A stretch of 64,000 bases of DNA from Bacteroidia bacterium. GTDB taxonomy: Bacteria > Bacteroidota > Bacteroidia > Flavobacteriales > Flavobacteriaceae. Below, in pieces: positions 1-64,000 of the stretch. Position 1 is the stretch's first letter, and every line of letters starts with the position of its first letter. A program made the position numbers and the translations under genes. A model generated the notes under the pieces. That model saw only the letters and a program-made list of their open reading frames with translations, had not been told where the DNA came from and made no database searches. Location of the stretch: positions 62,001 to 126,000 of the forward strand of contig JAUIKY010000001.1 in NCBI GenBank assembly GCA_030430535.1, given 5' to 3'.

Positions 1-846
1 CATGCCACCCACGTTAAACAAGCTTTATTACATGGCAAACATGTGGTTTGCACCAAACCTTTTATAGATGATTTGGCCGATGCCAAAGAATTGCTTGAAT
101 TGGGTAAAAAAACAGGAAAAAAGGTGTTTATTGGGCAAAGTTCCCGTTTTTCTGAGCCCATGGTGAGGCAAAAGAAGGATTTCGATAAGGGGTTAATAGG
201 AAACCTAATCACGGTCGAGGCTCATTATCATGCCGATAACCGCTGGTTTTTAAAGAAAGATTGGTCGCTGCTCAACTCCTTTAAATGGCTTTATGGCGGT
301 TTAAGCCACCCGGTTGATTTTGTGCGTTGGTATTTAAAAGATATTGAGGAGGTGATGGGTTATGGTATGATAAGCGAAAATGGATATTCGGCTGGACTTA
401 AAAATGAAGATGCCATGCACTTTATTTTTAAGGCTAAAAACGGACATATTGCTCGCGTTAGTGGGGTGTATTCTTCGCCAACACAACCCACAAAACGCGA
501 TAGTACGTTAACGTGCATTTTGCGCGGTACTTTAGGGGCTAGTCAAGGCGATTACCACGAGCTGCGCTATTCAATTACTTCAAAAGACGGCGAAGAAAAA
601 GTGGTGTATTGGGGCGATGAAAAACTTAAATATTATTACCGCTTTGAAGGGCAATCGCACCACGCCGGAGAATATCAAAACTACTTGGAATATTTTGCCG
701 ATAGCATAGAAAATAATTTCACCGCTTACCCCAACATGGAAGAAGGTATTGGTACAGTGGCTTTGTTGCAGGCAATGGACCGAAGTTTGCAAACCGGAAA
801 GCCAATAAAAATAGCTGAAATAAAAGCAGAGTACGGTATTGGTTGA
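1..846 (+). CDS. Gfo/Idh/MocA family oxidoreductase, 5' truncated
   Basis: The frame is open from base 1 (HATHVKQALLHGKHVVCTKP), so the 43-base GTG given in the ORF track is internal and the N-terminal Rossmann nucleotide-binding part lies outside the window. The visible part starts at the family's conserved K-P segment, here TKP rather than the common EKP. It continues through the C-terminal alpha/beta substrate domain, with a GGLSHPVDFVRWY segment that carries the usual histidine. Members are NAD(P)-dependent sugar or sugar-acid dehydrogenases acting in the cytoplasm. The substrate cannot be told from sequence. Its place just before a pectin locus suggests a role in oxidising a released monosaccharide, but the 236-bp gap with an operator-like sequence after it suggests a separate transcript. 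Confidence 0.85.
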   Translation, partial: HATHVKQALLHGKHVVCTKPFIDDLADAKELLELGKKTGKKVFIGQSSRFSEPMVRQKKDFDKGLIGNLITVEAHYHADNRWFLKKDWSLLNSFKWLYGGLSHPVDFVRWYLKDIEEVMGYGMISENGYSAGLKNEDAMHFIFKAKNGHIARVSGVYSSPTQPTKRDSTLTCILRGTLGASQGDYHELRYSITSKDGEEKVVYWGDEKLKYYYRFEGQSHHAGEYQNYLEYFADSIENNFTAYPNMEEGIGTVALLQAMDRSLQTGKPIKIAEIKAEYGIG

Positions 847-850
847 TTAT

Positions 851-886
851 CTTTATAAAATTGACCAACGCTTAAAAGTTACATTG
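851..886 (+). promoter_or_regulatory. Putative operator, copy 1 of a 36-bp shared element
   Basis: CTTTATAAAATTGA, then CCAACGCTTAAAAG, then TTACATTG. It matches 30 of 36 bases with 37596-37631 in front of susC. All six differences are transitions, and similarity stops sharply on the upstream side. It lies about 196 bp before the GH141-mutarotase start. A shared site for one locus-specific regulator is the simplest reading (inference). Confidence 0.55.
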
Positions 887-1082
887 TTTTTGGCTTAAAT
901 TATAAATATTAGCTATTTGTAAAAAGTAGCATGATGTTTAGTGCTATTTTTTCATTAAAAATCAGCCTCAAAGTTTCGTGATTTCATTATTGAATAAGCA
1001 ATTTTTGTTGTTTTATATGGTCACCAATTGGCATGTATTTGCAAAACCAACTAACTAAGTTTTTTTAGATATTAAATTAAAA

Positions 1083-3581
1083 ATGAAGATTAATTATAGG
1101 TTTAGTCCAAAAATATATCTACTCTTTTTATTGACAGTTTGTTCTGTTGATGCTCAAGAAATATGGGTGAGCAACAAAGGTGCCGATGCCAATTTGGGAA
1201 CAAAGGAAAGTCCGTTGGCAACCGTTAATATGGCTTTAAGAAAAGTGCGTAACATGCGTAGGCTGAACGATCCCGCTGTAAAATCGGGAGTACGCATACT
1301 ATTAGCAGGCGGAACTTATAATCTTAACGAGCCTATTTTTATAAGACCTGAAGATTCTGGAACGGCCGAAAGTCCAACAACTATTGAAGCGGCCGATAAT
1401 GGAACGCCAATTTTGAGCGGAGGAGTTGAAATCAATAAATGGAAAAGAGCAGGAAAAATTAACGGCTTGAAATCTGGCGACGTTTGGGTTGCCGATGCAC
1501 CAAAAAAGGCAGGGGCCATTTTAGATTTTAGACAGCTTTGGGTGAACGGAAAAAAAGCTGTTAGGGCAAAAAGTACCTCTGGCGATAAAATGGAAAGAAT
1601 TTTGTCGTGGGACAAAGCCTCTGAAACTTGTTGGATTCCATTTAAAGACAAATCGGTTCAGTTCGAGCCAGGCATGGAGATGTTTATCCAGCAGTGGTGG
1701 GCCATTGCCAATCTCCGTATTAAAAAAATGGAAGTGAAGGGCGATAGTGCCAAGTTGTATTTCCATCAGCCCGAAAGCCGTATTCAAAGTGAGCACCCTT
1801 GGCCAGCGCCGTGGATTTCAGAAAAAACGGGAAATTCGGCCTTCTTTTTAAACAACGCTAAATCACTGTTAAACGAACCTGGTGAGTGGTATTTGGATAA
1901 GACAAACGCCAAAATTTATTACTACCCCAAAAAAGGGGAGCGTTTAAATTCATCCACTGTAATAGCTCCTGTTTTAGAAAACTTGGTTGAAATTAAAGGA
2001 ACGGTTGATTACCCAGTTAGCCATGTGTATTTTAAAGGTATTTCGTTTCAGTACAGCAATTGGTTGCGCCCATCTCAACAAGGGCACGTGCCCATTCAAG
2101 CGGGAATGTATCTCTTGGACGCCTATAAATTAAAGGAACCGGGAACACCCGATAAAGCCGGATTGGAAAATCAAGCATGGATTGGCAGGCCCCGTTCGGC
2201 TGTTGAAGTCAATTTTTCCAACCATATTAAGTTTCAAGAATGCTCGTTTCAGCATTTAGCGTCAACCGGGTTGGATTTGCATAAAGGCAATAGTAACAAT
2301 TTGGTTCAAGGCAACTTGTTCAAGGATATTGGCGGAAGTGCTATAAACGTGGGCGTGTTTTCAGATGAAGCCTTTGAAACGCATTTGCCATACAATCCAA
2401 AAGACGTGCGTGAGGTTTCAACCAACGAAACTATCGTAGATAATTTGATTACCGATGTGACTAACGAAGATTGGGGATGCGTAGGCATTAGCGCCGGTTT
2501 TGTAAAAAACATTACGATTGCGCACAACGAGATTTCAGAAGTATCTTATACTGGTATTGGTTTGGGCTGGGGCTGGACCAAAACCATCAATGCCATGTCG
2601 GGTAACAAAGTTATAGCCAATAACATTCATCACTACGGAAAACATTTGTACGATACCGCTGGTATTTACACGCTTTCTGCCCAACCGGGAAGTGTGATAA
2701 AGGAAAATGTAATTGATAGTATCTACTTCAATCCGTATGCCCACGATCCATACCATTGGTTTTATTTGTACACCGACGAAGGTTCGGCGTATTTTACGGT
2801 AAAAGATAATTGGGTGCCTGCTGAAAAGTTCCTTCAAAATGCAAACGGCCCCAACAATTTATGGACTAATAACAATGCTTTTGTTAGTGAAACTATTAAG
2901 GAAAATGCAGGAATCCGGAGTCCTTATAAATCATTGTTAAGTGAAGTTGTTGTAGATAAAAATTGGCCATTACAGGAAGTGCCACACTTTGCAGCGGTTG
3001 AATTGATTGGACAAGATTTCGATGCTACCAAAATCAAAAAAATAGCCAAAACCAATGGTGTGATTGACGCACAGTTATATCAATGGAAAAACCACACGGT
3101 ACTGTATGCCAAATTAAATCATATTGAGCATTTAAAAAATGAATTGGCTTTGGAATATCCTAATGCCACCATACAAACATACAACACACCGGTATATAAT
3201 TTTAACAAGTTTGAGCATTGCAAAGACAATCAGTTGGCTGATGAGTGGGAACATGTACTGCTTACCGCCAATTTAGTAGAAGACGAGAAACTTCAACAGG
3301 AATATTTGCAATATCACGACACCCAATTTGAAGAATGGCCAGAAGTAGCCCAAGGTTTCTGTAATGCCAATTTTCAACAGTTGCAAGTGTTTAAAAATGG
3401 GCGTCAGCTCATGTTGGTCATCAGTATTCCAAAGGGGTCGAGTTTAGACGAATTGAATCCTAAAACAAAAGAAAATAATCCGCGTGTAAACGATTGGAAC
3501 GATATAATGAAAAAATACCAAACAGGAATTGAAGGTACAAATCCAGATGAAACTTGGGTGTTTTTAGAGAAAATAGACTAA
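1083..3581 (+). CDS. GH141-like beta-helix glycosidase fused to a C-terminal L-rhamnose/L-fucose mutarotase-type domain
   Basis: 832 residues with a signal peptide (MKINYRFSPKIYLLFLLTVCSVDAQ), so exported. Residues about 25-630 form a right-handed parallel beta-helix of the GH141 type. It opens with the WVSNKGADANLGTKESPLAT segment and contains many N-N/G-N helix rungs. GH141 contains an alpha-L-fucosidase active on rhamnogalacturonan II and a xylanase. Residues about 634-725 resemble a degenerate ferredoxin-like dimeric barrel. Residues about 726-832 look like the RhaM/DUF718 mutarotase family: a Y-x-x-Y-H-D segment near residues 741-746, WPEV, NPRVNDWNDIMKKYQ and ETWVFLEKI. A mutarotase joined to an exported glycosidase is unusual; a fucose-releasing enzyme with its own anomer converter would make sense beside the fucose isomerase gene. 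It starts the operon; the next gene is 7 bp away. Confidence 0.8.
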   Translation: MKINYRFSPKIYLLFLLTVCSVDAQEIWVSNKGADANLGTKESPLATVNMALRKVRNMRRLNDPAVKSGVRILLAGGTYNLNEPIFIRPEDSGTAESPTTIEAADNGTPILSGGVEINKWKRAGKINGLKSGDVWVADAPKKAGAILDFRQLWVNGKKAVRAKSTSGDKMERILSWDKASETCWIPFKDKSVQFEPGMEMFIQQWWAIANLRIKKMEVKGDSAKLYFHQPESRIQSEHPWPAPWISEKTGNSAFFLNNAKSLLNEPGEWYLDKTNAKIYYYPKKGERLNSSTVIAPVLENLVEIKGTVDYPVSHVYFKGISFQYSNWLRPSQQGHVPIQAGMYLLDAYKLKEPGTPDKAGLENQAWIGRPRSAVEVNFSNHIKFQECSFQHLASTGLDLHKGNSNNLVQGNLFKDIGGSAINVGVFSDEAFETHLPYNPKDVREVSTNETIVDNLITDVTNEDWGCVGISAGFVKNITIAHNEISEVSYTGIGLGWGWTKTINAMSGNKVIANNIHHYGKHLYDTAGIYTLSAQPGSVIKENVIDSIYFNPYAHDPYHWFYLYTDEGSAYFTVKDNWVPAEKFLQNANGPNNLWTNNNAFVSETIKENAGIRSPYKSLLSEVVVDKNWPLQEVPHFAAVELIGQDFDATKIKKIAKTNGVIDAQLYQWKNHTVLYAKLNHIEHLKNELALEYPNATIQTYNTPVYNFNKFEHCKDNQLADEWEHVLLTANLVEDEKLQQEYLQYHDTQFEEWPEVAQGFCNANFQQLQVFKNGRQLMLVISIPKGSSLDELNPKTKENNPRVNDWNDIMKKYQTGIEGTNPDETWVFLEKID

Positions 3582-3588
3582 ATAATTA

Positions 3589-5853
3589 ATGAAGCAGACT
3601 AACCATCAGTTTTTCGACTTTCTGGATTTTGATACCGACCTCACCAAAGAGGAAGGGGTTTCAAAACTTTGGAAAGCCTGTAAGCCCACCAATATAGGTG
3701 AATCTGGCTTGGGTGTGGTATTAACCGTGCCTTTCCAATGCCAATTGTTATCAAACGAAATAGCACCCGATAAAGCCATTCCGCAAAAAGACTTTTACCT
3801 TTTTGTGAGAGCTTTTGGCGATAAAATTTTAAGAGTAAGTATTGGTTTCGAAAAAGATATTGACGAAACTTCGCCAATGATTGATATGGCTGATGATATT
3901 CAAGAAATGAAATTGAATATCGAAAAGTCAGAATTAAAATGGACGGTAAAAGATGTGAACGGAATTACCCGTGCGTTTTTCGATTTGTCGGATCCTGAAA
4001 TTGACCATTGGAGCGATTTATTGCCATGCCCCGAGGAGTCTATGCAAGCCACATTTTTCCCCGATGGTAAAAAAGCGATAACGGTGAGTGCGTACGACCA
4101 GTTTTTTCCTGGCAGGATGGATGCGATGTGTTTGTCGTTTATCGAACAAAATGGTGCGCCGGGCAAGGCTTCCATTTCGTTCCATGCCAAGCCCGACGAA
4201 AAGTTTGTTGGCACGGGAGAACGCTTCAGCAAGATGGACTTATCAGGAAACACCTTCCAAATGAAAAACCAAGATGGGCAAGGGGTTAACAATAAACGTA
4301 CTTATAAAAACATTCCGTTTTACTTATCTAGTGAAATGTACGGTCTGTTTTTACACACATCAACCTATTGTAAGTTTTCAATGGCTGATTTTTCGACCCG
4401 ATCGGTACAATTGTTGGCAGAAGAACCCATTTTGGACCTCTTTTTAATAGGCGCTGATACTCCCGAAAAAATCATCCATCAATATAAAAAAATAACTGGT
4501 TTTCCAACGGTGCCACCACTGTGGAGTTATGGTGTTTGGATGAGTAGAATGACCTATTTTTCAGAAGAAGAAGTCAATACCATTTGCAACAGATTGAGGG
4601 ACGAAGATTATCCTTGTGACGTGATTCATTTGGATACTGGCTGGTTCAAAACCGATTGGTTGTGCGAATGGAAATTCAACGCAGAGCGTTTTCCAGACCC
4701 GAAGCGTTTTGTTTCAAATTTAAAGAAAAACGGTTACCGCGTTAGTTTGTGGCAAATGCCATATATATCGGAAGATGCCGAGCAATACGAAGAGGCAAAA
4801 GCTAATAATTATATAGGAAAGTTAAATGCTGAAGTAATGCGTGGCGGGTCCAATTTTAGTAACCTCGACTATGCCGGAAGTATTGATTTTACGTACCCTA
4901 AGGCGGTAGAATGGTATAAAAATTTGTTACGTGAACTTTTAGAAATGGGCGTAACCTGTATTAAAACAGATTTTGGTGAAGAAATCCATTTAGATGCCAG
5001 TTACCATAATATGTCGCCCGAAAAACTCAATAACCTTTACGCTTTATTATACCAAAAGGCAGCCTTTGAGGTAACTAAAGAAGTTACAGGTGATGGTGTT
5101 GTATGGGCCCGTGCCGGATGGAGCGGTTGCCAGCGTTACCCCATACATTGGGGCGGCGATGCAGCAGCCTCGTGGGATGGCATGGCGGGCTCGCTTAAAG
5201 GAGGCTTGCACTTAGGTTTGTCCGGGTTTGGGTTCTGGAGCCACGATGTACCTGGATTCCACGGTGTGCCCAATTTTATGAATTCGGTGATTCCGGACGA
5301 TTTATATGTGCGTTGGACGCAGTTTGGCGTGTTCACTTCCCATATCCGTTACCATGGTACATCAAAACGTGAGCCATATTATTACCCGAAAATTTCGAAC
5401 ATTGTCCGTAACTGGTGGAAGTTAAGGTATGCGCTGTTGCCGTACATTTTGCAGGAAAGTGAAAAAACCACTAATTCGGGGTTTCCGGTTATCAGAGCGT
5501 TGTTAATGCACCACCCCAACGATAAGATGGTTTGGCATATTGATGACCAATATTATTTTGGAGATGACTTTTTGGTAGCGCCAATGATGAATTCAGAAAA
5601 TAAGAGAGATGTTTACTTGCCCGAAGGTAATTGGGTTAACTTCTTCACCGGAGAAAAAAGTAAAGGAGGCCGTTGGCTGAATGATTTTGAATCACCCATG
5701 GAAAACATGCCAGTTTGGGTAGTTGAAGGTGCCAAGATTCCTTTGTATCCAGAGCATGTAAATTGTACCGACGATATGGATTTAAACAAAACAGTTAAAC
5801 TAAACATAGATGGTAATTTCAAAGGTATTTGGAGACATCTTGATTTCATATAA
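3589..5853 (+). CDS. GH31 alpha-xylosidase (YicI-like), cytoplasmic
   Basis: 754 residues with no signal peptide. The GH31 barrel follows an N-terminal beta-sandwich. The nucleophile is Asp461 in IKTDFGEEI and the acid/base is Asp524 in HWGGDAAASWDG. Both motifs resemble the YicI alpha-xylosidase branch more than alpha-glucosidases (family knowledge). A cytoplasmic site suggests it trims imported xylose-capped oligosaccharides. In an RG-II setting the obvious substrate is the 2-O-methyl-xylose on side chain A, while xyloglucan-derived isoprimeverose is the alternative. It is 7 bp behind the GH141 fusion gene and clearly in the same operon. Specificity is inferred. Confidence 0.85.
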   Translation: MKQTNHQFFDFLDFDTDLTKEEGVSKLWKACKPTNIGESGLGVVLTVPFQCQLLSNEIAPDKAIPQKDFYLFVRAFGDKILRVSIGFEKDIDETSPMIDMADDIQEMKLNIEKSELKWTVKDVNGITRAFFDLSDPEIDHWSDLLPCPEESMQATFFPDGKKAITVSAYDQFFPGRMDAMCLSFIEQNGAPGKASISFHAKPDEKFVGTGERFSKMDLSGNTFQMKNQDGQGVNNKRTYKNIPFYLSSEMYGLFLHTSTYCKFSMADFSTRSVQLLAEEPILDLFLIGADTPEKIIHQYKKITGFPTVPPLWSYGVWMSRMTYFSEEEVNTICNRLRDEDYPCDVIHLDTGWFKTDWLCEWKFNAERFPDPKRFVSNLKKNGYRVSLWQMPYISEDAEQYEEAKANNYIGKLNAEVMRGGSNFSNLDYAGSIDFTYPKAVEWYKNLLRELLEMGVTCIKTDFGEEIHLDASYHNMSPEKLNNLYALLYQKAAFEVTKEVTGDGVVWARAGWSGCQRYPIHWGGDAAASWDGMAGSLKGGLHLGLSGFGFWSHDVPGFHGVPNFMNSVIPDDLYVRWTQFGVFTSHIRYHGTSKREPYYYPKISNIVRNWWKLRYALLPYILQESEKTTNSGFPVIRALLMHHPNDKMVWHIDDQYYFGDDFLVAPMMNSENKRDVYLPEGNWVNFFTGEKSKGGRWLNDFESPMENMPVWVVEGAKIPLYPEHVNCTDDMDLNKTVKLNIDGNFKGIWRHLDFI

Positions 5854-5887
5854 TGAACTCATCTTGGCTTTTTGATTGAAGTGAAAA

Positions 5888-5980
5888 TTAGCCATTTTGA
5901 GTCTGATTGAAGGTGTTTTTGAGTTGCATAGCAGGGCTACGGAAAGAAAAAATAACGAAGAGCAGGCTCAAAAAGAGCAA
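5888..5980. repeat. Long imperfect palindrome, intergenic
   Basis: The element is symmetric about base 5934, inside the core TAGC-AGG-GCTA. The outer arms TTAGCCATTTTGAGTCTGAT (5888-5907) and the complement of 5961-5980 match at about 14 of 20 positions at equal distance from the centre. The T-rich and A-rich flanks of the core also pair. No ORF or T-tract terminator explains it. It resembles a REP-type intergenic palindrome or a decayed non-autonomous element and lies between the GH31 and PhyH genes. The whole gene-free gap is 199 bp. Confidence 0.55.
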
Positions 5981-6052
5981 TTTTTTAACCAATTGAAAAA
6001 GTAAAGAGGAGTTCAATAAACCAATTAAGTAAAACAATTAAAAACTAATAAA

Positions 6053-6802
6053 ATGAGTGCAGTTATAACCGATGAGCAATTAGCCCAGTTTAAGGAAGAT
6101 GGGTTTTGCATTGTAAAAAACGTGATTCCGCAAGAACTTATCGAGCGTTTGCGTGACGAGTGCCAAAGATTCATAAAAGAGAAAGATGATGAAATGGATA
6201 GAAAAGGCGTTGAGGTTGACGAAATAAACCATAAAGGAAAACGCTATTTTATTGCCCTTCGTTATAAAGACAGCGAAACCATGCAAGACCTTATTTTTGG
6301 TAAGGAAATGGAAGAAATTACCCGAAAAATATTAGGAGAGGAAGTATATTTGTTTTTAGAGCAGTTTGTGGTTAAAGCGGCCGATAAAGGTATGACGTTT
6401 TCTTGGCACCAAGATTCAGGTTATTTAGATTTTGACCATAAGCCTTATTTATCGGTTTGGTGCCCATTAGACGATGTTACCGAAGAAAACGGAACAGTTT
6501 ATCTGTTGCCTTACAAAGATGCCGGAACGGAAAAGCGAATAGACCATGTTTTACAGGAAGGCACTAACGATAAAATAGGATACTTTGGAGACAACCCAGG
6601 AGTGCCGGCGGTTTTAAATGCTGGTGATGTGGCTTTGTTTTCAAGTACGTGTTTCCACCGCAGTGGATCGAACACCACAAATAAATCCAGACGTGTATTG
6701 TTGATTCAGTATTCGGCCGAGCCTATTTTAAAAAATGGAAATGAGCCACTTTATTGGGCCGAGCCTTTTCTAAAAAAGGGTGAAAAAATAAGTGCATACT
6801 AA
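6053..6802 (+). CDS. Phytanoyl-CoA dioxygenase (PhyH) family Fe(II)/2-oxoglutarate oxygenase
   Basis: 249 residues, cytoplasmic. The iron triad is visible: His119-x-Asp121 in WHQDSGYLD and distal His202 in CFHRSG. The SRRV arginines near residues 216-217 are candidates for binding 2-oxoglutarate. The length is normal for small bacterial PhyH proteins. The family hydroxylates or oxidatively demethylates small molecules; no substrate can be read from sequence. Its place among a GH31, sugar transporters and a sugar isomerase suggests it acts on an unusual sugar. One idea is O-demethylation of the 2-O-methyl-fucose or 2-O-methyl-xylose of RG-II (speculative). A hairpin at 6831-6852 follows it. 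Confidence 0.85.
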   Translation: MSAVITDEQLAQFKEDGFCIVKNVIPQELIERLRDECQRFIKEKDDEMDRKGVEVDEINHKGKRYFIALRYKDSETMQDLIFGKEMEEITRKILGEEVYLFLEQFVVKAADKGMTFSWHQDSGYLDFDHKPYLSVWCPLDDVTEENGTVYLLPYKDAGTEKRIDHVLQEGTNDKIGYFGDNPGVPAVLNAGDVALFSSTCFHRSGSNTTNKSRRVLLIQYSAEPILKNGNEPLYWAEPFLKKGEKISAY

Positions 6803-6830
6803 ACTTTTTCTTTATGAAAATTGAATTGCT

Positions 6831-6852
6831 CAGAGTGTTTTAATACGCTCTG
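6831..6852 (+). terminator. Weak terminator-like hairpin after the PhyH gene
   Basis: CAGAGTG (6831-6837) pairs with CGCTCTG (6846-6852), allowing one G-U pair, with an 8-nt loop. A short T run follows about 10 bases later rather than directly, so termination is probably partial or absent. Confidence 0.35.
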
Positions 6853-6918
6853 GGTAATTCTGTTTTTATGAAGCATGCAACTTTAAAGTTGTAAACCAAC
6901 CAACATTAAGCTATAAAA

Positions 6919-8511
6919 ATGAACATTTACGACCAACTAAACTTTCTCGATTTTGCCGTAGTAGGCCTGTATTTAATCGTACTGGTGGGACTAGGGGCTT
7001 GGTTCAGTTTAAGAAACAAAAGAAGAGACGATGAAAACTATTTCTTGGCAGGAAACTCCCTGAGTTGGAAAAGTATTGGGTTTAACATGTGGGGTACCAA
7101 TGTGGGGCCGTCCATGTTAATTGCAAATGCCAGTATTGGCTATACAACAGGCATTGTAGCTGGAAACTTTTCGTGGTACGCTTTTATTTTTATCTTTTTA
7201 TTAGCGATAGTTTTTGCGCCAAGATATTTAGGAGCAAGGGTTCAAACCTTACCGGAATTTATGGGGAAGCGCTTCGGAAATTCTACCCAAAACATTTTGG
7301 CGTGGTACACTATAGTTACGGTACTATTGAGTTGGTTGTCGTTGACATTATTTGCGGGAGGTATTTTGATTCAGCAGATATTGAATTTACCCATGTGGCT
7401 GTCTGTAATAGTGCTGTTGCTTATTGCAGCATTTTTTACTTTGGCAGGAGGGTTGAAAACCATAGTTTACACCAACGTCATCCAAATGGTACTATTGATT
7501 ATTGTATCGTTTGTATTGATGTGGGTAGGTTTGGATAAAGTAGGCGGATTTGGCCAATTGGTAAGCGAAACGCCATCCAATTACTGGAATTTATTTTTAC
7601 CAGCCGATGATGCCAGTTACCCATGGATAGCCATTTTATTGGGTTATCCTGTTATGGGCGTTTGGTTTTGGTGTACAGATCAATCGATGGTACAATCGGT
7701 TTTGGGCGCCAAAAGTGTAAAAGAAGGTCAGTTGGGTGCGAACTTTACGGCTTGGTTGAAAATTATTGATGTGCCATTGTTTATCCTTCCGGGGATTATG
7801 TGCTTTGTATTGTTTCCAACGTTGGAAAATCCAGATGCCGCTTACATGACTATGGTTACCGAACTCTTTCCAACGGGAATGAAGGGCTTGGTTATGGCCG
7901 TTTTGATAGCGGCTCTAGTGAGTACTATCGATTCTTCATTAAACGCATTAAGCACTGTTTTTACAATGGATGTTTATGTGAAAAAATTTAATCCGAAGGC
8001 AAGTCAAAAACGCATTGTTAAAGTGGGACATATCGTAACGGTTGTTGGGGCTATTATTTCCATTTTTATCACCCTCGCCATCGATAGTATAAAAGGTTTA
8101 AATCTGTTTGATGTATTTCAATCGGTGTTAGGGTTTATTGCACCGCCTATGTCGGTGGTGTTTTTATTCGGTGTACTTTGGAAAAAAACCACGGCCAAAG
8201 CCGCCAATAGTATTTTGGTTTTCGGAACCTTGTTCAGCTTAACCGTTGGAATCCTTTACTTGTGGGTATTTCCGAACGACCCCGAAAGTGCCGTAAAAAT
8301 ATGGCCGCACTTTTTACTACTGTCGTTTTACATTTTTGTGATTTTATCTGTAGCCATTGTAGTGGTATCGCTGCTAGATAAAAGAAGTGAGTCATTTAAA
8401 AGCACCTTAGATTTTAGTGGATTGACCAAAGTGGCGCCAAAAGTGAAATTGTTGTGGGCAACACTATTTGTAACCATGATATGCTTGTACTTGTATTTTA
8501 ATGGAAATTAA
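6919..8511 (+). CDS. Sodium/solute symporter (SSS family), sugar type
   Basis: 530 residues and strongly hydrophobic, with the long series of membrane helices expected of the LeuT-fold SSS family. The N-terminal FAVVGLYLIVLVGLGAWFS helix is followed by RRDDENYFLAGNSLSW and the conserved GTNVGPSM segment; ALVSTIDSSLNALSTVFTMD is the SSS signature region with the sodium-site serines and threonines. Close relatives transport sugars, sialic acids or sugar acids. It probably imports a mono- or disaccharide from the periplasm into the cytoplasm, where the GH31, GH78 and TIM-barrel proteins act. The next gene starts 19 bp after it, consistent with one operon. Substrate unknown. Confidence 0.88.
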   Translation: MNIYDQLNFLDFAVVGLYLIVLVGLGAWFSLRNKRRDDENYFLAGNSLSWKSIGFNMWGTNVGPSMLIANASIGYTTGIVAGNFSWYAFIFIFLLAIVFAPRYLGARVQTLPEFMGKRFGNSTQNILAWYTIVTVLLSWLSLTLFAGGILIQQILNLPMWLSVIVLLLIAAFFTLAGGLKTIVYTNVIQMVLLIIVSFVLMWVGLDKVGGFGQLVSETPSNYWNLFLPADDASYPWIAILLGYPVMGVWFWCTDQSMVQSVLGAKSVKEGQLGANFTAWLKIIDVPLFILPGIMCFVLFPTLENPDAAYMTMVTELFPTGMKGLVMAVLIAALVSTIDSSLNALSTVFTMDVYVKKFNPKASQKRIVKVGHIVTVVGAIISIFITLAIDSIKGLNLFDVFQSVLGFIAPPMSVVFLFGVLWKKTTAKAANSILVFGTLFSLTVGILYLWVFPNDPESAVKIWPHFLLLSFYIFVILSVAIVVVSLLDKRSESFKSTLDFSGLTKVAPKVKLLWATLFVTMICLYLYFNGN

Positions 8512-8530
8512 TTAGAAAATATATTTTAAA

Positions 8531-9403
8531 ATGATAAAAAACACAAACGATGGTACTAATAATCCACCATCATTGCGTATCGATATAAACTACGGAACAT
8601 GCGAAGACTTACCAGCGTTTTCAACGGGGCCAAAAGGAAATGACCGTGAAAAGCATGAAGCCATTGCGAAGGCTGGTTTTAAAGGAATTCAAGATGGCGA
8701 CCCAAATCTATGTGAAGAATTCAATTTGGAATTAACGGCACACGCCCGTATCAACAAAGTAGGCGATTTGGATAACCTAATGCCCGTTTGGAAAAGTGGA
8801 AACTATAATTGTGCTTCCATCCATTTAGGTTGGGGCATGGAAAGTGATGCCGAAATGGATGCTTTGGTGCAATATGTGATGGAAACTTCAGAAAATTTCG
8901 ATTTTCCTATTTACATTGAAACCCATCGTGCCACGATAACGCAAGATTTGTTCAGAACGGTGGAATTGACCAAGCGTTTCCCCGAAGTGCGGTTCAATGG
9001 CGATTTTTCACATTGGTACACGGGGCAGGAAATGGTGTATGGTGGTATTGAAAACAAGTTGGAATTCATTCAACCCGTGTTCGATAGGGTGCGTTTTATG
9101 CACGGAAGAATCGGTAACCCGGGCTGCATCCAAGTGGATGTAAAGGATAAAAATGCAGATTACGTTCAGCATTTTAAGGAAATGTGGAAACGTTCGTTTT
9201 TAGGCTTTTTAAAATCGGCAGAACCGGGCGATTACATCTGTTTTACGGTAGAGCTGCTTAAAGCCGAAATATTTTATGAAAGAACCATCGTTTCAGATAA
9301 CGGTTCAGAAATTGAGGAAGGCGACCGTTGGCAACAAGCTTTGTTATACAAAGAAATTATTGAGGAGTGCTGGGAAGCAGCTCAAAAGGAAATAGGTAAA
9401 TAG
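8531..9403 (+). CDS. Sugar phosphate isomerase/epimerase-like TIM-barrel protein
   Basis: 290 residues, no signal peptide. The pattern is that of the AP-endonuclease-2/xylose-isomerase-like TIM barrel: alternating strands and helices with candidate metal ligands in IYIETHRA (Glu), FNGDFSHW (Asp, His), FMHGRIG (His) and FTVELL (Glu). Members are divalent-metal isomerases, epimerases, dehydratases or decarboxylases of sugars and sugar acids. Tightly placed between two transporter genes, it probably isomerises or cleaves a sugar brought in by them. In an RG-II locus, apiose, L-galactose or aceric acid products are possible substrates, but nothing in the sequence decides this. Confidence 0.7.
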   Translation: MIKNTNDGTNNPPSLRIDINYGTCEDLPAFSTGPKGNDREKHEAIAKAGFKGIQDGDPNLCEEFNLELTAHARINKVGDLDNLMPVWKSGNYNCASIHLGWGMESDAEMDALVQYVMETSENFDFPIYIETHRATITQDLFRTVELTKRFPEVRFNGDFSHWYTGQEMVYGGIENKLEFIQPVFDRVRFMHGRIGNPGCIQVDVKDKNADYVQHFKEMWKRSFLGFLKSAEPGDYICFTVELLKAEIFYERTIVSDNGSEIEEGDRWQQALLYKEIIEECWEAAQKEIGK

Positions 9404-9467
9404 TTTCAAAACGAATTTGATAAAACAATCATATAGCTGTGAAAAAGCGTATTCATAATTAAGAAAA

Positions 9468-10841
9468 ATGGAACAAAAAAAAGGAAGTTTAAAAAGTACG
9501 ATAACGGTATCGCTTACTAATTATTTAGATGCAGGCGCGATTGTAGCTGGGGCAAGTGGATTAACGCTTTGGCAAAATTATCTTGGACTTACAGAAGGGC
9601 ATCTTGGTTGGCTAAATGCCATTAGTGCCAACGCTTTTGGAGCTGCCATAGGTGCGATTATTGGCGGTTTTCTTGCCGATAAATATGGGAGAAAAAAGAT
9701 TTATACCTACAACATGTTGGTATACATGTTGGGCGTGGCCATTATCATATTCACTGTAAACTTCCCGATGTTGTTGTCAGGGTTTTTAATTACCGGAATA
9801 TCCGTAGGGATTGGTGTTCCGGCGTCATGGACCTATATTTCCGAAAATTCCGAGGTTAGAAATCGCGGCCGTAACATGGGTATTTCGCAATTTGCATGGG
9901 GTGTAGGGCCAACCATCATTTTAATTTTAGGCATGTTGCTCGCTCCGGGTATAGATGATGCTTCAGCGGGTGTTTTATTCAAATATGTAAAAGATATTGC
10001 TGCATTGTTCATAGGAAGTGATGCGAGTATTGAGGCTGTTAACGTATTCAGTAGCCGCCTTATTTTTGGTTCGTTGTTCATTGTAGCTTTTATAGCTTGG
10101 AACCTTCAGCGTAAGCTCGAAGAATCTAAAGAATGGTTAGAGGCCAAAGAAAAGCAAAAGCAAAGCAAAGAAAAAGTGCCCAGTGTTTTTGCGTCTTTTG
10201 GAACACTGCTCACCAACAAAGTAAATATTAGAACCATGCTTTTTTTAGCAGGAATTTATGTCACTTGGAATATGGTGGCTTCCGTAATGGGCTTTTTTCA
10301 ACAACACATTTATGAAACGGCAGGTGGACTTTCCAATGAAGATGCCAATATGGTATCGGCCATTCAATGGCTCATCATTATTGCAGTGACGTATTTTGGT
10401 TTTTCAATGCTTATCGATAAAGTCAATCAACGTATGTTATATTTTATCGGTACGGGAATAGGGATTGTAGCATGGGGCATCCTTATTTTTATAGGTATCA
10501 AAAATTACATTGCTTTGTGGGCCTTTACTATTTTGTGGGGCGTACATGCAGGAATAAGCGTTCAGGCTTTTTATGCTCTGTGGGCTTCAGAACTGTTCCC
10601 AGCCAAATACCGTGCTGCAGCTCAAGGAATCATGTTTTTTGCGGTTAGGGCTATAGCCGCCATCTGGGGATTTGGCTTTGTCTTCATTTATGGGGAACAC
10701 GGCGAAGGGTTCCACACAGCAGCTTATGTTATGATTGGCTTGCTCATTGTGGCTTTAATAATAGGAACGATTTGGACGCCAAAAACACAAGGAAAAACAT
10801 TAGAGCAAATTACAGAAGAACGTTACGGAGACGATATTTAA
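9468..10841 (+). CDS. MFS sugar transporter
   Basis: 457 residues with about twelve hydrophobic helices. The MFS loop 2-3 signature is clear in GGFLADKYGRKKIYTYNM. A GISVGIGVPASWTYISENSEVRNRGR segment and ALWASELFPAKYRAAAQGIMFF match the sugar-porter (PF00083-like) pattern, and the C-terminus ends in TPKTQGKTLEQITEERYG. It sits in the inner membrane and most likely imports a monosaccharide or small glycoside using a cation gradient. It is the second importer in this cytoplasmic module (the other is the SSS gene at 6919), so two different products are probably taken up. Confidence 0.85.
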   Translation: MEQKKGSLKSTITVSLTNYLDAGAIVAGASGLTLWQNYLGLTEGHLGWLNAISANAFGAAIGAIIGGFLADKYGRKKIYTYNMLVYMLGVAIIIFTVNFPMLLSGFLITGISVGIGVPASWTYISENSEVRNRGRNMGISQFAWGVGPTIILILGMLLAPGIDDASAGVLFKYVKDIAALFIGSDASIEAVNVFSSRLIFGSLFIVAFIAWNLQRKLEESKEWLEAKEKQKQSKEKVPSVFASFGTLLTNKVNIRTMLFLAGIYVTWNMVASVMGFFQQHIYETAGGLSNEDANMVSAIQWLIIIAVTYFGFSMLIDKVNQRMLYFIGTGIGIVAWGILIFIGIKNYIALWAFTILWGVHAGISVQAFYALWASELFPAKYRAAAQGIMFFAVRAIAAIWGFGFVFIYGEHGEGFHTAAYVMIGLLIVALIIGTIWTPKTQGKTLEQITEERYGDDI

Positions 10842-10879
10842 AACAATATTCATATAATTAAAAAAAGAAATTGAAACAG

Positions 10880-13009
10880 ATGGAAAAATCAAAATTACCG
10901 CATACCGATTCTAATGCAACATGGATTTGGTATCCGGGCGATTTCGAAATTTGGTTGAGTAATAAAATGCAAGTACGGCGTACCGAGCGTGAAGCGGTTT
11001 TTCCACCGCTTTGGCGTTATTATAGTCCGTACCCTTTAGTAACTTTTCAAACAGAGGTGGATTTGCCCGAGGAAGACGATGTGAAAATACATTCCGAAGG
11101 GCCTTTTCAATTATTGATTGATGATGTTCAGATTTATGGACAACCCAAATCGATTAAAATTTCTGCCGGAAAACATAAAATTTCCTTTAAAGTATATAAC
11201 CAAGAAGTGTTACCAGCCATTTATATCGATGGCAAATACGTGAAATCGAATGCGTCTTGGAACGTAACTAACGAAGATAAACTTTGGATTGACGAAGAAG
11301 GTAAAGCGCAACAATCTGGTACACCATGGGTGCCAGTTGGGTCGTGGAACTTTGATGAACCAGAAGCCAAACCTTCCGAATTTCAACTGGCTACAGAACC
11401 TTGGGAAGCCAAGAGTACTGAAAAAACCGAAGGTGGTGAACTGATTGATTTTGGAAAAGAAACCTTCGGCTACATCAAATTACACGGATTAAAAGGCAAG
11501 GGTAAATTAACATTGTATTACGGCGAATCTCGCGAAGAAGCTTTGAGCACTGATAAATGCGAAACTTTAGACAATTTGTATTTTGACGGTAGCCAGTCCG
11601 AAACCTATATATTAGATAATTCAAAAGCATTTCGTTACGTGCAGGTACAAAAAGATGCTTCGGTGGAGTACGATTCCATTTCCATGTTATACGAATACCT
11701 GCCGTTGGAGTACCGTGGCAGTTTTAAATCTTCTGATGATTTATTGAACCAAATCTGGGATGTTTCAGCATACACCATGCACCTCACCACGCGTGAATTT
11801 TTTATCGATGGCATAAAACGCGACCGATGGATTTGGGCTGGCGATGCCTACCAAAGTTATTTGATGAACTATTACTTGTTCTTCGATTCGCCTTCGGTAG
11901 AGCGCACAATAGCAGCCCTTCGTGGAAAAGAACCGGTTACGGCACACATCAACATCATTATGGATTATTCGTTGTATTGGTTTATTGGCATTTACGATTA
12001 CTACTTGTACACTGGCGACACCAAGTTTATCAAAACGTACTATCCGCGCATGAAAACCTTAATGGATTATTGTCTGGGAAGACGAAACGAAAACGGGTTT
12101 TTAGAGCCTTTGGAAGGCGACTGGGTATTTATCGATTGGGCCGACGGTTTACCAAAAACGGGCGAAGTAAGTTTTGAACAGTTGTTATTGGCTAAAAGTT
12201 TAGAGGCCATGGCGGTAAGCGCAAAAATTGCTGGTGAGATTGAAGATGAGAAGGGATACGAGCAGTTGGCAGCCGATTTAAAAGCAAAACTCTTCGATGT
12301 GTTTTGGGATGAAGATAATCAAGTGATGAAGCACCAACGCATCGGTGGTGAAATTCAAGATATCGTTACTCGCTACGCTAATATGTTTGGTATCTTTTTT
12401 GATTATTTCAACGAAGCCCAAAAGCAAAGTGTAAAAGATAAAGTGTTGCTAAATGATGATATTTTAGAAATCACAACCCCATATATGCGGTTTTACGAAT
12501 TGGAAGCCCTTTGTGCCATGGGCGAACAAGCGTTTGTTTTAGGTGAAATCCGTGATTATTGGGGTGGTATGTTAGATTTGGGAGCGACTTCATTTTGGGA
12601 AAAGTACGACCCTAAACAAAAGGGCACCGAGCATTTGGAAATGTATGGAAGACCTTACGGAAAAAGCCTTTGCCATGCTTGGGGGGCAAGCCCAATTTAT
12701 TTATTCGGTAGGTACTATTTAGGTGTTGAGCCAACCGCGCCAGGCTATTCAGAATATACCGTTAAACCCAATTTAGGCGGATTGGAATGGATAGAAGGAC
12801 AAGTGCCAACACCAAATGGAACGGTAGAATTATACATAAACACAAGCGAAATAAAAGTAAAGGCCTCAGAAGGTGAGGGCACGCTAATTTTCAACAGTGA
12901 AACTCAGCCTTCTACAAATCACGGAACGGTATCGGCATGTGGTGAAAATAAATATCAACTCACCATTAAACCAAACACCGAATATGCAATCAAATATAAA
13001 GCACTATAA
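10880..13009 (+). CDS. GH78-like alpha-L-rhamnosidase, cytoplasmic
   Basis: I take ATG 10880 as the start; the track's 10871 is a TTG three codons earlier. About 709 residues with no signal peptide. The N-terminal beta-sandwich region leads to the (alpha/alpha)6 barrel with REFFIDGIKRDRWIWAGDAYQS, equivalent to the GH78 DCPxRxxxGWxGD acid segment. GATSFWEKYDP in the second half carries the presumed catalytic base Glu, and a C-terminal beta-sandwich follows. The IDGIKRDR variant differs from the secreted GH78 at 56444, so the two are not recent duplicates. Cytoplasmic action on small rhamnosides imported by the neighbouring transporters is likely. The next gene starts 9 bp downstream. Confidence 0.82.
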   Translation: MEKSKLPHTDSNATWIWYPGDFEIWLSNKMQVRRTEREAVFPPLWRYYSPYPLVTFQTEVDLPEEDDVKIHSEGPFQLLIDDVQIYGQPKSIKISAGKHKISFKVYNQEVLPAIYIDGKYVKSNASWNVTNEDKLWIDEEGKAQQSGTPWVPVGSWNFDEPEAKPSEFQLATEPWEAKSTEKTEGGELIDFGKETFGYIKLHGLKGKGKLTLYYGESREEALSTDKCETLDNLYFDGSQSETYILDNSKAFRYVQVQKDASVEYDSISMLYEYLPLEYRGSFKSSDDLLNQIWDVSAYTMHLTTREFFIDGIKRDRWIWAGDAYQSYLMNYYLFFDSPSVERTIAALRGKEPVTAHINIIMDYSLYWFIGIYDYYLYTGDTKFIKTYYPRMKTLMDYCLGRRNENGFLEPLEGDWVFIDWADGLPKTGEVSFEQLLLAKSLEAMAVSAKIAGEIEDEKGYEQLAADLKAKLFDVFWDEDNQVMKHQRIGGEIQDIVTRYANMFGIFFDYFNEAQKQSVKDKVLLNDDILEITTPYMRFYELEALCAMGEQAFVLGEIRDYWGGMLDLGATSFWEKYDPKQKGTEHLEMYGRPYGKSLCHAWGASPIYLFGRYYLGVEPTAPGYSEYTVKPNLGGLEWIEGQVPTPNGTVELYINTSEIKVKASEGEGTLIFNSETQPSTNHGTVSACGENKYQLTIKPNTEYAIKYKAL

Positions 13010-13018
13010 ATTTTTATA

Positions 13019-15874
13019 ATGAATACGTTTTTAAAAAAGTTATCTTTTCTATTAGTTTTTACGGGGGTGACCGCATTAGCGCAAAACACCGAAATTCAAT
13101 ACTTATCGGGTACGGGATACCAAGACACCAAAGAGTGGGAGTTTAAAGTGTCTGACGGACGAAAAAGTGGTGAGTGGTCAACCATCAATGTGCCATCAGT
13201 TTGGGAGCAAGAAGGTTTCGGAACATATCAATACGGTATCCGTTTTTACGGAAAGCCGTTTCCCGATGGTATTGCCGACGAGGTAGGCTATTACAAATAC
13301 ACTTTTGAAGTGCCTAAAGCATGGGAAAACAAACGCGTTAACATTGTCTTCGATGGGTCGATGACCGATACCGAGGTGCGAATCAACGACCGCTCGGTTA
13401 CAGGAGACATACACCAAGGTGCCTTTTACCGATTTCAATACGAAATTACCGATTTATTAAAGTACGGTAAAGAAAACTTGCTTGAAGTTACAGTAAGTAA
13501 GGAATCTAAAAATGCCAGTGTTAATCTAGCTGAACGCCGAGCCGATTATTGGAATTTTGGCGGTATTTTCCGTCCGGTATTTTTAGAAGCGCTTCCTGCA
13601 ACACATATTGATTATGCGGCTTTAAAGGCTGAAGCTGATGGTGCTTTTGAAGCTAACTTATTTTTAGGAAGTGGAGCAAAAAACATTTCAGCTGAAATCA
13701 CAATTACTGACGAAAATGGAAAAAAATTAGGAGCAACCGTAAAAGCTAAAGGTGTTGATGGTGCCGATAAAATTCATTTAGAGGAAAGCTTTAAAAATGT
13801 TAAGCAGTGGACGGCTGAAACACCTAATTTATATAAAGCAGAAATTAAACTTCTGAAAGATGGCGAAGTCGTTCATCAAATTACCGAAACCATCGGGTTT
13901 AGAACTATTGAAATCCGTAAAGGTGATGGCATTTATGTAAACGGTCAGCGTGTATTGATGAAAGGCATTAACCGCCACAGTTTTTGGCCAGAATCCGGTA
14001 GAACGTTAAACAAAGAGTTGAATTATGCCGATGTGCGTTTAATCAAAGAAATGAACATGAATGCGGTACGTCTATCGCATTATCCGCCAGACCCGGAATT
14101 TCTGCAAGCTTGCGACGAGTTGGGCTTGTATGTGATGAATGAATTGGCCGGATGGCACGGACATTACGATGATGCCGTTGGAAAAAAACTAGTAAAGGAA
14201 ATGGTAACGCGCGATTTAAACCATCCGAGTATCATTTTCTGGTCTAACGGAAATGAAGGTGGTTGGAATACCAATTTAGATGATCAATTCGATATTTGGG
14301 ATTTACAAAAGCGTCCGGTTTTACATCCACAACAAGAACACAATGGCGTGGAAACCATGCACTACCGTTCGTATGGCGAAACCTTGGAATATTTTAGAGA
14401 CGATAATATATTTATGCCTACCGAGTACCTTCACGGGCTTTACGATGGCGGGCACGGTGCTGGTTTTGACGATTACTGGGAGGTAATGCGCAAGCACCCA
14501 CGTAGCGGTGGCGGTTATCTTTGGGTGTTCGCTGATGAAGGTATAGCACGTACCGACCAAGATGGGCGCATCGACAACCAAGGAAACTATGGAGCCGATG
14601 GCATCGTTGGCCCACATCACGAAAAGGAAGGCAGTTTCTTTACCGTAAAAGAAGTATGGTCGCCCGTAATGATTATGGAAAAACCAGAATTGCCAAACGA
14701 TTTTGAAGGTACCTTCACCATCGAAAACCGCTACGATTTTACCAATACCAATACTTGTACTTTTGAATGGGAATTAGTGAATTTTGCTTCTCCACTAGAC
14801 GGAAAAGAAGGCAGAAAATCCTTTAGAAAAGGAACGGTAAAAGCGCCAAATATAGAACCGCACGGCAAAGGCAAGTTAAAACTGGATTTACCAAACAGTT
14901 GGCAAGATGCCGATGTGCTTTACGTAAAAGTTACGGATAAAAACGGCCACGAATTATGGACTTGGGATTTCACTTGGGATAAAAAAGTAGGAAGAAAATT
15001 AAATTCTGGTAAAGTGAAATTGGAAGAAACCGATGAAGCCTACACCGTATCAGCGGCAAAAACTGAAGTGAAATTTGATAAAGCTTCCGGAAAATTAGTT
15101 GAAGTTAAACAAAATGGAAACACTATCAGTTTAACTAATGGACCAAAAATCATCATGGCACGTCGTGGCGATAGAACATTGGACGGAACGGTTAACCCTG
15201 ATTTCCTAAAAGGTGAAGACCGTATTTATAAGGAATTCGATTGTTGGGATGAAGAGGTAAACTGTTCAGAAAATTTATTGAATATTTCTGCAAAAGAGGA
15301 AAAAGGTAAAGTAGTGGTTGAAGCTAACTATCACGGCATTCTTCAAAAAGTGGTTTGGACGATTGATGCTGAAGGTTTAATCCAGCTAGATTATGAATAC
15401 GAATACAACGGTGTGGTAGATTTGGCCGGTGTATATTTCGATTATCCCGAAGAAAAAATGCAGTCTAAAAAATGGTTAGGAGACGGACCATACCGTGTGT
15501 GGCAAAACCGTTTGAAAGGCACCACTTTAGATATTTGGGAGAATGATTATAATGACCCGATTCCTGGAGAGTCATTTAATTACCCGGAGTTTAAAGGCTA
15601 TTTCAATAACTGGCAATGGGCAGAATTCACCACTGAAGAAGGACAGATTTACATTGAAAATAAAGGAACGGATACCTACTTAGGGGTGTATTCGCCTCGT
15701 GATGGCCGTGATGCTCTGTTGTACACCATTCCAAATACAGGAATTGCAGTATTGGATGTTATTCCGCCAGCTAGAAATAAGGTAAATGCTACCGATTTAG
15801 TGGGACCATCATCGCAACCAAAATGGCTAAACGGATTGCAAAAACGTACGGTGTATTTAAAGTTTGATAAATGA
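13019..15874 (+). CDS. GH2 family exo-glycosidase, exported
   Basis: 951 residues with a signal peptide (MNTFLKKLSFLLVFTGVTALAQ). The order is N-terminal jelly roll, Ig-like domain, catalytic TIM barrel and extra C-terminal beta domains. The acid/base is Glu413 in WSNGNEGGW and the nucleophile Glu469 in MPTEYLHG. GH2 covers beta-galactosidase, beta-glucuronidase, beta-galacturonidase and alpha-L-arabinopyranosidase activities, several of which are used on pectin side chains. The SNGNEGG context differs from LacZ-type SLGNEAG (seen in the 17199 gene), so the two GH2 proteins probably have different substrates. Activity is not assigned. It is the first of the run of exported enzymes in this operon. 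Confidence 0.85.
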   Translation: MNTFLKKLSFLLVFTGVTALAQNTEIQYLSGTGYQDTKEWEFKVSDGRKSGEWSTINVPSVWEQEGFGTYQYGIRFYGKPFPDGIADEVGYYKYTFEVPKAWENKRVNIVFDGSMTDTEVRINDRSVTGDIHQGAFYRFQYEITDLLKYGKENLLEVTVSKESKNASVNLAERRADYWNFGGIFRPVFLEALPATHIDYAALKAEADGAFEANLFLGSGAKNISAEITITDENGKKLGATVKAKGVDGADKIHLEESFKNVKQWTAETPNLYKAEIKLLKDGEVVHQITETIGFRTIEIRKGDGIYVNGQRVLMKGINRHSFWPESGRTLNKELNYADVRLIKEMNMNAVRLSHYPPDPEFLQACDELGLYVMNELAGWHGHYDDAVGKKLVKEMVTRDLNHPSIIFWSNGNEGGWNTNLDDQFDIWDLQKRPVLHPQQEHNGVETMHYRSYGETLEYFRDDNIFMPTEYLHGLYDGGHGAGFDDYWEVMRKHPRSGGGYLWVFADEGIARTDQDGRIDNQGNYGADGIVGPHHEKEGSFFTVKEVWSPVMIMEKPELPNDFEGTFTIENRYDFTNTNTCTFEWELVNFASPLDGKEGRKSFRKGTVKAPNIEPHGKGKLKLDLPNSWQDADVLYVKVTDKNGHELWTWDFTWDKKVGRKLNSGKVKLEETDEAYTVSAAKTEVKFDKASGKLVEVKQNGNTISLTNGPKIIMARRGDRTLDGTVNPDFLKGEDRIYKEFDCWDEEVNCSENLLNISAKEEKGKVVVEANYHGILQKVVWTIDAEGLIQLDYEYEYNGVVDLAGVYFDYPEEKMQSKKWLGDGPYRVWQNRLKGTTLDIWENDYNDPIPGESFNYPEFKGYFNNWQWAEFTTEEGQIYIENKGTDTYLGVYSPRDGRDALLYTIPNTGIAVLDVIPPARNKVNATDLVGPSSQPKWLNGLQKRTVYLKFDK

Positions 15875-15879
15875 CTTTT

Positions 15880-15985
15880 GTCAACCTGAAATGTCACACT
15901 GAGCGGAGCCGAAGTGTTTTTCAGGTTCTCATTAAGTTTATAGGATTGAGTATTATGAGATTCCGAAATAAATTTGGAATGACAT
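15880..15985. repeat. Flavobacterial palindromic intergenic repeat, composite
   Basis: An outer pair GTCAACCTGAAA ... TTTCAGGTTCTCA encloses CACACTGAGCGGAGCCGAAGTGT (15896-15918). A second unit, TGAGATTCCGAAATAAATTTGGAATGACAT (15956-15985), follows. Units of the form GTCAyyCyGAA-nnnnn-TTCrGrrTCTCA recur at 25311 and 30222 in this window. They fill most of the 130-bp gap between the GH2 gene and the next lipoprotein gene. No coding potential. Confidence 0.65.
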
Positions 15986-16004
15986 AAAAAAATAGAATTT
16001 TAAA

Positions 16005-17144
16005 ATGAAAACGAAAAACATAATACAATTTGTTGCTGTAATCGGGCTTTTAGCTTCAGTAATTGGATGCGCTTCAAAAACTGAAAAGTTAAAGAAACGT
16101 GAGATTACCGATGCCGTAATGCAAGAAATCTACGAAGAGATTAAAACGCCGTATAAGTATGGATTGGTCATGGTGCCTACCGACAATTCATATAAAATGG
16201 ATTGTCCGAGTATCTTCCGAAAAGATGGAAAATGGTATATGACATATTTGATTTTTGAGGGGCGCGGTTACGAAACTTGGTTGGCCGAAAGTGATGATTT
16301 GTTAAACTGGAATCACTTAGGAAAAGTGATGTCATTTTCAAAAGACACCACTGAGTGGGACGTCAACCAAAAAGCGGGATATATTGCTTTGCAGGACCCG
16401 ACTTGGGGCGGTTCGTACAAATGGAACACGTACGACGATAAATATTGGATGAGTTATTTTGGTGGAAATACCACGGGCTATGAGGCTGGAATTTTATCCA
16501 TGGGCATGGCTTACACTGAAAAGTCGCCAACCGAACCACACGAATTTAAAAGACTACCAGAACCGGTTTTAAGACCAAATGACGATAAGGCCAAATGGTG
16601 GGATAACAGCACAATGTACAAAAGTTCTGTAATTCGTGATGTTGAAAATGAAACCGGTCATGAATTCATCATGTATTACAACGCCCGTGGCGATAGTATC
16701 AATCCAGCTAAAGGAGCAGAGCGCATTGCTATGGCGGTATCAAACGATATGAAAAACTGGAAACGTTACGGCGACGCCCCGTTAATCAATCATCATCGAG
16801 GCATTTCGGGTGATGCGTATATCCAACGTATCAACGATACTTGGGTGATGTTCTATTTTGGAGCGTTTTGGACGGGTTGGGACCAAGGGGCTTTCAATCG
16901 CTTTGCCGTTTCTAACGATTTAATCCATTGGAAAGACTGGGAAGGCGATAATTTAATTGAGTCTTCTGAGCCTTTTGATGAGCAATTTGCACATAAATCC
17001 TTTGTAGTGAAACATGATGGCATCGTGTATCATTATTATTGTGCCGTAAATAAAGCTGGGCAACGCGGTATAGCATTGGCGACCTCAAAAGACATAGGAA
17101 AAAGCGATTTGCATTTTGTGGCAATCGAATCGGATAAAAAATAG
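16005..17144 (+). CDS. GH43/GH117-like five-bladed beta-propeller lipoprotein
   Basis: 379 residues. Lipoprotein signal MKTKNIIQFVAVIGLLASVIGC with Cys22 as the acyl site. The body shows repeated propeller features: DCPSIFRKDGKWYMTYL, ETWLAESDDLLNWNHLG, AMAVSNDMKNWKRYG and FAVSNDLIHWKDWEG, each with the S-x-D-x-x-x-W strand-turn of GH43, GH117 and GH130-type five-bladed propellers. The acidic residue in DCPSIF is a plausible catalytic base. The family is uncertain: GH43 (arabinofuranosidase or galactosidase) is the usual annotation, and the protein may instead belong to an uncharacterised clan member. It is anchored in the outer membrane or periplasmic face with the other exo-enzymes of the operon. 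Confidence 0.65.
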   Translation: MKTKNIIQFVAVIGLLASVIGCASKTEKLKKREITDAVMQEIYEEIKTPYKYGLVMVPTDNSYKMDCPSIFRKDGKWYMTYLIFEGRGYETWLAESDDLLNWNHLGKVMSFSKDTTEWDVNQKAGYIALQDPTWGGSYKWNTYDDKYWMSYFGGNTTGYEAGILSMGMAYTEKSPTEPHEFKRLPEPVLRPNDDKAKWWDNSTMYKSSVIRDVENETGHEFIMYYNARGDSINPAKGAERIAMAVSNDMKNWKRYGDAPLINHHRGISGDAYIQRINDTWVMFYFGAFWTGWDQGAFNRFAVSNDLIHWKDWEGDNLIESSEPFDEQFAHKSFVVKHDGIVYHYYCAVNKAGQRGIALATSKDIGKSDLHFVAIESDKK

Positions 17145-17153
17145 AAGAAAAGA

Positions 17154-17173
17154 TTGTCACCTAGGCATGACAA
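17154..17173. repeat. Short inverted repeat between genes
   Basis: TTGTCA (17154-17159) and TGACAA (17168-17173) flank CCTAGGCA. It is probably a remnant of the GTCA...TGAC palindromic repeat family seen elsewhere in the window, not a terminator, because no T tract follows. Confidence 0.4.
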
Positions 17174-17189
17174 TAACTCAATATTTTAA

Positions 17190-20482
<3,293 letters not shown>

Positions 20483-20483
<1 letters not shown>

Positions 20484-23400
20484 TGCGTTTCAAAATAAAA
20501 TATTTCAGCCTGTTTTTTGTGTTATTCTTGGTCATGTCTTGTAAGGAAGAACAAAAGGAAACAACTGCATTTTTTCAGCCCACGGAAGACAGTGCCAAGC
20601 CATGGGTTTACTGGTATTGGATGAAAAGTGCCTATTCCAAGGAAGGCATTACGGCCGATTTGGAAGCGATGAAACAAGCAGGCATTCGTGGGGCATATTT
20701 AATGACCATTAAAGGGCCGGGTGAAGAACCATTAATGAACCCACCAGTGATTCAATTAAGTAAAGAGTTTTGGGAATTGGTGCGATGGGCATTGCTGGAA
20801 GCCGACCGATTAGGCTTGAAAATTGCGTTCCATCCTGCTGATGGGTTTGCAGTAGCTGGTGGGCCTTGGATTACCCCAGAATTATCCATGCAAAAAGTGG
20901 TTTGGGCCGATACCGTGGTGAATTCATCTGAAGTGAAGGACTTAAAATTACCCGTTCCTGAGCATTATAAAGATTATTATAATGACATTGCTACATTTGC
21001 GATTCCTGTTGAAAAAGCGTTTAAAACTTCAGTGGAAGTGCAACCAAAAGTGACTGCTTCAAACCATGAAAAAGCCGATTTTTTAACGGACAATTCAACA
21101 CACAATACACAGTTTAGAATGCGAGAAGCAGGTTATATTCAGTATGAATTTAATAAAGCTTTTGATTGTAAATCCATTCAAATTGAAACCCAAGGGAATA
21201 ATTATCAAGCCCACCGATTATTAATTGAAGTGAGCGATGATGGCGAAAACTTTAAAAGTTTAGGACGATTGGAAACCCCACGTTCTGGGTGGCAAGATAC
21301 AGACGTAAACTATACGCATAGCGTTTCAGCGAAAGCGAAATATTTCCGATTTATTTACAACCCAGAAGGCTCTGAGCCTGGTGCCGAAGATTTGGATATG
21401 GCGAAATGGAATTCGTATTTAAAAGTCACTAAAATCATCCTTTCCGAAGAACCGCTTATAGATAACTACCAAGGGAAATCTGGGGCAGTTTGGCGCATTA
21501 GTTCAAGAAATACCGAAAAACAAATTCCAGATGCCGATTGTATAAATACCGAACAAATGGTGAATGTGTCGCAATTTGTTGATGAAAGTGGTGTTTTGAA
21601 TTGGGAAGCTCCGCAAGGGCAATGGCGTATTTTACGCTTCGGTCATACCTCTACAGGGCATGAAAATGCCACTGCTGGTGGTGGCCGTGGTTTGGAAGTC
21701 GATAAATTTAATGCCGAAGCCGTGCGCTTTCAACTAGACCATTGGTATGGCAAAATGCGACGTGTGGCGGGCGAAGATTTGGCGAGTAAAGTGGTGGAGA
21801 TTTTGCACATGGATAGTTGGGAATGCGGTAGCCAAAATTGGTCGCCCGTGTTTCGTGAAGCTTTTAAAATGCGACGTGGTTACGATATTATTGATTATTT
21901 GCCTGTGATGGCTGGAATTCCATTGGATTCTGCGGCAAAGACGGAACAGATTTTATACGATGTTAGAAAAACCATCACCGAATTAACAGCCGAAAATTTC
22001 TTCGGAACTTTAAAAGAAGAAGCCGAAAGAACAGGGGTGAAATTCAGTACCGAAAATGTCGCCCCAACCATGACCAGTGATGGGTTGCTGCATTTTAAAT
22101 ATGTGGATTATCCTAGTGGCGAATTTTGGTTTAGAAGTCCCACACACGACAAACCTAACGATATGTTGGATGCCATTAACGGCGGACATATTTACGGTCG
22201 AGATATTATTCAAGCCGAAGCGTTTACACAACTTCGAATGGATTGGGACGAGCATCCGGGGAATTTAAAAACCATGGCAGATAGAAATTATGCTTTGGGC
22301 ATTAATCGTTTTTTCTATCATGTGTTTATGCACAATCCGTGGTTGGATAGAAAACCGGGAATGACTTTAGACCCAATTGGAACGTTTTTTCAACGTGACC
22401 AAACGTGGTGGGAGCCTGGGCGAGCGTTTTTTGAATATTGTAAAAACATCCAGTTTCAGTTACAAAAAGGACAACCGGTTATCGATTTTGCAGTGTTCAC
22501 TGGGGAAGATATCCCGTCGCGTTCGGTGTTGCCCGACAGATTATTGCCGTTTATACCAAATGTGTTTGGGGCAGAGCGTGTGGCTTCAGAAAACATCCGA
22601 TTAGCCAACGAAGGACAACCCTCGGCCCGTATGCCTAAAGAAGTGAAATACACTAAAAACAGCACTGATTTATCGGAGTGGGTGAATGCCCTGAACGGAT
22701 ATAAATACGATTCGTTTAACAGCGATGTGTTGTTAAATGCCGAAGTAAAGAATGGGAAAGTGGTGTTTAAGGATGCCTTGGCTTACAATTTTTTGGTGTT
22801 CCCGGATGCCAGAAAAATGATGCCAACTAATATTTTATCTCTGGAAGTAGCAGAAAAAATGGTGGATTTGGTAAAAGCTGGAGCAACCATTTTTGTGGGT
22901 GAAAAACCGACAAGCATAGCCAATTTAAAAACCGATAAAGCCAAATGGCAACATTTGGTAGATGAATTATGGGCTGGAGCTAATCAAAAGCAATGGACTT
23001 TAGGAAAAGGGAAAGTCATCCAATTACCATATTTAGGCAATGATTTTTCAGAATTGGGCGTAGAACCCAATGTGTTGGTCGATGAAAATATCGCTTGGAC
23101 GCAACGTGAATCAGCCGATGAAAGCATTTACTTTTTATCCAATCAAAAAGAAGAAAAGCGGATTTTAGACGTGTCGTTTAGAGTTTCTGGCAAACAACCC
23201 GTCTTGTATCATCCCGTTTCAAATGAAACTACAGTTATAGAAAACTGGAAAGTTGAAAATGGACGAATCATTATGCCGTTGCAGTTTCTGCCAAACGAAG
23301 CCTTTTTCATCATTTTTAAAGATGGGATTGATGAAAATATTTCTGAAGGTGCATTAAACTGGTCAACTTTTAAAACTGAAAAAGTATTGGATGAAAGTTG

Positions 23401-23863
23401 GGCACTTGAGTTCGATGCAGCTTATCATGGACCTTCCAAAGCGATGAAAATTAGTAAACTTTTTGATTGGACAACTTCAGAAAATGATAGTATAAAATAC
23501 TATTCGGGAACAGCGAGTTACACCAAAATTTTTCAGTGGGATTCTCAAGAAACAGATGATTTATATCTGGATTTTGAGGAAGTGAACTGCATTGCTGAAG
23601 TATTTGTAAATGGAATAAACTGCGGTGTGGTTTGGACCTATCCGTATCACGTAAACATTTCCGAAGCTATAAAAGAAGGAGAGAATACAATAGAAATAAA
23701 AGTCACTAACACTTGGGCAAATCGTTTGATTGGCGATGAAAAATTGCCTCAGGAAGACCGCTTAACTTGGACTACCGCTCCGTTTAGGTTAGACGATACT
23801 ATGATGGTGAAATCTGGGCTTTTAGGAAGCATTCAAATTAAAAAGAAAATAAATGAAAAATAG
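20483..23863 (+). CDS. GH106 alpha-L-rhamnosidase lipoprotein
   Basis: 1126 residues. Lipoprotein signal ending LVMSC, followed by KEEQKE, an acidic/lysine-rich stretch of the type that favours surface export in Bacteroidota. The GH106 pattern is clear: the opening AKPWVYWYWMKSAYSKEGITADLEAMKQAGI, a TIM barrel with HMDSWECGSQNWSPVF and FSTENVAPTM, and a C-terminal GH2-like beta-sandwich (VNCIAEVFVNGINCGVVWTYPYHVNI). GH106 enzymes remove alpha-L-rhamnose from RG-I and RG-II. The ATG overlaps the preceding stop (taATG), and the next gene starts 11 bases before this one ends. Confidence 0.93.
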
Positions 23864-25283
23864 AATTTTATTAGCGATAGTCTGTGTTTTTAGTGTGTTA
23901 AATTTACATGCCGAAATTAAATTACCGGCATTGTTTGGAGATAACATGCTACTGCAACAAAACATGGAAGCACCCATTTGGGGTTGGGCTTCTAAAAATG
24001 AAACTTTGACCATTTCCACCTCTTGGGATAATAGAACTTATAGCGTAAAAGCCGATAAACAGGGGCAATGGAAAACAAAGCTGCAAACACCATCTGCAGG
24101 TGGGCCTTACAGTATTTCGGTTTCAAATGGAGGTGAAACCAAAGCCATAAAGAATGTTTTGATTGGTGAAGTTTGGCTGTGTTCTGGGCAATCGAATATG
24201 GAAATGCCGTTAAAAGGATTTCCTGGGCAACCGGTTAAAGGCGGAAACGATGCCATAGTGCGCTCAGCAAACAATCACATTCGTTTTATAAGTGTGCCCC
24301 GTGCTACGGTTTTAGAACCCAAAACCGATTTTGAAGGCCAATGGGAAATCGCTTCACCAAAAACAACCGGAAATTTTAGTGCAACGGCTTGGTATTTCGG
24401 TTCGTTATTGCAAGAGGTTTTAAACGTTCCTGTGGGATTAATTGAAGTGTCGTATGGCGGTTCGAATGTGGAAGCTTGGATGAACGAAGAAATGTTAAAG
24501 GATTTCGATTTAGAATTGAAATTACCGAAAACCGAAGCCGATTTAAAGAGTAGTCCAAACCGCGTGCCGACCACTTTGTTTAAAGGGATGTTGTCACCAG
24601 TGATTGGTTACGGAATTAAAGGCGCCATCTGGTATCAAGGGGAATCAAATTACGAACGCCCGTTTCAGTATGATGATTTATTCAAAAAAATGGTGACCTC
24701 TTGGAGAACGTTATGGAATCAAGGCGAGTTTCCATTCTATTTTGCACAAATCGCTCCGTTCGATTATGCCCGTTTTCACCCAAACGATAACAAACCTGAA
24801 TATAATTCGGCCTATTTAAGAGAAGCCCAATTAAAAGCTTCCAAAGCAATTCCTAATGCAGGAATGGCAGTGCTACTGGATGTAGGTGAATTTGGAAATA
24901 TCCATCCTGCCGATAAAGAAAAAGGTGGGGAGCGTTTAGCATATCAAGCATTGGCAAAAACTTACGGTATTGATGGTTTTGAATATGAGAGTCCGGAGTT
25001 TAATGCCATGGAAATTAAGGGCAGTACGGTTACAGTGTCGTTCAATAATGTACCGAACGGCATTACAGCATACGACAAAGAAGTGACTGGATTTGAAATT
25101 GCAGGAGAAAATAAAGTGTTTTATCCAGCCCAAGTACAATTGAGAAGAAAGTCGGTAGTATTATCGGCGCCTCAAGTTGAAAAGCCCGTGGCGGTACGTT
25201 ATTTATTTAAAGATTTTACCAAAGCGGAAATTTTTAGTACTGGAGGTTTACCGATGTCGTCGTTTAGAACGGATGATTGGTAA
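23853..25283 (+). CDS. Sialate O-acetylesterase-like (SASA/CE20-type) carbohydrate acetylesterase
   Basis: 476 residues with signal peptide MKNRILLAIVCVFSVLNLHA. The SGNH/SASA catalytic core follows a short N-terminal beta domain. The nucleophile is Ser114 in CSGQSNMEMP, the oxyanion region is IKGAIWYQGESN, and the catalytic His351 is in FGNIHPADK. Such enzymes deacetylate sialic acid, xylan, or pectic sugars. RG-II carries acetyl groups on 2-O-methyl-fucose and aceric acid, and galacturonic acid can be acetylated, so removal of acetyl blocks before exo-hydrolysis is the likely role. It overlaps the GH106 gene by 11 bases. Confidence 0.85.
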   Translation: MKNRILLAIVCVFSVLNLHAEIKLPALFGDNMLLQQNMEAPIWGWASKNETLTISTSWDNRTYSVKADKQGQWKTKLQTPSAGGPYSISVSNGGETKAIKNVLIGEVWLCSGQSNMEMPLKGFPGQPVKGGNDAIVRSANNHIRFISVPRATVLEPKTDFEGQWEIASPKTTGNFSATAWYFGSLLQEVLNVPVGLIEVSYGGSNVEAWMNEEMLKDFDLELKLPKTEADLKSSPNRVPTTLFKGMLSPVIGYGIKGAIWYQGESNYERPFQYDDLFKKMVTSWRTLWNQGEFPFYFAQIAPFDYARFHPNDNKPEYNSAYLREAQLKASKAIPNAGMAVLLDVGEFGNIHPADKEKGGERLAYQALAKTYGIDGFEYESPEFNAMEIKGSTVTVSFNNVPNGITAYDKEVTGFEIAGENKVFYPAQVQLRRKSVVLSAPQVEKPVAVRYLFKDFTKAEIFSTGGLPMSSFRTDDW

Positions 25284-25310
25284 GTTTTTGTGACAGCAAT
25301 AAAAGGGTTA

Positions 25311-25387
25311 TTGTCACCCTGAATTTATTTCAGGGTCACAGATAGCTTGTTCAGAAATAAAAAGATGCCGAAACAAGTTCGGCATGA
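25311..25387. repeat. Two tandem palindromic repeat units overlapping a start codon
   Basis: Unit 1: ACCCTGAA (25316-25323), 5-nt loop, TTCAGGGT (25329-25336). Unit 2: ATGCCGAA (25365-25372), ACAAG loop, TTCGGCAT (25378-25385). Each has the 8-bp stem and 5-nt loop also seen at 30225-30245. Unit 2 supplies the only in-frame ATG of the following gene. Confidence 0.7.
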
Positions 25388-27722
25388 AAAAAAACAGTTA
25401 ATAAGAAAATTGAAAAATTTAATATCTAATATATTTCTTTTAGTAGCGTTTTTCTCTGTAAAAGCACAAATCCCTACGCTCAAAAATTACAATCAAATTT
25501 GGACGACCCAAAGCAAAAACGCTTCAGAATCCATGCCCTTAGGTGGTGGTGATATGGGTTGTAATGTGTGGGTTGAAGAAGGGAGCTTATATTTCTATTT
25601 TTCAAAAAGTGGTACGTTCGATGAGCACAATACCTTGTTGAAATTAGGACGTGTAAAAGTAGAATTGACGCCCAATCCGTTTAGAGATAACGAAGGCTTT
25701 AAACAGGAATTGCATTTGGAAGATGGCTATATTTTAGTATCGCAAAACCATACAGAACTTAAACTGTGGGTCGATGTGTTTCACCCGGTAATTCATATTG
25801 ATGTAAAAAGCAAAGAGGCTTTAGAATTAAAAGCGTCTTATGAAAGTTGGCGCTATAAAAACCGAAAAGTAGAAGGGCGAGCCAATAATGCCAATTCTTA
25901 TAAATGGGCGCCACAAGGTGATATTATTACTTATCAAGACTCTATTTCCTTTAAAGATAACGCAGTTGAATTCTATCATCAAAATCGAGAACATACCGTG
26001 TTTGATGTAGTGGTAAAACAACAGCAAATGGAATCGGTAAAGGAGCAAATGATGAATCCCTTAAAACACCTCACTTTTGGAGGTGTCATGCAAGGAAAAA
26101 ACTTGATTTCAGATGGAACGTATCAAGGTATTTATCAAGATACCGATTTTAAAGGTTTTAGTTTAAAGAGTAAAAAACGGAGTAAACATCACAGTGTAGA
26201 ATTGTATTTGCACACGGTTCAAAATGAAAATATTGCCGTTTGGGAAAAAGGCTTACAAAACTTGATGTCGTCTTACAAACCAAAGGAAAAGAACACTAAA
26301 GATTGGTGGAATAATTTTTGGAAACGCAGTTTTATTTTTACGAAAGCTGAAAACGATTCGGTCAATCAAATTGGGCAAAACTATCAACTGTTCCGATATA
26401 TGCTAGGGGCAAATGCCTACGGAAAATACCCAACAAAATTCAATGGCGGTTTGTTTACAGTTGACCCTGTTTACACCAAAGAAGACCACAGATTCACTCC
26501 TGATTTTAGAAATTGGGGTGGTGGAACCATGACCCAACAAAATCAACGTTTGGTCTATTTTCCCATGTTTAAAAGTGGCGATTTCGATATGTTGCCATCG
26601 CAATTGGATTATTATTTAACGCTTCAAAAAAATGCGGAGTTGCGTAGCCAAGTATATTGGAATCATACGGGGGCCGCTTTTACAGAGCAATTGGAAAATT
26701 TCGGTTTACCTAATCCCGCCGAATATAGTTGGAAACGCCCAAAAGATTACGACCCAGGCATGCAATACAATGCTTGGCTGGAGTACCAATGGGACACCGT
26801 TTTCGAGTTCTGTAAAATGATGCTGGAGCAACAGGAATATGCCAACATAGACGTTAAAAAATACAATGGCTTTATTTTAAGTTGTTTACGTTTTTTTGAC
26901 GAACACTACCAATATTTAGCTAAAAAACGCGGCCGAAAAGCATTGGATGCCAACGGTCATTTGGTGTTGTATCCGGGTTCGGCGGTGGAAACATATAAAA
27001 TGGCATATAATGCCAATAGCACCATTTCAGCATTAAAAGTAATTAGCGAAAAATTATTGAAAGTGTCTTCAGATGATTTAAGAGAAGAAGAAGTAGAATA
27101 TTTGAAAGGTTTTCAAAAACGCATTCCGCCGTTAAACTTTAGGGAAATAGACAATCAAAAGGTATTATCTCCTGCAAAATCGTGGGAACGCATCAACAAC
27201 ACCGAAGCGGCTCAATTGTATCCAGTTTATCCGTGGAAATTATATGGTTTGGGCAAACCCGATTTAAAAGTGGCTCAAAACACTTATTTTTTAGATGAAG
27301 ATTTGCTGAAATTTAGAAGTCACGTAGGGTGGAAGCAAGCTAACATTATGGCGGCTCGATTGGGCTTAACCGAAGAAGCGGCAAAATATACTTTGTTGAA
27401 AATGTCAAATTCCGAAAGGCGCTTCCCGGCCTTTTGGGGACCTGGTTTTGATTGGGTGCCCGACCATAACTGGGGCGGTTCCGGTATGATAGGCATGCAG
27501 GAAATGTTGCTGCAAGAAGTTGATGGGAAATTATTGTTGTTTCCGGCATGGCCAAAACATTGGGATGTTCATTTTAAATTACATGCCAAGCAAAACACTA
27601 CTGTTGAAGCGAAACTTGAAAACGGAAAAGTAGAGATTATAAAAGTATCACCAGAACACAGAAAAGAGCATATTCTAAATCTGTTGGAATATTCGTTAAA
27701 CGATAAATTAAATTTGAATTAA
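25365..27722 (+). CDS. DUF5703-like (alpha/alpha)6-barrel glycoside hydrolase, exported
   Basis: The only in-frame ATG (25365) lies inside a palindromic repeat and would add MPKQVRHEKKQLIRK before the signal peptide. A TTG at 25410 gives a clean signal peptide (MKNLISNIFLLVAFFSVKAQ) and is the more likely start. The body resembles GH95-clan proteins: an N-terminal beta-sandwich beginning SMPLGGGDMGCNVWVEEGSLYFYFS, then an (alpha/alpha)6 barrel with YWNHTGAAFTEQLENFG and PGSAVETYKMAYNANSTISALK. I associate this with DUF5703 proteins, which have no well-known activity. It is probably an exo-acting glycosidase on a pectic side-chain sugar. It ends directly against the ATG of the next gene. Confidence 0.65.
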   Translation: MPKQVRHEKKQLIRKLKNLISNIFLLVAFFSVKAQIPTLKNYNQIWTTQSKNASESMPLGGGDMGCNVWVEEGSLYFYFSKSGTFDEHNTLLKLGRVKVELTPNPFRDNEGFKQELHLEDGYILVSQNHTELKLWVDVFHPVIHIDVKSKEALELKASYESWRYKNRKVEGRANNANSYKWAPQGDIITYQDSISFKDNAVEFYHQNREHTVFDVVVKQQQMESVKEQMMNPLKHLTFGGVMQGKNLISDGTYQGIYQDTDFKGFSLKSKKRSKHHSVELYLHTVQNENIAVWEKGLQNLMSSYKPKEKNTKDWWNNFWKRSFIFTKAENDSVNQIGQNYQLFRYMLGANAYGKYPTKFNGGLFTVDPVYTKEDHRFTPDFRNWGGGTMTQQNQRLVYFPMFKSGDFDMLPSQLDYYLTLQKNAELRSQVYWNHTGAAFTEQLENFGLPNPAEYSWKRPKDYDPGMQYNAWLEYQWDTVFEFCKMMLEQQEYANIDVKKYNGFILSCLRFFDEHYQYLAKKRGRKALDANGHLVLYPGSAVETYKMAYNANSTISALKVISEKLLKVSSDDLREEEVEYLKGFQKRIPPLNFREIDNQKVLSPAKSWERINNTEAAQLYPVYPWKLYGLGKPDLKVAQNTYFLDEDLLKFRSHVGWKQANIMAARLGLTEEAAKYTLLKMSNSERRFPAFWGPGFDWVPDHNWGGSGMIGMQEMLLQEVDGKLLLFPAWPKHWDVHFKLHAKQNTTVEAKLENGKVEIIKVSPEHRKEHILNLLEYSLNDKLNLN

Positions 27723-30179
27723 ATGAGAGTTATAAAGCGTTCATTAGGTTGTTTGTTGTTATCAGCCGTAACTTTTTTAAATGTGCAATGCCAGGGCAAC
27801 GAGCAAACAGAAAAGCAAACCCTAAAAGTGGATTTCGATTTTTCGGGAAGACGATTGTCCGAAGTACACGACCCACTTTACCAATCTTGGGTGATTAATG
27901 AAGGCATGGAAGACGAAAAAGCCTTTGAAGATGTTACCGTAAAAGTTAAAGGAAATTTCAATTCCAGTTGGGTGAAAATAGGTATGAGCGCTCCACATTA
28001 CGCGCAATTGATAAGTGATGGTTTGGTAAGCCAAGAACCTTTGGAGTTTGTGATTAGCGGACTAAAACCCGGCGAACATTCGTTGTTGACATTTCACAAC
28101 ACGTTCAGTAATTTAAGAGAGCGCACCGTAACGCCTATTAAAATTTATGTGAATGATGAATTGGTTGAAACTTTAAGCCAAAGCAACAGAGCCTTTGCTA
28201 AAATTGATGCCGCCACGGCTTATTTAACATTTAAAGCTGAAGCGAATAAAGAGGTTATCATTCGTTTTGAAGGTGAAACAGGTTATGATATTTCGGAATT
28301 TGTTATCAACGGATTTGAAATTGATACCCCCGATTTAAAGAAGCAAGCCCATTCGCCTCTCCCAGAAAATGCCGATGAACATGTGGTAGTTGAAGAAGAT
28401 TTGAATTTGAAATGGGAATCGCCAAAAGGGACTTCAGCATATCATGTGTATTTTGGTGAAGATAAAGAAGCTGTAAAAAATGCCAGTGCTTCAAGTGAAT
28501 TATACAAAGGCAAGCAAACGGAAAACCAATTTTCGGTGAACGATTTATATAGTATGAATACCTACTATTGGCGCGTGGATGCCGAAGATGCCAACGGAAA
28601 AATAACCCAAGGCAATGTATGGTCGTTTAGGCCAGCGCAATTGGCATTTCCCGGCGCTGAAGGCTATGGGCGTTTCGCTATTGGTGGACGTGGTGGAAAA
28701 GTAGTAGAGGTTACCAATTTGAATGATGATGGCCCAGGAAGTTTTCGTGAGGCGGTTACCAAAGATATCGGTCCAAGAACGGTTGTATTCAACGTTTCTG
28801 GTAATATCGAATTAAAGTCGAGGTTGGTTATAGGTCACCCTTACATCACTGTTGCAGGTCAAACAGCTCCCGGCGATGGTATTACGATAACCCGAGCTCC
28901 CGTGGGCTTAACGGGCGATGATGGTATTGTTCGTTTCTTAAGGGTAAGAATTGGCTCAGGAACCACTTTTGATGGCATGGGCCTTACAGGGGCGAATTTC
29001 AGTATTATCGACCATTGTTCCATCAGTTGGACCATTGATGAATCGTTCAGTTCACGAGGGGCGCATCATATTACCTTACAGCGCACCTTAATTTCCGAAG
29101 CCTTAAATGTGGCTGGTCACGATAAATATGAAGGCGGAAAAATGCACGGTTATGCCGCGACCATTGGGGGTGACATTGGTAGTTTCCATCATAATCTTTT
29201 GGCGCACAACTATGGAAGAAACTGGAGTATGGGTGGCGGATTAAACGGAGACGGATACTACTCTGGTCGATTGGATATTCGAAATAATGTGGTTTATAAT
29301 TGGGGTCACCGCACTACCGACGGCGGGGCGCACGAGGTAAATTTTGTAAACAATTATTACAAACCAGGTGGCGCTTCCGATATTTTTGTCGCCCTTACAG
29401 CTGACCACGAAGGGGTTGGAAAAGGAAGCCAACGTTATTTTTTTGAAGGTAATGTGATGCCCGGTTATTTCGATGTCGATACACAGGAAAAAGGAAGACG
29501 TTCAAAAATTAAAAATAACGAAATCGTAGATTACGAAACCTTTGTTGACGAACCGTTTTTTGAATCGTATGTTGAAACGCAATCGGCCGTTGGTGCATAC
29601 AAGAATGTGTTGAGCGATGTCGGGGCGAACCAACCTAAATTGGACGACCACGATAAAAGAATTATTGACGAAACCCTAAAGGGTACCTACTCCCGAAAAG
29701 GTAAAAGAAGTAAGCTTCCCGGAATGATTGATACCGAAATGGATTCAGGCGGATTTCCAGAATACACTAGCGAAACCAGACCAACCAATTGGGATACCGA
29801 CCATGACGGATTGCCTAATTGGTGGGAAGAAGCCCATGGCTTAAACATAAGTTCTTCAAATGGTGATTTTTCAGATGCTAATAAAGACGATGACAAAGAT
29901 GGCTTTACGCAATTGGAAGATTATTTAAACTGGATGGCACAACCGCATTATTTTGTTTCCGCAGGAGAACCATTGACGTTAAACGTTGCTCAATATTTTA
30001 AAGGCTACGAAAAGAATCCAGTTTACAGCCTTTCAGAAATTAAAAATGGCGAAGCTAAATTGAATGGAAATGATGTTGAGTTTAAAGCTTCGGAAAAAGG
30101 GTTGGCATCATTCAAAATATCTGTAAAAGATGCAGACGGCGATAGTATGACAAGGTTGATAAATGTATTTGTAAAATAG
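27723..30179 (+). CDS. Multidomain PL1-type pectate lyase lipoprotein
   Basis: 818 residues; the signal ends FLNVQCQG with a probable lipobox Cys. Residues about 35-210 are a malectin/CBM-like beta-sandwich, about 215-300 a fibronectin-III-like domain (TSAYHVYFGEDKEA, YYWRVDAED). Residues about 305-640 are the parallel beta-helix with AFPGAEGYGRFAIGGRGGKV, NLNDDGPGSFREAV, VAGQTAPGDGITI and IDHCSISWTIDES, the core of Bacteroidota PL1 pectate lyases. A calcium-binding DTDHDGLPNWWEEAHGL segment and a C-terminal cadherin-like domain end it. It cleaves galacturonan by beta-elimination (family knowledge). The domain content differs from the two short PL1 paralogues at 43312 and 45751, suggesting surface attachment. 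Confidence 0.8.
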   Translation: MRVIKRSLGCLLLSAVTFLNVQCQGNEQTEKQTLKVDFDFSGRRLSEVHDPLYQSWVINEGMEDEKAFEDVTVKVKGNFNSSWVKIGMSAPHYAQLISDGLVSQEPLEFVISGLKPGEHSLLTFHNTFSNLRERTVTPIKIYVNDELVETLSQSNRAFAKIDAATAYLTFKAEANKEVIIRFEGETGYDISEFVINGFEIDTPDLKKQAHSPLPENADEHVVVEEDLNLKWESPKGTSAYHVYFGEDKEAVKNASASSELYKGKQTENQFSVNDLYSMNTYYWRVDAEDANGKITQGNVWSFRPAQLAFPGAEGYGRFAIGGRGGKVVEVTNLNDDGPGSFREAVTKDIGPRTVVFNVSGNIELKSRLVIGHPYITVAGQTAPGDGITITRAPVGLTGDDGIVRFLRVRIGSGTTFDGMGLTGANFSIIDHCSISWTIDESFSSRGAHHITLQRTLISEALNVAGHDKYEGGKMHGYAATIGGDIGSFHHNLLAHNYGRNWSMGGGLNGDGYYSGRLDIRNNVVYNWGHRTTDGGAHEVNFVNNYYKPGGASDIFVALTADHEGVGKGSQRYFFEGNVMPGYFDVDTQEKGRRSKIKNNEIVDYETFVDEPFFESYVETQSAVGAYKNVLSDVGANQPKLDDHDKRIIDETLKGTYSRKGKRSKLPGMIDTEMDSGGFPEYTSETRPTNWDTDHDGLPNWWEEAHGLNISSSNGDFSDANKDDDKDGFTQLEDYLNWMAQPHYFVSAGEPLTLNVAQYFKGYEKNPVYSLSEIKNGEAKLNGNDVEFKASEKGLASFKISVKDADGDSMTRLINVFVK

Positions 30180-30221
30180 AGCAGTTATGTGGTTCTGAAT
30201 ATCAGAACCACATAACTGCTC
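30179..30221. repeat. Perfect 20-bp hairpin overlapping a stop codon
   Basis: GAGCAGTTATGTGGTTCTGA (30179-30198), loop ATA, then its exact reverse complement (30202-30221). The first G is the last base of the lyase stop codon TAG. No T tract follows, so a classical terminator is unlikely; it may stabilise the 3' end of the mRNA or be part of the repeat unit that follows at once. The rest of the 190-bp gap up to 30369 holds only this and the next repeat. Confidence 0.75.
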
Positions 30222-30249
30222 GTCACCCTGAACTCGTTTCAGGGTCTCA
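30222..30249. repeat. Flavobacterial palindromic intergenic repeat
   Basis: GTC-ACCCTGAA-CTCGT-TTCAGGGT-CTCA, with an 8-bp stem and 5-nt loop. It has the same layout as 25313-25336 and joins the perfect hairpin without a gap. A looser GCATGACGAATTAGG stretch near 30311 may be a decayed second unit. Confidence 0.7.
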
Positions 30250-30369
30250 TCTGGAAATATGATATGTAAATATTTGTGACGCTGAAATAATCCCGATAAC
30301 CATAAGGGCAGCATGACGAATTAGGCACCATAACTGAAAGAGACAAACAATTATTAAAAAAATAAACAC

Positions 30370-32385
30370 ATGAAAAATAAAATTCTAATTTCAATTTTTA
30401 GCCTCTTTGGCGTTGTGATATTCGCACAAAACAAAGGACTTACTGCTAATTCAGATAGTCCGCATGCCAAACTAAAAAGTTTGGATTTACACGATGTGGT
30501 TTGGACCGATGGCTTTTGGAAAGAACAGTTTGATGTAGAAACTCAAAACACATTGCCTTACATGTGGGAGCTCTATCATAACGATAGCGTGAGCCACGCT
30601 TATGCTAACTTTAAGATTGCAGCAGGTTTGGAAAAAGGCAAACATGCCGGACCTTCTTTTCATGATGGTGATTTTTATAAAATTATGGAAGGTATGGCTT
30701 CGGCGTATGCCATAACCAAAGACCCAAAATTGGACAAACAAATGGATGAGGCCATTGCGATGTTCGATAAAGTTCAGCGTGCCGATGGCTACATCAATAC
30801 CCCTGTTTTAATTGAAGAACGCTGGGGGACTTTAGGACCCGAAGAATTAAAAAAACAATTGGGCTTTGAAAAATACAACATGGGTCATTTAATGACGGCA
30901 GCCTGCGTACACCACCGTGCTACGGGAAAAGATAATTTTTTAAACGTAGCTAAAGGTGTTGCCGAATTTTTATACGATTTTTATAAAAAAGCTTCACCAG
31001 AGCTGGCCAGAAATGCCATTTGTCCTTCGCATTATATGGGCATTGTAGAAATGTACCGCACGGTAAACGACCCGAGATATTTGGAATTGGCGAACAATTT
31101 AATCGATATCCGTGGAACCACAAATGATGGCACCGACGATAACCAAGACCGCATTCCGTTTAGGCAACAAACCACAGCCATGGGGCATGCCGTTCGCGCT
31201 AATTACTTATATGCGGGCATAGCCGATTTATATGCCGAAACAGGAGAGGAAAAACTCATGGAAAATCTCAAATTGATTTGGGAAGACGTGGTTTATCGTA
31301 AAATGTATATCACCGGCGGTTGTGGTGCTCTGTATGATGGTGTGTCGCCTGATGGCACGGTTTACGACCCGTCTATTGTTCAAAAAATACATCAGGCTTA
31401 TGGACGTCCGTATCAATTGCCAAACGCCACGGCACACACTGAAACTTGTGCCAACATCGGTAACGTTCTTTGGAACTGGCGTATGCTCCAACTTACGGGC
31501 GATGCCAAATATACCGATGTGATGGAGTTGGCTTTTTATAATAGTGTACTTTCGGGCGTGAGTTTACAGGGTACGGAGTTTTGTTATAATAATCCGCTAA
31601 ACGTTTCTGATGATTTGCCTTTCGAGCAACGCTGGGGACATGAACGGGAAGGCTACATTGCTTGGTCCAACTGCTGTGCGCCTAACGTTACCCGAACTTT
31701 GGCCCAGGTGAATAATTATGCCTATAATATTTCAGAAGCAGGTTTGCATGTAAACCTTTACGGTAGCAACCTTTTAAAAACGGAAACTTTAAATGGGGAC
31801 AAATTAGAAATTGAACAAAAAACAAATTACCCTTGGGAAGGCCATGTAGCGCTTAATATTAAAAAAGCTCCAAAGAAAGAATTTTCAATTTTTGTAAGAA
31901 TTCCGGGGTGGAGTGAAGGAGCAACCATTAAAATAAATGGAGAGGCTTATGCTGAAAAAATAGTATCGGGAAGTTATGTTGAATTGAACAGAAAATGGAA
32001 AAAACGAGATGTTATTGAAATTGACATGCCTATGCCAGTAAAGTTGATGCAAGCCAATCCTTTGGTAGAGGAAACCAAAAGCCAGGTGGCTGTAAAACGT
32101 GGACCGATAGTGTATTGTTTGGAAACTGCCGACCTTCCGGTTGAAGCTAATATCAATAACGTCGCATTGGATGTCAATTCAGAATTTTCTACCGAAAAAT
32201 TCAACCTAAAAGGCAAAGAAGTCATAGCGGTAAAAGGCAAAGCATTTGTGGAAGATACAAACTGGGAAAAAGCCCTTTACAAACCTTTAAATCAAGATAA
32301 GAAACAAATAGACATTCAACTGGTGCCATATTTCACTTGGGGAAATAGAACCGATGGCGAAATGACCGTTTGGATGCCGTACTAA
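30370..32385 (+). CDS. GH127 family exo-glycosidase with Gln at the acid/base position
   Basis: 671 residues with signal peptide MKNKILISIFSLFGVVIFAQ. GH127 (alpha/alpha)6 barrel: NFKIAAGLEKG, YINTPVL, PNATAHTETCANIG, WSNCCAPNVTR. The zinc-thiolate site is intact: Glu358-x-Cys360 and Cys435-Cys436, equivalent to Glu338, Cys340, Cys417 (nucleophile) and Cys418 of the Bifidobacterium HypBA1. The residue 16 places before Glu358, where HypBA1 has its acid/base Glu322, is Gln342 (HQAYGRPYQLP). So it may not be an ordinary beta-L-arabinofuranosidase. GH127 also holds an aceric-acid hydrolase from the B. thetaiotaomicron RG-II system, which would fit here. It is 18 bp upstream of the fucose isomerase gene. 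Confidence 0.88.
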   Translation: MKNKILISIFSLFGVVIFAQNKGLTANSDSPHAKLKSLDLHDVVWTDGFWKEQFDVETQNTLPYMWELYHNDSVSHAYANFKIAAGLEKGKHAGPSFHDGDFYKIMEGMASAYAITKDPKLDKQMDEAIAMFDKVQRADGYINTPVLIEERWGTLGPEELKKQLGFEKYNMGHLMTAACVHHRATGKDNFLNVAKGVAEFLYDFYKKASPELARNAICPSHYMGIVEMYRTVNDPRYLELANNLIDIRGTTNDGTDDNQDRIPFRQQTTAMGHAVRANYLYAGIADLYAETGEEKLMENLKLIWEDVVYRKMYITGGCGALYDGVSPDGTVYDPSIVQKIHQAYGRPYQLPNATAHTETCANIGNVLWNWRMLQLTGDAKYTDVMELAFYNSVLSGVSLQGTEFCYNNPLNVSDDLPFEQRWGHEREGYIAWSNCCAPNVTRTLAQVNNYAYNISEAGLHVNLYGSNLLKTETLNGDKLEIEQKTNYPWEGHVALNIKKAPKKEFSIFVRIPGWSEGATIKINGEAYAEKIVSGSYVELNRKWKKRDVIEIDMPMPVKLMQANPLVEETKSQVAVKRGPIVYCLETADLPVEANINNVALDVNSEFSTEKFNLKGKEVIAVKGKAFVEDTNWEKALYKPLNQDKKQIDIQLVPYFTWGNRTDGEMTVWMPY

Positions 32386-32403
32386 ACTAAAAAATCAAAA
32401 TAA

Positions 32404-34185
32404 ATGAAATTCAAAACATTAATTGGCGAACTGCCCAAAATAGGAATCCGTCCCGTAATTGATGGCCGTTTGGATGGTGTTCGCGAATCGTTGGAAGATA
32501 CTACGATGAATATGGCCAAAAACGCCGCCAAATTTTTAACCGAAAATTTACGTCACGCCGATGGTAGCCCGGTGGAATGCGTTATTTCAGACACCTGCAT
32601 TGGTGGAGTGGCCGAGGCTGCGGCTTCAGCTGACAAATTTTCAAGAGAAGGCGTTGGTGTTAGTTTAACCGTTACGCCATGTTGGTGTTATGGTACGGAA
32701 ACCATCGATATGGACCCTACCATGCCTAAAGCCATTTGGGGATTTAATGGTACTGAACGTCCGGGAGCGGTGTATTTAATGGCGGCATTGGCGGGCCATA
32801 ACCAAAAAGGTATTCCGGCGTTTAGTATTTACGGAAAGGATGTTCAAGATAGTGACGATACCACCATTCCTGAAGACGTTCAGGAAAAACTATTGCTTTT
32901 CGGAAAAGCGGGATTGGCCGTGGCCACTATGAAAGGCAAATCGTATCTCTCGATGGGCTCGGTATCTATGGGAATTGCAGGTTCCATTATTGACGCCGAT
33001 TTCTTCGAAAGTTATTTAGGCATGCGTTGCGAAAACGTCGATATGTCTGAATTCATAAGAAGAATTGAACAAGAAATTTACGATAAAGACGAATACGAAA
33101 AAGCCTTAGCTTGGACGAAAGAAAAATGCAAGGAAGGCAAAAACTATAACCCTTCAGAAAAAGTAAAATCACGGGAAGAATTAGATAAAGACTGGGAGTT
33201 TGTTGTGAAAATGGCCTTGATTGGTCGCGATTTAATGATAGGCAATCCCAAGTTAAAGGAAATTGGTTACGCCGAAGAAGCACAAGGTAAAAACGCCATT
33301 TCAGCCGGATTCCAAGGGCAGCGCCAATGGACCGATTATTTCCCCAATGGCGATTTTATGGAAGCCATTTTAACCTCGTCTTTCGATTGGAACGGCATCC
33401 GCCAACCGTTTATGTTAGCTACCGAAAATGACAGTCTTAACGGTATTTCCATGTTGTTTGGGCATTTGCTAACGGGTGCGGCACAAATCTTTAGCGATGT
33501 ACGTACCTATTGGAGCCCAGAGGCAGTAAAACGAGTAACCGGCCATACCTTAACCGGTGACGCCGCTCATGGATTTATTCATTTGATTAATTCTGGAGCG
33601 TCGGCTTTAGATGGTACTGGCCAGCAAACCATCGACGGTAAACCAGTCATGAAACCTTGGTGGGACATTACGGAAAACGAAGTAGAAAAATGTCTGGAAC
33701 ACACCACTTGGGGACCCGGTATGCGGGAGTATTTTAGAGGCGGAGGTTATTCGTCAACCTTTAAAACCAAAGGTGGCATGCCCATTACCATGTGCCGTAT
33801 CAATTTAGTGAAAGGCATTGGTCCGGTGTTGCAAATCGCCGAAGGGCAAACCATCGAGTTGCCAGAAGAGGTACATAATACATTAAACGAACGTACCAAC
33901 CCGACTTGGCCGACCACTTGGTTCGTGCCTAATTTAACGGGCAATGGACCGTTTAAGGATGTGTACAGCGTCATGGCCAATTGGGGCGCCAATCACGGTG
34001 CGTTTACTTATGGGCATATTGGGGCCGATTTAATCACTTTAGCATCCATGTTGCGTATTCCTGTGAATATGCATAACGTTTCGGAAGATAAAATTTTTAG
34101 GCCAAGTGCTTGGGCATCCTTCGGAATGGATAAGGAAGGTGCCGATTATCGCGCCTGTGCGACTTATAAAGCGCTTTATGGGTAA
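32404..34185 (+). CDS. fucI: L-fucose isomerase
   Basis: 593 residues, cytoplasmic, normal length for FucI. Opening [20 protein letters not shown] and [16 protein letters not shown] are typical. The metal/catalytic residues line up with E. coli Glu337, Asp361 and His528 as Glu341 (LATENDSL), Asp365 (IFSDVRTYW) and His531 (ANHGAF), with the same Glu-Asp spacing of 24. It converts L-fucose to L-fuculose, and FucI enzymes also accept D-arabinose and sometimes L-galactose. No fuculokinase or aldolase gene is in the window. It fits with the GH141 alpha-fucosidase and mutarotase fusion at the operon start. It is the last gene of this transcript and is followed by a strong terminator. Confidence 0.95.
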
Positions 34186-34205
34186 AATTATCTGTGGGAC
34201 GTTGT

Positions 34206-34253
34206 GGGCGTTACCAAAAGTGTCGGGTTTTTCCACTGCAATTCCTAACGCAA
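34206..34253 (+). repeat. Remnant of a flavobacterial 3'-intergenic repeat
   Basis: GGGCGTTACC ... GTCGGGTTTTTCCACTGCAATTCCTAACGCAA resembles, from memory, a repeat commonly found downstream of genes in Flavobacteriaceae (GGGCGTTACC...GTCGGGC...GCTGCAAT...CCTAACGCAA). Here it seems shortened in the middle. It occupies the gap between the fucI stop and the terminator. Confidence 0.4.
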
Positions 34254-34291
34254 AAAAAGAGGTTTTCAATTATTTTGAAAGCCTCTTTTTT
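34253..34291 (+). terminator. Strong intrinsic terminator after fucI
   Basis: AAAAAAGAGGTTTTCAA (34253-34269) pairs with TTGAAAGCCTCTTTTTT (34275-34291) over 17 bp with one G-U pair and a 5-nt loop, ending in a T tract. The A-start/T-end symmetry could also work from the other strand. It closes the 33-kb plus-strand run beginning at 1083. Confidence 0.85.
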
Positions 34292-34422
34292 AATTGTCAC
34301 TCATAGGTATTTTAAAAATGTAAAGAATCAATTTACTTGTTCATGTCGTAAGCTTGTCGTAAAAGTGACATGCATAGAAAACAATAACTTAATGTATCTT
34401 TATATTGAAATTAAAAATAAGT

Positions 34423-35031
34423 ATGGAAAACAAAGAGTTCAGTAGAAAACTGAAAAAACTTAGAGAAAGGAAGGGTTTGTCTCAAGAAGAATTAGCTAAT
34501 CTTTCTGGCTTAAGTTTAAGGACAATTCAACGTATGGAAAAAGGTGAAACAAAACCACATGGTGATACGAAAAGAAAAGTTGTTGAAATTCTAGAGTCGC
34601 ATCCAGATATAGACATAGATAATGAATTGAAGACAGATAAAGAGAAAGACATTTTTCAAAAAATGATTATAAAATTTGAATATCCTTTTATCCTTTATAT
34701 CTTATCATTATTTCTATTTTTTATAGGGGTATCAGGAATTAAAGGAATGATTTATTTTGGCTTAATAATTGGATTTCTGTCTATTATATTTCTTGTTATT
34801 TCTACCAAATACCAATTAAAAAATAAGGGTTTTAAAAAGGGGGGTAAATATTTAGTGACAGCTTTTTTCTCTGCTTTTATTTATCTTTTTTTAATAATCT
34901 TATTTATTCCAGGAAAAAGGGTGAGTGTTAGAATAACTAATGGTATACCTACAAGGATTGAAACAAATTTTATCACAGGAAGATCAGATACAACAATTAC
35001 CGTAAAAAAACTATACAAGCATGCTGATTAA
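34423..35031 (+). CDS. XRE-type HTH regulator with C-terminal membrane segments
   Basis: ATG 34423 is the likely start; the track's 34405 is a TTG. 202 residues. Residues 5-60 are a helix-turn-helix: FSRKLKKLRERKGLSQEELANLSGLSLRTIQRMEKGETKPHG. A linker (DIDIDNELKTDKEKDI) leads to about three hydrophobic helices and a short basic, extracytoplasmic-looking tail. Such membrane-bound XRE proteins are common in Flavobacteriaceae, with unknown signals. The gene is more AT-rich than its neighbours, separated by terminators and repeats, and ends 20 bp from the convergent SSS gene, so it may be an insertion unrelated to the pectin system. Control of the locus is possible but not shown. Confidence 0.75.
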   Translation: MENKEFSRKLKKLRERKGLSQEELANLSGLSLRTIQRMEKGETKPHGDTKRKVVEILESHPDIDIDNELKTDKEKDIFQKMIIKFEYPFILYILSLFLFFIGVSGIKGMIYFGLIIGFLSIIFLVISTKYQLKNKGFKKGGKYLVTAFFSAFIYLFLIILFIPGKRVSVRITNGIPTRIETNFITGRSDTTITVKKLYKHAD

Positions 35032-35051
35032 ATCCTTGCTTGAAATATTAG

Positions 35052-36521
35052 TCATTTTTTCGGTTTCATTAAAGAAGACACTAAAAATCCCACCAAGAAA
35101 ATAGCAATCGTACCAAAAACAATGGTTAAATAGGTGTGAAACGAGGCACCAAGGCTATCGGGACCAAAAATGCGTTCGGAAACCGTTAACCAAAGAATGA
35201 CTAAAATACCCGCTATCATACCAATAATGGCTCCTGTAGCATTTTTAGTTTTCGAGAACATTCCCAATAAAAACAGCCCCAGCATACCACCACTGAAAAT
35301 GGAAGATAGCTTCCACCAAGCATCCAATGCACTTTTTACATTAATCATGGCAATGGCTATGCTAATCCCGATAATACTGATAATGATGGATGATATATAA
35401 AGCACTTGCATACGCTTTTTATCCGAAGCATCCTGTTTAAAATATTTGTTGTAATAATCGGTTAAAAATACCGTGGCCGAACTGTTAAAACTGGTTGAAA
35501 TGGTACTCATTCCGGCAGCAAAAATAGAGGCAATTAGCAACCCCGTAATTCCTGCAGGTAGGGCGTTTACAATAAAATGCGGAAAAACACGATCGGCTTT
35601 ACTGATGTCCTGCAAAGCTTCAGGCAACACTTCAGCCGAATTATAATACGCGAAAAGTGAGGTGCCGATAAAAAGAAACAGGGCAGAAATGGGTAAGTAG
35701 ATTAAACCACCAATTAATGCCGAACGTTGAGCTTCCTTATCCGATTTTAAAACCATATAGCGTTGCACATAGTTTTGATCGATACCGTAATTTTGAAGGT
35801 TAATAAAAACACCGTAAATTAATACCACCCAAAAGGTGGTTTTATCCCATTCTAAGCTAAAACTTCCTAAGCTGAACTTATTGTTTTCGGCAGCAATTTT
35901 AAAAATTTGTGATGGCCCTTCCGGCATACTAAAAAGCATAAAAACAATACAGGCCAAAGCACCAACTATTAGAATGATACCCTGAATGGCATCGGTCCAT
36001 AGTACGGCCGAAATCCCGCCCAACATAGAATAGGCGGCCACCACCAAGCCTGTAAAAACAATAATGGTGGCGATATCCCATCCGGTTATGGCGTTCAGCG
36101 TAAGCGCCAATAAATATAAAATGGTGCCTATGCGCATCAATTGCGTCAATAAATAACAGAGCGACACATAAATGCGTGCCCACGACCCAAACCGTTGTTC
36201 CATGAATGTGTATGCCGACGGACTATTGATTTTTCGATACAGCGGTACAAAATATTTCACCGCAATAATGGTGGCTATGGGTAGCGACAAACTAAAAACG
36301 AGTGCATTCCAATTACTTTGAAAGGCATTTCCCGGTAAAGCCAAATAACTAATACTACTGACAAAAGTGGCGAAAATGGACATAGTGACCACCCAGCTGG
36401 GTATGTCTTTATTTCCTAAGGTGTAAGATGATGATGTTTTGTTTTTTTTGAAGAAAGAACCGCCAAAAAGGGCAATGCCTCCTATGTAAACAAAAAACAC
36501 TATAATGTCAAGAGTATTCAT
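35052..36521 (-). CDS. Sodium/solute symporter (SSS family)
   Basis: 489 residues, all-membrane. MNTLDIIVFFVYIGGIALFGGSFF, SSSYTLGNKDIPSWVVTMSIFATFVSSISYLALPG and FAAGMSTISTSFNSSATVFLTDYY are SSS family hallmarks, the last being the sodium-site region. It is closest in character to the sialic-acid/uronate-type symporters of Bacteroidota. It is transcribed after the DapA-family aldolase gene with a 56-bp gap. The pairing suggests import of a sugar acid that the aldolase splits after conversion. It is not a close copy of the SSS gene at 6919. Confidence 0.87.
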   Translation of the reverse strand: MNTLDIIVFFVYIGGIALFGGSFFKKNKTSSSYTLGNKDIPSWVVTMSIFATFVSSISYLALPGNAFQSNWNALVFSLSLPIATIIAVKYFVPLYRKINSPSAYTFMEQRFGSWARIYVSLCYLLTQLMRIGTILYLLALTLNAITGWDIATIIVFTGLVVAAYSMLGGISAVLWTDAIQGIILIVGALACIVFMLFSMPEGPSQIFKIAAENNKFSLGSFSLEWDKTTFWVVLIYGVFINLQNYGIDQNYVQRYMVLKSDKEAQRSALIGGLIYLPISALFLFIGTSLFAYYNSAEVLPEALQDISKADRVFPHFIVNALPAGITGLLIASIFAAGMSTISTSFNSSATVFLTDYYNKYFKQDASDKKRMQVLYISSIIISIIGISIAIAMINVKSALDAWWKLSSIFSGGMLGLFLLGMFSKTKNATGAIIGMIAGILVILWLTVSERIFGPDSLGASFHTYLTIVFGTIAIFLVGFLVSSLMKPKK

Positions 36522-36577
36522 TAATAATGGGCGTTTAGTTTAGTTGGTAAATTGTAACAAAGAGTGGTGGTGGCACT

Positions 36578-37489
36578 CTATAGCACTTCTGCTATTTGAG
36601 CTTCAATGTCTTTAATATTTTGTTTTACGGCATTGAATTCCTTTTCGTCAAAGCAATGGAAGGGCGGGGCAATATGCTGGTCAATAATCCCCAAAGCTGA
36701 AAGTCCGGCTTTCATACCTTTTAGGTAGCTTGAACCAAAAGCTCCTAAGCTGTAAATCTTTGTTGATACTTCCATAACTAAGTGCTGAAGCTTGGCGATG
36801 CGCTCAAAATCTTTAGCGATAGTGGCATTGTAAAGTTCTACGTAAAGTTTAGGGAACATATTGGCTCCTCCGTTTACGCCACCATGCCCGCCCATTAAAA
36901 CGGTTTGGGCGGTGACTTCTTCTGGTCCCACCAAGAGCGTGAAATCTTTGTGCTTTAATAAATGACACAGTTTTTGAAAATATACAATATTGGCCGAACT
37001 GTCTTTTAAGCCTATAATATTGGGGTGCTCGGCAAGTTTAACGGCAGTATCAATTTCTATGTTTATTTTAGTGTGCGAGGGCATGTTATAAAGGAAAAGG
37101 GGGAGTGGTAGTTGGTCGGCCAAACTCCAATAATATTTGTGAAGTTCTATTTGCCCCATGCCGTAATAAAAAGGAGGCGCTGCAACTACAGCAGAAGCTC
37201 CGGCTTCTTTAGCAATATTTGCCAGATTTAAGCTCTCTTCAATCGAGGTGTCTGAAATACCCACAAATAGCGGTACCCTTCCCTCAACAATTTTGGCACT
37301 TTCTACAATAAATTGCGCTCTGGTTTTATAGCTCAAACTAGTAGCTTCACCAGTTGTGCCCAGAATAAAAAGACCGTGAACGGCGCCTGAAATAATGTGG
37401 TTTATTAAATTGTGAACACCCTTTACATCCAGTGAAAGATTGTCTTGTAACAAAGGTGTTACCATTGGTGGAATAATTCCGTTTACCAT
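36578..37489 (-). CDS. DapA/N-acetylneuraminate lyase family aldolase
   Basis: The start is ATG 37489; the track's 37495 is a TTG. 303 residues. Class I aldolase TIM barrel: FILGTTGEATSLS (phosphate/carboxylate loop), FLYNMPSH with the catalytic Tyr, and NIIGLKDSS with the Schiff-base Lys. Family members split or form 2-keto-3-deoxy acids: N-acetylneuraminate, KDG, 2-keto-3-deoxy-L-fuconate or dihydrodipicolinate. In a pectin locus KDG from unsaturated galacturonate is the first guess; RG-II also contains Kdo and Dha, which are 2-keto-3-deoxy acids. It is divergent from susC. A weak 6-bp hairpin (36561-36579) lies in the gap before the symporter gene. Confidence 0.85.
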   Translation of the reverse strand: MVNGIIPPMVTPLLQDNLSLDVKGVHNLINHIISGAVHGLFILGTTGEATSLSYKTRAQFIVESAKIVEGRVPLFVGISDTSIEESLNLANIAKEAGASAVVAAPPFYYGMGQIELHKYYWSLADQLPLPLFLYNMPSHTKINIEIDTAVKLAEHPNIIGLKDSSANIVYFQKLCHLLKHKDFTLLVGPEEVTAQTVLMGGHGGVNGGANMFPKLYVELYNATIAKDFERIAKLQHLVMEVSTKIYSLGAFGSSYLKGMKAGLSALGIIDQHIAPPFHCFDEKEFNAVKQNIKDIEAQIAEVL

Positions 37490-37595
37490 GCTCAAATTTT
37501 ATTAGATAGTGAATAGTTGAAATGTACAGACGGTAACTGATTTATAATTAGGCGTTGCCGTGTTTTTCCAAATTTCAATAATTAAACAAAAAGGA

Positions 37596-37631
37596 CTTTA
37601 TAAAATTGATCGGCGTTCAAAAATTACATTG
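37596..37631 (+). promoter_or_regulatory. Putative operator, copy 2 of the 36-bp shared element
   Basis: CTTTATAAAATTGA, then TCGGCGTTCAAAAA, then TTACATTG, about 102 bp before the susC ATG. Compare copy 1 at 851-886. Downstream of both copies a second short match, ATATTAGCT, recurs (906-914 and 37652-37660 region). It lies in the 244-bp divergent region between the aldolase gene and susC, so it could serve either direction. Confidence 0.55.
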
Positions 37632-37733
37632 GATAATTGCTAATTTCTTGATATTAGCTTAATATTAACTTTTCGTTAAGAAAGGTTTTGGTTAATACCA
37701 TTGCTAAAAATTAATTAAACTAAATAAAAACGT

Positions 37734-40700
37734 ATGAAAAAAGCAATTTCCAATGCTTTATTTTTGCTGCTTTTCGGTGTGTTTGCACTTTCGGGCTTCT
37801 CTCAAACAGGCGGTAAAAAGGTGGTTTCAGGTACAGTGTTAGATAATTCTAGTGTGCCGTTGCCAGGTGTAAATGTTATTGAAAAGGGAACTAATAATGG
37901 TGCGGTAACCGATTTTGACGGTAATTACAGTATCAGTGTCAATGAAGGGAGCACAATAGTGTTTACCTTTATTGGTATGAAAACTGCCGAAAAGGTAGTG
38001 GGTGATAAAAGTACTATAAATGTAACGCTACAAGAAGATACAGAATCTTTAAGTGAAGTGATTGTAGTGGGGTATGGTGCTCAAAAGCGTGAAGCTGTTA
38101 CTGGTGCCGTTGAAAGTATAAAGGGGGAGGAAATTGAAGACTTACCTGTTGGAAATTTAGCCTCAGCCCTTGTAGGCCGAGTTCTGGGGGTTAGTGTTTC
38201 TGGAGGTCAATCTAGACCTGGTGCTCCCGCACAGATAACTATTCGTAACCCGGTTTCGGGTAATAATATTAGAGCCAAGGACATGTTTGCTACAGATCCA
38301 CTTTATGTTATTGATGGTGTTGTTCAGATTGACCCTAATACAGGTCAAAGTGACCCCACAAGATTTAATAATTTAGATGCTTCGGAGGTAGAAAGTATAT
38401 CTTTCCTTAAAGATGCCTCGGCAGCTATTTATGGCTCAAGAGCAGCACAAGGTGTGGTTTTAGTTACAACTAAACAAGGAAAAAAGGGGCCAGCTAAATT
38501 TTCCTATTCTGGGAACTTTTCGGTTTCAGATGAAACTTATCGTCATGAGATGTTGAACGCTTATGATTTTGCTCGTGTAACTAATATTATTAACGGACCT
38601 AATGGTTTGGGAGCAACTTACGACCCTGCAGACCCCAACCCTGGGGCTACTAATGATGGTGTTTTTTTCTCACCTGCTGAACTTGAGTTTTTTAAAACGA
38701 ATAGTTATAATGCTTTAGATCAATATTGGTCTTCAGCCAGTACGCAGCGACACAACTTGAATGTTAGCGGAGGTAGTGAAGATGCCACATATTTTGGAGG
38801 TATTTCCTATTACACCCAAGATGGTAACTTAGGAACGTTAAACTACGATAGGTGGTCGTTTAGAGCAGGTTCAAATATTAACTTGGCAAAAGGCTTTAAG
38901 GCTGATTTTCAGGTGTCTGGGTATTTTACTGATGAAAGCAAAACAACCAGTAAAGTTGGAAGTGAAAATGTAGAGAACGATTTCAGACAACTTCAAAATA
39001 GAGCGCCCTATTTACCGATGTATATTAATGGGTTACCGGCTGTACAAAATGGATCGTTAGCTGCAGACCTTAGTGGATATCATTATGGTGAAATACAACG
39101 CTTGCAAAATTTAGCTGTTAATACCGATCATAATGTAGCGGTAAACTTAAACGTAGAGTATGAGGTGCCCTTTATAAAAGGGTTAAAATTAAAAGCTAAT
39201 TATGCTCGTCAAATGGCAGCTGGTGGAGGAAACCAAATAGGAGGGAAGTTTTATTTGTATGACTTCTATGGAGCGAATCCAGATGCTGATACAAGTGGTC
39301 CAAACAACGGATTCGGACAAACCTATATCTATTACAGAGATGGTAGCGGTCCTTTGGGAGTAAATGATGTAAAGAGTGAATATTTGGTAGAAAATGGTGA
39401 TAGATTATTGTTGGATAACACTAGAAGCCAAAATGAACAAATACGTTTTCAAACCTCATTCGATAGAGATTTTGGTAAACACAGTGTTTCTGCATTGTTT
39501 GCTGTGGAAAGGGCTGAAAGATACCAAACCAAAGAGCGCATTATTAAATCTGGTGTTCCAGATTGGGCAGATGGAATGCTTTGGCAAGCTACAGGAACAC
39601 TTGATGAACAGAATACATACAATTGGAAATATGAATCTGGGGACTTAGGGCTTATAGGTAGACTTAATTATAATTATGATGGTAAATATTATGCAGAGCT
39701 CTTATTTAGAAGTGATGTTTCTGCCAAATTTGCGCCAGAAAACTATTGGGGAAATTTTTACTCCATTTCAGGAGGTTGGATTATCTCTAAAGAAGATTTC
39801 TTTAAGTCCAATACTATTGATTTTTTAAAGTTTAGAGGTTCGGTTGGTTTTGTAGGTAAGGACGATACTAGAGCATGGCAATGGCGACAAAGTTTTGAAT
39901 ATGATCCTTTGGATTTTAATGGAGCGGTTTTTGGAGGTAATGGTTCATTGTCTGGAGGTTTGGAGCCATCTAGAGCAGCAAATCCAGATATTCGTTGGGG
40001 AAAGGAGCTTAAAACCAATTTTGGACTTGAAGCCCGCTTTTTGGATAACAGGCTATCAGCAAGTGCTGAAACTTTTTATAACATCGGTACAGAATTACTC
40101 GTAAATGTGAATTCAGGAGTGCCTTTTACAGTAGGAGGATCTTCGGCAGCCTCTAATTCTGGTCGTGCAGATACTTGGGGTACAGAGATATCTTTAGGTT
40201 GGGACGATTCAGTTGGTGACGATTTTAGTTATGGTGTTAATTTTAATATAGGTTGGTACCAAAATAATATTATTGAAGGTAATTTTTCAAATGAAGCAAA
40301 CTGGTATCCTTGGCAATCTAATAAGCCCGGTCCTTCAGATATTGGTAAATGGGGTTACGATTACTTAGGCATGTTTAGAACGCAAGGCGATATAGACAGT
40401 TATATTGCTGAAACAGGTGTTACTGAAATTTTGGGTATTGCAGCCGCAGATTTAAAACCAGGTATGTTGTATTATCGAGATGTTCGTGGGGCTTGGGATC
40501 CTGAAACCAGAACGTTTGCACCAAAGGATGGAATTATAAACCAATTTGATCAAATTCAATTACAAAAGCGGGCTAAGGGGCCACAAGGTTTTGATTCAAG
40601 CATTCGTTTACGATACAAACAGTTGAGCTTAAACACTGTTTTAAGCGTTGGTTGGGGCGGTTACCGAGAAGTAGGTAGTGCTAAAACACCATTTATAAGC

Positions 40701-41090
40701 AGTAATATTATTTCAAATTATGAGAATAGGCCAGCATTTTGGGCAAATATGTATGACCCAGAACAAAACCCTACAGGAACTATACCTAACCTTCAAAGAG
40801 CTATAAACCAGGGGTCTCCAGATAGTGATGGTGGAATAAACACTGTGAGTTCTAGTTTTTGGCAAGTTAGTAGCTTTAGTATGATGATGAGGAATATAAA
40901 TTTAAGTTATAGTTTGCCTAAAACACTAACGGACAAAGTAGGTGTAGGAAACTTTAGATTGAATTTGGTAGCAATGAATCCATTCATTTTGTTTAACCCA
41001 TATAAAAAGTATGGATTAAGCCCTTACGGTTCATATAACAGCTATCCGGTATTGAGAACCTATTCCTTGGGTGTTAACATAGGGTTTTAA
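37734..41090 (+). CDS. susC: SusC-family TonB-dependent outer-membrane oligosaccharide transporter
   Basis: 1118 residues with signal peptide MKKAISNALFLLLFGVFALSGFSQ. A carboxypeptidase-regulatory-like domain occupies about residues 28-105 (GTVLDNSSVPLPGVNVIEKG), followed by the TonB box region (SEVIVVGYG), the plug (YVIDGVVQ, LKDASAAIYGSRAAQGVVLVTTKQG) and a 22-strand barrel ending YSLGVNIGF. There is no N-terminal STN domain, so it is not a FecA-like signalling receptor. It imports oligosaccharides captured by SusD. Base composition is more AT-rich than the enzyme genes. It is followed by susD after 18 bp and is likely controlled by the region carrying the 36-bp element. Confidence 0.95.
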   Translation: MKKAISNALFLLLFGVFALSGFSQTGGKKVVSGTVLDNSSVPLPGVNVIEKGTNNGAVTDFDGNYSISVNEGSTIVFTFIGMKTAEKVVGDKSTINVTLQEDTESLSEVIVVGYGAQKREAVTGAVESIKGEEIEDLPVGNLASALVGRVLGVSVSGGQSRPGAPAQITIRNPVSGNNIRAKDMFATDPLYVIDGVVQIDPNTGQSDPTRFNNLDASEVESISFLKDASAAIYGSRAAQGVVLVTTKQGKKGPAKFSYSGNFSVSDETYRHEMLNAYDFARVTNIINGPNGLGATYDPADPNPGATNDGVFFSPAELEFFKTNSYNALDQYWSSASTQRHNLNVSGGSEDATYFGGISYYTQDGNLGTLNYDRWSFRAGSNINLAKGFKADFQVSGYFTDESKTTSKVGSENVENDFRQLQNRAPYLPMYINGLPAVQNGSLAADLSGYHYGEIQRLQNLAVNTDHNVAVNLNVEYEVPFIKGLKLKANYARQMAAGGGNQIGGKFYLYDFYGANPDADTSGPNNGFGQTYIYYRDGSGPLGVNDVKSEYLVENGDRLLLDNTRSQNEQIRFQTSFDRDFGKHSVSALFAVERAERYQTKERIIKSGVPDWADGMLWQATGTLDEQNTYNWKYESGDLGLIGRLNYNYDGKYYAELLFRSDVSAKFAPENYWGNFYSISGGWIISKEDFFKSNTIDFLKFRGSVGFVGKDDTRAWQWRQSFEYDPLDFNGAVFGGNGSLSGGLEPSRAANPDIRWGKELKTNFGLEARFLDNRLSASAETFYNIGTELLVNVNSGVPFTVGGSSAASNSGRADTWGTEISLGWDDSVGDDFSYGVNFNIGWYQNNIIEGNFSNEANWYPWQSNKPGPSDIGKWGYDYLGMFRTQGDIDSYIAETGVTEILGIAAADLKPGMLYYRDVRGAWDPETRTFAPKDGIINQFDQIQLQKRAKGPQGFDSSIRLRYKQLSLNTVLSVGWGGYREVGSAKTPFISSNIISNYENRPAFWANMYDPEQNPTGTIPNLQRAINQGSPDSDGGINTVSSSFWQVSSFSMMMRNINLSYSLPKTLTDKVGVGNFRLNLVAMNPFILFNPYKKYGLSPYGSYNSYPVLRTYSLGVNIGF

Positions 41091-41108
41091 ATTTAAAAAA
41101 GATTTAGC

Positions 41109-43097
41109 ATGAAAAATATAAAAATAAATAACCTGTTTTTACTTTTAAGCTTGGTGTTTTTAAGTAGTTGCAGTACAGATTTTATTGAAGAGAAGAAAAA
41201 TTATCAACAAGTTGAAGCAGAGATTTACCAAGATGAATTTTTAGCCAACTTGTATGTGAATAATTTATATTACCTGTTTTTGCCAGATGGAGATACCAAC
41301 ATGACCATGTGGTCTAAATCTGCGGATGATAATTCTGATATTGCAGGTAGAGGAGATGTGACATTGTTTGCCAAAGCTACTGATGAAGTGGCAGGAAGGG
41401 TTGATATTAACAGAGAGTGGGCTACTATTTCTCCTGTAAATGCTCATTGTTTGTTGAGTTTAGGTCAACCAATTGAAACAAATCCGCAGAATGATGCTTG
41501 GACAAGAATAAGATATTGCAATATATATATCAATAATGTTGACAAGTACGATGGTCTAGAAGAAGATTTTAAAAACCAAGTTAAAGGACAACTTTATTTT
41601 TGGAGAGCATGGCAATATTTTGAATTGTTGAGATTATATGGAGGGATTCCAATTGTTTTAGAAGAACAACCATTAACGGCAAATTCTTCAGTAAACCAAA
41701 CACCAAGAAGTTCAGCAGCAGATGTAGTAAATCAAATTGCAGCTGATTTAGATATGTCCAAAAACTTGTTGGAAAACGCAAGGCCTTATACAGCTGATGA
41801 AGCTGGTAAAATAACAGCTGCTGCTGCAGCTGCTCTTAAGGGGCGTGTATTGCTAACATGGGCGAGTCCGCAATTTAATAGAAATGATGATCAATCGAGG
41901 TGGCAAAGGGCTTATGATGCTAATTTAGAGGCTTACAACTTTTGTTTAGCAAACGGAAAAGGCTTAGACCCAGATTGGCAAAACATGTGGTTTAATGATA
42001 ATGGAATGGAATCCATTTTTGCTTTTGGGTTTAATAATTATAACGATAATGTTGGAGGCATTTCTAAAAATAATAATACAGAGTTCCAATCAAGACCAGA
42101 AGAGCAGGGAGGAAATGCTACTATTTCACCTACAAAAAGTATTGTAGATGCTTTCCCAATGGCAGATGGAACTCCTTATAATCCGAATGGAAATTTAAAT
42201 CACTTTTATAGAAATAGAGATCCTCGTTTCTATCATACATTTGCTTATAATGGTAGCATATGGCCTTACAGGCAAAATCCGAATTATAAATTTTGGACTT
42301 ATAGGTGGTATCCATTAACAGCAGGTGAAGGTAGGCCAGTACTAAGAACAAATAATAGAAACACCAATAATAGGTCGGGTATTTTCTTGAAAAAATTTAC
42401 TAACGATAATTCAAGTAATGTGAATAACTTTACTGATAGTGGAGCTGACTACATGGAAATCCGTTTTGCAGAAGTTGTACTTAATTTAGCCGAATCAGCC
42501 ATTGGTATTAATAATTTATCCGAAGGAAAGAGCTATATTCAAGAGGTGAGAGAAAGAGCAGGTATCCAAAATTTAGATGGGCAATATGGTTTATCTTCAG
42601 TGAATACTAGGGATGAACATTTTGAAGTAGTTATTAACGAAAGAAAAGTCGAATTTGCTTATGAGAATAAACGTTTTCACGATTTAAGACGCTGGTTACT
42701 CTATAATGATTCTTTTGGTACTTGTACTCGTTTAAACCAGACTCCAATCGAGGGTATGAGAAGAAAAGGCTTCTTCATTTTTGCTAAGTCAGATGCGGAT
42801 ACTTATTATGAAAACGGGAGAGCTGTCGATCCATTTTTAGGTAGTGATGCACCAATAATAAACAGAGATACCACATCATACCCATCAGGAGTGAATAGTT
42901 ATGAAGAGTTTGTTGATTATTTGTACGATAACCATTTTGAAGTTGTTGTTAGAGATAACGTTGAATCTCAAGATGATTTTACTTTTAAATGGTACAATGA
43001 GTATTATTTCTTTGGTGTTTATCAAGATTTGGTTGAATCAGCACCTTATTTACAACAAACACAGGGTTGGGGCGGTTCATTTGTGCCTTATAACTAG
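41109..43097 (+). CDS. susD: SusD-family glycan-binding lipoprotein
   Basis: 662 residues. The lipoprotein signal ends LVFLSSC, followed by STDFIEEKK, whose acidic residues suit surface exposure. The SusD/RagB pattern is clear: KGQLYFWRAWQYFELLRLYGGIPIVLEEQPL with the TPR-like helices, AAAAALKGRVLLTWASPQFN, and the C-terminal ADYMEIRFAEVVLNLAESA and ERKVEFAYENKRFHDLRRW. It caps the SusC barrel and binds the oligosaccharide. It is the only SusC/SusD pair in the window, so it would feed both enzyme blocks. A strong terminator follows directly. Confidence 0.95.
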   Translation: MKNIKINNLFLLLSLVFLSSCSTDFIEEKKNYQQVEAEIYQDEFLANLYVNNLYYLFLPDGDTNMTMWSKSADDNSDIAGRGDVTLFAKATDEVAGRVDINREWATISPVNAHCLLSLGQPIETNPQNDAWTRIRYCNIYINNVDKYDGLEEDFKNQVKGQLYFWRAWQYFELLRLYGGIPIVLEEQPLTANSSVNQTPRSSAADVVNQIAADLDMSKNLLENARPYTADEAGKITAAAAAALKGRVLLTWASPQFNRNDDQSRWQRAYDANLEAYNFCLANGKGLDPDWQNMWFNDNGMESIFAFGFNNYNDNVGGISKNNNTEFQSRPEEQGGNATISPTKSIVDAFPMADGTPYNPNGNLNHFYRNRDPRFYHTFAYNGSIWPYRQNPNYKFWTYRWYPLTAGEGRPVLRTNNRNTNNRSGIFLKKFTNDNSSNVNNFTDSGADYMEIRFAEVVLNLAESAIGINNLSEGKSYIQEVRERAGIQNLDGQYGLSSVNTRDEHFEVVINERKVEFAYENKRFHDLRRWLLYNDSFGTCTRLNQTPIEGMRRKGFFIFAKSDADTYYENGRAVDPFLGSDAPIINRDTTSYPSGVNSYEEFVDYLYDNHFEVVVRDNVESQDDFTFKWYNEYYFFGVYQDLVESAPYLQQTQGWGGSFVPYN

Positions 43098-43115
43098 TAG
43101 ATAATTACATATATG

Positions 43116-43154
43116 AAAATACCTGTGTTTATTATAAACACAGGTATTTTTTTT
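43116..43154 (+). terminator. Strong intrinsic terminator after susD
   Basis: AAAATACCTGTGTTTA (43116-43131) and its exact reverse complement (43135-43150) form a 16-bp stem with a minimal TTA loop, followed by an unbroken T tract. susC-susD therefore form a short transcript separate from the lyase genes, which need their own promoter in the remaining AT-rich 43155-43311. Confidence 0.9.
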
Positions 43155-43311
43155 AAAATTTTATTAAACTATCTAGGGATTTTACAGTCTAAATAATAAG
43201 TGTTAAAAAAACATTTATTTCAAAATATTTTGTTTTAGGCAAGGTATTTGTAATCATTATGCCCTCTGAGATATTTCATGGGGGAAACAACAAAAAAATT
43301 ACGAAAACAAC

Positions 43312-45015
43312 ATGAAAAAGTTAAGTTTATCTATTTTCTTTCTAACCATTTTAGGTATGTGCAATGCTTTTGCACAATACCCATCGTTAACAGATGAAGA
43401 TAGAGCTAAAGAAAAAGCTATAAAGGAAGAGGCCTACAAGCACTCTGACGAAGCTTGGGAAAAAGCTAAAATCATAGTTGATCAGGAAGCTAGAGAAGGT
43501 AAGCCCTATATTCCTTGGGCTGGACGTCCAACAGATTTACCTCAAGCAGAAATACCATCTTTTCCTGGAGCTGAAGGTGGCGGCATGTATTCCTACGGAG
43601 GTCGTGGCGGTAAAGTAATCACCGTAACTAGTTTAGAAGACGACGGCCCCGGAACTTTACGTGAGGCTTGCGAAACTGGTGGGGCAAGAATAATTGTATT
43701 CAACGTTGCCGGTATTATAAGGTTAAAAACGCCATTAATTATACGAGCGCCTTATGTTACCATAGCTGGGCAAACAGCACCCGGAAATGGAGTTTGCATT
43801 GCAGGCGAATCTGTTTGGATCGATACACATGATGTTGTGATTCGCCACATGCGTTTTAGAAGGGGCGAAACATTTGTCGGTCGTCGGGATGACGCCATAG
43901 GTGGTAATCCAGTGGGGAATATTATGCTCGATCACATTTCTGCCACTTGGGGCTTGGATGAAAACATGTCCATTTACCGTCACATGTACAGCCCAGGAGC
44001 CAATTATAAAGACAAAAAACTACCAACAGTTAACATCACAATTCAAAATAGTTTGTTTGGAGAAGCTCTAGATACATACAACCATGCATTTGGTAGCACT
44101 TTAGGTGGAGAAAATTGTTCGTTTATGAGAAATATGTGGGCCAACAATGCCGGTAGAAACCCATCTATTGGATGGAACGGTATTTTTAATTTTGTTAATA
44201 ATGTGATGTTCAACTGGGTACATCGTTCAATTGATGGTGGTGATTACACTGCCAAATACAACATCATTAACAATTATTTTAAGCCAGGCCCGTTAACTCC
44301 ACTTGATCAACCGGTAAGTTACCGTATTTTAAAGCCTGAAGCTGGTAGAAGTAAACTCGATACCATGGTTTATGGTCGTGCTTATGTTAAAGGAAATATT
44401 GTTCATAAAAACCCGAAAATCACGCAGGATAACTGGGCAGGTGGTGTTCAAATTGAAGGAAAAGATGGTGAGTTGCTGGATTTTGATGACGCTAAGCCCT
44501 ATTTCTATTACATGAACTCCAACAGACCTTTCCCTATGCCACATATCGGAAAAATAATGCCTGCCGAAGAAGCTTTCGATTATGTTGTAAAAAATGTGGG
44601 GGCCACTTTACCAGTTAGAGACGCCGTTGACGAACGTATTGTAAGAACTGTAAAAACTGGTCAGCCAGAATATGTTGAAGGATTAGACCCGGAGTCGTTC
44701 TATCATTTCAAGCATAGACGTTTACCGCGAGATTCATACAAAAAAGGCATCATTACCGATATCGCTCAAGTAGGCGGTTATCCAGAATACAAAGGCAAAT
44801 CTTACAAAGATTCAGATAACGATGGTATGCCAGACAGTTATGAAAAGAAACATGGTTTCGACCCAAAAGATCCTTCCGATGCCAATGAAGATTCAAACAA
44901 CGATGGCTACACCAATATTGAAGGTTACATCAATGGTATTGATCCGTCTAAAACCATCGATTGGAAAGATCTTTCAAACAACAAGGAAACGCTTACCGAA
45001 CCATTGTTGAAGTAA
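43312..45015 (+). CDS. PL1-type pectate lyase, paralogue A
   Basis: 567 residues with signal peptide MKKLSLSIFFLTILGMCNAFAQ. A helical N-terminal stretch (residues about 25-75) leads to the parallel beta-helix with IPSFPGAEGGGMYSYGGRGG, TSLEDDGPGTLREA, APYVTIAGQTAPGNGVCI and RRDDAIGGNPVGNIMLDHISATW. The C-terminus has a thrombospondin-3/dockerin-like calcium segment, DSDNDGMPDSYEKKHGFDPK. The beta-helix motifs match Bacteroidota PL1 pectate lyases. It would cut homogalacturonan endolytically by beta-elimination. It is closely related to the 45751 gene: large blocks such as YVTIAGQTAPG, HMRFRRG and GGYPEYKGK are shared, so the two arose by duplication. No type IX secretion tail is visible. Confidence 0.85.
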   Translation: MKKLSLSIFFLTILGMCNAFAQYPSLTDEDRAKEKAIKEEAYKHSDEAWEKAKIIVDQEAREGKPYIPWAGRPTDLPQAEIPSFPGAEGGGMYSYGGRGGKVITVTSLEDDGPGTLREACETGGARIIVFNVAGIIRLKTPLIIRAPYVTIAGQTAPGNGVCIAGESVWIDTHDVVIRHMRFRRGETFVGRRDDAIGGNPVGNIMLDHISATWGLDENMSIYRHMYSPGANYKDKKLPTVNITIQNSLFGEALDTYNHAFGSTLGGENCSFMRNMWANNAGRNPSIGWNGIFNFVNNVMFNWVHRSIDGGDYTAKYNIINNYFKPGPLTPLDQPVSYRILKPEAGRSKLDTMVYGRAYVKGNIVHKNPKITQDNWAGGVQIEGKDGELLDFDDAKPYFYYMNSNRPFPMPHIGKIMPAEEAFDYVVKNVGATLPVRDAVDERIVRTVKTGQPEYVEGLDPESFYHFKHRRLPRDSYKKGIITDIAQVGGYPEYKGKSYKDSDNDGMPDSYEKKHGFDPKDPSDANEDSNNDGYTNIEGYINGIDPSKTIDWKDLSNNKETLTEPLLK

Positions 45016-45044
45016 ACAAAAATCAAATTAAAAAAGACACAACT

Positions 45045-45713
45045 ATGTTTTCAAAGAAAATAACCTTGGGTTTATTGTTATTAATATCCATTGTGGCCAA
45101 CATTAACGCGCAACAGCATTTAGACCCTGAATACATAAAAGTGACGGAGCAAAGAGCTTCTAAAATTGTAGACCAAATTGAAATTTCAGATTCTGGAAAA
45201 GCCAATGTGGTCACCCAAATTATAGCCAAGCAATACCAAAATCTAAGCAGATTGCATGACGAAAGAGATGCAAGCGTTGATGCCATAAAGGCAAAAGGTT
45301 TTGAAGATGCCAAAGAAGAAAGAAAAATAGCCAAGGCAAAACAGAAGTCTGTAAAAAAAATCAGTAAATTACATAAAGCTTATCTAAACCAATTGGATAA
45401 GCATTTAACTGAGCAGCAAATTGATGCCGTAAAAGATGGCATGACCTATGGCGTTTTGCCTAAAACCTATGCGGCTCATTTAGAGATGATTCCAAGCTTA
45501 ACCGAGCCCCAAAAACAATATATTTACAATAACCTGAAAGAAGCACGTGAGCGTGCTATGGATGCAGGTTCTTCAAAAGAAAAGCATGCTTGGTTTGGTA
45601 AATATAAAGGGCGAATCAATAACTATCTTTCAGCCGAAGGTTATGACCTTCAAAAAGAAAGGGAAGGTTGGTACAAGCGCATCGAAGAAGAAAAAAAACA
45701 AGCTAAAGAATAG
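45045..45713 (+). CDS. DUF3826-like secreted protein
   Basis: The start is ATG 45045, giving signal peptide MFSKKITLGLLLLISIVANINAQ; the track's 44961 start overlaps the preceding lyase and lacks a signal. 222 residues, mostly helical, rich in Lys and Glu, with LTEQQIDAVKDGMTYGVLPKTY and MIPSLTEPQKQYIYNNLKEARERAM, which I recall as typical of DUF3826. That family is often found beside pectate lyase genes and is described as putatively sugar-binding, without a proven role. Here it sits between the two PL1 paralogues, which supports a role tied to these lyases, such as a binding or chaperone partner (inference). Confidence 0.65.
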   Translation: MFSKKITLGLLLLISIVANINAQQHLDPEYIKVTEQRASKIVDQIEISDSGKANVVTQIIAKQYQNLSRLHDERDASVDAIKAKGFEDAKEERKIAKAKQKSVKKISKLHKAYLNQLDKHLTEQQIDAVKDGMTYGVLPKTYAAHLEMIPSLTEPQKQYIYNNLKEARERAMDAGSSKEKHAWFGKYKGRINNYLSAEGYDLQKEREGWYKRIEEEKKQAKE

Positions 45714-45750
45714 ACTGCCTTATTCAAATTAAAAACTTCAATTTCATAAT

Positions 45751-47439
45751 ATGCAATTTTCAAAAGTGAGTTTATTAAAGAAATCCATCGTGCTTGCTGC
45801 TTTAGTGGGAAGCTTTCAAACGGCATGGGCACAATACCCCGAAATTCCAAAAGAGTTACAGGACAAAACCGATGCGTTTTTGGCTGAAGAAGACGCCCGA
45901 CTACAAAAAATCTGGGACGAGAATTACCATATTATTCAAGCTGAGGCTAAAGAAGGTAAACCCTATATTCCATGGGCAGCATATCCAGCCGATTTAATAA
46001 AAGCTGATATTCCCGCTTTTCCAGGTGCCGAAGGTGGTGGAGCATTTACTCCCGGCGGAAGAGGCGGAAAAATATTCGTAGTAACCAGTTTGGAAGACAG
46101 TGGCGAGGGCACTTTAAGGCAAGCTTTGGAGGCTGTTGGAGCGCGTACCATTGTGTTCAACGTTGCCGGAATTATTCAACTGGAAAAACCAATCAGTATC
46201 CGTGCGCCTTATGTTACCATCGCCGGACAAACCGCTCCGGGTGATGGCGTTTGCGTAGCTGGCGAATCTATTTTAATCGATACGCATGATGTCATCATTC
46301 GCCACATGCGTTTCCGTAGGGGAGCGACAGATGTTACCCGTAGAGACGATGCCCTTGGCGGAAACGCCGTGGGAAACATTATTATAGATCATTGTTCGGT
46401 GAGTTGGGGGTTGGATGAAAATATTTCGCTTTACCGACACATGTTCCAAGCCAATGAAAGGTCTAAAAGAGAAAAATTACCAACGGTAAATATTACGATT
46501 CAAAATACCATTTCTTCTGAAGGCTTAGATACTTATAACCACGCTTTTGGAAGTACCATAGGGGGTTTAAATAGTACGTTTGCTAGAAACCTTTGGGCCA
46601 ATAATATTTCCAGAAATCCATCAATTGGGATGTACGGCAGTTTCAATTTTGTGAATAATGTATTATTCAATTGGTGGAACCGCTCTATCGATGGAGGCGA
46701 TTACCGTTCCATGTTCAATATTATCAACAATTATTTTAAACCCGGCCCAATGACCCCTGCCGATAAGCCAATAAGCTACCGTATTTTAAAACCGGAAACG
46801 GGCTATTTGGAGCCGAAAAGTTATGGTCGTGCTTATGTATCAGGAAACATTACCGAGGCCAACTCCGATGTGACTGCCGATAACTGGAATGGCGGTGTGC
46901 AAATTGGAGAAGAAGAAAAGTTGGTTTACATTAAACAGGACAAACCGTTCGAAATGGCTCCTGTTAGTATTATGGATGCCCAGAAAGCTTACGATTTTGT
47001 ATTACAAAATGTAGGCGCTACTTTGCCCAAACGTGATGATGTTGATAAGCGTGTAATCAAGCAAGTAAGAACTGGTGAAATTAATTATCCGGATGGATTG
47101 GAAAATACTATCGGACAAGAGTTTATAAACAGAAGACTTCCAATAGATTCTTATAAAAAAGGAATTTTAACACACCCAGACCAAGCGGGTGGTTATCCGG
47201 AATATAAAGGGAAGCCATATAAAGATTCTGATGGCGATGGTATTCCAAACAAATGGGAGAAAAAATATGGGTTAAACCCTAAAGATGCTTCAGATGCCAA
47301 CCAAGATTTAAATGGCGATGGCTATACGAATATTGAAGCGTATTTCAACAATATTGACCCGACAAAAAAAGTTGATTGGACCAATCTTGAAAACAACACC
47401 GATACTTTAGCGGAATTGGAAAGCGGATTGTTGCAATAG
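45751..47439 (+). CDS. PL1-type pectate lyase, paralogue B
   Basis: 562 residues with a signal peptide ending FQTAWAQ. Same layout as paralogue A: helical N-terminal part (ELQDKTDAFLAEEDARLQKIWDE), parallel beta-helix with IPAFPGAEGGGAFTPGGRGG, TSLEDSGEGTLRQAL, IAGQTAPGDGVCV and NIIIDHCSVSWGLDE, then the calcium segment DSDGDGIPNKWEKKYGLNPK. HCSVSW, as in the multidomain lyase at 27723, replaces HISATW of paralogue A, a difference beside the likely active site. The two copies may therefore differ in preferred methylation state or product length (inference). 23 bp separates it from the next gene. Confidence 0.85.
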   Translation: MQFSKVSLLKKSIVLAALVGSFQTAWAQYPEIPKELQDKTDAFLAEEDARLQKIWDENYHIIQAEAKEGKPYIPWAAYPADLIKADIPAFPGAEGGGAFTPGGRGGKIFVVTSLEDSGEGTLRQALEAVGARTIVFNVAGIIQLEKPISIRAPYVTIAGQTAPGDGVCVAGESILIDTHDVIIRHMRFRRGATDVTRRDDALGGNAVGNIIIDHCSVSWGLDENISLYRHMFQANERSKREKLPTVNITIQNTISSEGLDTYNHAFGSTIGGLNSTFARNLWANNISRNPSIGMYGSFNFVNNVLFNWWNRSIDGGDYRSMFNIINNYFKPGPMTPADKPISYRILKPETGYLEPKSYGRAYVSGNITEANSDVTADNWNGGVQIGEEEKLVYIKQDKPFEMAPVSIMDAQKAYDFVLQNVGATLPKRDDVDKRVIKQVRTGEINYPDGLENTIGQEFINRRLPIDSYKKGILTHPDQAGGYPEYKGKPYKDSDGDGIPNKWEKKYGLNPKDASDANQDLNGDGYTNIEAYFNNIDPTKKVDWTNLENNTDTLAELESGLLQ

Positions 47440-47462
47440 TCAAAACCAAAAAATAAACCACG

Positions 47463-50400
47463 TTGAATTTAGTAGCAGTAAAAAATAACGTTCGTCGAGT
47501 AGCCGATAAATTTTTTTTGTCGGGTTTAGCATTTTTTTTGTTCGTTTTAAGCGGCGTTTCACAAACTAATTATCCAGATATTAAGAAAAATAAGCACGGA
47601 AAAATTGAGCGTGTTGCCGACAATTTAGGAAACCTCATCCCTGATTTTTCTTATGCCGGATATAAGGCTTCAGAAAAAGCCATTCCCAATGTGGAGGCCA
47701 AAATATTTGTGCCAAAACAAGATGGGGATGCTACCGAAACCATACAAAAAGCTATAGACTATGTCGGTCAACTTAAGCCCGATAAAAACGGATTTAGGGG
47801 GGCTGTTCTTTTGGATAAAGGGACTTTCGAAATCAACGGAACGCTTTACCTAGAAAATTCGGGTGTGGTGCTTCGAGGAAGCGGAAACGCTGAAAACGAA
47901 ACACTTATTTTAGGAACGGGAATAAAGCGTGAAGCGATAATTCGTGTTTTAGGAAAAAACGACATAACATACTCTGATACTTTGGCATTACGAGATGAAT
48001 ATGTTCCATTAGGTACGAAAACTCTTTATTTGGAAAGTGCCGCACAGTTACAGGTTTCCGATGAAATTATCATCAAAAAACCATTAACAAAAAAATGGTT
48101 GGAAACTCTAAATACTGAATATTTTGGTGGGGAAAGTGGTTGGATTGGTTGGAAAACCCGTGATTGGGACATTCGAGCCAATCGTGTTGTTTCCAATATT
48201 GAAGGCAATACTATTACTTTGAACGCCCCGTTGACGTTTGTGTCCGACGATTACAGCCAAATTGAAGTTATAAAATATAGTTGGGAAGGCAGAATCAATC
48301 AGGTCGGCATCGAAAATTTAAGTATTCAATCTACTTTTGATGCTGCAAATGAGAAAGACGAACAGCACCGCTGGTTTGGTATTACCATGCAAAATGTTAA
48401 GGATGCTTGGGTGCGCCAAATTAACTTTAAACATCTGGCTGGCGGAGCAGTTTCACTTCTAAAAACTGCTCAACAAATTACGGTTGAAGATTGTATTTCA
48501 ACAGAGCCCGTTTCAGAAATTGCTGCACACCGAAGACAAACCTTTTATACTGAAGGTCAACAAACCTTATTTCAGCGCTGTTATTCCGAATTTGGGTATA
48601 ACGATTTTACCATAGGAGGTTACGGTACTGCTGGACCCAATGCGTTTGTTCAATGCGAATCTTATTCATCCTATAACAGTAGTGGGGCCATAGGAAGTTG
48701 GGCAACGGGTGTGTTGTTTGATGTGGCTTATATTGATGGAGCCAGCATCAATTACAACAATAGAGAACAAGCTGGAAGAGGTGCAGGATGGACCGCAGCG
48801 AATAGCGTTATTTGGGAGTCATCGGCTTCAAAAATTGCGTGCTATAATCCGCCAACAGCTCAAAATTGGGCGTTCGGCGTTTGGGGAGGTATCATGACGG
48901 GTAATGGCCATTGGAAAGATGTAAATAACCACATCACACCAAGGAGTTTGTTTTATGCGCTTTTGGAAAACCGATTGGAAAAATTACCATTTAATCCATT
49001 TGTGTACGATATGGGATCCGAGCCAACCTCTAGCCCAACGGTTGAGCAAGCCCAGCAATTAACACAGGAGGCGATGGCACCTAAAACAACCACAAAAGAT
49101 TGGATTCATGAGGTTTCAAAAGAAAATAAAATTCCTGTTGATGTAAAAAAAATAAAATCCATTCACGAATTAAAAGATAAATCATTCCGCGGAAGCGAAA
49201 GCAAAAAACAATCGAAAGTTGAAATCACAAACGGTTGGTTAACCTTTAACGGAAAAGTGATAACAGGTAAAAAAGCCCCGGTTATGTGGTGGCGTGGCAG
49301 TTTGCGCGATCACGATGTAAACCGTGCTTCGGCTCACGTTACACGATTTGTTCCCGGAAAAACAGGGAAGGGATATACCGATAATTTAAATGAAGTAGTA
49401 GCAGAATTTAAGGAAAATAATGTAGCGGCTTTAGACCATAATTATGGTTTATGGTACGAGCGCAGAATGGACGACCACGAGCGTGTTAGAAGAATTGATG
49501 CCGATGTTTGGGCGCCATTTTACGAACAGCCTTTTGCACGAACAGGAACCGATTTGGCATGGGACCATTTAAGCAAATACGACTTGACAAAACCCAACCA
49601 ATGGTATTGGCAACGCTTGGGAGCATTTGCCGATTTGGCCGAAAAAGAAGGTCAACTACTCATCCAACAGCAGTATTTTCAGCATAATATTTTAGAGGCC
49701 GGAGCACATTGGTCGAGTTCGCCTTGGCGCTCGGCAAATAATGTAAACGCTACCGATTTCCCCGAACCAGTTCCGTATGCGGGTGACAAGCGTATTTTTA
49801 TGGCCGAACAGTTTTACGATGTTACCCATCAGCATAGAAGAAAATTGCACCAACAATTCATAAGGCTGTCCTTAGAAAATTTTAAAAACAACAGTAATGT
49901 TGTTCATTTCACCAGTGAAGAATACACCGGACCACTTCATTTTATGGAATTTTGGCTGGATGAAGTTAAAAAGTATAAAGACGAAACTTCAGCAAATGGC
50001 ATTATTGGTTTAGGAGCAACAAAAGACGTGCAAGATGCTATTTTGAATGATAATAAAAGAGAAGCTGTTGTTGATTTGATTGATATCAAGTACTGGCATT
50101 ACAGGGAAGACGGGTCGGTTTACGCTCCTGAGGGCGGAAAAAACTTAGCGCCAAGGCAGCATGCCCGTAAAATGGAAACAGGTAAAGAAACCGAAGAACA
50201 GATTTATCGTGCCGTTCGGGAATACCGTCAAAAATTTCCAGAAAAAGTTGTATTTTATTCTACCCATGCGGCGCCACGCTTTGGTTGGTCTATTTTAATG
50301 GCGGGAGGGTCTTTGGCTAATATTCCGGAAATTGATATTTCTGGATTTTACGAGGCCTTAACTTCCATGGAAATGGATAAAAACGAAACCCACAAAAGTG

Positions 50401-50627
50401 CGCGTTGGACTTTAAAAAACGATGGTAATTCATATTTGATTTACCTAAAGAACACTGATGCTGTTACCCTGGATTTATCAAACTACAACGGTAAGTTTGA
50501 CGCTTACTGGATAAAACCAAGCGATGGAAAAGTAATAACGACGGACACCCTAAGCGGAAAATCTAAACACACGCTTTCGAGCCCAAATGGTAACAAAGCG
50601 ATTCTATTTATACAAAAGAAAAATTAA
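47463..50627 (+). CDS. Composite protein: pectate-lyase-like beta-helix plus DUF6298-like C-terminal domain
   Basis: The only possible start is TTG 47463: a stop lies three codons upstream and no Met precedes the signal peptide (KFFLSGLAFFLFVLSGVSQ). 1054 residues. Residues about 30-520 are a pectate-lyase-3-like beta-helix (DGDATETIQKAIDYVGQL, GAVLLDKGTFEI, GVVLRGSG, LGTGIKREAIIRVLG). Residues about 580-1054 look like a TIM-barrel-like hydrolase with a small beta-sandwich: VMWWRGSLRDHD, NVAALDHNYGLWYERRMDDHE, VHFTSEEYTGPLHF. I associate the C-terminal part with DUF6298, for which I know no activity. Its place beside GH140 and GH28 suggests a bifunctional enzyme for a pectic linkage. Candidate acid residues are in FTSEEY and LDHNYG. 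Confidence 0.65.
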   Translation: MNLVAVKNNVRRVADKFFLSGLAFFLFVLSGVSQTNYPDIKKNKHGKIERVADNLGNLIPDFSYAGYKASEKAIPNVEAKIFVPKQDGDATETIQKAIDYVGQLKPDKNGFRGAVLLDKGTFEINGTLYLENSGVVLRGSGNAENETLILGTGIKREAIIRVLGKNDITYSDTLALRDEYVPLGTKTLYLESAAQLQVSDEIIIKKPLTKKWLETLNTEYFGGESGWIGWKTRDWDIRANRVVSNIEGNTITLNAPLTFVSDDYSQIEVIKYSWEGRINQVGIENLSIQSTFDAANEKDEQHRWFGITMQNVKDAWVRQINFKHLAGGAVSLLKTAQQITVEDCISTEPVSEIAAHRRQTFYTEGQQTLFQRCYSEFGYNDFTIGGYGTAGPNAFVQCESYSSYNSSGAIGSWATGVLFDVAYIDGASINYNNREQAGRGAGWTAANSVIWESSASKIACYNPPTAQNWAFGVWGGIMTGNGHWKDVNNHITPRSLFYALLENRLEKLPFNPFVYDMGSEPTSSPTVEQAQQLTQEAMAPKTTTKDWIHEVSKENKIPVDVKKIKSIHELKDKSFRGSESKKQSKVEITNGWLTFNGKVITGKKAPVMWWRGSLRDHDVNRASAHVTRFVPGKTGKGYTDNLNEVVAEFKENNVAALDHNYGLWYERRMDDHERVRRIDADVWAPFYEQPFARTGTDLAWDHLSKYDLTKPNQWYWQRLGAFADLAEKEGQLLIQQQYFQHNILEAGAHWSSSPWRSANNVNATDFPEPVPYAGDKRIFMAEQFYDVTHQHRRKLHQQFIRLSLENFKNNSNVVHFTSEEYTGPLHFMEFWLDEVKKYKDETSANGIIGLGATKDVQDAILNDNKREAVVDLIDIKYWHYREDGSVYAPEGGKNLAPRQHARKMETGKETEEQIYRAVREYRQKFPEKVVFYSTHAAPRFGWSILMAGGSLANIPEIDISGFYEALTSMEMDKNETHKSARWTLKNDGNSYLIYLKNTDAVTLDLSNYNGKFDAYWIKPSDGKVITTDTLSGKSKHTLSSPNGNKAILFIQKKN

Positions 50628-50633
50628 GCAAAC

Positions 50634-52061
50634 ATGATTAAAACCAATCAAATTTTAAGTGTTTTAGCATCATTATCTCTTTTAGTGGGTGTGGTGTCTT
50701 GTAAGGAATCAAAAAAAGAACAGGTACAAGAAGAACGTATCGATAAGGCCGGAATGCCAAAGATTGAAGTCTCTGAAAACGGACATTATTTCCAAACGGA
50801 TGACGGAAAACCGTTCTTTTGGTTGGCCGATACGGGTTGGTTGGCCTTCAACAAATTAAACAGAGATGAAATAAAAACCTATTTTAAAGACAGGAAAGAG
50901 AAGGAATATAACATCATTCAAATCATGACGGTGCACTCGTTGGGTGTGGCAAACGTTTACGGCGATTCGGCTTTGGTTGCTAAAGATTTATCGAAACCAT
51001 TGGTAACCGAAGGCAACGATTTTAATGACGAAGAGGCCTACGATTTTTGGGACCATGTAGATTACGCTTTAGATGTAGCCGAGGAGGAAGGACTGTTTTT
51101 GGCCATGGTGCCTGTTTGGGGCTCACCCGTAAGTGCTGGCGAAGTAACTTTAGAGCAAGCAAAAGCTTATGCTAATTTTTTAGCAGAGCGCTATAAAGAC
51201 CGTGAAAATATTATTTGGCTTAATGGTGGTGATACCTTCGGAAACGAAAATACCGAAATATGGAAGGCCATTGGTAGTATTTTAAAAACAGCCAACCCAG
51301 AACGAATGGTCACATTCCACCCAAGGGGTAGAACCGATTCATCTGATGATTTCCATAATGAAACTTGGTTGGATTTCAACATGTTCCAATCTGGCCACCG
51401 TCGTTACGACCAAGACGACACCGAGCGTGCTTACGGTCAAGATAATTACAAGTATGTGCAAGTCGATTTTGATTTAAAACCAACAAAGCCAACGGTTGAT
51501 GGCGAGCCGTCTTATGAAGGTATTCCACAAGGATTGCATGATACCTTACAACCCCTTTGGAATGACGATGATTTACGTCGCTACGCCTATTGGTCGGTTT
51601 TTGCAGGGGCGGCTGGTTTTACATACGGTAACAACCACATTATGCAAATGCATGAAAATCATAATAAACCGGAGGCTTACGGAAGTAAAAAATATTGGGT
51701 TGAGGCTTTGGACGACCCTGGAGCGGGACAAATGAAGCATTTAAAAAACTTGATTTTGGAGTTCCCTTATTTTGAGCGCATTCCAGACGAAAGTTTGGTC
51801 GCCAATCAAGGTGAAAAATACGATTACAAAGCAGCCACACGAGGCGAAAACTATGCCTTGATTTACGTTTACAACGGAAAACCTGTATCCGTAAATATGG
51901 GTAAAATAAAAGGCGATGAAGTAGATGCAACTTGGTTTAACCCGAGAAACGGTGAGAAAACCAAAATAGGCGCATTCAAAAACGAAGGGGTTCAGGATTT
52001 TAAACCTTCAGGCGAGGAAGTTGACGGTAACGATTGGGTATTGATTTTAACATCTAAATAA
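50634..52061 (+). CDS. GH140-like apiosidase lipoprotein (DUF4038)
   Basis: 475 residues. The lipoprotein signal ends LVGVVSC, followed by KESKKEQ. The TIM barrel starts with the DUF4038 signature, GKPFFWLADTGWLAFNKLNRDEIKTYF; candidate catalytic residues are Asp200 (WLNGGDTF) and Glu291 (VDGEPSYEG), comparable in spacing to the Asp/Glu pair of the B. thetaiotaomicron apiosidase. The C-terminus is the small beta-domain usual for these proteins (DATWFNPRNGEKTKIG). GH140 cuts the bond between apiose and galacturonic acid, detaching RG-II side chains A and B from the backbone. This is the strongest single indicator that RG-II is the target. Confidence 0.85.
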   Translation: MIKTNQILSVLASLSLLVGVVSCKESKKEQVQEERIDKAGMPKIEVSENGHYFQTDDGKPFFWLADTGWLAFNKLNRDEIKTYFKDRKEKEYNIIQIMTVHSLGVANVYGDSALVAKDLSKPLVTEGNDFNDEEAYDFWDHVDYALDVAEEEGLFLAMVPVWGSPVSAGEVTLEQAKAYANFLAERYKDRENIIWLNGGDTFGNENTEIWKAIGSILKTANPERMVTFHPRGRTDSSDDFHNETWLDFNMFQSGHRRYDQDDTERAYGQDNYKYVQVDFDLKPTKPTVDGEPSYEGIPQGLHDTLQPLWNDDDLRRYAYWSVFAGAAGFTYGNNHIMQMHENHNKPEAYGSKKYWVEALDDPGAGQMKHLKNLILEFPYFERIPDESLVANQGEKYDYKAATRGENYALIYVYNGKPVSVNMGKIKGDEVDATWFNPRNGEKTKIGAFKNEGVQDFKPSGEEVDGNDWVLILTSK

Positions 52062-52073
52062 GTTGTGATAATT

Positions 52074-53651
52074 ATGAAAAAGATAAATTTATTATTGTTT
52101 TTAGGTCTGTTTTCAGCATTTGTTTCTACCAGTTCAGCAAACAATGGTTGGTTTAATGTTTTGGAGCATGGCGGAAACAACAAAGGAAAGTTGTGTACAG
52201 AGTCGATTCAGGGGACTATCGATAAGGCTGCCAAACAAGGCGGAGGCACTATTTATTTTCCAGCAGGTGAATATTTAACGGGGGCCTTAGAATTGAAAAA
52301 CAATATTGTTTTACATATTGAAGCGGGAGCGCTTTTAAAATTTTCAACAAATTTCGACCATTATTTACCATTTACCGAAGTGCGTTGGGAAGGTACGGTT
52401 ATTCAAACCTTTAAACCTTTATTGCATGCCCGTGATGCTGAAAATATTACCATTACCGGAAGAGGTACTATTGACGGTCAAGGTGAAGCTTGGTGGAAGG
52501 AAATTTGGAGAATAGAATCGGCTAAGGAAAAATTGGAACTCACGAAGTACCAAAAAATGACACAAGAGGCCAATAAAGATGTAAAAACCGCCGATTATTA
52601 CAAGCGAACCAGAAGTTATCTATTCCACAGGCCGCCATTGTTCCAAGCTTTTAAGTGTAAAAATATAACCATTGAAGGCGTTACGATTCAAAATTCACCA
52701 TTTTGGACAATCAATCCAGCATTCTGTGATAACATCACCGTGGATAATGTGACGATTTTTAATCCGTATTCACCAAATACCGATGGTATAAATCCAACGT
52801 CATGCAAAAACGTGCATATTTCAAATTGCCACATCAGCGTGGGTGATGATTGTATTACCATTAAATCGGGTCGTGATGCCGATGGTAGAAAATGGGCTAC
52901 GCCAACCGAAAACGTTACCATTACCAACTGTACTATGTTAAGTGGTCACGGCGGTGTGGTTATTGGTAGTGAAATGTCTGGAAGCATAAAAAAAATTACC
53001 ATTGCCAATTGCGTTTTCGATGGCACCGATAGAGGCATTCGCTTAAAAGCGGCCCGTGGTCGAGGTGGAGTGGTTGAAGATATTCGTGTAAGCAATGTAG
53101 TGATGAACAACATTCAAAAGGAAGCCTTTATGATGAATTTGTTTTACGACAAAAACACGGTTGAAGGCCCTGTTACCGAAGAAACACCTATTTTCAGAAA
53201 CATCCATATCAGCAATGTAACGGCAACCAACGTAAACACAGCCGGACGTATTTTGGGAATTCCAGAAATGCCTATTCACGATATCACCTTTTCAGATGTA
53301 GATATTGATGCCAAAGAAGGATTTTCAGTACATACGGCAAAAAACATTGAATTTCACGATGTAAAAATCAATACGACTTTAGGTTCCGCCTTTAAAGTGG
53401 AAGATACCGAGCAAATTATTTTAGATAACGTGGGCACCTCAAAACCAATTGATGGAAAAGCCGTAGTGCATTTTAAAAATGTAAAAACAGCTTTGTTGAG
53501 CAACAATTTCCCTATGGTTCCAACCGATACATTTTTGCATGTTGAAGGTGATGAAACCGAAAATGTCTATTTGAAAAATAACGTGTTTAAGCACGTTACG
53601 TTCCATGTAAAATCTACAAGCGCCATTCAAGGTAAAATAACCGAAGAATAA
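52074..53651 (+). CDS. GH28 polygalacturonase, exported
   Basis: ATG 52074 (the track's 52065 is GTG) gives signal peptide MKKINLLLFLGLFSAFVSTSSA. 525 residues. The GH28 beta-helix has all four signature segments: Asp237 in NTDGINP, Asp258-Asp259 in VGDDCITIKSG, His292 in SGHGGVVIGSE, and Arg323-x-Lys325 in RGIRLKA. It hydrolyses alpha-1,4-galacturonan or, in the exo branch, removes galacturonic acid from RG-I, RG-II or homogalacturonan ends. An insertion with WWKEIWRIESAKEKLELTKYQ lies before the active site, as in Bacteroidota exo-type members. It ends one base into the next gene's ATG (taATGATG). Confidence 0.93.
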   Translation: MKKINLLLFLGLFSAFVSTSSANNGWFNVLEHGGNNKGKLCTESIQGTIDKAAKQGGGTIYFPAGEYLTGALELKNNIVLHIEAGALLKFSTNFDHYLPFTEVRWEGTVIQTFKPLLHARDAENITITGRGTIDGQGEAWWKEIWRIESAKEKLELTKYQKMTQEANKDVKTADYYKRTRSYLFHRPPLFQAFKCKNITIEGVTIQNSPFWTINPAFCDNITVDNVTIFNPYSPNTDGINPTSCKNVHISNCHISVGDDCITIKSGRDADGRKWATPTENVTITNCTMLSGHGGVVIGSEMSGSIKKITIANCVFDGTDRGIRLKAARGRGGVVEDIRVSNVVMNNIQKEAFMMNLFYDKNTVEGPVTEETPIFRNIHISNVTATNVNTAGRILGIPEMPIHDITFSDVDIDAKEGFSVHTAKNIEFHDVKINTTLGSAFKVEDTEQIILDNVGTSKPIDGKAVVHFKNVKTALLSNNFPMVPTDTFLHVEGDETENVYLKNNVFKHVTFHVKSTSAIQGKITEE

Positions 53652-54580
53652 TGATGAAGCTAAAAAACGTATTGGCTATAGCTATTTTGGTGGTTATATT
53701 CAGTTGCGCTCCAAAAAAAGAGGCGTATTTGTTTACGTCGTTTAGGGAGCCCGCAACAGATGGTCTGTATTTAGCATACAGCGAAGACGGCTACCATTGG
53801 AAAGATTTAAAAGGCCCGTATTTAAAACCCGAGGCGGGAGCGAGCAAAATTATGCGCGACCCTTCCATTGTTCGGGGTAAAGACGATACCTACCACATGG
53901 TTTGGACCACCGATTGGCGTGGTGGCAACGGGTTTGGTTATGCAAGTTCCAAAGATTTAATTAACTGGAGTGAGCAACAGTTTATTCCCGTAATGGCACA
54001 CGAGCCAGATGTGGTCAATGTTTGGGCACCGGAGATTTTTTATGATGAAGATAAAGACCGATACATCATTATTTGGGCATCTACCATTCCTTTTCGATAT
54101 GAAAAAGGGGAGGAAGACGAGAAAAATAACCACCGGATGTATTATACAACCACAAAGGATTTTAAAACTTTCAGCGATACGAAATTGTTTTTAGAACCTG
54201 GTTTTAGTGTTATTGATTGTGTTATTGTAAAGCGGGGTGAAGACGATTATGCTCTAATTATTAAGGATAACACCCGCCCGAATAGAAATTTAAAAGTCGG
54301 TTTTGGAACATCACCATTAGGGCCTTTTAAAAATATATCAGAACCTTATACCGGGTTTCTTTCCGAAGGACCAACGGTAATAGAAAATGATGGGAAGTAT
54401 GTTATCTATTACGATAATTACGGTGAGAAAAACTACAAAGCGGTTCGTACTTCAGACTTTAAAAATTTTGAAGATGTATCAGATGAAATTTCACTTCCCG
54501 AAGGACATAAGCACGGTACAATAACCACCATTTCACAAGATGTTTTGAATGGTTTAATTGAAAAAAGTAAAGAAAAATAA
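53651..54580 (+). CDS. GH43-like beta-propeller lipoprotein
   Basis: 309 residues, lipoprotein signal ending VVIFSC. One five-bladed propeller: MRDPSIVRGKDDTYHMVWTTDW (with the candidate catalytic base Asp in RDPSI), GYASSKDLINWSEQ, NVWAPEIFYDEDKDRYIIIWAS, VIDCVIVKR and LSEGPTVIENDGKYVIYYDNYG, whose Glu is the likely acid. WAPE and the D...D...E pattern are typical of GH43. A minimal single-domain protein with no accessory beta-sandwich. Likely substrates are arabinofuranosyl or galactosyl residues on pectin side chains. It overlaps the GH28 stop by one base. Confidence 0.78.
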   Translation: MMKLKNVLAIAILVVIFSCAPKKEAYLFTSFREPATDGLYLAYSEDGYHWKDLKGPYLKPEAGASKIMRDPSIVRGKDDTYHMVWTTDWRGGNGFGYASSKDLINWSEQQFIPVMAHEPDVVNVWAPEIFYDEDKDRYIIIWASTIPFRYEKGEEDEKNNHRMYYTTTKDFKTFSDTKLFLEPGFSVIDCVIVKRGEDDYALIIKDNTRPNRNLKVGFGTSPLGPFKNISEPYTGFLSEGPTVIENDGKYVIYYDNYGEKNYKAVRTSDFKNFEDVSDEISLPEGHKHGTITTISQDVLNGLIEKSKEK

Positions 54581-54591
54581 AAGATAAAAAT

Positions 54592-56442
54592 ATGAAGCTA
54601 GGTTTCAAATCATTAATAATAACAGCCTCTTTCTGTGTGGTTTCAGTTTTGAATGCACAACAGGATACCATAAAGTATGTCGGTAAAACTTTATCGAACA
54701 TCGACTACCACCACGGTATGCTGGCACCAGCCGTTGGGGTACATGCCACACAAATTATGCGGGCTAGCCGTGAGCATCCTAATAAATCCGATGGATATGG
54801 GTGGACTTACAACCACGCACCCAACATCGCGTATTGGAACGATACTTTTTTTGTTCAGTATTTAAGCGACCCTGTTGGGGAGCATATTCCGCCTAGCCAA
54901 ACCTTTATGTTAACTTCAAAAGATGGTGAAAACTGGAGCTTTCCGCAGGTTAGTTTTCCTATTTACAGCATCCCGGATGGCTATCAAAAAGAAGGCGTTG
55001 AAGGCGTTGCCAAAAACTTAAAGGCCACCATGCACCAACGTATGGGCTTTTTCACGTCTTCTGACAATCGCTTTTTTACTTTGGCCTTTTATGGCATTTC
55101 GATGAACGAAAAGGATAGCCCCAACGACGGAAACGGCATTGGCCGCGTTATTCGCGAAATTTATAAAGATGGCAGTTTAGGACCTATTTATTTTATTCGT
55201 TATAACCACGGTTGGAATGAAAAAAACACCAATTACCCATTCTATAAAAGCAGCAAGGATAGAGGCTTTAAAAAGGCTTGTGAAGAATTGATGTCGCAAC
55301 CATTGTTGATGCAACAATGGGTTGAGGAAGCCGATAGAGACGACCCGTTAATTCCGTTGAAAAAACAATACAAAGCGTTTAGTTATTACGAAATTCCTGG
55401 TGGCCGAACCGTGGGTTTATGGAAACATGCGTTGACTTCAATAAGTAACGATGGCGGAAAAACATGGGAATACGACCCATTGAGAGCGCCCGGTTTTGTA
55501 AACAGCAATGCCAAAATTTGGGGACAAAAAACTTCCGATGGTCGTTATGCCACGGTTTATAATCCTTCGGAATTCCGTTGGCCATTGGCTGTTTCAACGA
55601 GTGAAGACGGGTTGGTTTATGATAATCTGTTTTTGGTACACGGCGAGCTTTCACGAATTCGTTATGGTGGTAATTATAAATCGCACGGACCGCAGTATGT
55701 GCGCGGCATTATTCCGGGCAATGGCACGCCTCCAGATGGCAACATGTGGTTGACTTACAGTGTGAATAAGGAAGATATTTGGGTGGCTTCGGTACCTGTT
55801 CCAGTAAAAAGCACCGTAGAAGAGGATGTAAACGATGTGTTCAACAATTTACCTGATGGTGAAGAATTAAAACTATGGAACACCTACGATTTGCAGTGGG
55901 CCACAGCCAATATCGAAAAGAAAGACGGCGAAAAATGGTTAACGTTGCGAGACCAAGACCCTTACGATTATCCTCGTGTGGAGCGTGTAACGCCATTTGC
56001 CGAAAAAATGGAAGTAACCTTTACGGTAAAACCTGAGCAAAACGACCATGGGATGCTTCAAATTGAATTGCAAAATGCACAAGGTTTACCTTCCCTAAGG
56101 TTGATTTTTGATGAAGAAGGTAATTTGAAGCAAAAAATGGGCTACCGATTAAGAAATATTATGCCGTACGAAGCCGGGAAAGAATATACCATCAAACTAA
56201 CGGTGGATGCCAGTACGCGTTTATATGATATAAACATAAACGATGAAAAAGAAACTAGAGGTATCTTCTTTATGCCCACTGACGGTATTTCTCGTGTGAT
56301 GTTCCGTACCGGAGAGCAACGCCATTACCCGAACGTAGATACACCGGTAGATACACCCAATTATGACGATGTGCCGTTTACGGGAAAACCCATTCCAGAG
56401 GCGGTATTTCATATAAAATCATTGATTACAAAAAAACTTTAA
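54592..56442 (+). CDS. Sialidase-fold (Asp-box) beta-propeller enzyme with C-terminal jelly-roll-like domain
   Basis: 616 residues with signal peptide MKLGFKSLIITASFCVVSVLNAQ. Asp-box strands are visible: TSKDGENWSFP, SNDGGKTWEYD and STSEDGLVYDN. The N-terminal about 410 residues are therefore a sialidase-like propeller; residues about 430-610 look like a concanavalin-type beta-sandwich (VERVTPFAEKMEVTFTVKPEQN, MLQIELQNAQGLPSLRLIFDEEG). It lacks the full arginine triad I would expect of a GH33 sialidase or Kdo hydrolase, so I do not call it that. Rhamnose-glucuronate lyases of the PL27/PL42 propeller type are another possibility. Function open; probably an exo-enzyme of the pectin system. Confidence 0.5.
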   Translation: MKLGFKSLIITASFCVVSVLNAQQDTIKYVGKTLSNIDYHHGMLAPAVGVHATQIMRASREHPNKSDGYGWTYNHAPNIAYWNDTFFVQYLSDPVGEHIPPSQTFMLTSKDGENWSFPQVSFPIYSIPDGYQKEGVEGVAKNLKATMHQRMGFFTSSDNRFFTLAFYGISMNEKDSPNDGNGIGRVIREIYKDGSLGPIYFIRYNHGWNEKNTNYPFYKSSKDRGFKKACEELMSQPLLMQQWVEEADRDDPLIPLKKQYKAFSYYEIPGGRTVGLWKHALTSISNDGGKTWEYDPLRAPGFVNSNAKIWGQKTSDGRYATVYNPSEFRWPLAVSTSEDGLVYDNLFLVHGELSRIRYGGNYKSHGPQYVRGIIPGNGTPPDGNMWLTYSVNKEDIWVASVPVPVKSTVEEDVNDVFNNLPDGEELKLWNTYDLQWATANIEKKDGEKWLTLRDQDPYDYPRVERVTPFAEKMEVTFTVKPEQNDHGMLQIELQNAQGLPSLRLIFDEEGNLKQKMGYRLRNIMPYEAGKEYTIKLTVDASTRLYDININDEKETRGIFFMPTDGISRVMFRTGEQRHYPNVDTPVDTPNYDDVPFTGKPIPEAVFHIKSLITKKL

Positions 56443-56443
56443 A

Positions 56444-59227
56444 TTGAAAATTCTAAAAAGTATATTCATTTTTGTTTTGGTGTTTTCGGCGTGTCAATCT
56501 GCTGAAAATACTAATACTGTTTCGGTATCCAGCCTAACGTGCAACATGGCAACTAATCCGTTGGCCGTTCATGAAGCGCCGCGTTTTAGCTGGAAAATAC
56601 AATCGGACGGATTTAATATTTCGCAAAATGCCTATCAAATTTTGGTGGCTTCTTCCGAAGAAAAGTTAAAAAACAATGAAGGCGATATTTGGGATAGTGG
56701 AAAGGTAGATTCCAGCCAAAGTCATTTAGTAAATTATGGCGGTTCCGATTTAAAAAGTGAAACCAAATATTTCTGGAAGGCTAAAATTTGGAACCAAAAT
56801 AATACGGCATCGAACTGGAGTGAGACGGCTTTTTTTAGAGTTAAACCAAAGACAGAAAGTTTAAATCCTACTTGGATTGGTGCCATTACCAAAGCCGAGA
56901 GTAATTTGCCCGAGGGCAGACATTACCACACGGCATCGTTTAAAAAATCGAGACGACAGGAAATTATTGACGCTTCGCATCCGTTATCGCGCCAAAGTAT
57001 TATGCTTCGTAAACCGTTTTCGGTTGGCAAACCTATAAAGGAAGCTGTGGTTTATATTTCTGGATTGGGACATTACGAACTCACCATTAACGGTGAAAAA
57101 ATAGGAAACAGTGAATTTGCACCACTGTGGACCGATTATGATAAATCGGTAAACTTTAACACTTACGAAATTCCCGAGGACCTTTTGAATGAAGGCGACA
57201 ACGCCGTTGGTGTTATGCTGGGTAACGGTATGTACAATACGGTTCAGGGGCGTTACACCAAATTTTTCGTGAGTTTTGGTCCGCCAACATTGTTTTTCAA
57301 AATGAAACTGACTTTTGAAGATGGTTCGGAAGAAATTGTGCAATCTGACGATTCATGGACGTACAGCGAAAGCCCAATTACCTACAATGGGATGTTTGGT
57401 GGTGAGGATTACGATGCCAGTTTAGAACAGCCCGGTTGGAATACCCCTTATTTCATTGAAGAAAATTGGAAATCCGTTGTAGTTCAAGAAGCTCCAAAAG
57501 GCGCTTTAAAGGCACAATCGGCACCGCCTGTTACTATTCAAAAGAAGTATGAGGTTAAGGAAGTGACCAAACCCAATGAAAACACTTATGTGTTCAATAT
57601 GGGTCAAAATTTATCAGGTTTTCCAACGATAAAAGTAAAAGGCGAAAAAGGACAAAAAATTAAACTTTGGACGGCCGAAAGTTTAAAAGAAGATGGTACC
57701 ATTCGCCAAGGCCGCTCTGGAAAACCTTATTATTTTGAATATACTTTGAAAGGCGATGGGGTTGAGGAATGGCAGCCAAAATTCAGTTTTTACGGTTACC
57801 AATATATTCAAGTGGATAGCATCAACTATAAAGAAGTAAAGAACGCTAAGTTTCCAACACTTTTGGAGGTGACTTCAAATTTTGTTTATAATTCAGCGGG
57901 AGAGGCCGGTTCTTTTGAAAGCTCAAACGAGATTTTCAATAAAGCCCACGAGTTGATTAATAATGCGATAAAAAGTAATTTTCAAGCGGTATTGACCGAT
58001 TGTCCACATCGTGAAAAATTAGGTTGGCTGGAAGAAGCCCATTTAAATGGTCCGGGGTTGATGTTCAATTATAACATGCAAACCTTTATCCCCAGCATCA
58101 TGGAAAACATAGAGGACGCCCAGCGCGACAATGGTATGATTCCAACTATTGCTCCCGAGTATGTGGTGTTCGGAGGCGATTTTACCGATTCACCGGAATG
58201 GGGAGTTTCAGGCGTTATATTGCCATGGATGTATTATAAATATTATGGTGATGATACCTTGATTTCAGAGTATTATTCCGTAATGAAACGCTATGTGGAT
58301 TACCTCACTTCAAAATCCGATAATTATATTGTATCTTATGGTTTGGGTGATTGGTACGATTACGGCGAGCATGCAGCAGGTTATTCAAAAAATAGCCCGA
58401 TAGCCCTTTCTGCAACCAGTCACTATTATTTTGCAGCCAAATTATTCGCAAAGGCAGCCGAGCATTTGGGCAAAACCGAAGACATTTCAACGTACAATGC
58501 GTTGGTTTCAAACATAAAAAAAGCGTTTAACGACGAATTTTTTAATGCAGACACCAAACAATACGGTACCAATAGTCAGTTTAGTAATGCCGTTGCCGTT
58601 TTTATGGATATTGTTGAGCCAGAGCATAAAGCGGCGGTGATGCAAAACCTGTTGGACGACATTAAAAATAGGGGATACCGATTAACCACGGGTGATGTGG
58701 GCAACCGCTACTTGTTCCAAACTTTAGCTAGAAACGGTGAGAATGAGGTGATGTACAGAATGAACAACCATTACGATACGCCGGGGTACGGCTTTCAAAT
58801 TAAATTCGGATTGACCACACTAACTGAGCAGTGGGACCCCAGAAAAGGAAACTCTTGGAACCATTTTATGATGGGGCAAATAGAGGAGTGGTTTTACAGA
58901 AGTTTAGCGGGAATAGTGCCCGATACGGAGAACCCGGGGTTCAAGCACTTTTATATTCAACCAGAGGTGGTGGGCGATTTATCGTTTGTTAAGGCTGATT
59001 ACGAATCGGTTTACGGCACCATCGTTTCGCATTGGGAAAGAAAAGAAGATACATTCGTTTTAAAGATTGAAATTCCTGCCAATACAACGGCTACTGTAAA
59101 ACTTCCAACGGATAAAGCTGAAAGCATTTCGGTAAATGGTTCAGCTTTTAATGATGTTACTTTAGAATCAGGGAAATCATCGTTCAGTCTCGGCTCAGGA
59201 GTTTATACGATTGAGTGTTCTCTATAA
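56444..59227 (+). CDS. GH78 alpha-L-rhamnosidase lipoprotein
   Basis: It starts at TTG 56444; no Met lies in or before the lipoprotein signal (MKILKSIFIFVLVFSAC with TTG read as Met). 927 residues in the full GH78 layout: fibronectin-like N-terminus (PRFSWKIQSDG, ETKYFWKAKIWNQNN), jelly roll (YISGLGHYELTINGEKIG, NAVGVMLGNGMY), the (alpha/alpha)6 barrel with DCPHREKLGWLEEAH holding the presumed acid and LTEQWDPRKGNSWNHFM the base Glu, and a C-terminal sandwich. It removes terminal alpha-L-rhamnose outside or on the periplasmic face. It is a distant paralogue of the cytoplasmic GH78 at 10880, one acting before import and one after. Confidence 0.92.
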   Translation: MKILKSIFIFVLVFSACQSAENTNTVSVSSLTCNMATNPLAVHEAPRFSWKIQSDGFNISQNAYQILVASSEEKLKNNEGDIWDSGKVDSSQSHLVNYGGSDLKSETKYFWKAKIWNQNNTASNWSETAFFRVKPKTESLNPTWIGAITKAESNLPEGRHYHTASFKKSRRQEIIDASHPLSRQSIMLRKPFSVGKPIKEAVVYISGLGHYELTINGEKIGNSEFAPLWTDYDKSVNFNTYEIPEDLLNEGDNAVGVMLGNGMYNTVQGRYTKFFVSFGPPTLFFKMKLTFEDGSEEIVQSDDSWTYSESPITYNGMFGGEDYDASLEQPGWNTPYFIEENWKSVVVQEAPKGALKAQSAPPVTIQKKYEVKEVTKPNENTYVFNMGQNLSGFPTIKVKGEKGQKIKLWTAESLKEDGTIRQGRSGKPYYFEYTLKGDGVEEWQPKFSFYGYQYIQVDSINYKEVKNAKFPTLLEVTSNFVYNSAGEAGSFESSNEIFNKAHELINNAIKSNFQAVLTDCPHREKLGWLEEAHLNGPGLMFNYNMQTFIPSIMENIEDAQRDNGMIPTIAPEYVVFGGDFTDSPEWGVSGVILPWMYYKYYGDDTLISEYYSVMKRYVDYLTSKSDNYIVSYGLGDWYDYGEHAAGYSKNSPIALSATSHYYFAAKLFAKAAEHLGKTEDISTYNALVSNIKKAFNDEFFNADTKQYGTNSQFSNAVAVFMDIVEPEHKAAVMQNLLDDIKNRGYRLTTGDVGNRYLFQTLARNGENEVMYRMNNHYDTPGYGFQIKFGLTTLTEQWDPRKGNSWNHFMMGQIEEWFYRSLAGIVPDTENPGFKHFYIQPEVVGDLSFVKADYESVYGTIVSHWERKEDTFVLKIEIPANTTATVKLPTDKAESISVNGSAFNDVTLESGKSSFSLGSGVYTIECSL

Positions 59228-59237
59228 ATGAAAAATT

Positions 59238-60665
59238 ATGGGAAGAATAAAGATGAACATAAAATTCGGTTTGTTGCTTTTAGTGTTTTCGATTGCAAAA
59301 CTAGGGGCTCAAACTTCAGATACCAATTTTACCGTTCCGGTTACGGAAACCATCAAAAAAATTGAAACCATCTTTAATATAAAAGTTAAGGATAACGACC
59401 AACTGCTTAAAGATAAAGTTTTGGAATACGGCGATTGGCGCATTCAGCAAAGTAGTTTGGAGGTGAGCCTAGCCAATGTGTTGGCACCTTTCAATCTAGT
59501 GGCATTTAATGATGGTGATGGGGTTTATGAAATTAGAAAATTCCAAGTCCACCGGGTTTCGGAAGACGTGGCCGAAGAACGATTATCATATTTATCGCAT
59601 TTGTACCACGACAAGGAAGAATGGGAAGCCCGTAAAACCGAACTCAAACAGTGCATGATAAGTGCCTTTGGTTTGGATAAAGCTCCTCCTGCACCGAATT
59701 CAGACCCTATATTAACGGAAAAGAGAATTTATGACGGCTATAGTGTTGAAAACATAGGTTTGGAAATTCTTCCGGGCGTTTACACCACGGGTTCTATTTA
59801 TAAACCTTATCCGCAGATTGAAAAATCAGCTATTGTGATTACTCCGAACGGACATTTTGGAAATGGACGTTACCGGGATAGCCAGCAAATACGCTGTGCG
59901 ATGTTGGCCAAAATGGGTGCCATTGTGATTAATTACGACTTGTTTGCTTGGGGCGAATCGAGGTTGCAGTTTCCGTCGTGGGCGCATCGAAACAGTATTG
60001 CGTCAACAGTTCAGGTGTTGAGCGGTATGCGTTTATTGGATTATGCTACAACATTAGAACTTGCCGATAGTACACGAGTAGGCGTTACCGGAGGTTCTGG
60101 AGGTGGTTCGCAAACCATGTTTTTATCGGCCTTGGATGATAGGGTTTCCGTTTCGGTGCCCGTAGTTATGGTGTCGGCTAATCATTCGGGCGGGTGCCCT
60201 TGTGAAAGCGGGCGTGGTATTCATTTATGTGGAAACGGAACCAATAATGCCGAAGTGGCTGCCATGGCCGCACCAAAGCCCCAATTGATTGTTTCCGACG
60301 GAAAAGATTGGACAAAAAACGTACCCAAGGTAGAGTTTCCTTTTATTGAAAGAATTTATGAGTTTTACAATAAAAAGAAGGTTTTAAAAAATGCCCATTT
60401 TAAAAATGAAGGTCATGATTACGGCCTTTCAAAACGTATGGTCATGTATTATTTTATGGCCGAACATTTGAAATTGGATTTACATGAAATTAAAAACGAA
60501 CAGGGTAAAATTGATGAATCAACTTGTGTGATTGAGCCTTATGAAAACCTATATGTTTTTGGGAATAAAGAAGAAAATCTGCCTAAAAACGCCATAAAAG
60601 ACATTGATAAATTATACACGCTATTTGGAGAGAAAAATTTACGAGAACATGACAAAAAGGACTAA
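59238..60665 (+). CDS. STN domain fused to an alpha/beta-hydrolase esterase, exported
   Basis: 475 residues; ATG 59238 or the internal ATG 59253, the latter giving the tidier signal peptide (MNIKFGLLLLVFSIAKLGAQ). Residues about 30-105 resemble an STN (secretin/TonB short N-terminal) domain: TETIKKIETIFNIKV, LEVSLANVLAPFNLVAFNDGDGVYEI. Residues about 150-430 are an alpha/beta hydrolase with nucleophile Ser287 in TGGSGGGSQTM and His in NEGHDYGLS; cysteines in SGGCPCESGRGIHLCGNG probably form disulfides. A pectin methyl- or acetylesterase of the CE19/CE7-like kind is likely; RG-II systems carry a CE19 methylesterase. It overlaps the GH95 start by 17 bases. Confidence 0.72.
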   Translation: MGRIKMNIKFGLLLLVFSIAKLGAQTSDTNFTVPVTETIKKIETIFNIKVKDNDQLLKDKVLEYGDWRIQQSSLEVSLANVLAPFNLVAFNDGDGVYEIRKFQVHRVSEDVAEERLSYLSHLYHDKEEWEARKTELKQCMISAFGLDKAPPAPNSDPILTEKRIYDGYSVENIGLEILPGVYTTGSIYKPYPQIEKSAIVITPNGHFGNGRYRDSQQIRCAMLAKMGAIVINYDLFAWGESRLQFPSWAHRNSIASTVQVLSGMRLLDYATTLELADSTRVGVTGGSGGGSQTMFLSALDDRVSVSVPVVMVSANHSGGCPCESGRGIHLCGNGTNNAEVAAMAAPKPQLIVSDGKDWTKNVPKVEFPFIERIYEFYNKKKVLKNAHFKNEGHDYGLSKRMVMYYFMAEHLKLDLHEIKNEQGKIDESTCVIEPYENLYVFGNKEENLPKNAIKDIDKLYTLFGEKNLREHDKKD

Positions 60666-63120
60666 GCTATTTTTTTATTTATTCATATTCACTTTAGGAA
60701 TCCACACGGTTTCCGCACAGTTATCTAAAGATTTAAAACTTTGGTACGACGAGCCGGCCGAAATTTGGAATGAAGCCCTGCCATTAGGTAACGGTCGATT
60801 GGGAGCCATGGTTTTCGGAGACCCGGCGATAGAACGATTACAGCTCAACGAAGAAACTATTTGGGCGGGTTCGCCAAACAGTAACGCACACGAAAAAGCT
60901 TTGGTGGCGCTCCCTAAAGTGCGCCAATTAATTTTTGATGGAAAATACGCCGAAGCACAGGCCTTGGCCACTTCCGATATTCGTTCGCAAACCAACAACG
61001 GGATGCCCTACCAAACCTTTGGCAGTGTGTTTATTTCCTTCCCGGGGCATCAAGATTATACCAATTATTATCGCGATTTAAATATTGAAAATGCCACAGC
61101 CAAAGTAAAATACACCGTTGATGGTGTTACGTTTACACGCGAAATTTTAACGGCTTTTGAGGATGACGTGGTTGTGGTTAGATTGAGTGCCGATAAACCC
61201 GGACAGATTACCTTCAATACCTTTATGAATAGTCCGTTTGATAAAACCTTAACCACCACCGAAGACAATCAAATTACCCTTTCGGGCGTTAGCAGCACTG
61301 TTGAAGGTCAAAAAGGACGTGTTAAGTTTCAGGGGCGTATGACTGCCAAAAACAAAGGCGGCAAAATGGCGGTTAGAAACGGTATTTTAAGTGTTGAAAA
61401 CGCAGATGAAGTCACGTTATATATTTCAATCGCCACCAATTTTGTAAACTACAAAGACATATCAGCAGATTATGTGGCTAAAAGCAAATCGATTTTAGAT
61501 AAAGCCATTAAGAACGATTTTGAAAGTATAAAAAAGGCGCATGTAAGTTATTATCAAAAATTCTTCAATCGCGTAACGCTGGATTTAGGAATTACAGAAG
61601 TTTCAAAAGAAACGACCGATAAGCGCATCAAAAAATTCGATAGACAATTCGACCCACATTTGGCGGCGGTGTATTTCCAATTTGGACGTTATTTATTGAT
61701 ATCTTGTTCGCAACCCGGCGGGCAACCCGCCAATTTACAGGGTATTTGGAATGATATGTTGTTTCCGCCATGGGAAAGCAAATACACGATGAATATTAAT
61801 GCTGAAATGAATTATTGGCCAGCGGAATTGACCAACTTAACCGAAATGCACGAGCCGTTTATTCAATTGGCACGCGAAGTGGCCGAAACAGGAAAAGAAA
61901 CGGCAAGAATTATGTATGATGCCGATGGTTGGGTATTGCATCACAATACCGATATTTGGCGAATTACGGGACCGATTGACATGGCAGCATCGGGCATGTG
62001 GCCAACAGGAGGCGCGTGGTTATGCCAAGATTTATGGGAGCGTTATTTGTACACCGGAAATAAAGATTATTTAAAAGAGATATTTCCCATTTTAAAAGGT
62101 GCGGCTGAGTTCTTTTTGGATTTTATGATTGAAGACCCCAATTCAGGGTATTTGGTGATTGTGCCTTCTAATTCTCCGGAGAATACCCATGCTGGCGAGG
62201 ACGGAAAATCCACTATTGCAGCTGGAACCACTATGGACAATCAGTTGGTTTTTGATTTGTTTACGAATATTATGAAGGCCACTGAAATTCTGGATGAAGA
62301 TAAAGATTTCACCAAAAAACTTCAGAATGCCTTAGATAATATGGCGCCTATGCAAATTGGTAAACACGGTCAGTTACAAGAGTGGCTCATCGATTGGGAC
62401 GACCCCAAAGATAATCACCGCCACATTTCGCATTTGTACGGTTTGTTTCCGAGCAATCAAATCTCACCGTTTAAATCTCCAGAATTGTTTCAGGCAGCTA
62501 AAACCTCTTTAATGTTTAGAGGTGACGAATCCACAGGCTGGTCTATGGGCTGGAAAGTAAATCTTTGGGCACGTTTATTGGATGGCGACCATGCCTACAA
62601 ACTGCTTCAGGATCAGTTGCATTTGGTTACTGCTGACCAGCGAAAGGGTGGAGGTACCTATCCAAACATGCTCGATGCACACCAACCATTTCAAATTGAT
62701 GGCAACTTTGGTTGCACGGCTGGCATCGCCGAAATGTTGATGCAAAGCCATGAAGATGCCATCCATTTATTGCCCGCTTTACCGAGCGTTTGGAGCGAGG
62801 GCGAAATTACGGGCTTAAAAGCACGCGGTGGTTATGAGTTGGATTTATCATGGAAAAAGAATAAAGTTTCAGTGTTGAAAATCACCTCGAAATTTGACGG
62901 TAATTGCCGTTTGCGTTCTGAAAATCCGTTGATATTTTCAAACGGAAAATCGTTGAAACGCGCCAAAGGAAAAAATCCGAATCCATTGTTTTTTGAAATT
63001 GAGGTAAAAAAGCCAATCGTTTCAGAACAAGCCGATATCGAAAAACTAAAATTACCGAAATACTATGAGTACGACGTGCCTATGAAGGCAGGTGAAACGT
63101 ACACATTTTACGGAAAATAA
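60649..63120 (+). CDS. GH95 exo-glycosidase, L-galactosidase-type active site
   Basis: ATG 60649 gives a signal peptide (MTKRTKLFFYLFIFTLGIHTVSAQ); the track's 60604 start runs deeper into the preceding gene. 823 residues. GH95 pattern: EIWNEALPLGNGRLGAMVFGDP, LQLNEETIWAGSPN, LQGIWNDMLFPPWESKYTMNINAEMNYWPAEL, HHNTDIW and DAHQPFQIDGNFG. The catalytic asparagines are Asn382 and Asn384. Two places before Asn382 stands Thr380, where alpha-1,2-L-fucosidases have His (HxNxN). From memory, Thr at this position marks GH95 alpha-L-galactosidases, as found for xylan and RG-II. That fits the terminal L-galactose of RG-II side chain A. Confidence 0.9.
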   Translation: MTKRTKLFFYLFIFTLGIHTVSAQLSKDLKLWYDEPAEIWNEALPLGNGRLGAMVFGDPAIERLQLNEETIWAGSPNSNAHEKALVALPKVRQLIFDGKYAEAQALATSDIRSQTNNGMPYQTFGSVFISFPGHQDYTNYYRDLNIENATAKVKYTVDGVTFTREILTAFEDDVVVVRLSADKPGQITFNTFMNSPFDKTLTTTEDNQITLSGVSSTVEGQKGRVKFQGRMTAKNKGGKMAVRNGILSVENADEVTLYISIATNFVNYKDISADYVAKSKSILDKAIKNDFESIKKAHVSYYQKFFNRVTLDLGITEVSKETTDKRIKKFDRQFDPHLAAVYFQFGRYLLISCSQPGGQPANLQGIWNDMLFPPWESKYTMNINAEMNYWPAELTNLTEMHEPFIQLAREVAETGKETARIMYDADGWVLHHNTDIWRITGPIDMAASGMWPTGGAWLCQDLWERYLYTGNKDYLKEIFPILKGAAEFFLDFMIEDPNSGYLVIVPSNSPENTHAGEDGKSTIAAGTTMDNQLVFDLFTNIMKATEILDEDKDFTKKLQNALDNMAPMQIGKHGQLQEWLIDWDDPKDNHRHISHLYGLFPSNQISPFKSPELFQAAKTSLMFRGDESTGWSMGWKVNLWARLLDGDHAYKLLQDQLHLVTADQRKGGGTYPNMLDAHQPFQIDGNFGCTAGIAEMLMQSHEDAIHLLPALPSVWSEGEITGLKARGGYELDLSWKKNKVSVLKITSKFDGNCRLRSENPLIFSNGKSLKRAKGKNPNPLFFEIEVKKPIVSEQADIEKLKLPKYYEYDVPMKAGETYTFYGK

Positions 63121-63135
63121 ATTTTTAAAAAAGCT

Positions 63136-64000
63136 ATGACGTTTAATTCTATTTATACCAAATTATCATTTTTAATTTTTACAATCGCTTTGGTGGGTTG
63201 TGGTTCAACTTCAACAAAAAATGACCACTCCGCACAAATTCTTAACGTTGAAGATTACAAGCATTACGTGGATTATTTCAACCGAATGGAAGACGAAAAC
63301 ATCGCTAAAGCCGTGCCAAATGATAGTGCTTGGAGTTGGATGAAGAAAAACATTCCGCTGTTTGAATGTCCACAGGATAATTTCGAGGAAATGTACTATT
63401 TCCGTTGGTGGAGTTTGCGTAAGCATATTACCGATACGCCGCAGGGTTACGCCATTACCGAGTTTTTGGTAGAGCGTTCGTATGCCGATAAATACAACCT
63501 GATTGCCTGTGCTTTGGGGCATCATATTTATGAATTCCGATGGGTGCACAATCCAGAATATATTGAGCAAAATGTGCACTTGTGGTATCGCGGAAACGAC
63601 GGTGGCCCCATGGAGCGTTTGCACAAATTCAGTAGCTGGACACCCGATGCCCTTTATAACCGGTATTTGGTAAATAAAGACGAAGATTATTTGCTGGATA
63701 TGTATCCCGATTTGGTTGAAGATTATGCTAAATGGGAAGAAGAACGCCAACGACCCGATGGATTGTTTTGGCAGCACGATGTTAAGGATGGGATGGAAGA
63801 ATCCTTAAGTGGTGGTCGTCACGTAAAAAATGCACGACCCACCATTAACAGTTATATGTTCGCCAATGCCGAAGCTTTATCAACAATGGCTGAAATGAAA
63901 GGTGATGCCGATAAAGCAGCCTATTTTGATGCCAAAGCCGATACGCTTAAAACCTTAGTAGAAACGAAATTATGGAATAAAGGTGATGCTTTTTTCGAAA
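63136..64000 (+). CDS. Six-hairpin (alpha/alpha)6 glycoside hydrolase lipoprotein, 3' truncated by window end
   Basis: Not in the ORF track because it runs off the end. ATG 63136, 15 bp after the GH95 stop; 288 codons are open to base 64000. The lipoprotein signal ends FTIALVGC. The rest resembles the MGH1/GH63-like (alpha/alpha)6 family: FECPQDNFEEMYYFRWWSLRKHI, YNRYLVNKDEDYLLDMYPDLVEDY, RPDGLFWQHDVKDGMEESLSG and ARPTINSYMFANAEALSTMAEMKG, a motif order typical of trehalase/GH63-type barrels. It would be one more exo-enzyme of the operon. The 188-aa minus-strand ORF at 63211-63777 is its shadow. Substrate unknown. Confidence 0.75.
   Translation, partial: MTFNSIYTKLSFLIFTIALVGCGSTSTKNDHSAQILNVEDYKHYVDYFNRMEDENIAKAVPNDSAWSWMKKNIPLFECPQDNFEEMYYFRWWSLRKHITDTPQGYAITEFLVERSYADKYNLIACALGHHIYEFRWVHNPEYIEQNVHLWYRGNDGGPMERLHKFSSWTPDALYNRYLVNKDEDYLLDMYPDLVEDYAKWEEERQRPDGLFWQHDVKDGMEESLSGGRHVKNARPTINSYMFANAEALSTMAEMKGDADKAAYFDAKADTLKTLVETKLWNKGDAFFE

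Follow-up and report, generated by a model that had tools for sequence, protein, structure and literature searches.

What does a GH127 glycosidase hydrolyse, and what donates its proton, when the glutamate that serves as acid/base in its relatives is replaced by glutamine? The question is raised by an ORF at positions 30370–32385 (forward strand, as are the GH, SusC/SusD, BT1020-type, methylesterase and glucuronidase-type genes below) of a 64,000 nt stretch of a Flavobacteriaceae genome (Bacteroidia bacterium, GCA_030430535.1, contig JAUIKY010000001.1, positions 62,001 to 126,000), here called the window.

The GH127 protein and its active site

The ORF encodes a 671 aa protein that begins with a signal-like stretch. 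The initial annotation had assigned it to GH127, and this was borne out by Pfam, as the catalytic, middle and C-terminal domains of the family (PF07944, PF20736 and PF20737) all scored above cut-off, the catalytic domain with 355 bits. An AlphaFold2 model has a mean pLDDT of 88 and a clear fold, with values below 50 in an insertion beside the active site, and its top Foldseek match is 5MQO.

HypBA1, the beta-L-arabinofuranosidase of Bifidobacterium longum, uses Cys417 as nucleophile and Glu322 as acid/base (reviewed in PMC8106489), and His142 is one of its sugar-binding residues (PMC10850190). Q342 (31393–31395), E358 and C360 (in E358-T-C360, 31441–31449) and C435-C436 (31672–31677) were read directly in the translated protein, and a 153-row alignment with HypBA1 pairs them with E322, E338, C340 and C417/C418, respectively. 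E358 and C360 correspond to two of the four zinc ligands and C435 to the presumed nucleophile, and the aligned residues thus predict a zinc site of one Glu and three Cys with a Cys nucleophile. The intact Zn-Cys site and the Gln in place of Glu322, both described in the initial annotation, were confirmed in this way. Misalignment at Q342 was ruled out, as the motif is unambiguous and places the site exactly 16 residues ahead of E358. The protein shares its domains, fold and Zn-(Cys)3-Glu site with HypBA1, but HypBA1 has Glu322 and His142 where the protein has Q342 and F166, lacks the insertion and belongs to another clade.

In this clan the acid/base is normally important, because the E694Q mutation in the clan relative Bll3HypBA1 abolished activity (PMC10850190) and a structure of HypBA1 E322Q (7EXU, by its title) holds bound pNP-arabinofuranoside. 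A Gln at this position departs from what is expected of GH127, yet the same departure is seen in BT1003, an accepted member of the family.

Relationship to the aceric acid hydrolase BT1003

The nearest solved structure is 5MQO, titled 'Glycoside hydrolase BT_1003', which matched with 835.7 bits and approximately 55% identity; the next, 4QJY, scored 373 bits. BT1003, from B. thetaiotaomicron, is an aceric acid hydrolase according to PMC5698469 and PMC10850190, where it takes part in the degradation of RG-II (rhamnogalacturonan-II, a plant pectin). The BT1003 motif, HQSYGRPYQLPNSTAHNETC, is the same as that in the 671 aa protein, Gln included. The two proteins have in common their fold, the pattern HQ-x-YGRPYQLPN-x-TAH-x-ETC, the insertion and the kind of RG-II locus in which they are found. 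They differ in lineage, and the flavobacterial protein has approximately 19 fewer residues before FE-x-YN, an extra Asn before C435 and Ala437 in place of Pro. Against the NCBIfam equivalog NF049879, 'aceric acid hydrolase', it scored 1106.6 bits over its full length, approximately 150 above the cut-off of 950, and nothing excludes it from that family. Four other members of the same clade also pass (1056–1175 bits), while five proteins from the sister clade fail (689–846 bits).

For comparison we drew on 80 loci of named genomes, on matches from across 396 genomes belonging to the phylum, on relatives within the window genome itself and on plasmid copies; rows with at least 50% identity were counted as the clade (96 alignment rows). 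In a maximum-likelihood tree, the Gln-containing rows and BT1003 formed one clade (SH-aLRT 99), and did so again when the whole motif region was removed. The phylogeny with BT1003 and HypBA1 that the initial annotation had proposed as a check therefore places the protein with BT1003, which also has the Gln, and apart from HypBA1.

Position 342 is Gln in every row of the clade (96/96, or 97/97 with a copy from a Rufibacter plasmid). It is Glu in all nine sister rows, one of which is a fragment, and in 46 other GH127 rows, the three other solved GH127 enzymes among them; Glu is kept in HypBA1, Ara127N, BT3674 and the sister clade. Apart from that of Rufibacter, the plasmid copies that cover the site all have Glu, and it was through a few plasmid copies that phyla beyond the window's own were sampled. 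Two very distant family members in the window's own genome were excluded from the counting: one (L084) has Glu, and the other (L082), with 22% identity, has Asn in a stretch of unreliable alignment. None of the Zn/Cys residues varies across the clade. A sequencing error or a mutation in a single genome was ruled out, as the Gln is common to 97 sequences. We conclude that Gln at position 342 is a fixed trait of the clade and more than a chance substitution, and we make no claim that it was previously unreported.

The Gln is accompanied by other changes. A clade-specific insertion of 17 residues (325–341; VSPDGTVYDPSIVQKIH; 31342–31392), absent from ordinary GH127 proteins, sits directly before Q342 and ends in the invariant H341. 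D323, just ahead of the insertion, and H356, which replaces a Tyr (HypBA1 Tyr336) that is universal elsewhere, are like H341 present in 96 of the 96 rows. Further clade-fixed changes are Phe166 for HypBA1 His142, Tyr222 for a universal Glu, Tyr429 for Trp412 and an added pair, R421-W422. As His142 binds sugar in HypBA1, both the acid/base site and the sugar site have been rebuilt in the clade. The initial description of the site, correct as to the Gln and the Zn/Cys residues, had not picked up the insertion linked to the Gln or the further altered residues of the pocket.

The nearest relatives outside the clade, 40–47% identical, form the sister clade (L106–L110, L116, L117 and L180), which differs in that it keeps the Glu, has a shorter insertion, falls below the NF049879 cut-off and has no RG-II genes nearby. 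Tandem copies were seen in several of its genomes, and in Flammeovirga its locus adjoins sulfatases, a GH2 and a 2-keto-3-deoxy-sugar pathway. The substrate of this sister clade may be a sulfated polysaccharide of marine origin.

Pfam and some public annotations name the family beta-L-arabinofuranosidase, and the protein might on that ground be an arabinofuranosidase that tolerates the substitution. The initial annotation had named a Gln in characterized beta-L-arabinofuranosidases as evidence against its own proposal. We looked for one among those of the set and found none: all keep Glu and fall outside the clade. With the sugar-binding H142 replaced by Phe166 and Gln mutants in the clan inactive, we rejected this reading as highly improbable. 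That the protein is a catalytically dead pseudoenzyme, as the loss of a residue essential in its relatives might suggest, seems more improbable still, and this too was rejected: the same Gln is present in BT1003, which is described as active, the Zn/Cys residues are all invariant in the clade, and the gene has been retained in an RG-II locus over many genera.

What would be expected of an aceric acid hydrolase was found, namely the equivalog score, a place in the clade with BT1003 apart from the arabinofuranosidases, and RG-II enzymes as neighbours. We conclude that the gene very probably encodes a flavobacterial aceric acid hydrolase, orthologous to BT1003 and with the clade-wide Gln, an activity predicted from sequence. 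We put the probability at approximately 0.93, a figure that covers the identity and the clade-wide Gln and not the proton path. A rare-sugar activity in place of arabinofuranosidase, as initially suggested, is supported by the clade, NF049879 and the locus; to call it a candidate rare activity overstates its novelty, as this kind of enzyme is already known and its family recognized.

The RG-II locus and its counterparts

The initial annotation had pointed to GH140, GH141 and GH95 in the same locus. All three were found, together with homologues of further RG-II enzymes. The GH141 (1083–3581) has a C-terminal domain resembling L-rhamnose mutarotase (RhaM), and similar sequence occurs in two other RG-II loci (L163 and L164). 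The GH140 apiosidase homologue is at 50634–52061 and the GH95 at 60604–63120. A GH106 identified by Pfam (20483–23863) is followed by a homologue of the GH139 2-O-methyl-fucosidase (25347–27722; 939 bits to 9HYQ, with a match also to 9HMB), and a SusC/SusD pair occupies 37734–43097 (37734–41090 and 41109–43097).

Proteins that are multi-domain in B. thetaiotaomicron are represented here by separate or partial genes. BT1020 (5MQR) has a homologue of its N-terminal half only (54592–56442), and BT1017 is split between a gene for a homologue of the pectin methylesterase catalytic module (6GOC; 59238–60665) and a DUF3826 gene (44961–45713). The N-terminal domain of the RG-II beta-glucuronidase/beta-L-arabinofuranosidase model stands alone (16005–17144), matching positions 10–363 of a 1400-position profile with 511 bits, below the full-length cut-off. 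The matching region is one that we take to be the GH137 domain of BT0996.

Genes for an L-fucose isomerase, an SSF symporter and a DHDPS-family aldolase (32404–37495) adjoin the acerase gene. The same set lies by the acerase in two other flavobacterial loci (L002 and L008) and on the Rufibacter plasmid. As a Kdo aldolase would yield pyruvate and D-arabinose, and FucI also isomerizes D-arabinose, our guess is that the set may be a Kdo module. Close relatives of a PhyH-type 2OG-Fe(II) oxygenase (6053–6802) were found in only 2 of the 121 family genomes searched; both also carry the acerase, and in one (G453) the two genes are approximately 22 kb apart. One might speculate that this oxygenase O-demethylates methylated RG-II sugars. 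A DUF6298 protein of 1054 aa (47463–50627), without a solved relative, has a homologue near the acerase gene in another locus (L161) and is a candidate RG-II protein.

Of 80 orthologue loci in flavobacteria, 78 have a GH139 gene and 74 a GH106 gene no more than 10 kb from the acerase. Counts of pectate lyase neighbours were inflated by three paralogues that matched the same genes and were given no weight. RG-II genes were nearby in 9/10 of the more distant clade loci, compared with 1/8 Glu-type loci, where the lone positive matches GH2 and GH43-like genes only, and 0/4 sister loci. A mobilizable plasmid of Rufibacter tibetensis (L179) carries an acerase and pectin-type genes (GH28, GH88, DUF3826 and SusC/D). 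Thus, the capacity can be plasmid-borne.

Candidate proton paths in the clade

Aceric acid is 3-C-carboxy-5-deoxy-L-xylose and is linked as alpha-L-AcefA-(1->3) (PMC8218411). The exported enzyme would release alpha-L-aceric acid from side chain B of RG-II after removal of the outer sugars. By analogy with HypBA1, the reaction would be retaining, with the zinc-bound Cys435 as nucleophile. In the literature covered, which did not include the primary BT1003 paper (2017), we found no mechanistic statement on BT1003.

The initial annotation had proposed that a carboxylate on the substrate could make the protein acid dispensable. By our own stereochemical derivation, the C3 carboxyl and the alpha glycosidic oxygen share one face of the ring. 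When the furanose ring was modelled in idealised form without enzyme, 40 of 108 alpha conformers brought a carboxylate oxygen to within 3.2 Å of O1, and no beta conformer did; the minimum distance was 4.07 Å for beta and 2.45 Å for alpha, the latter being the floor set in the script. The proposal is therefore stereochemically possible in this model, which speaks to geometry and not to use. We expect residue 342 not to be the acid/base. On the carboxylate path, the C3 carboxylate of the substrate, 1,3-cis to the glycosidic oxygen, would protonate the leaving group and then deprotonate the attacking water, with Q342 contributing hydrogen bonds only. This is our preferred, though unproven, proton path, held tentatively and at somewhat short of even odds. 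Extended to the whole clade, it would describe Zn-cysteine glycosidases without a protein acid/base, in which the carboxylate makes both transfers and the Glu-to-Gln change and the insertion became fixed together as the lineage turned to aceric acid, a picture that we hold a shade more tentatively. For a free carboxylate to serve as an acid, its pKa would have to be raised, and the invariant H341, D323 and H356 could be the acid/base instead.

Indeed, the acid/base may have been relocated within the protein, with H341, D323 or H356, brought in or changed with the insertion, replacing Glu322, and Q342 a neutral substitute that would not repel the carboxylate of the substrate. The strict conservation of all three residues is consistent with this, as are the position of H341 within the insertion, adjoining Q342, and the presence of H356 where Tyr is otherwise universal. 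The same residues could, however, have a part in holding the carboxylate or in forming the pocket, and a strict Gln at position 342 suggests that its side chain is still directly involved. Relocation is a serious possibility that we would nonetheless not call probable, and it ranks about level with the carboxylate path.

The strict Gln could also mean that no true general acid is needed, with Q342 hydrogen-bonded to the leaving group and Zn-Cys activation doing the rest. In plant myrosinases the acid/base Glu is naturally Gln, as in the acerase clade, but unlike the acerase these glycosidases have an unrelated fold (GH1), act on a thioglucoside and use ascorbate as the base. The leaving group here is an ordinary sugar hydroxyl, that of a 1->3 linkage, and the inactive E694Q enzyme and substrate-holding E322Q structure also argue against an acid-free reaction, which we regard as unlikely.

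The carboxylate path remains our preference, and the candidates for the missing acid come down to a few residues and a single group on the substrate. Aceric acid hydrolases can be told from beta-L-arabinofuranosidases by Gln at the acid/base site together with the 17-residue insertion. As the two kinds of enzyme are often annotated alike, the combination is a usable marker of RG-II loci. A mechanistic gap is exposed as well, in that the members of a glycosidase family always lack a residue essential in their relatives, and what replaces the missing acid in this clade is a real and testable question.
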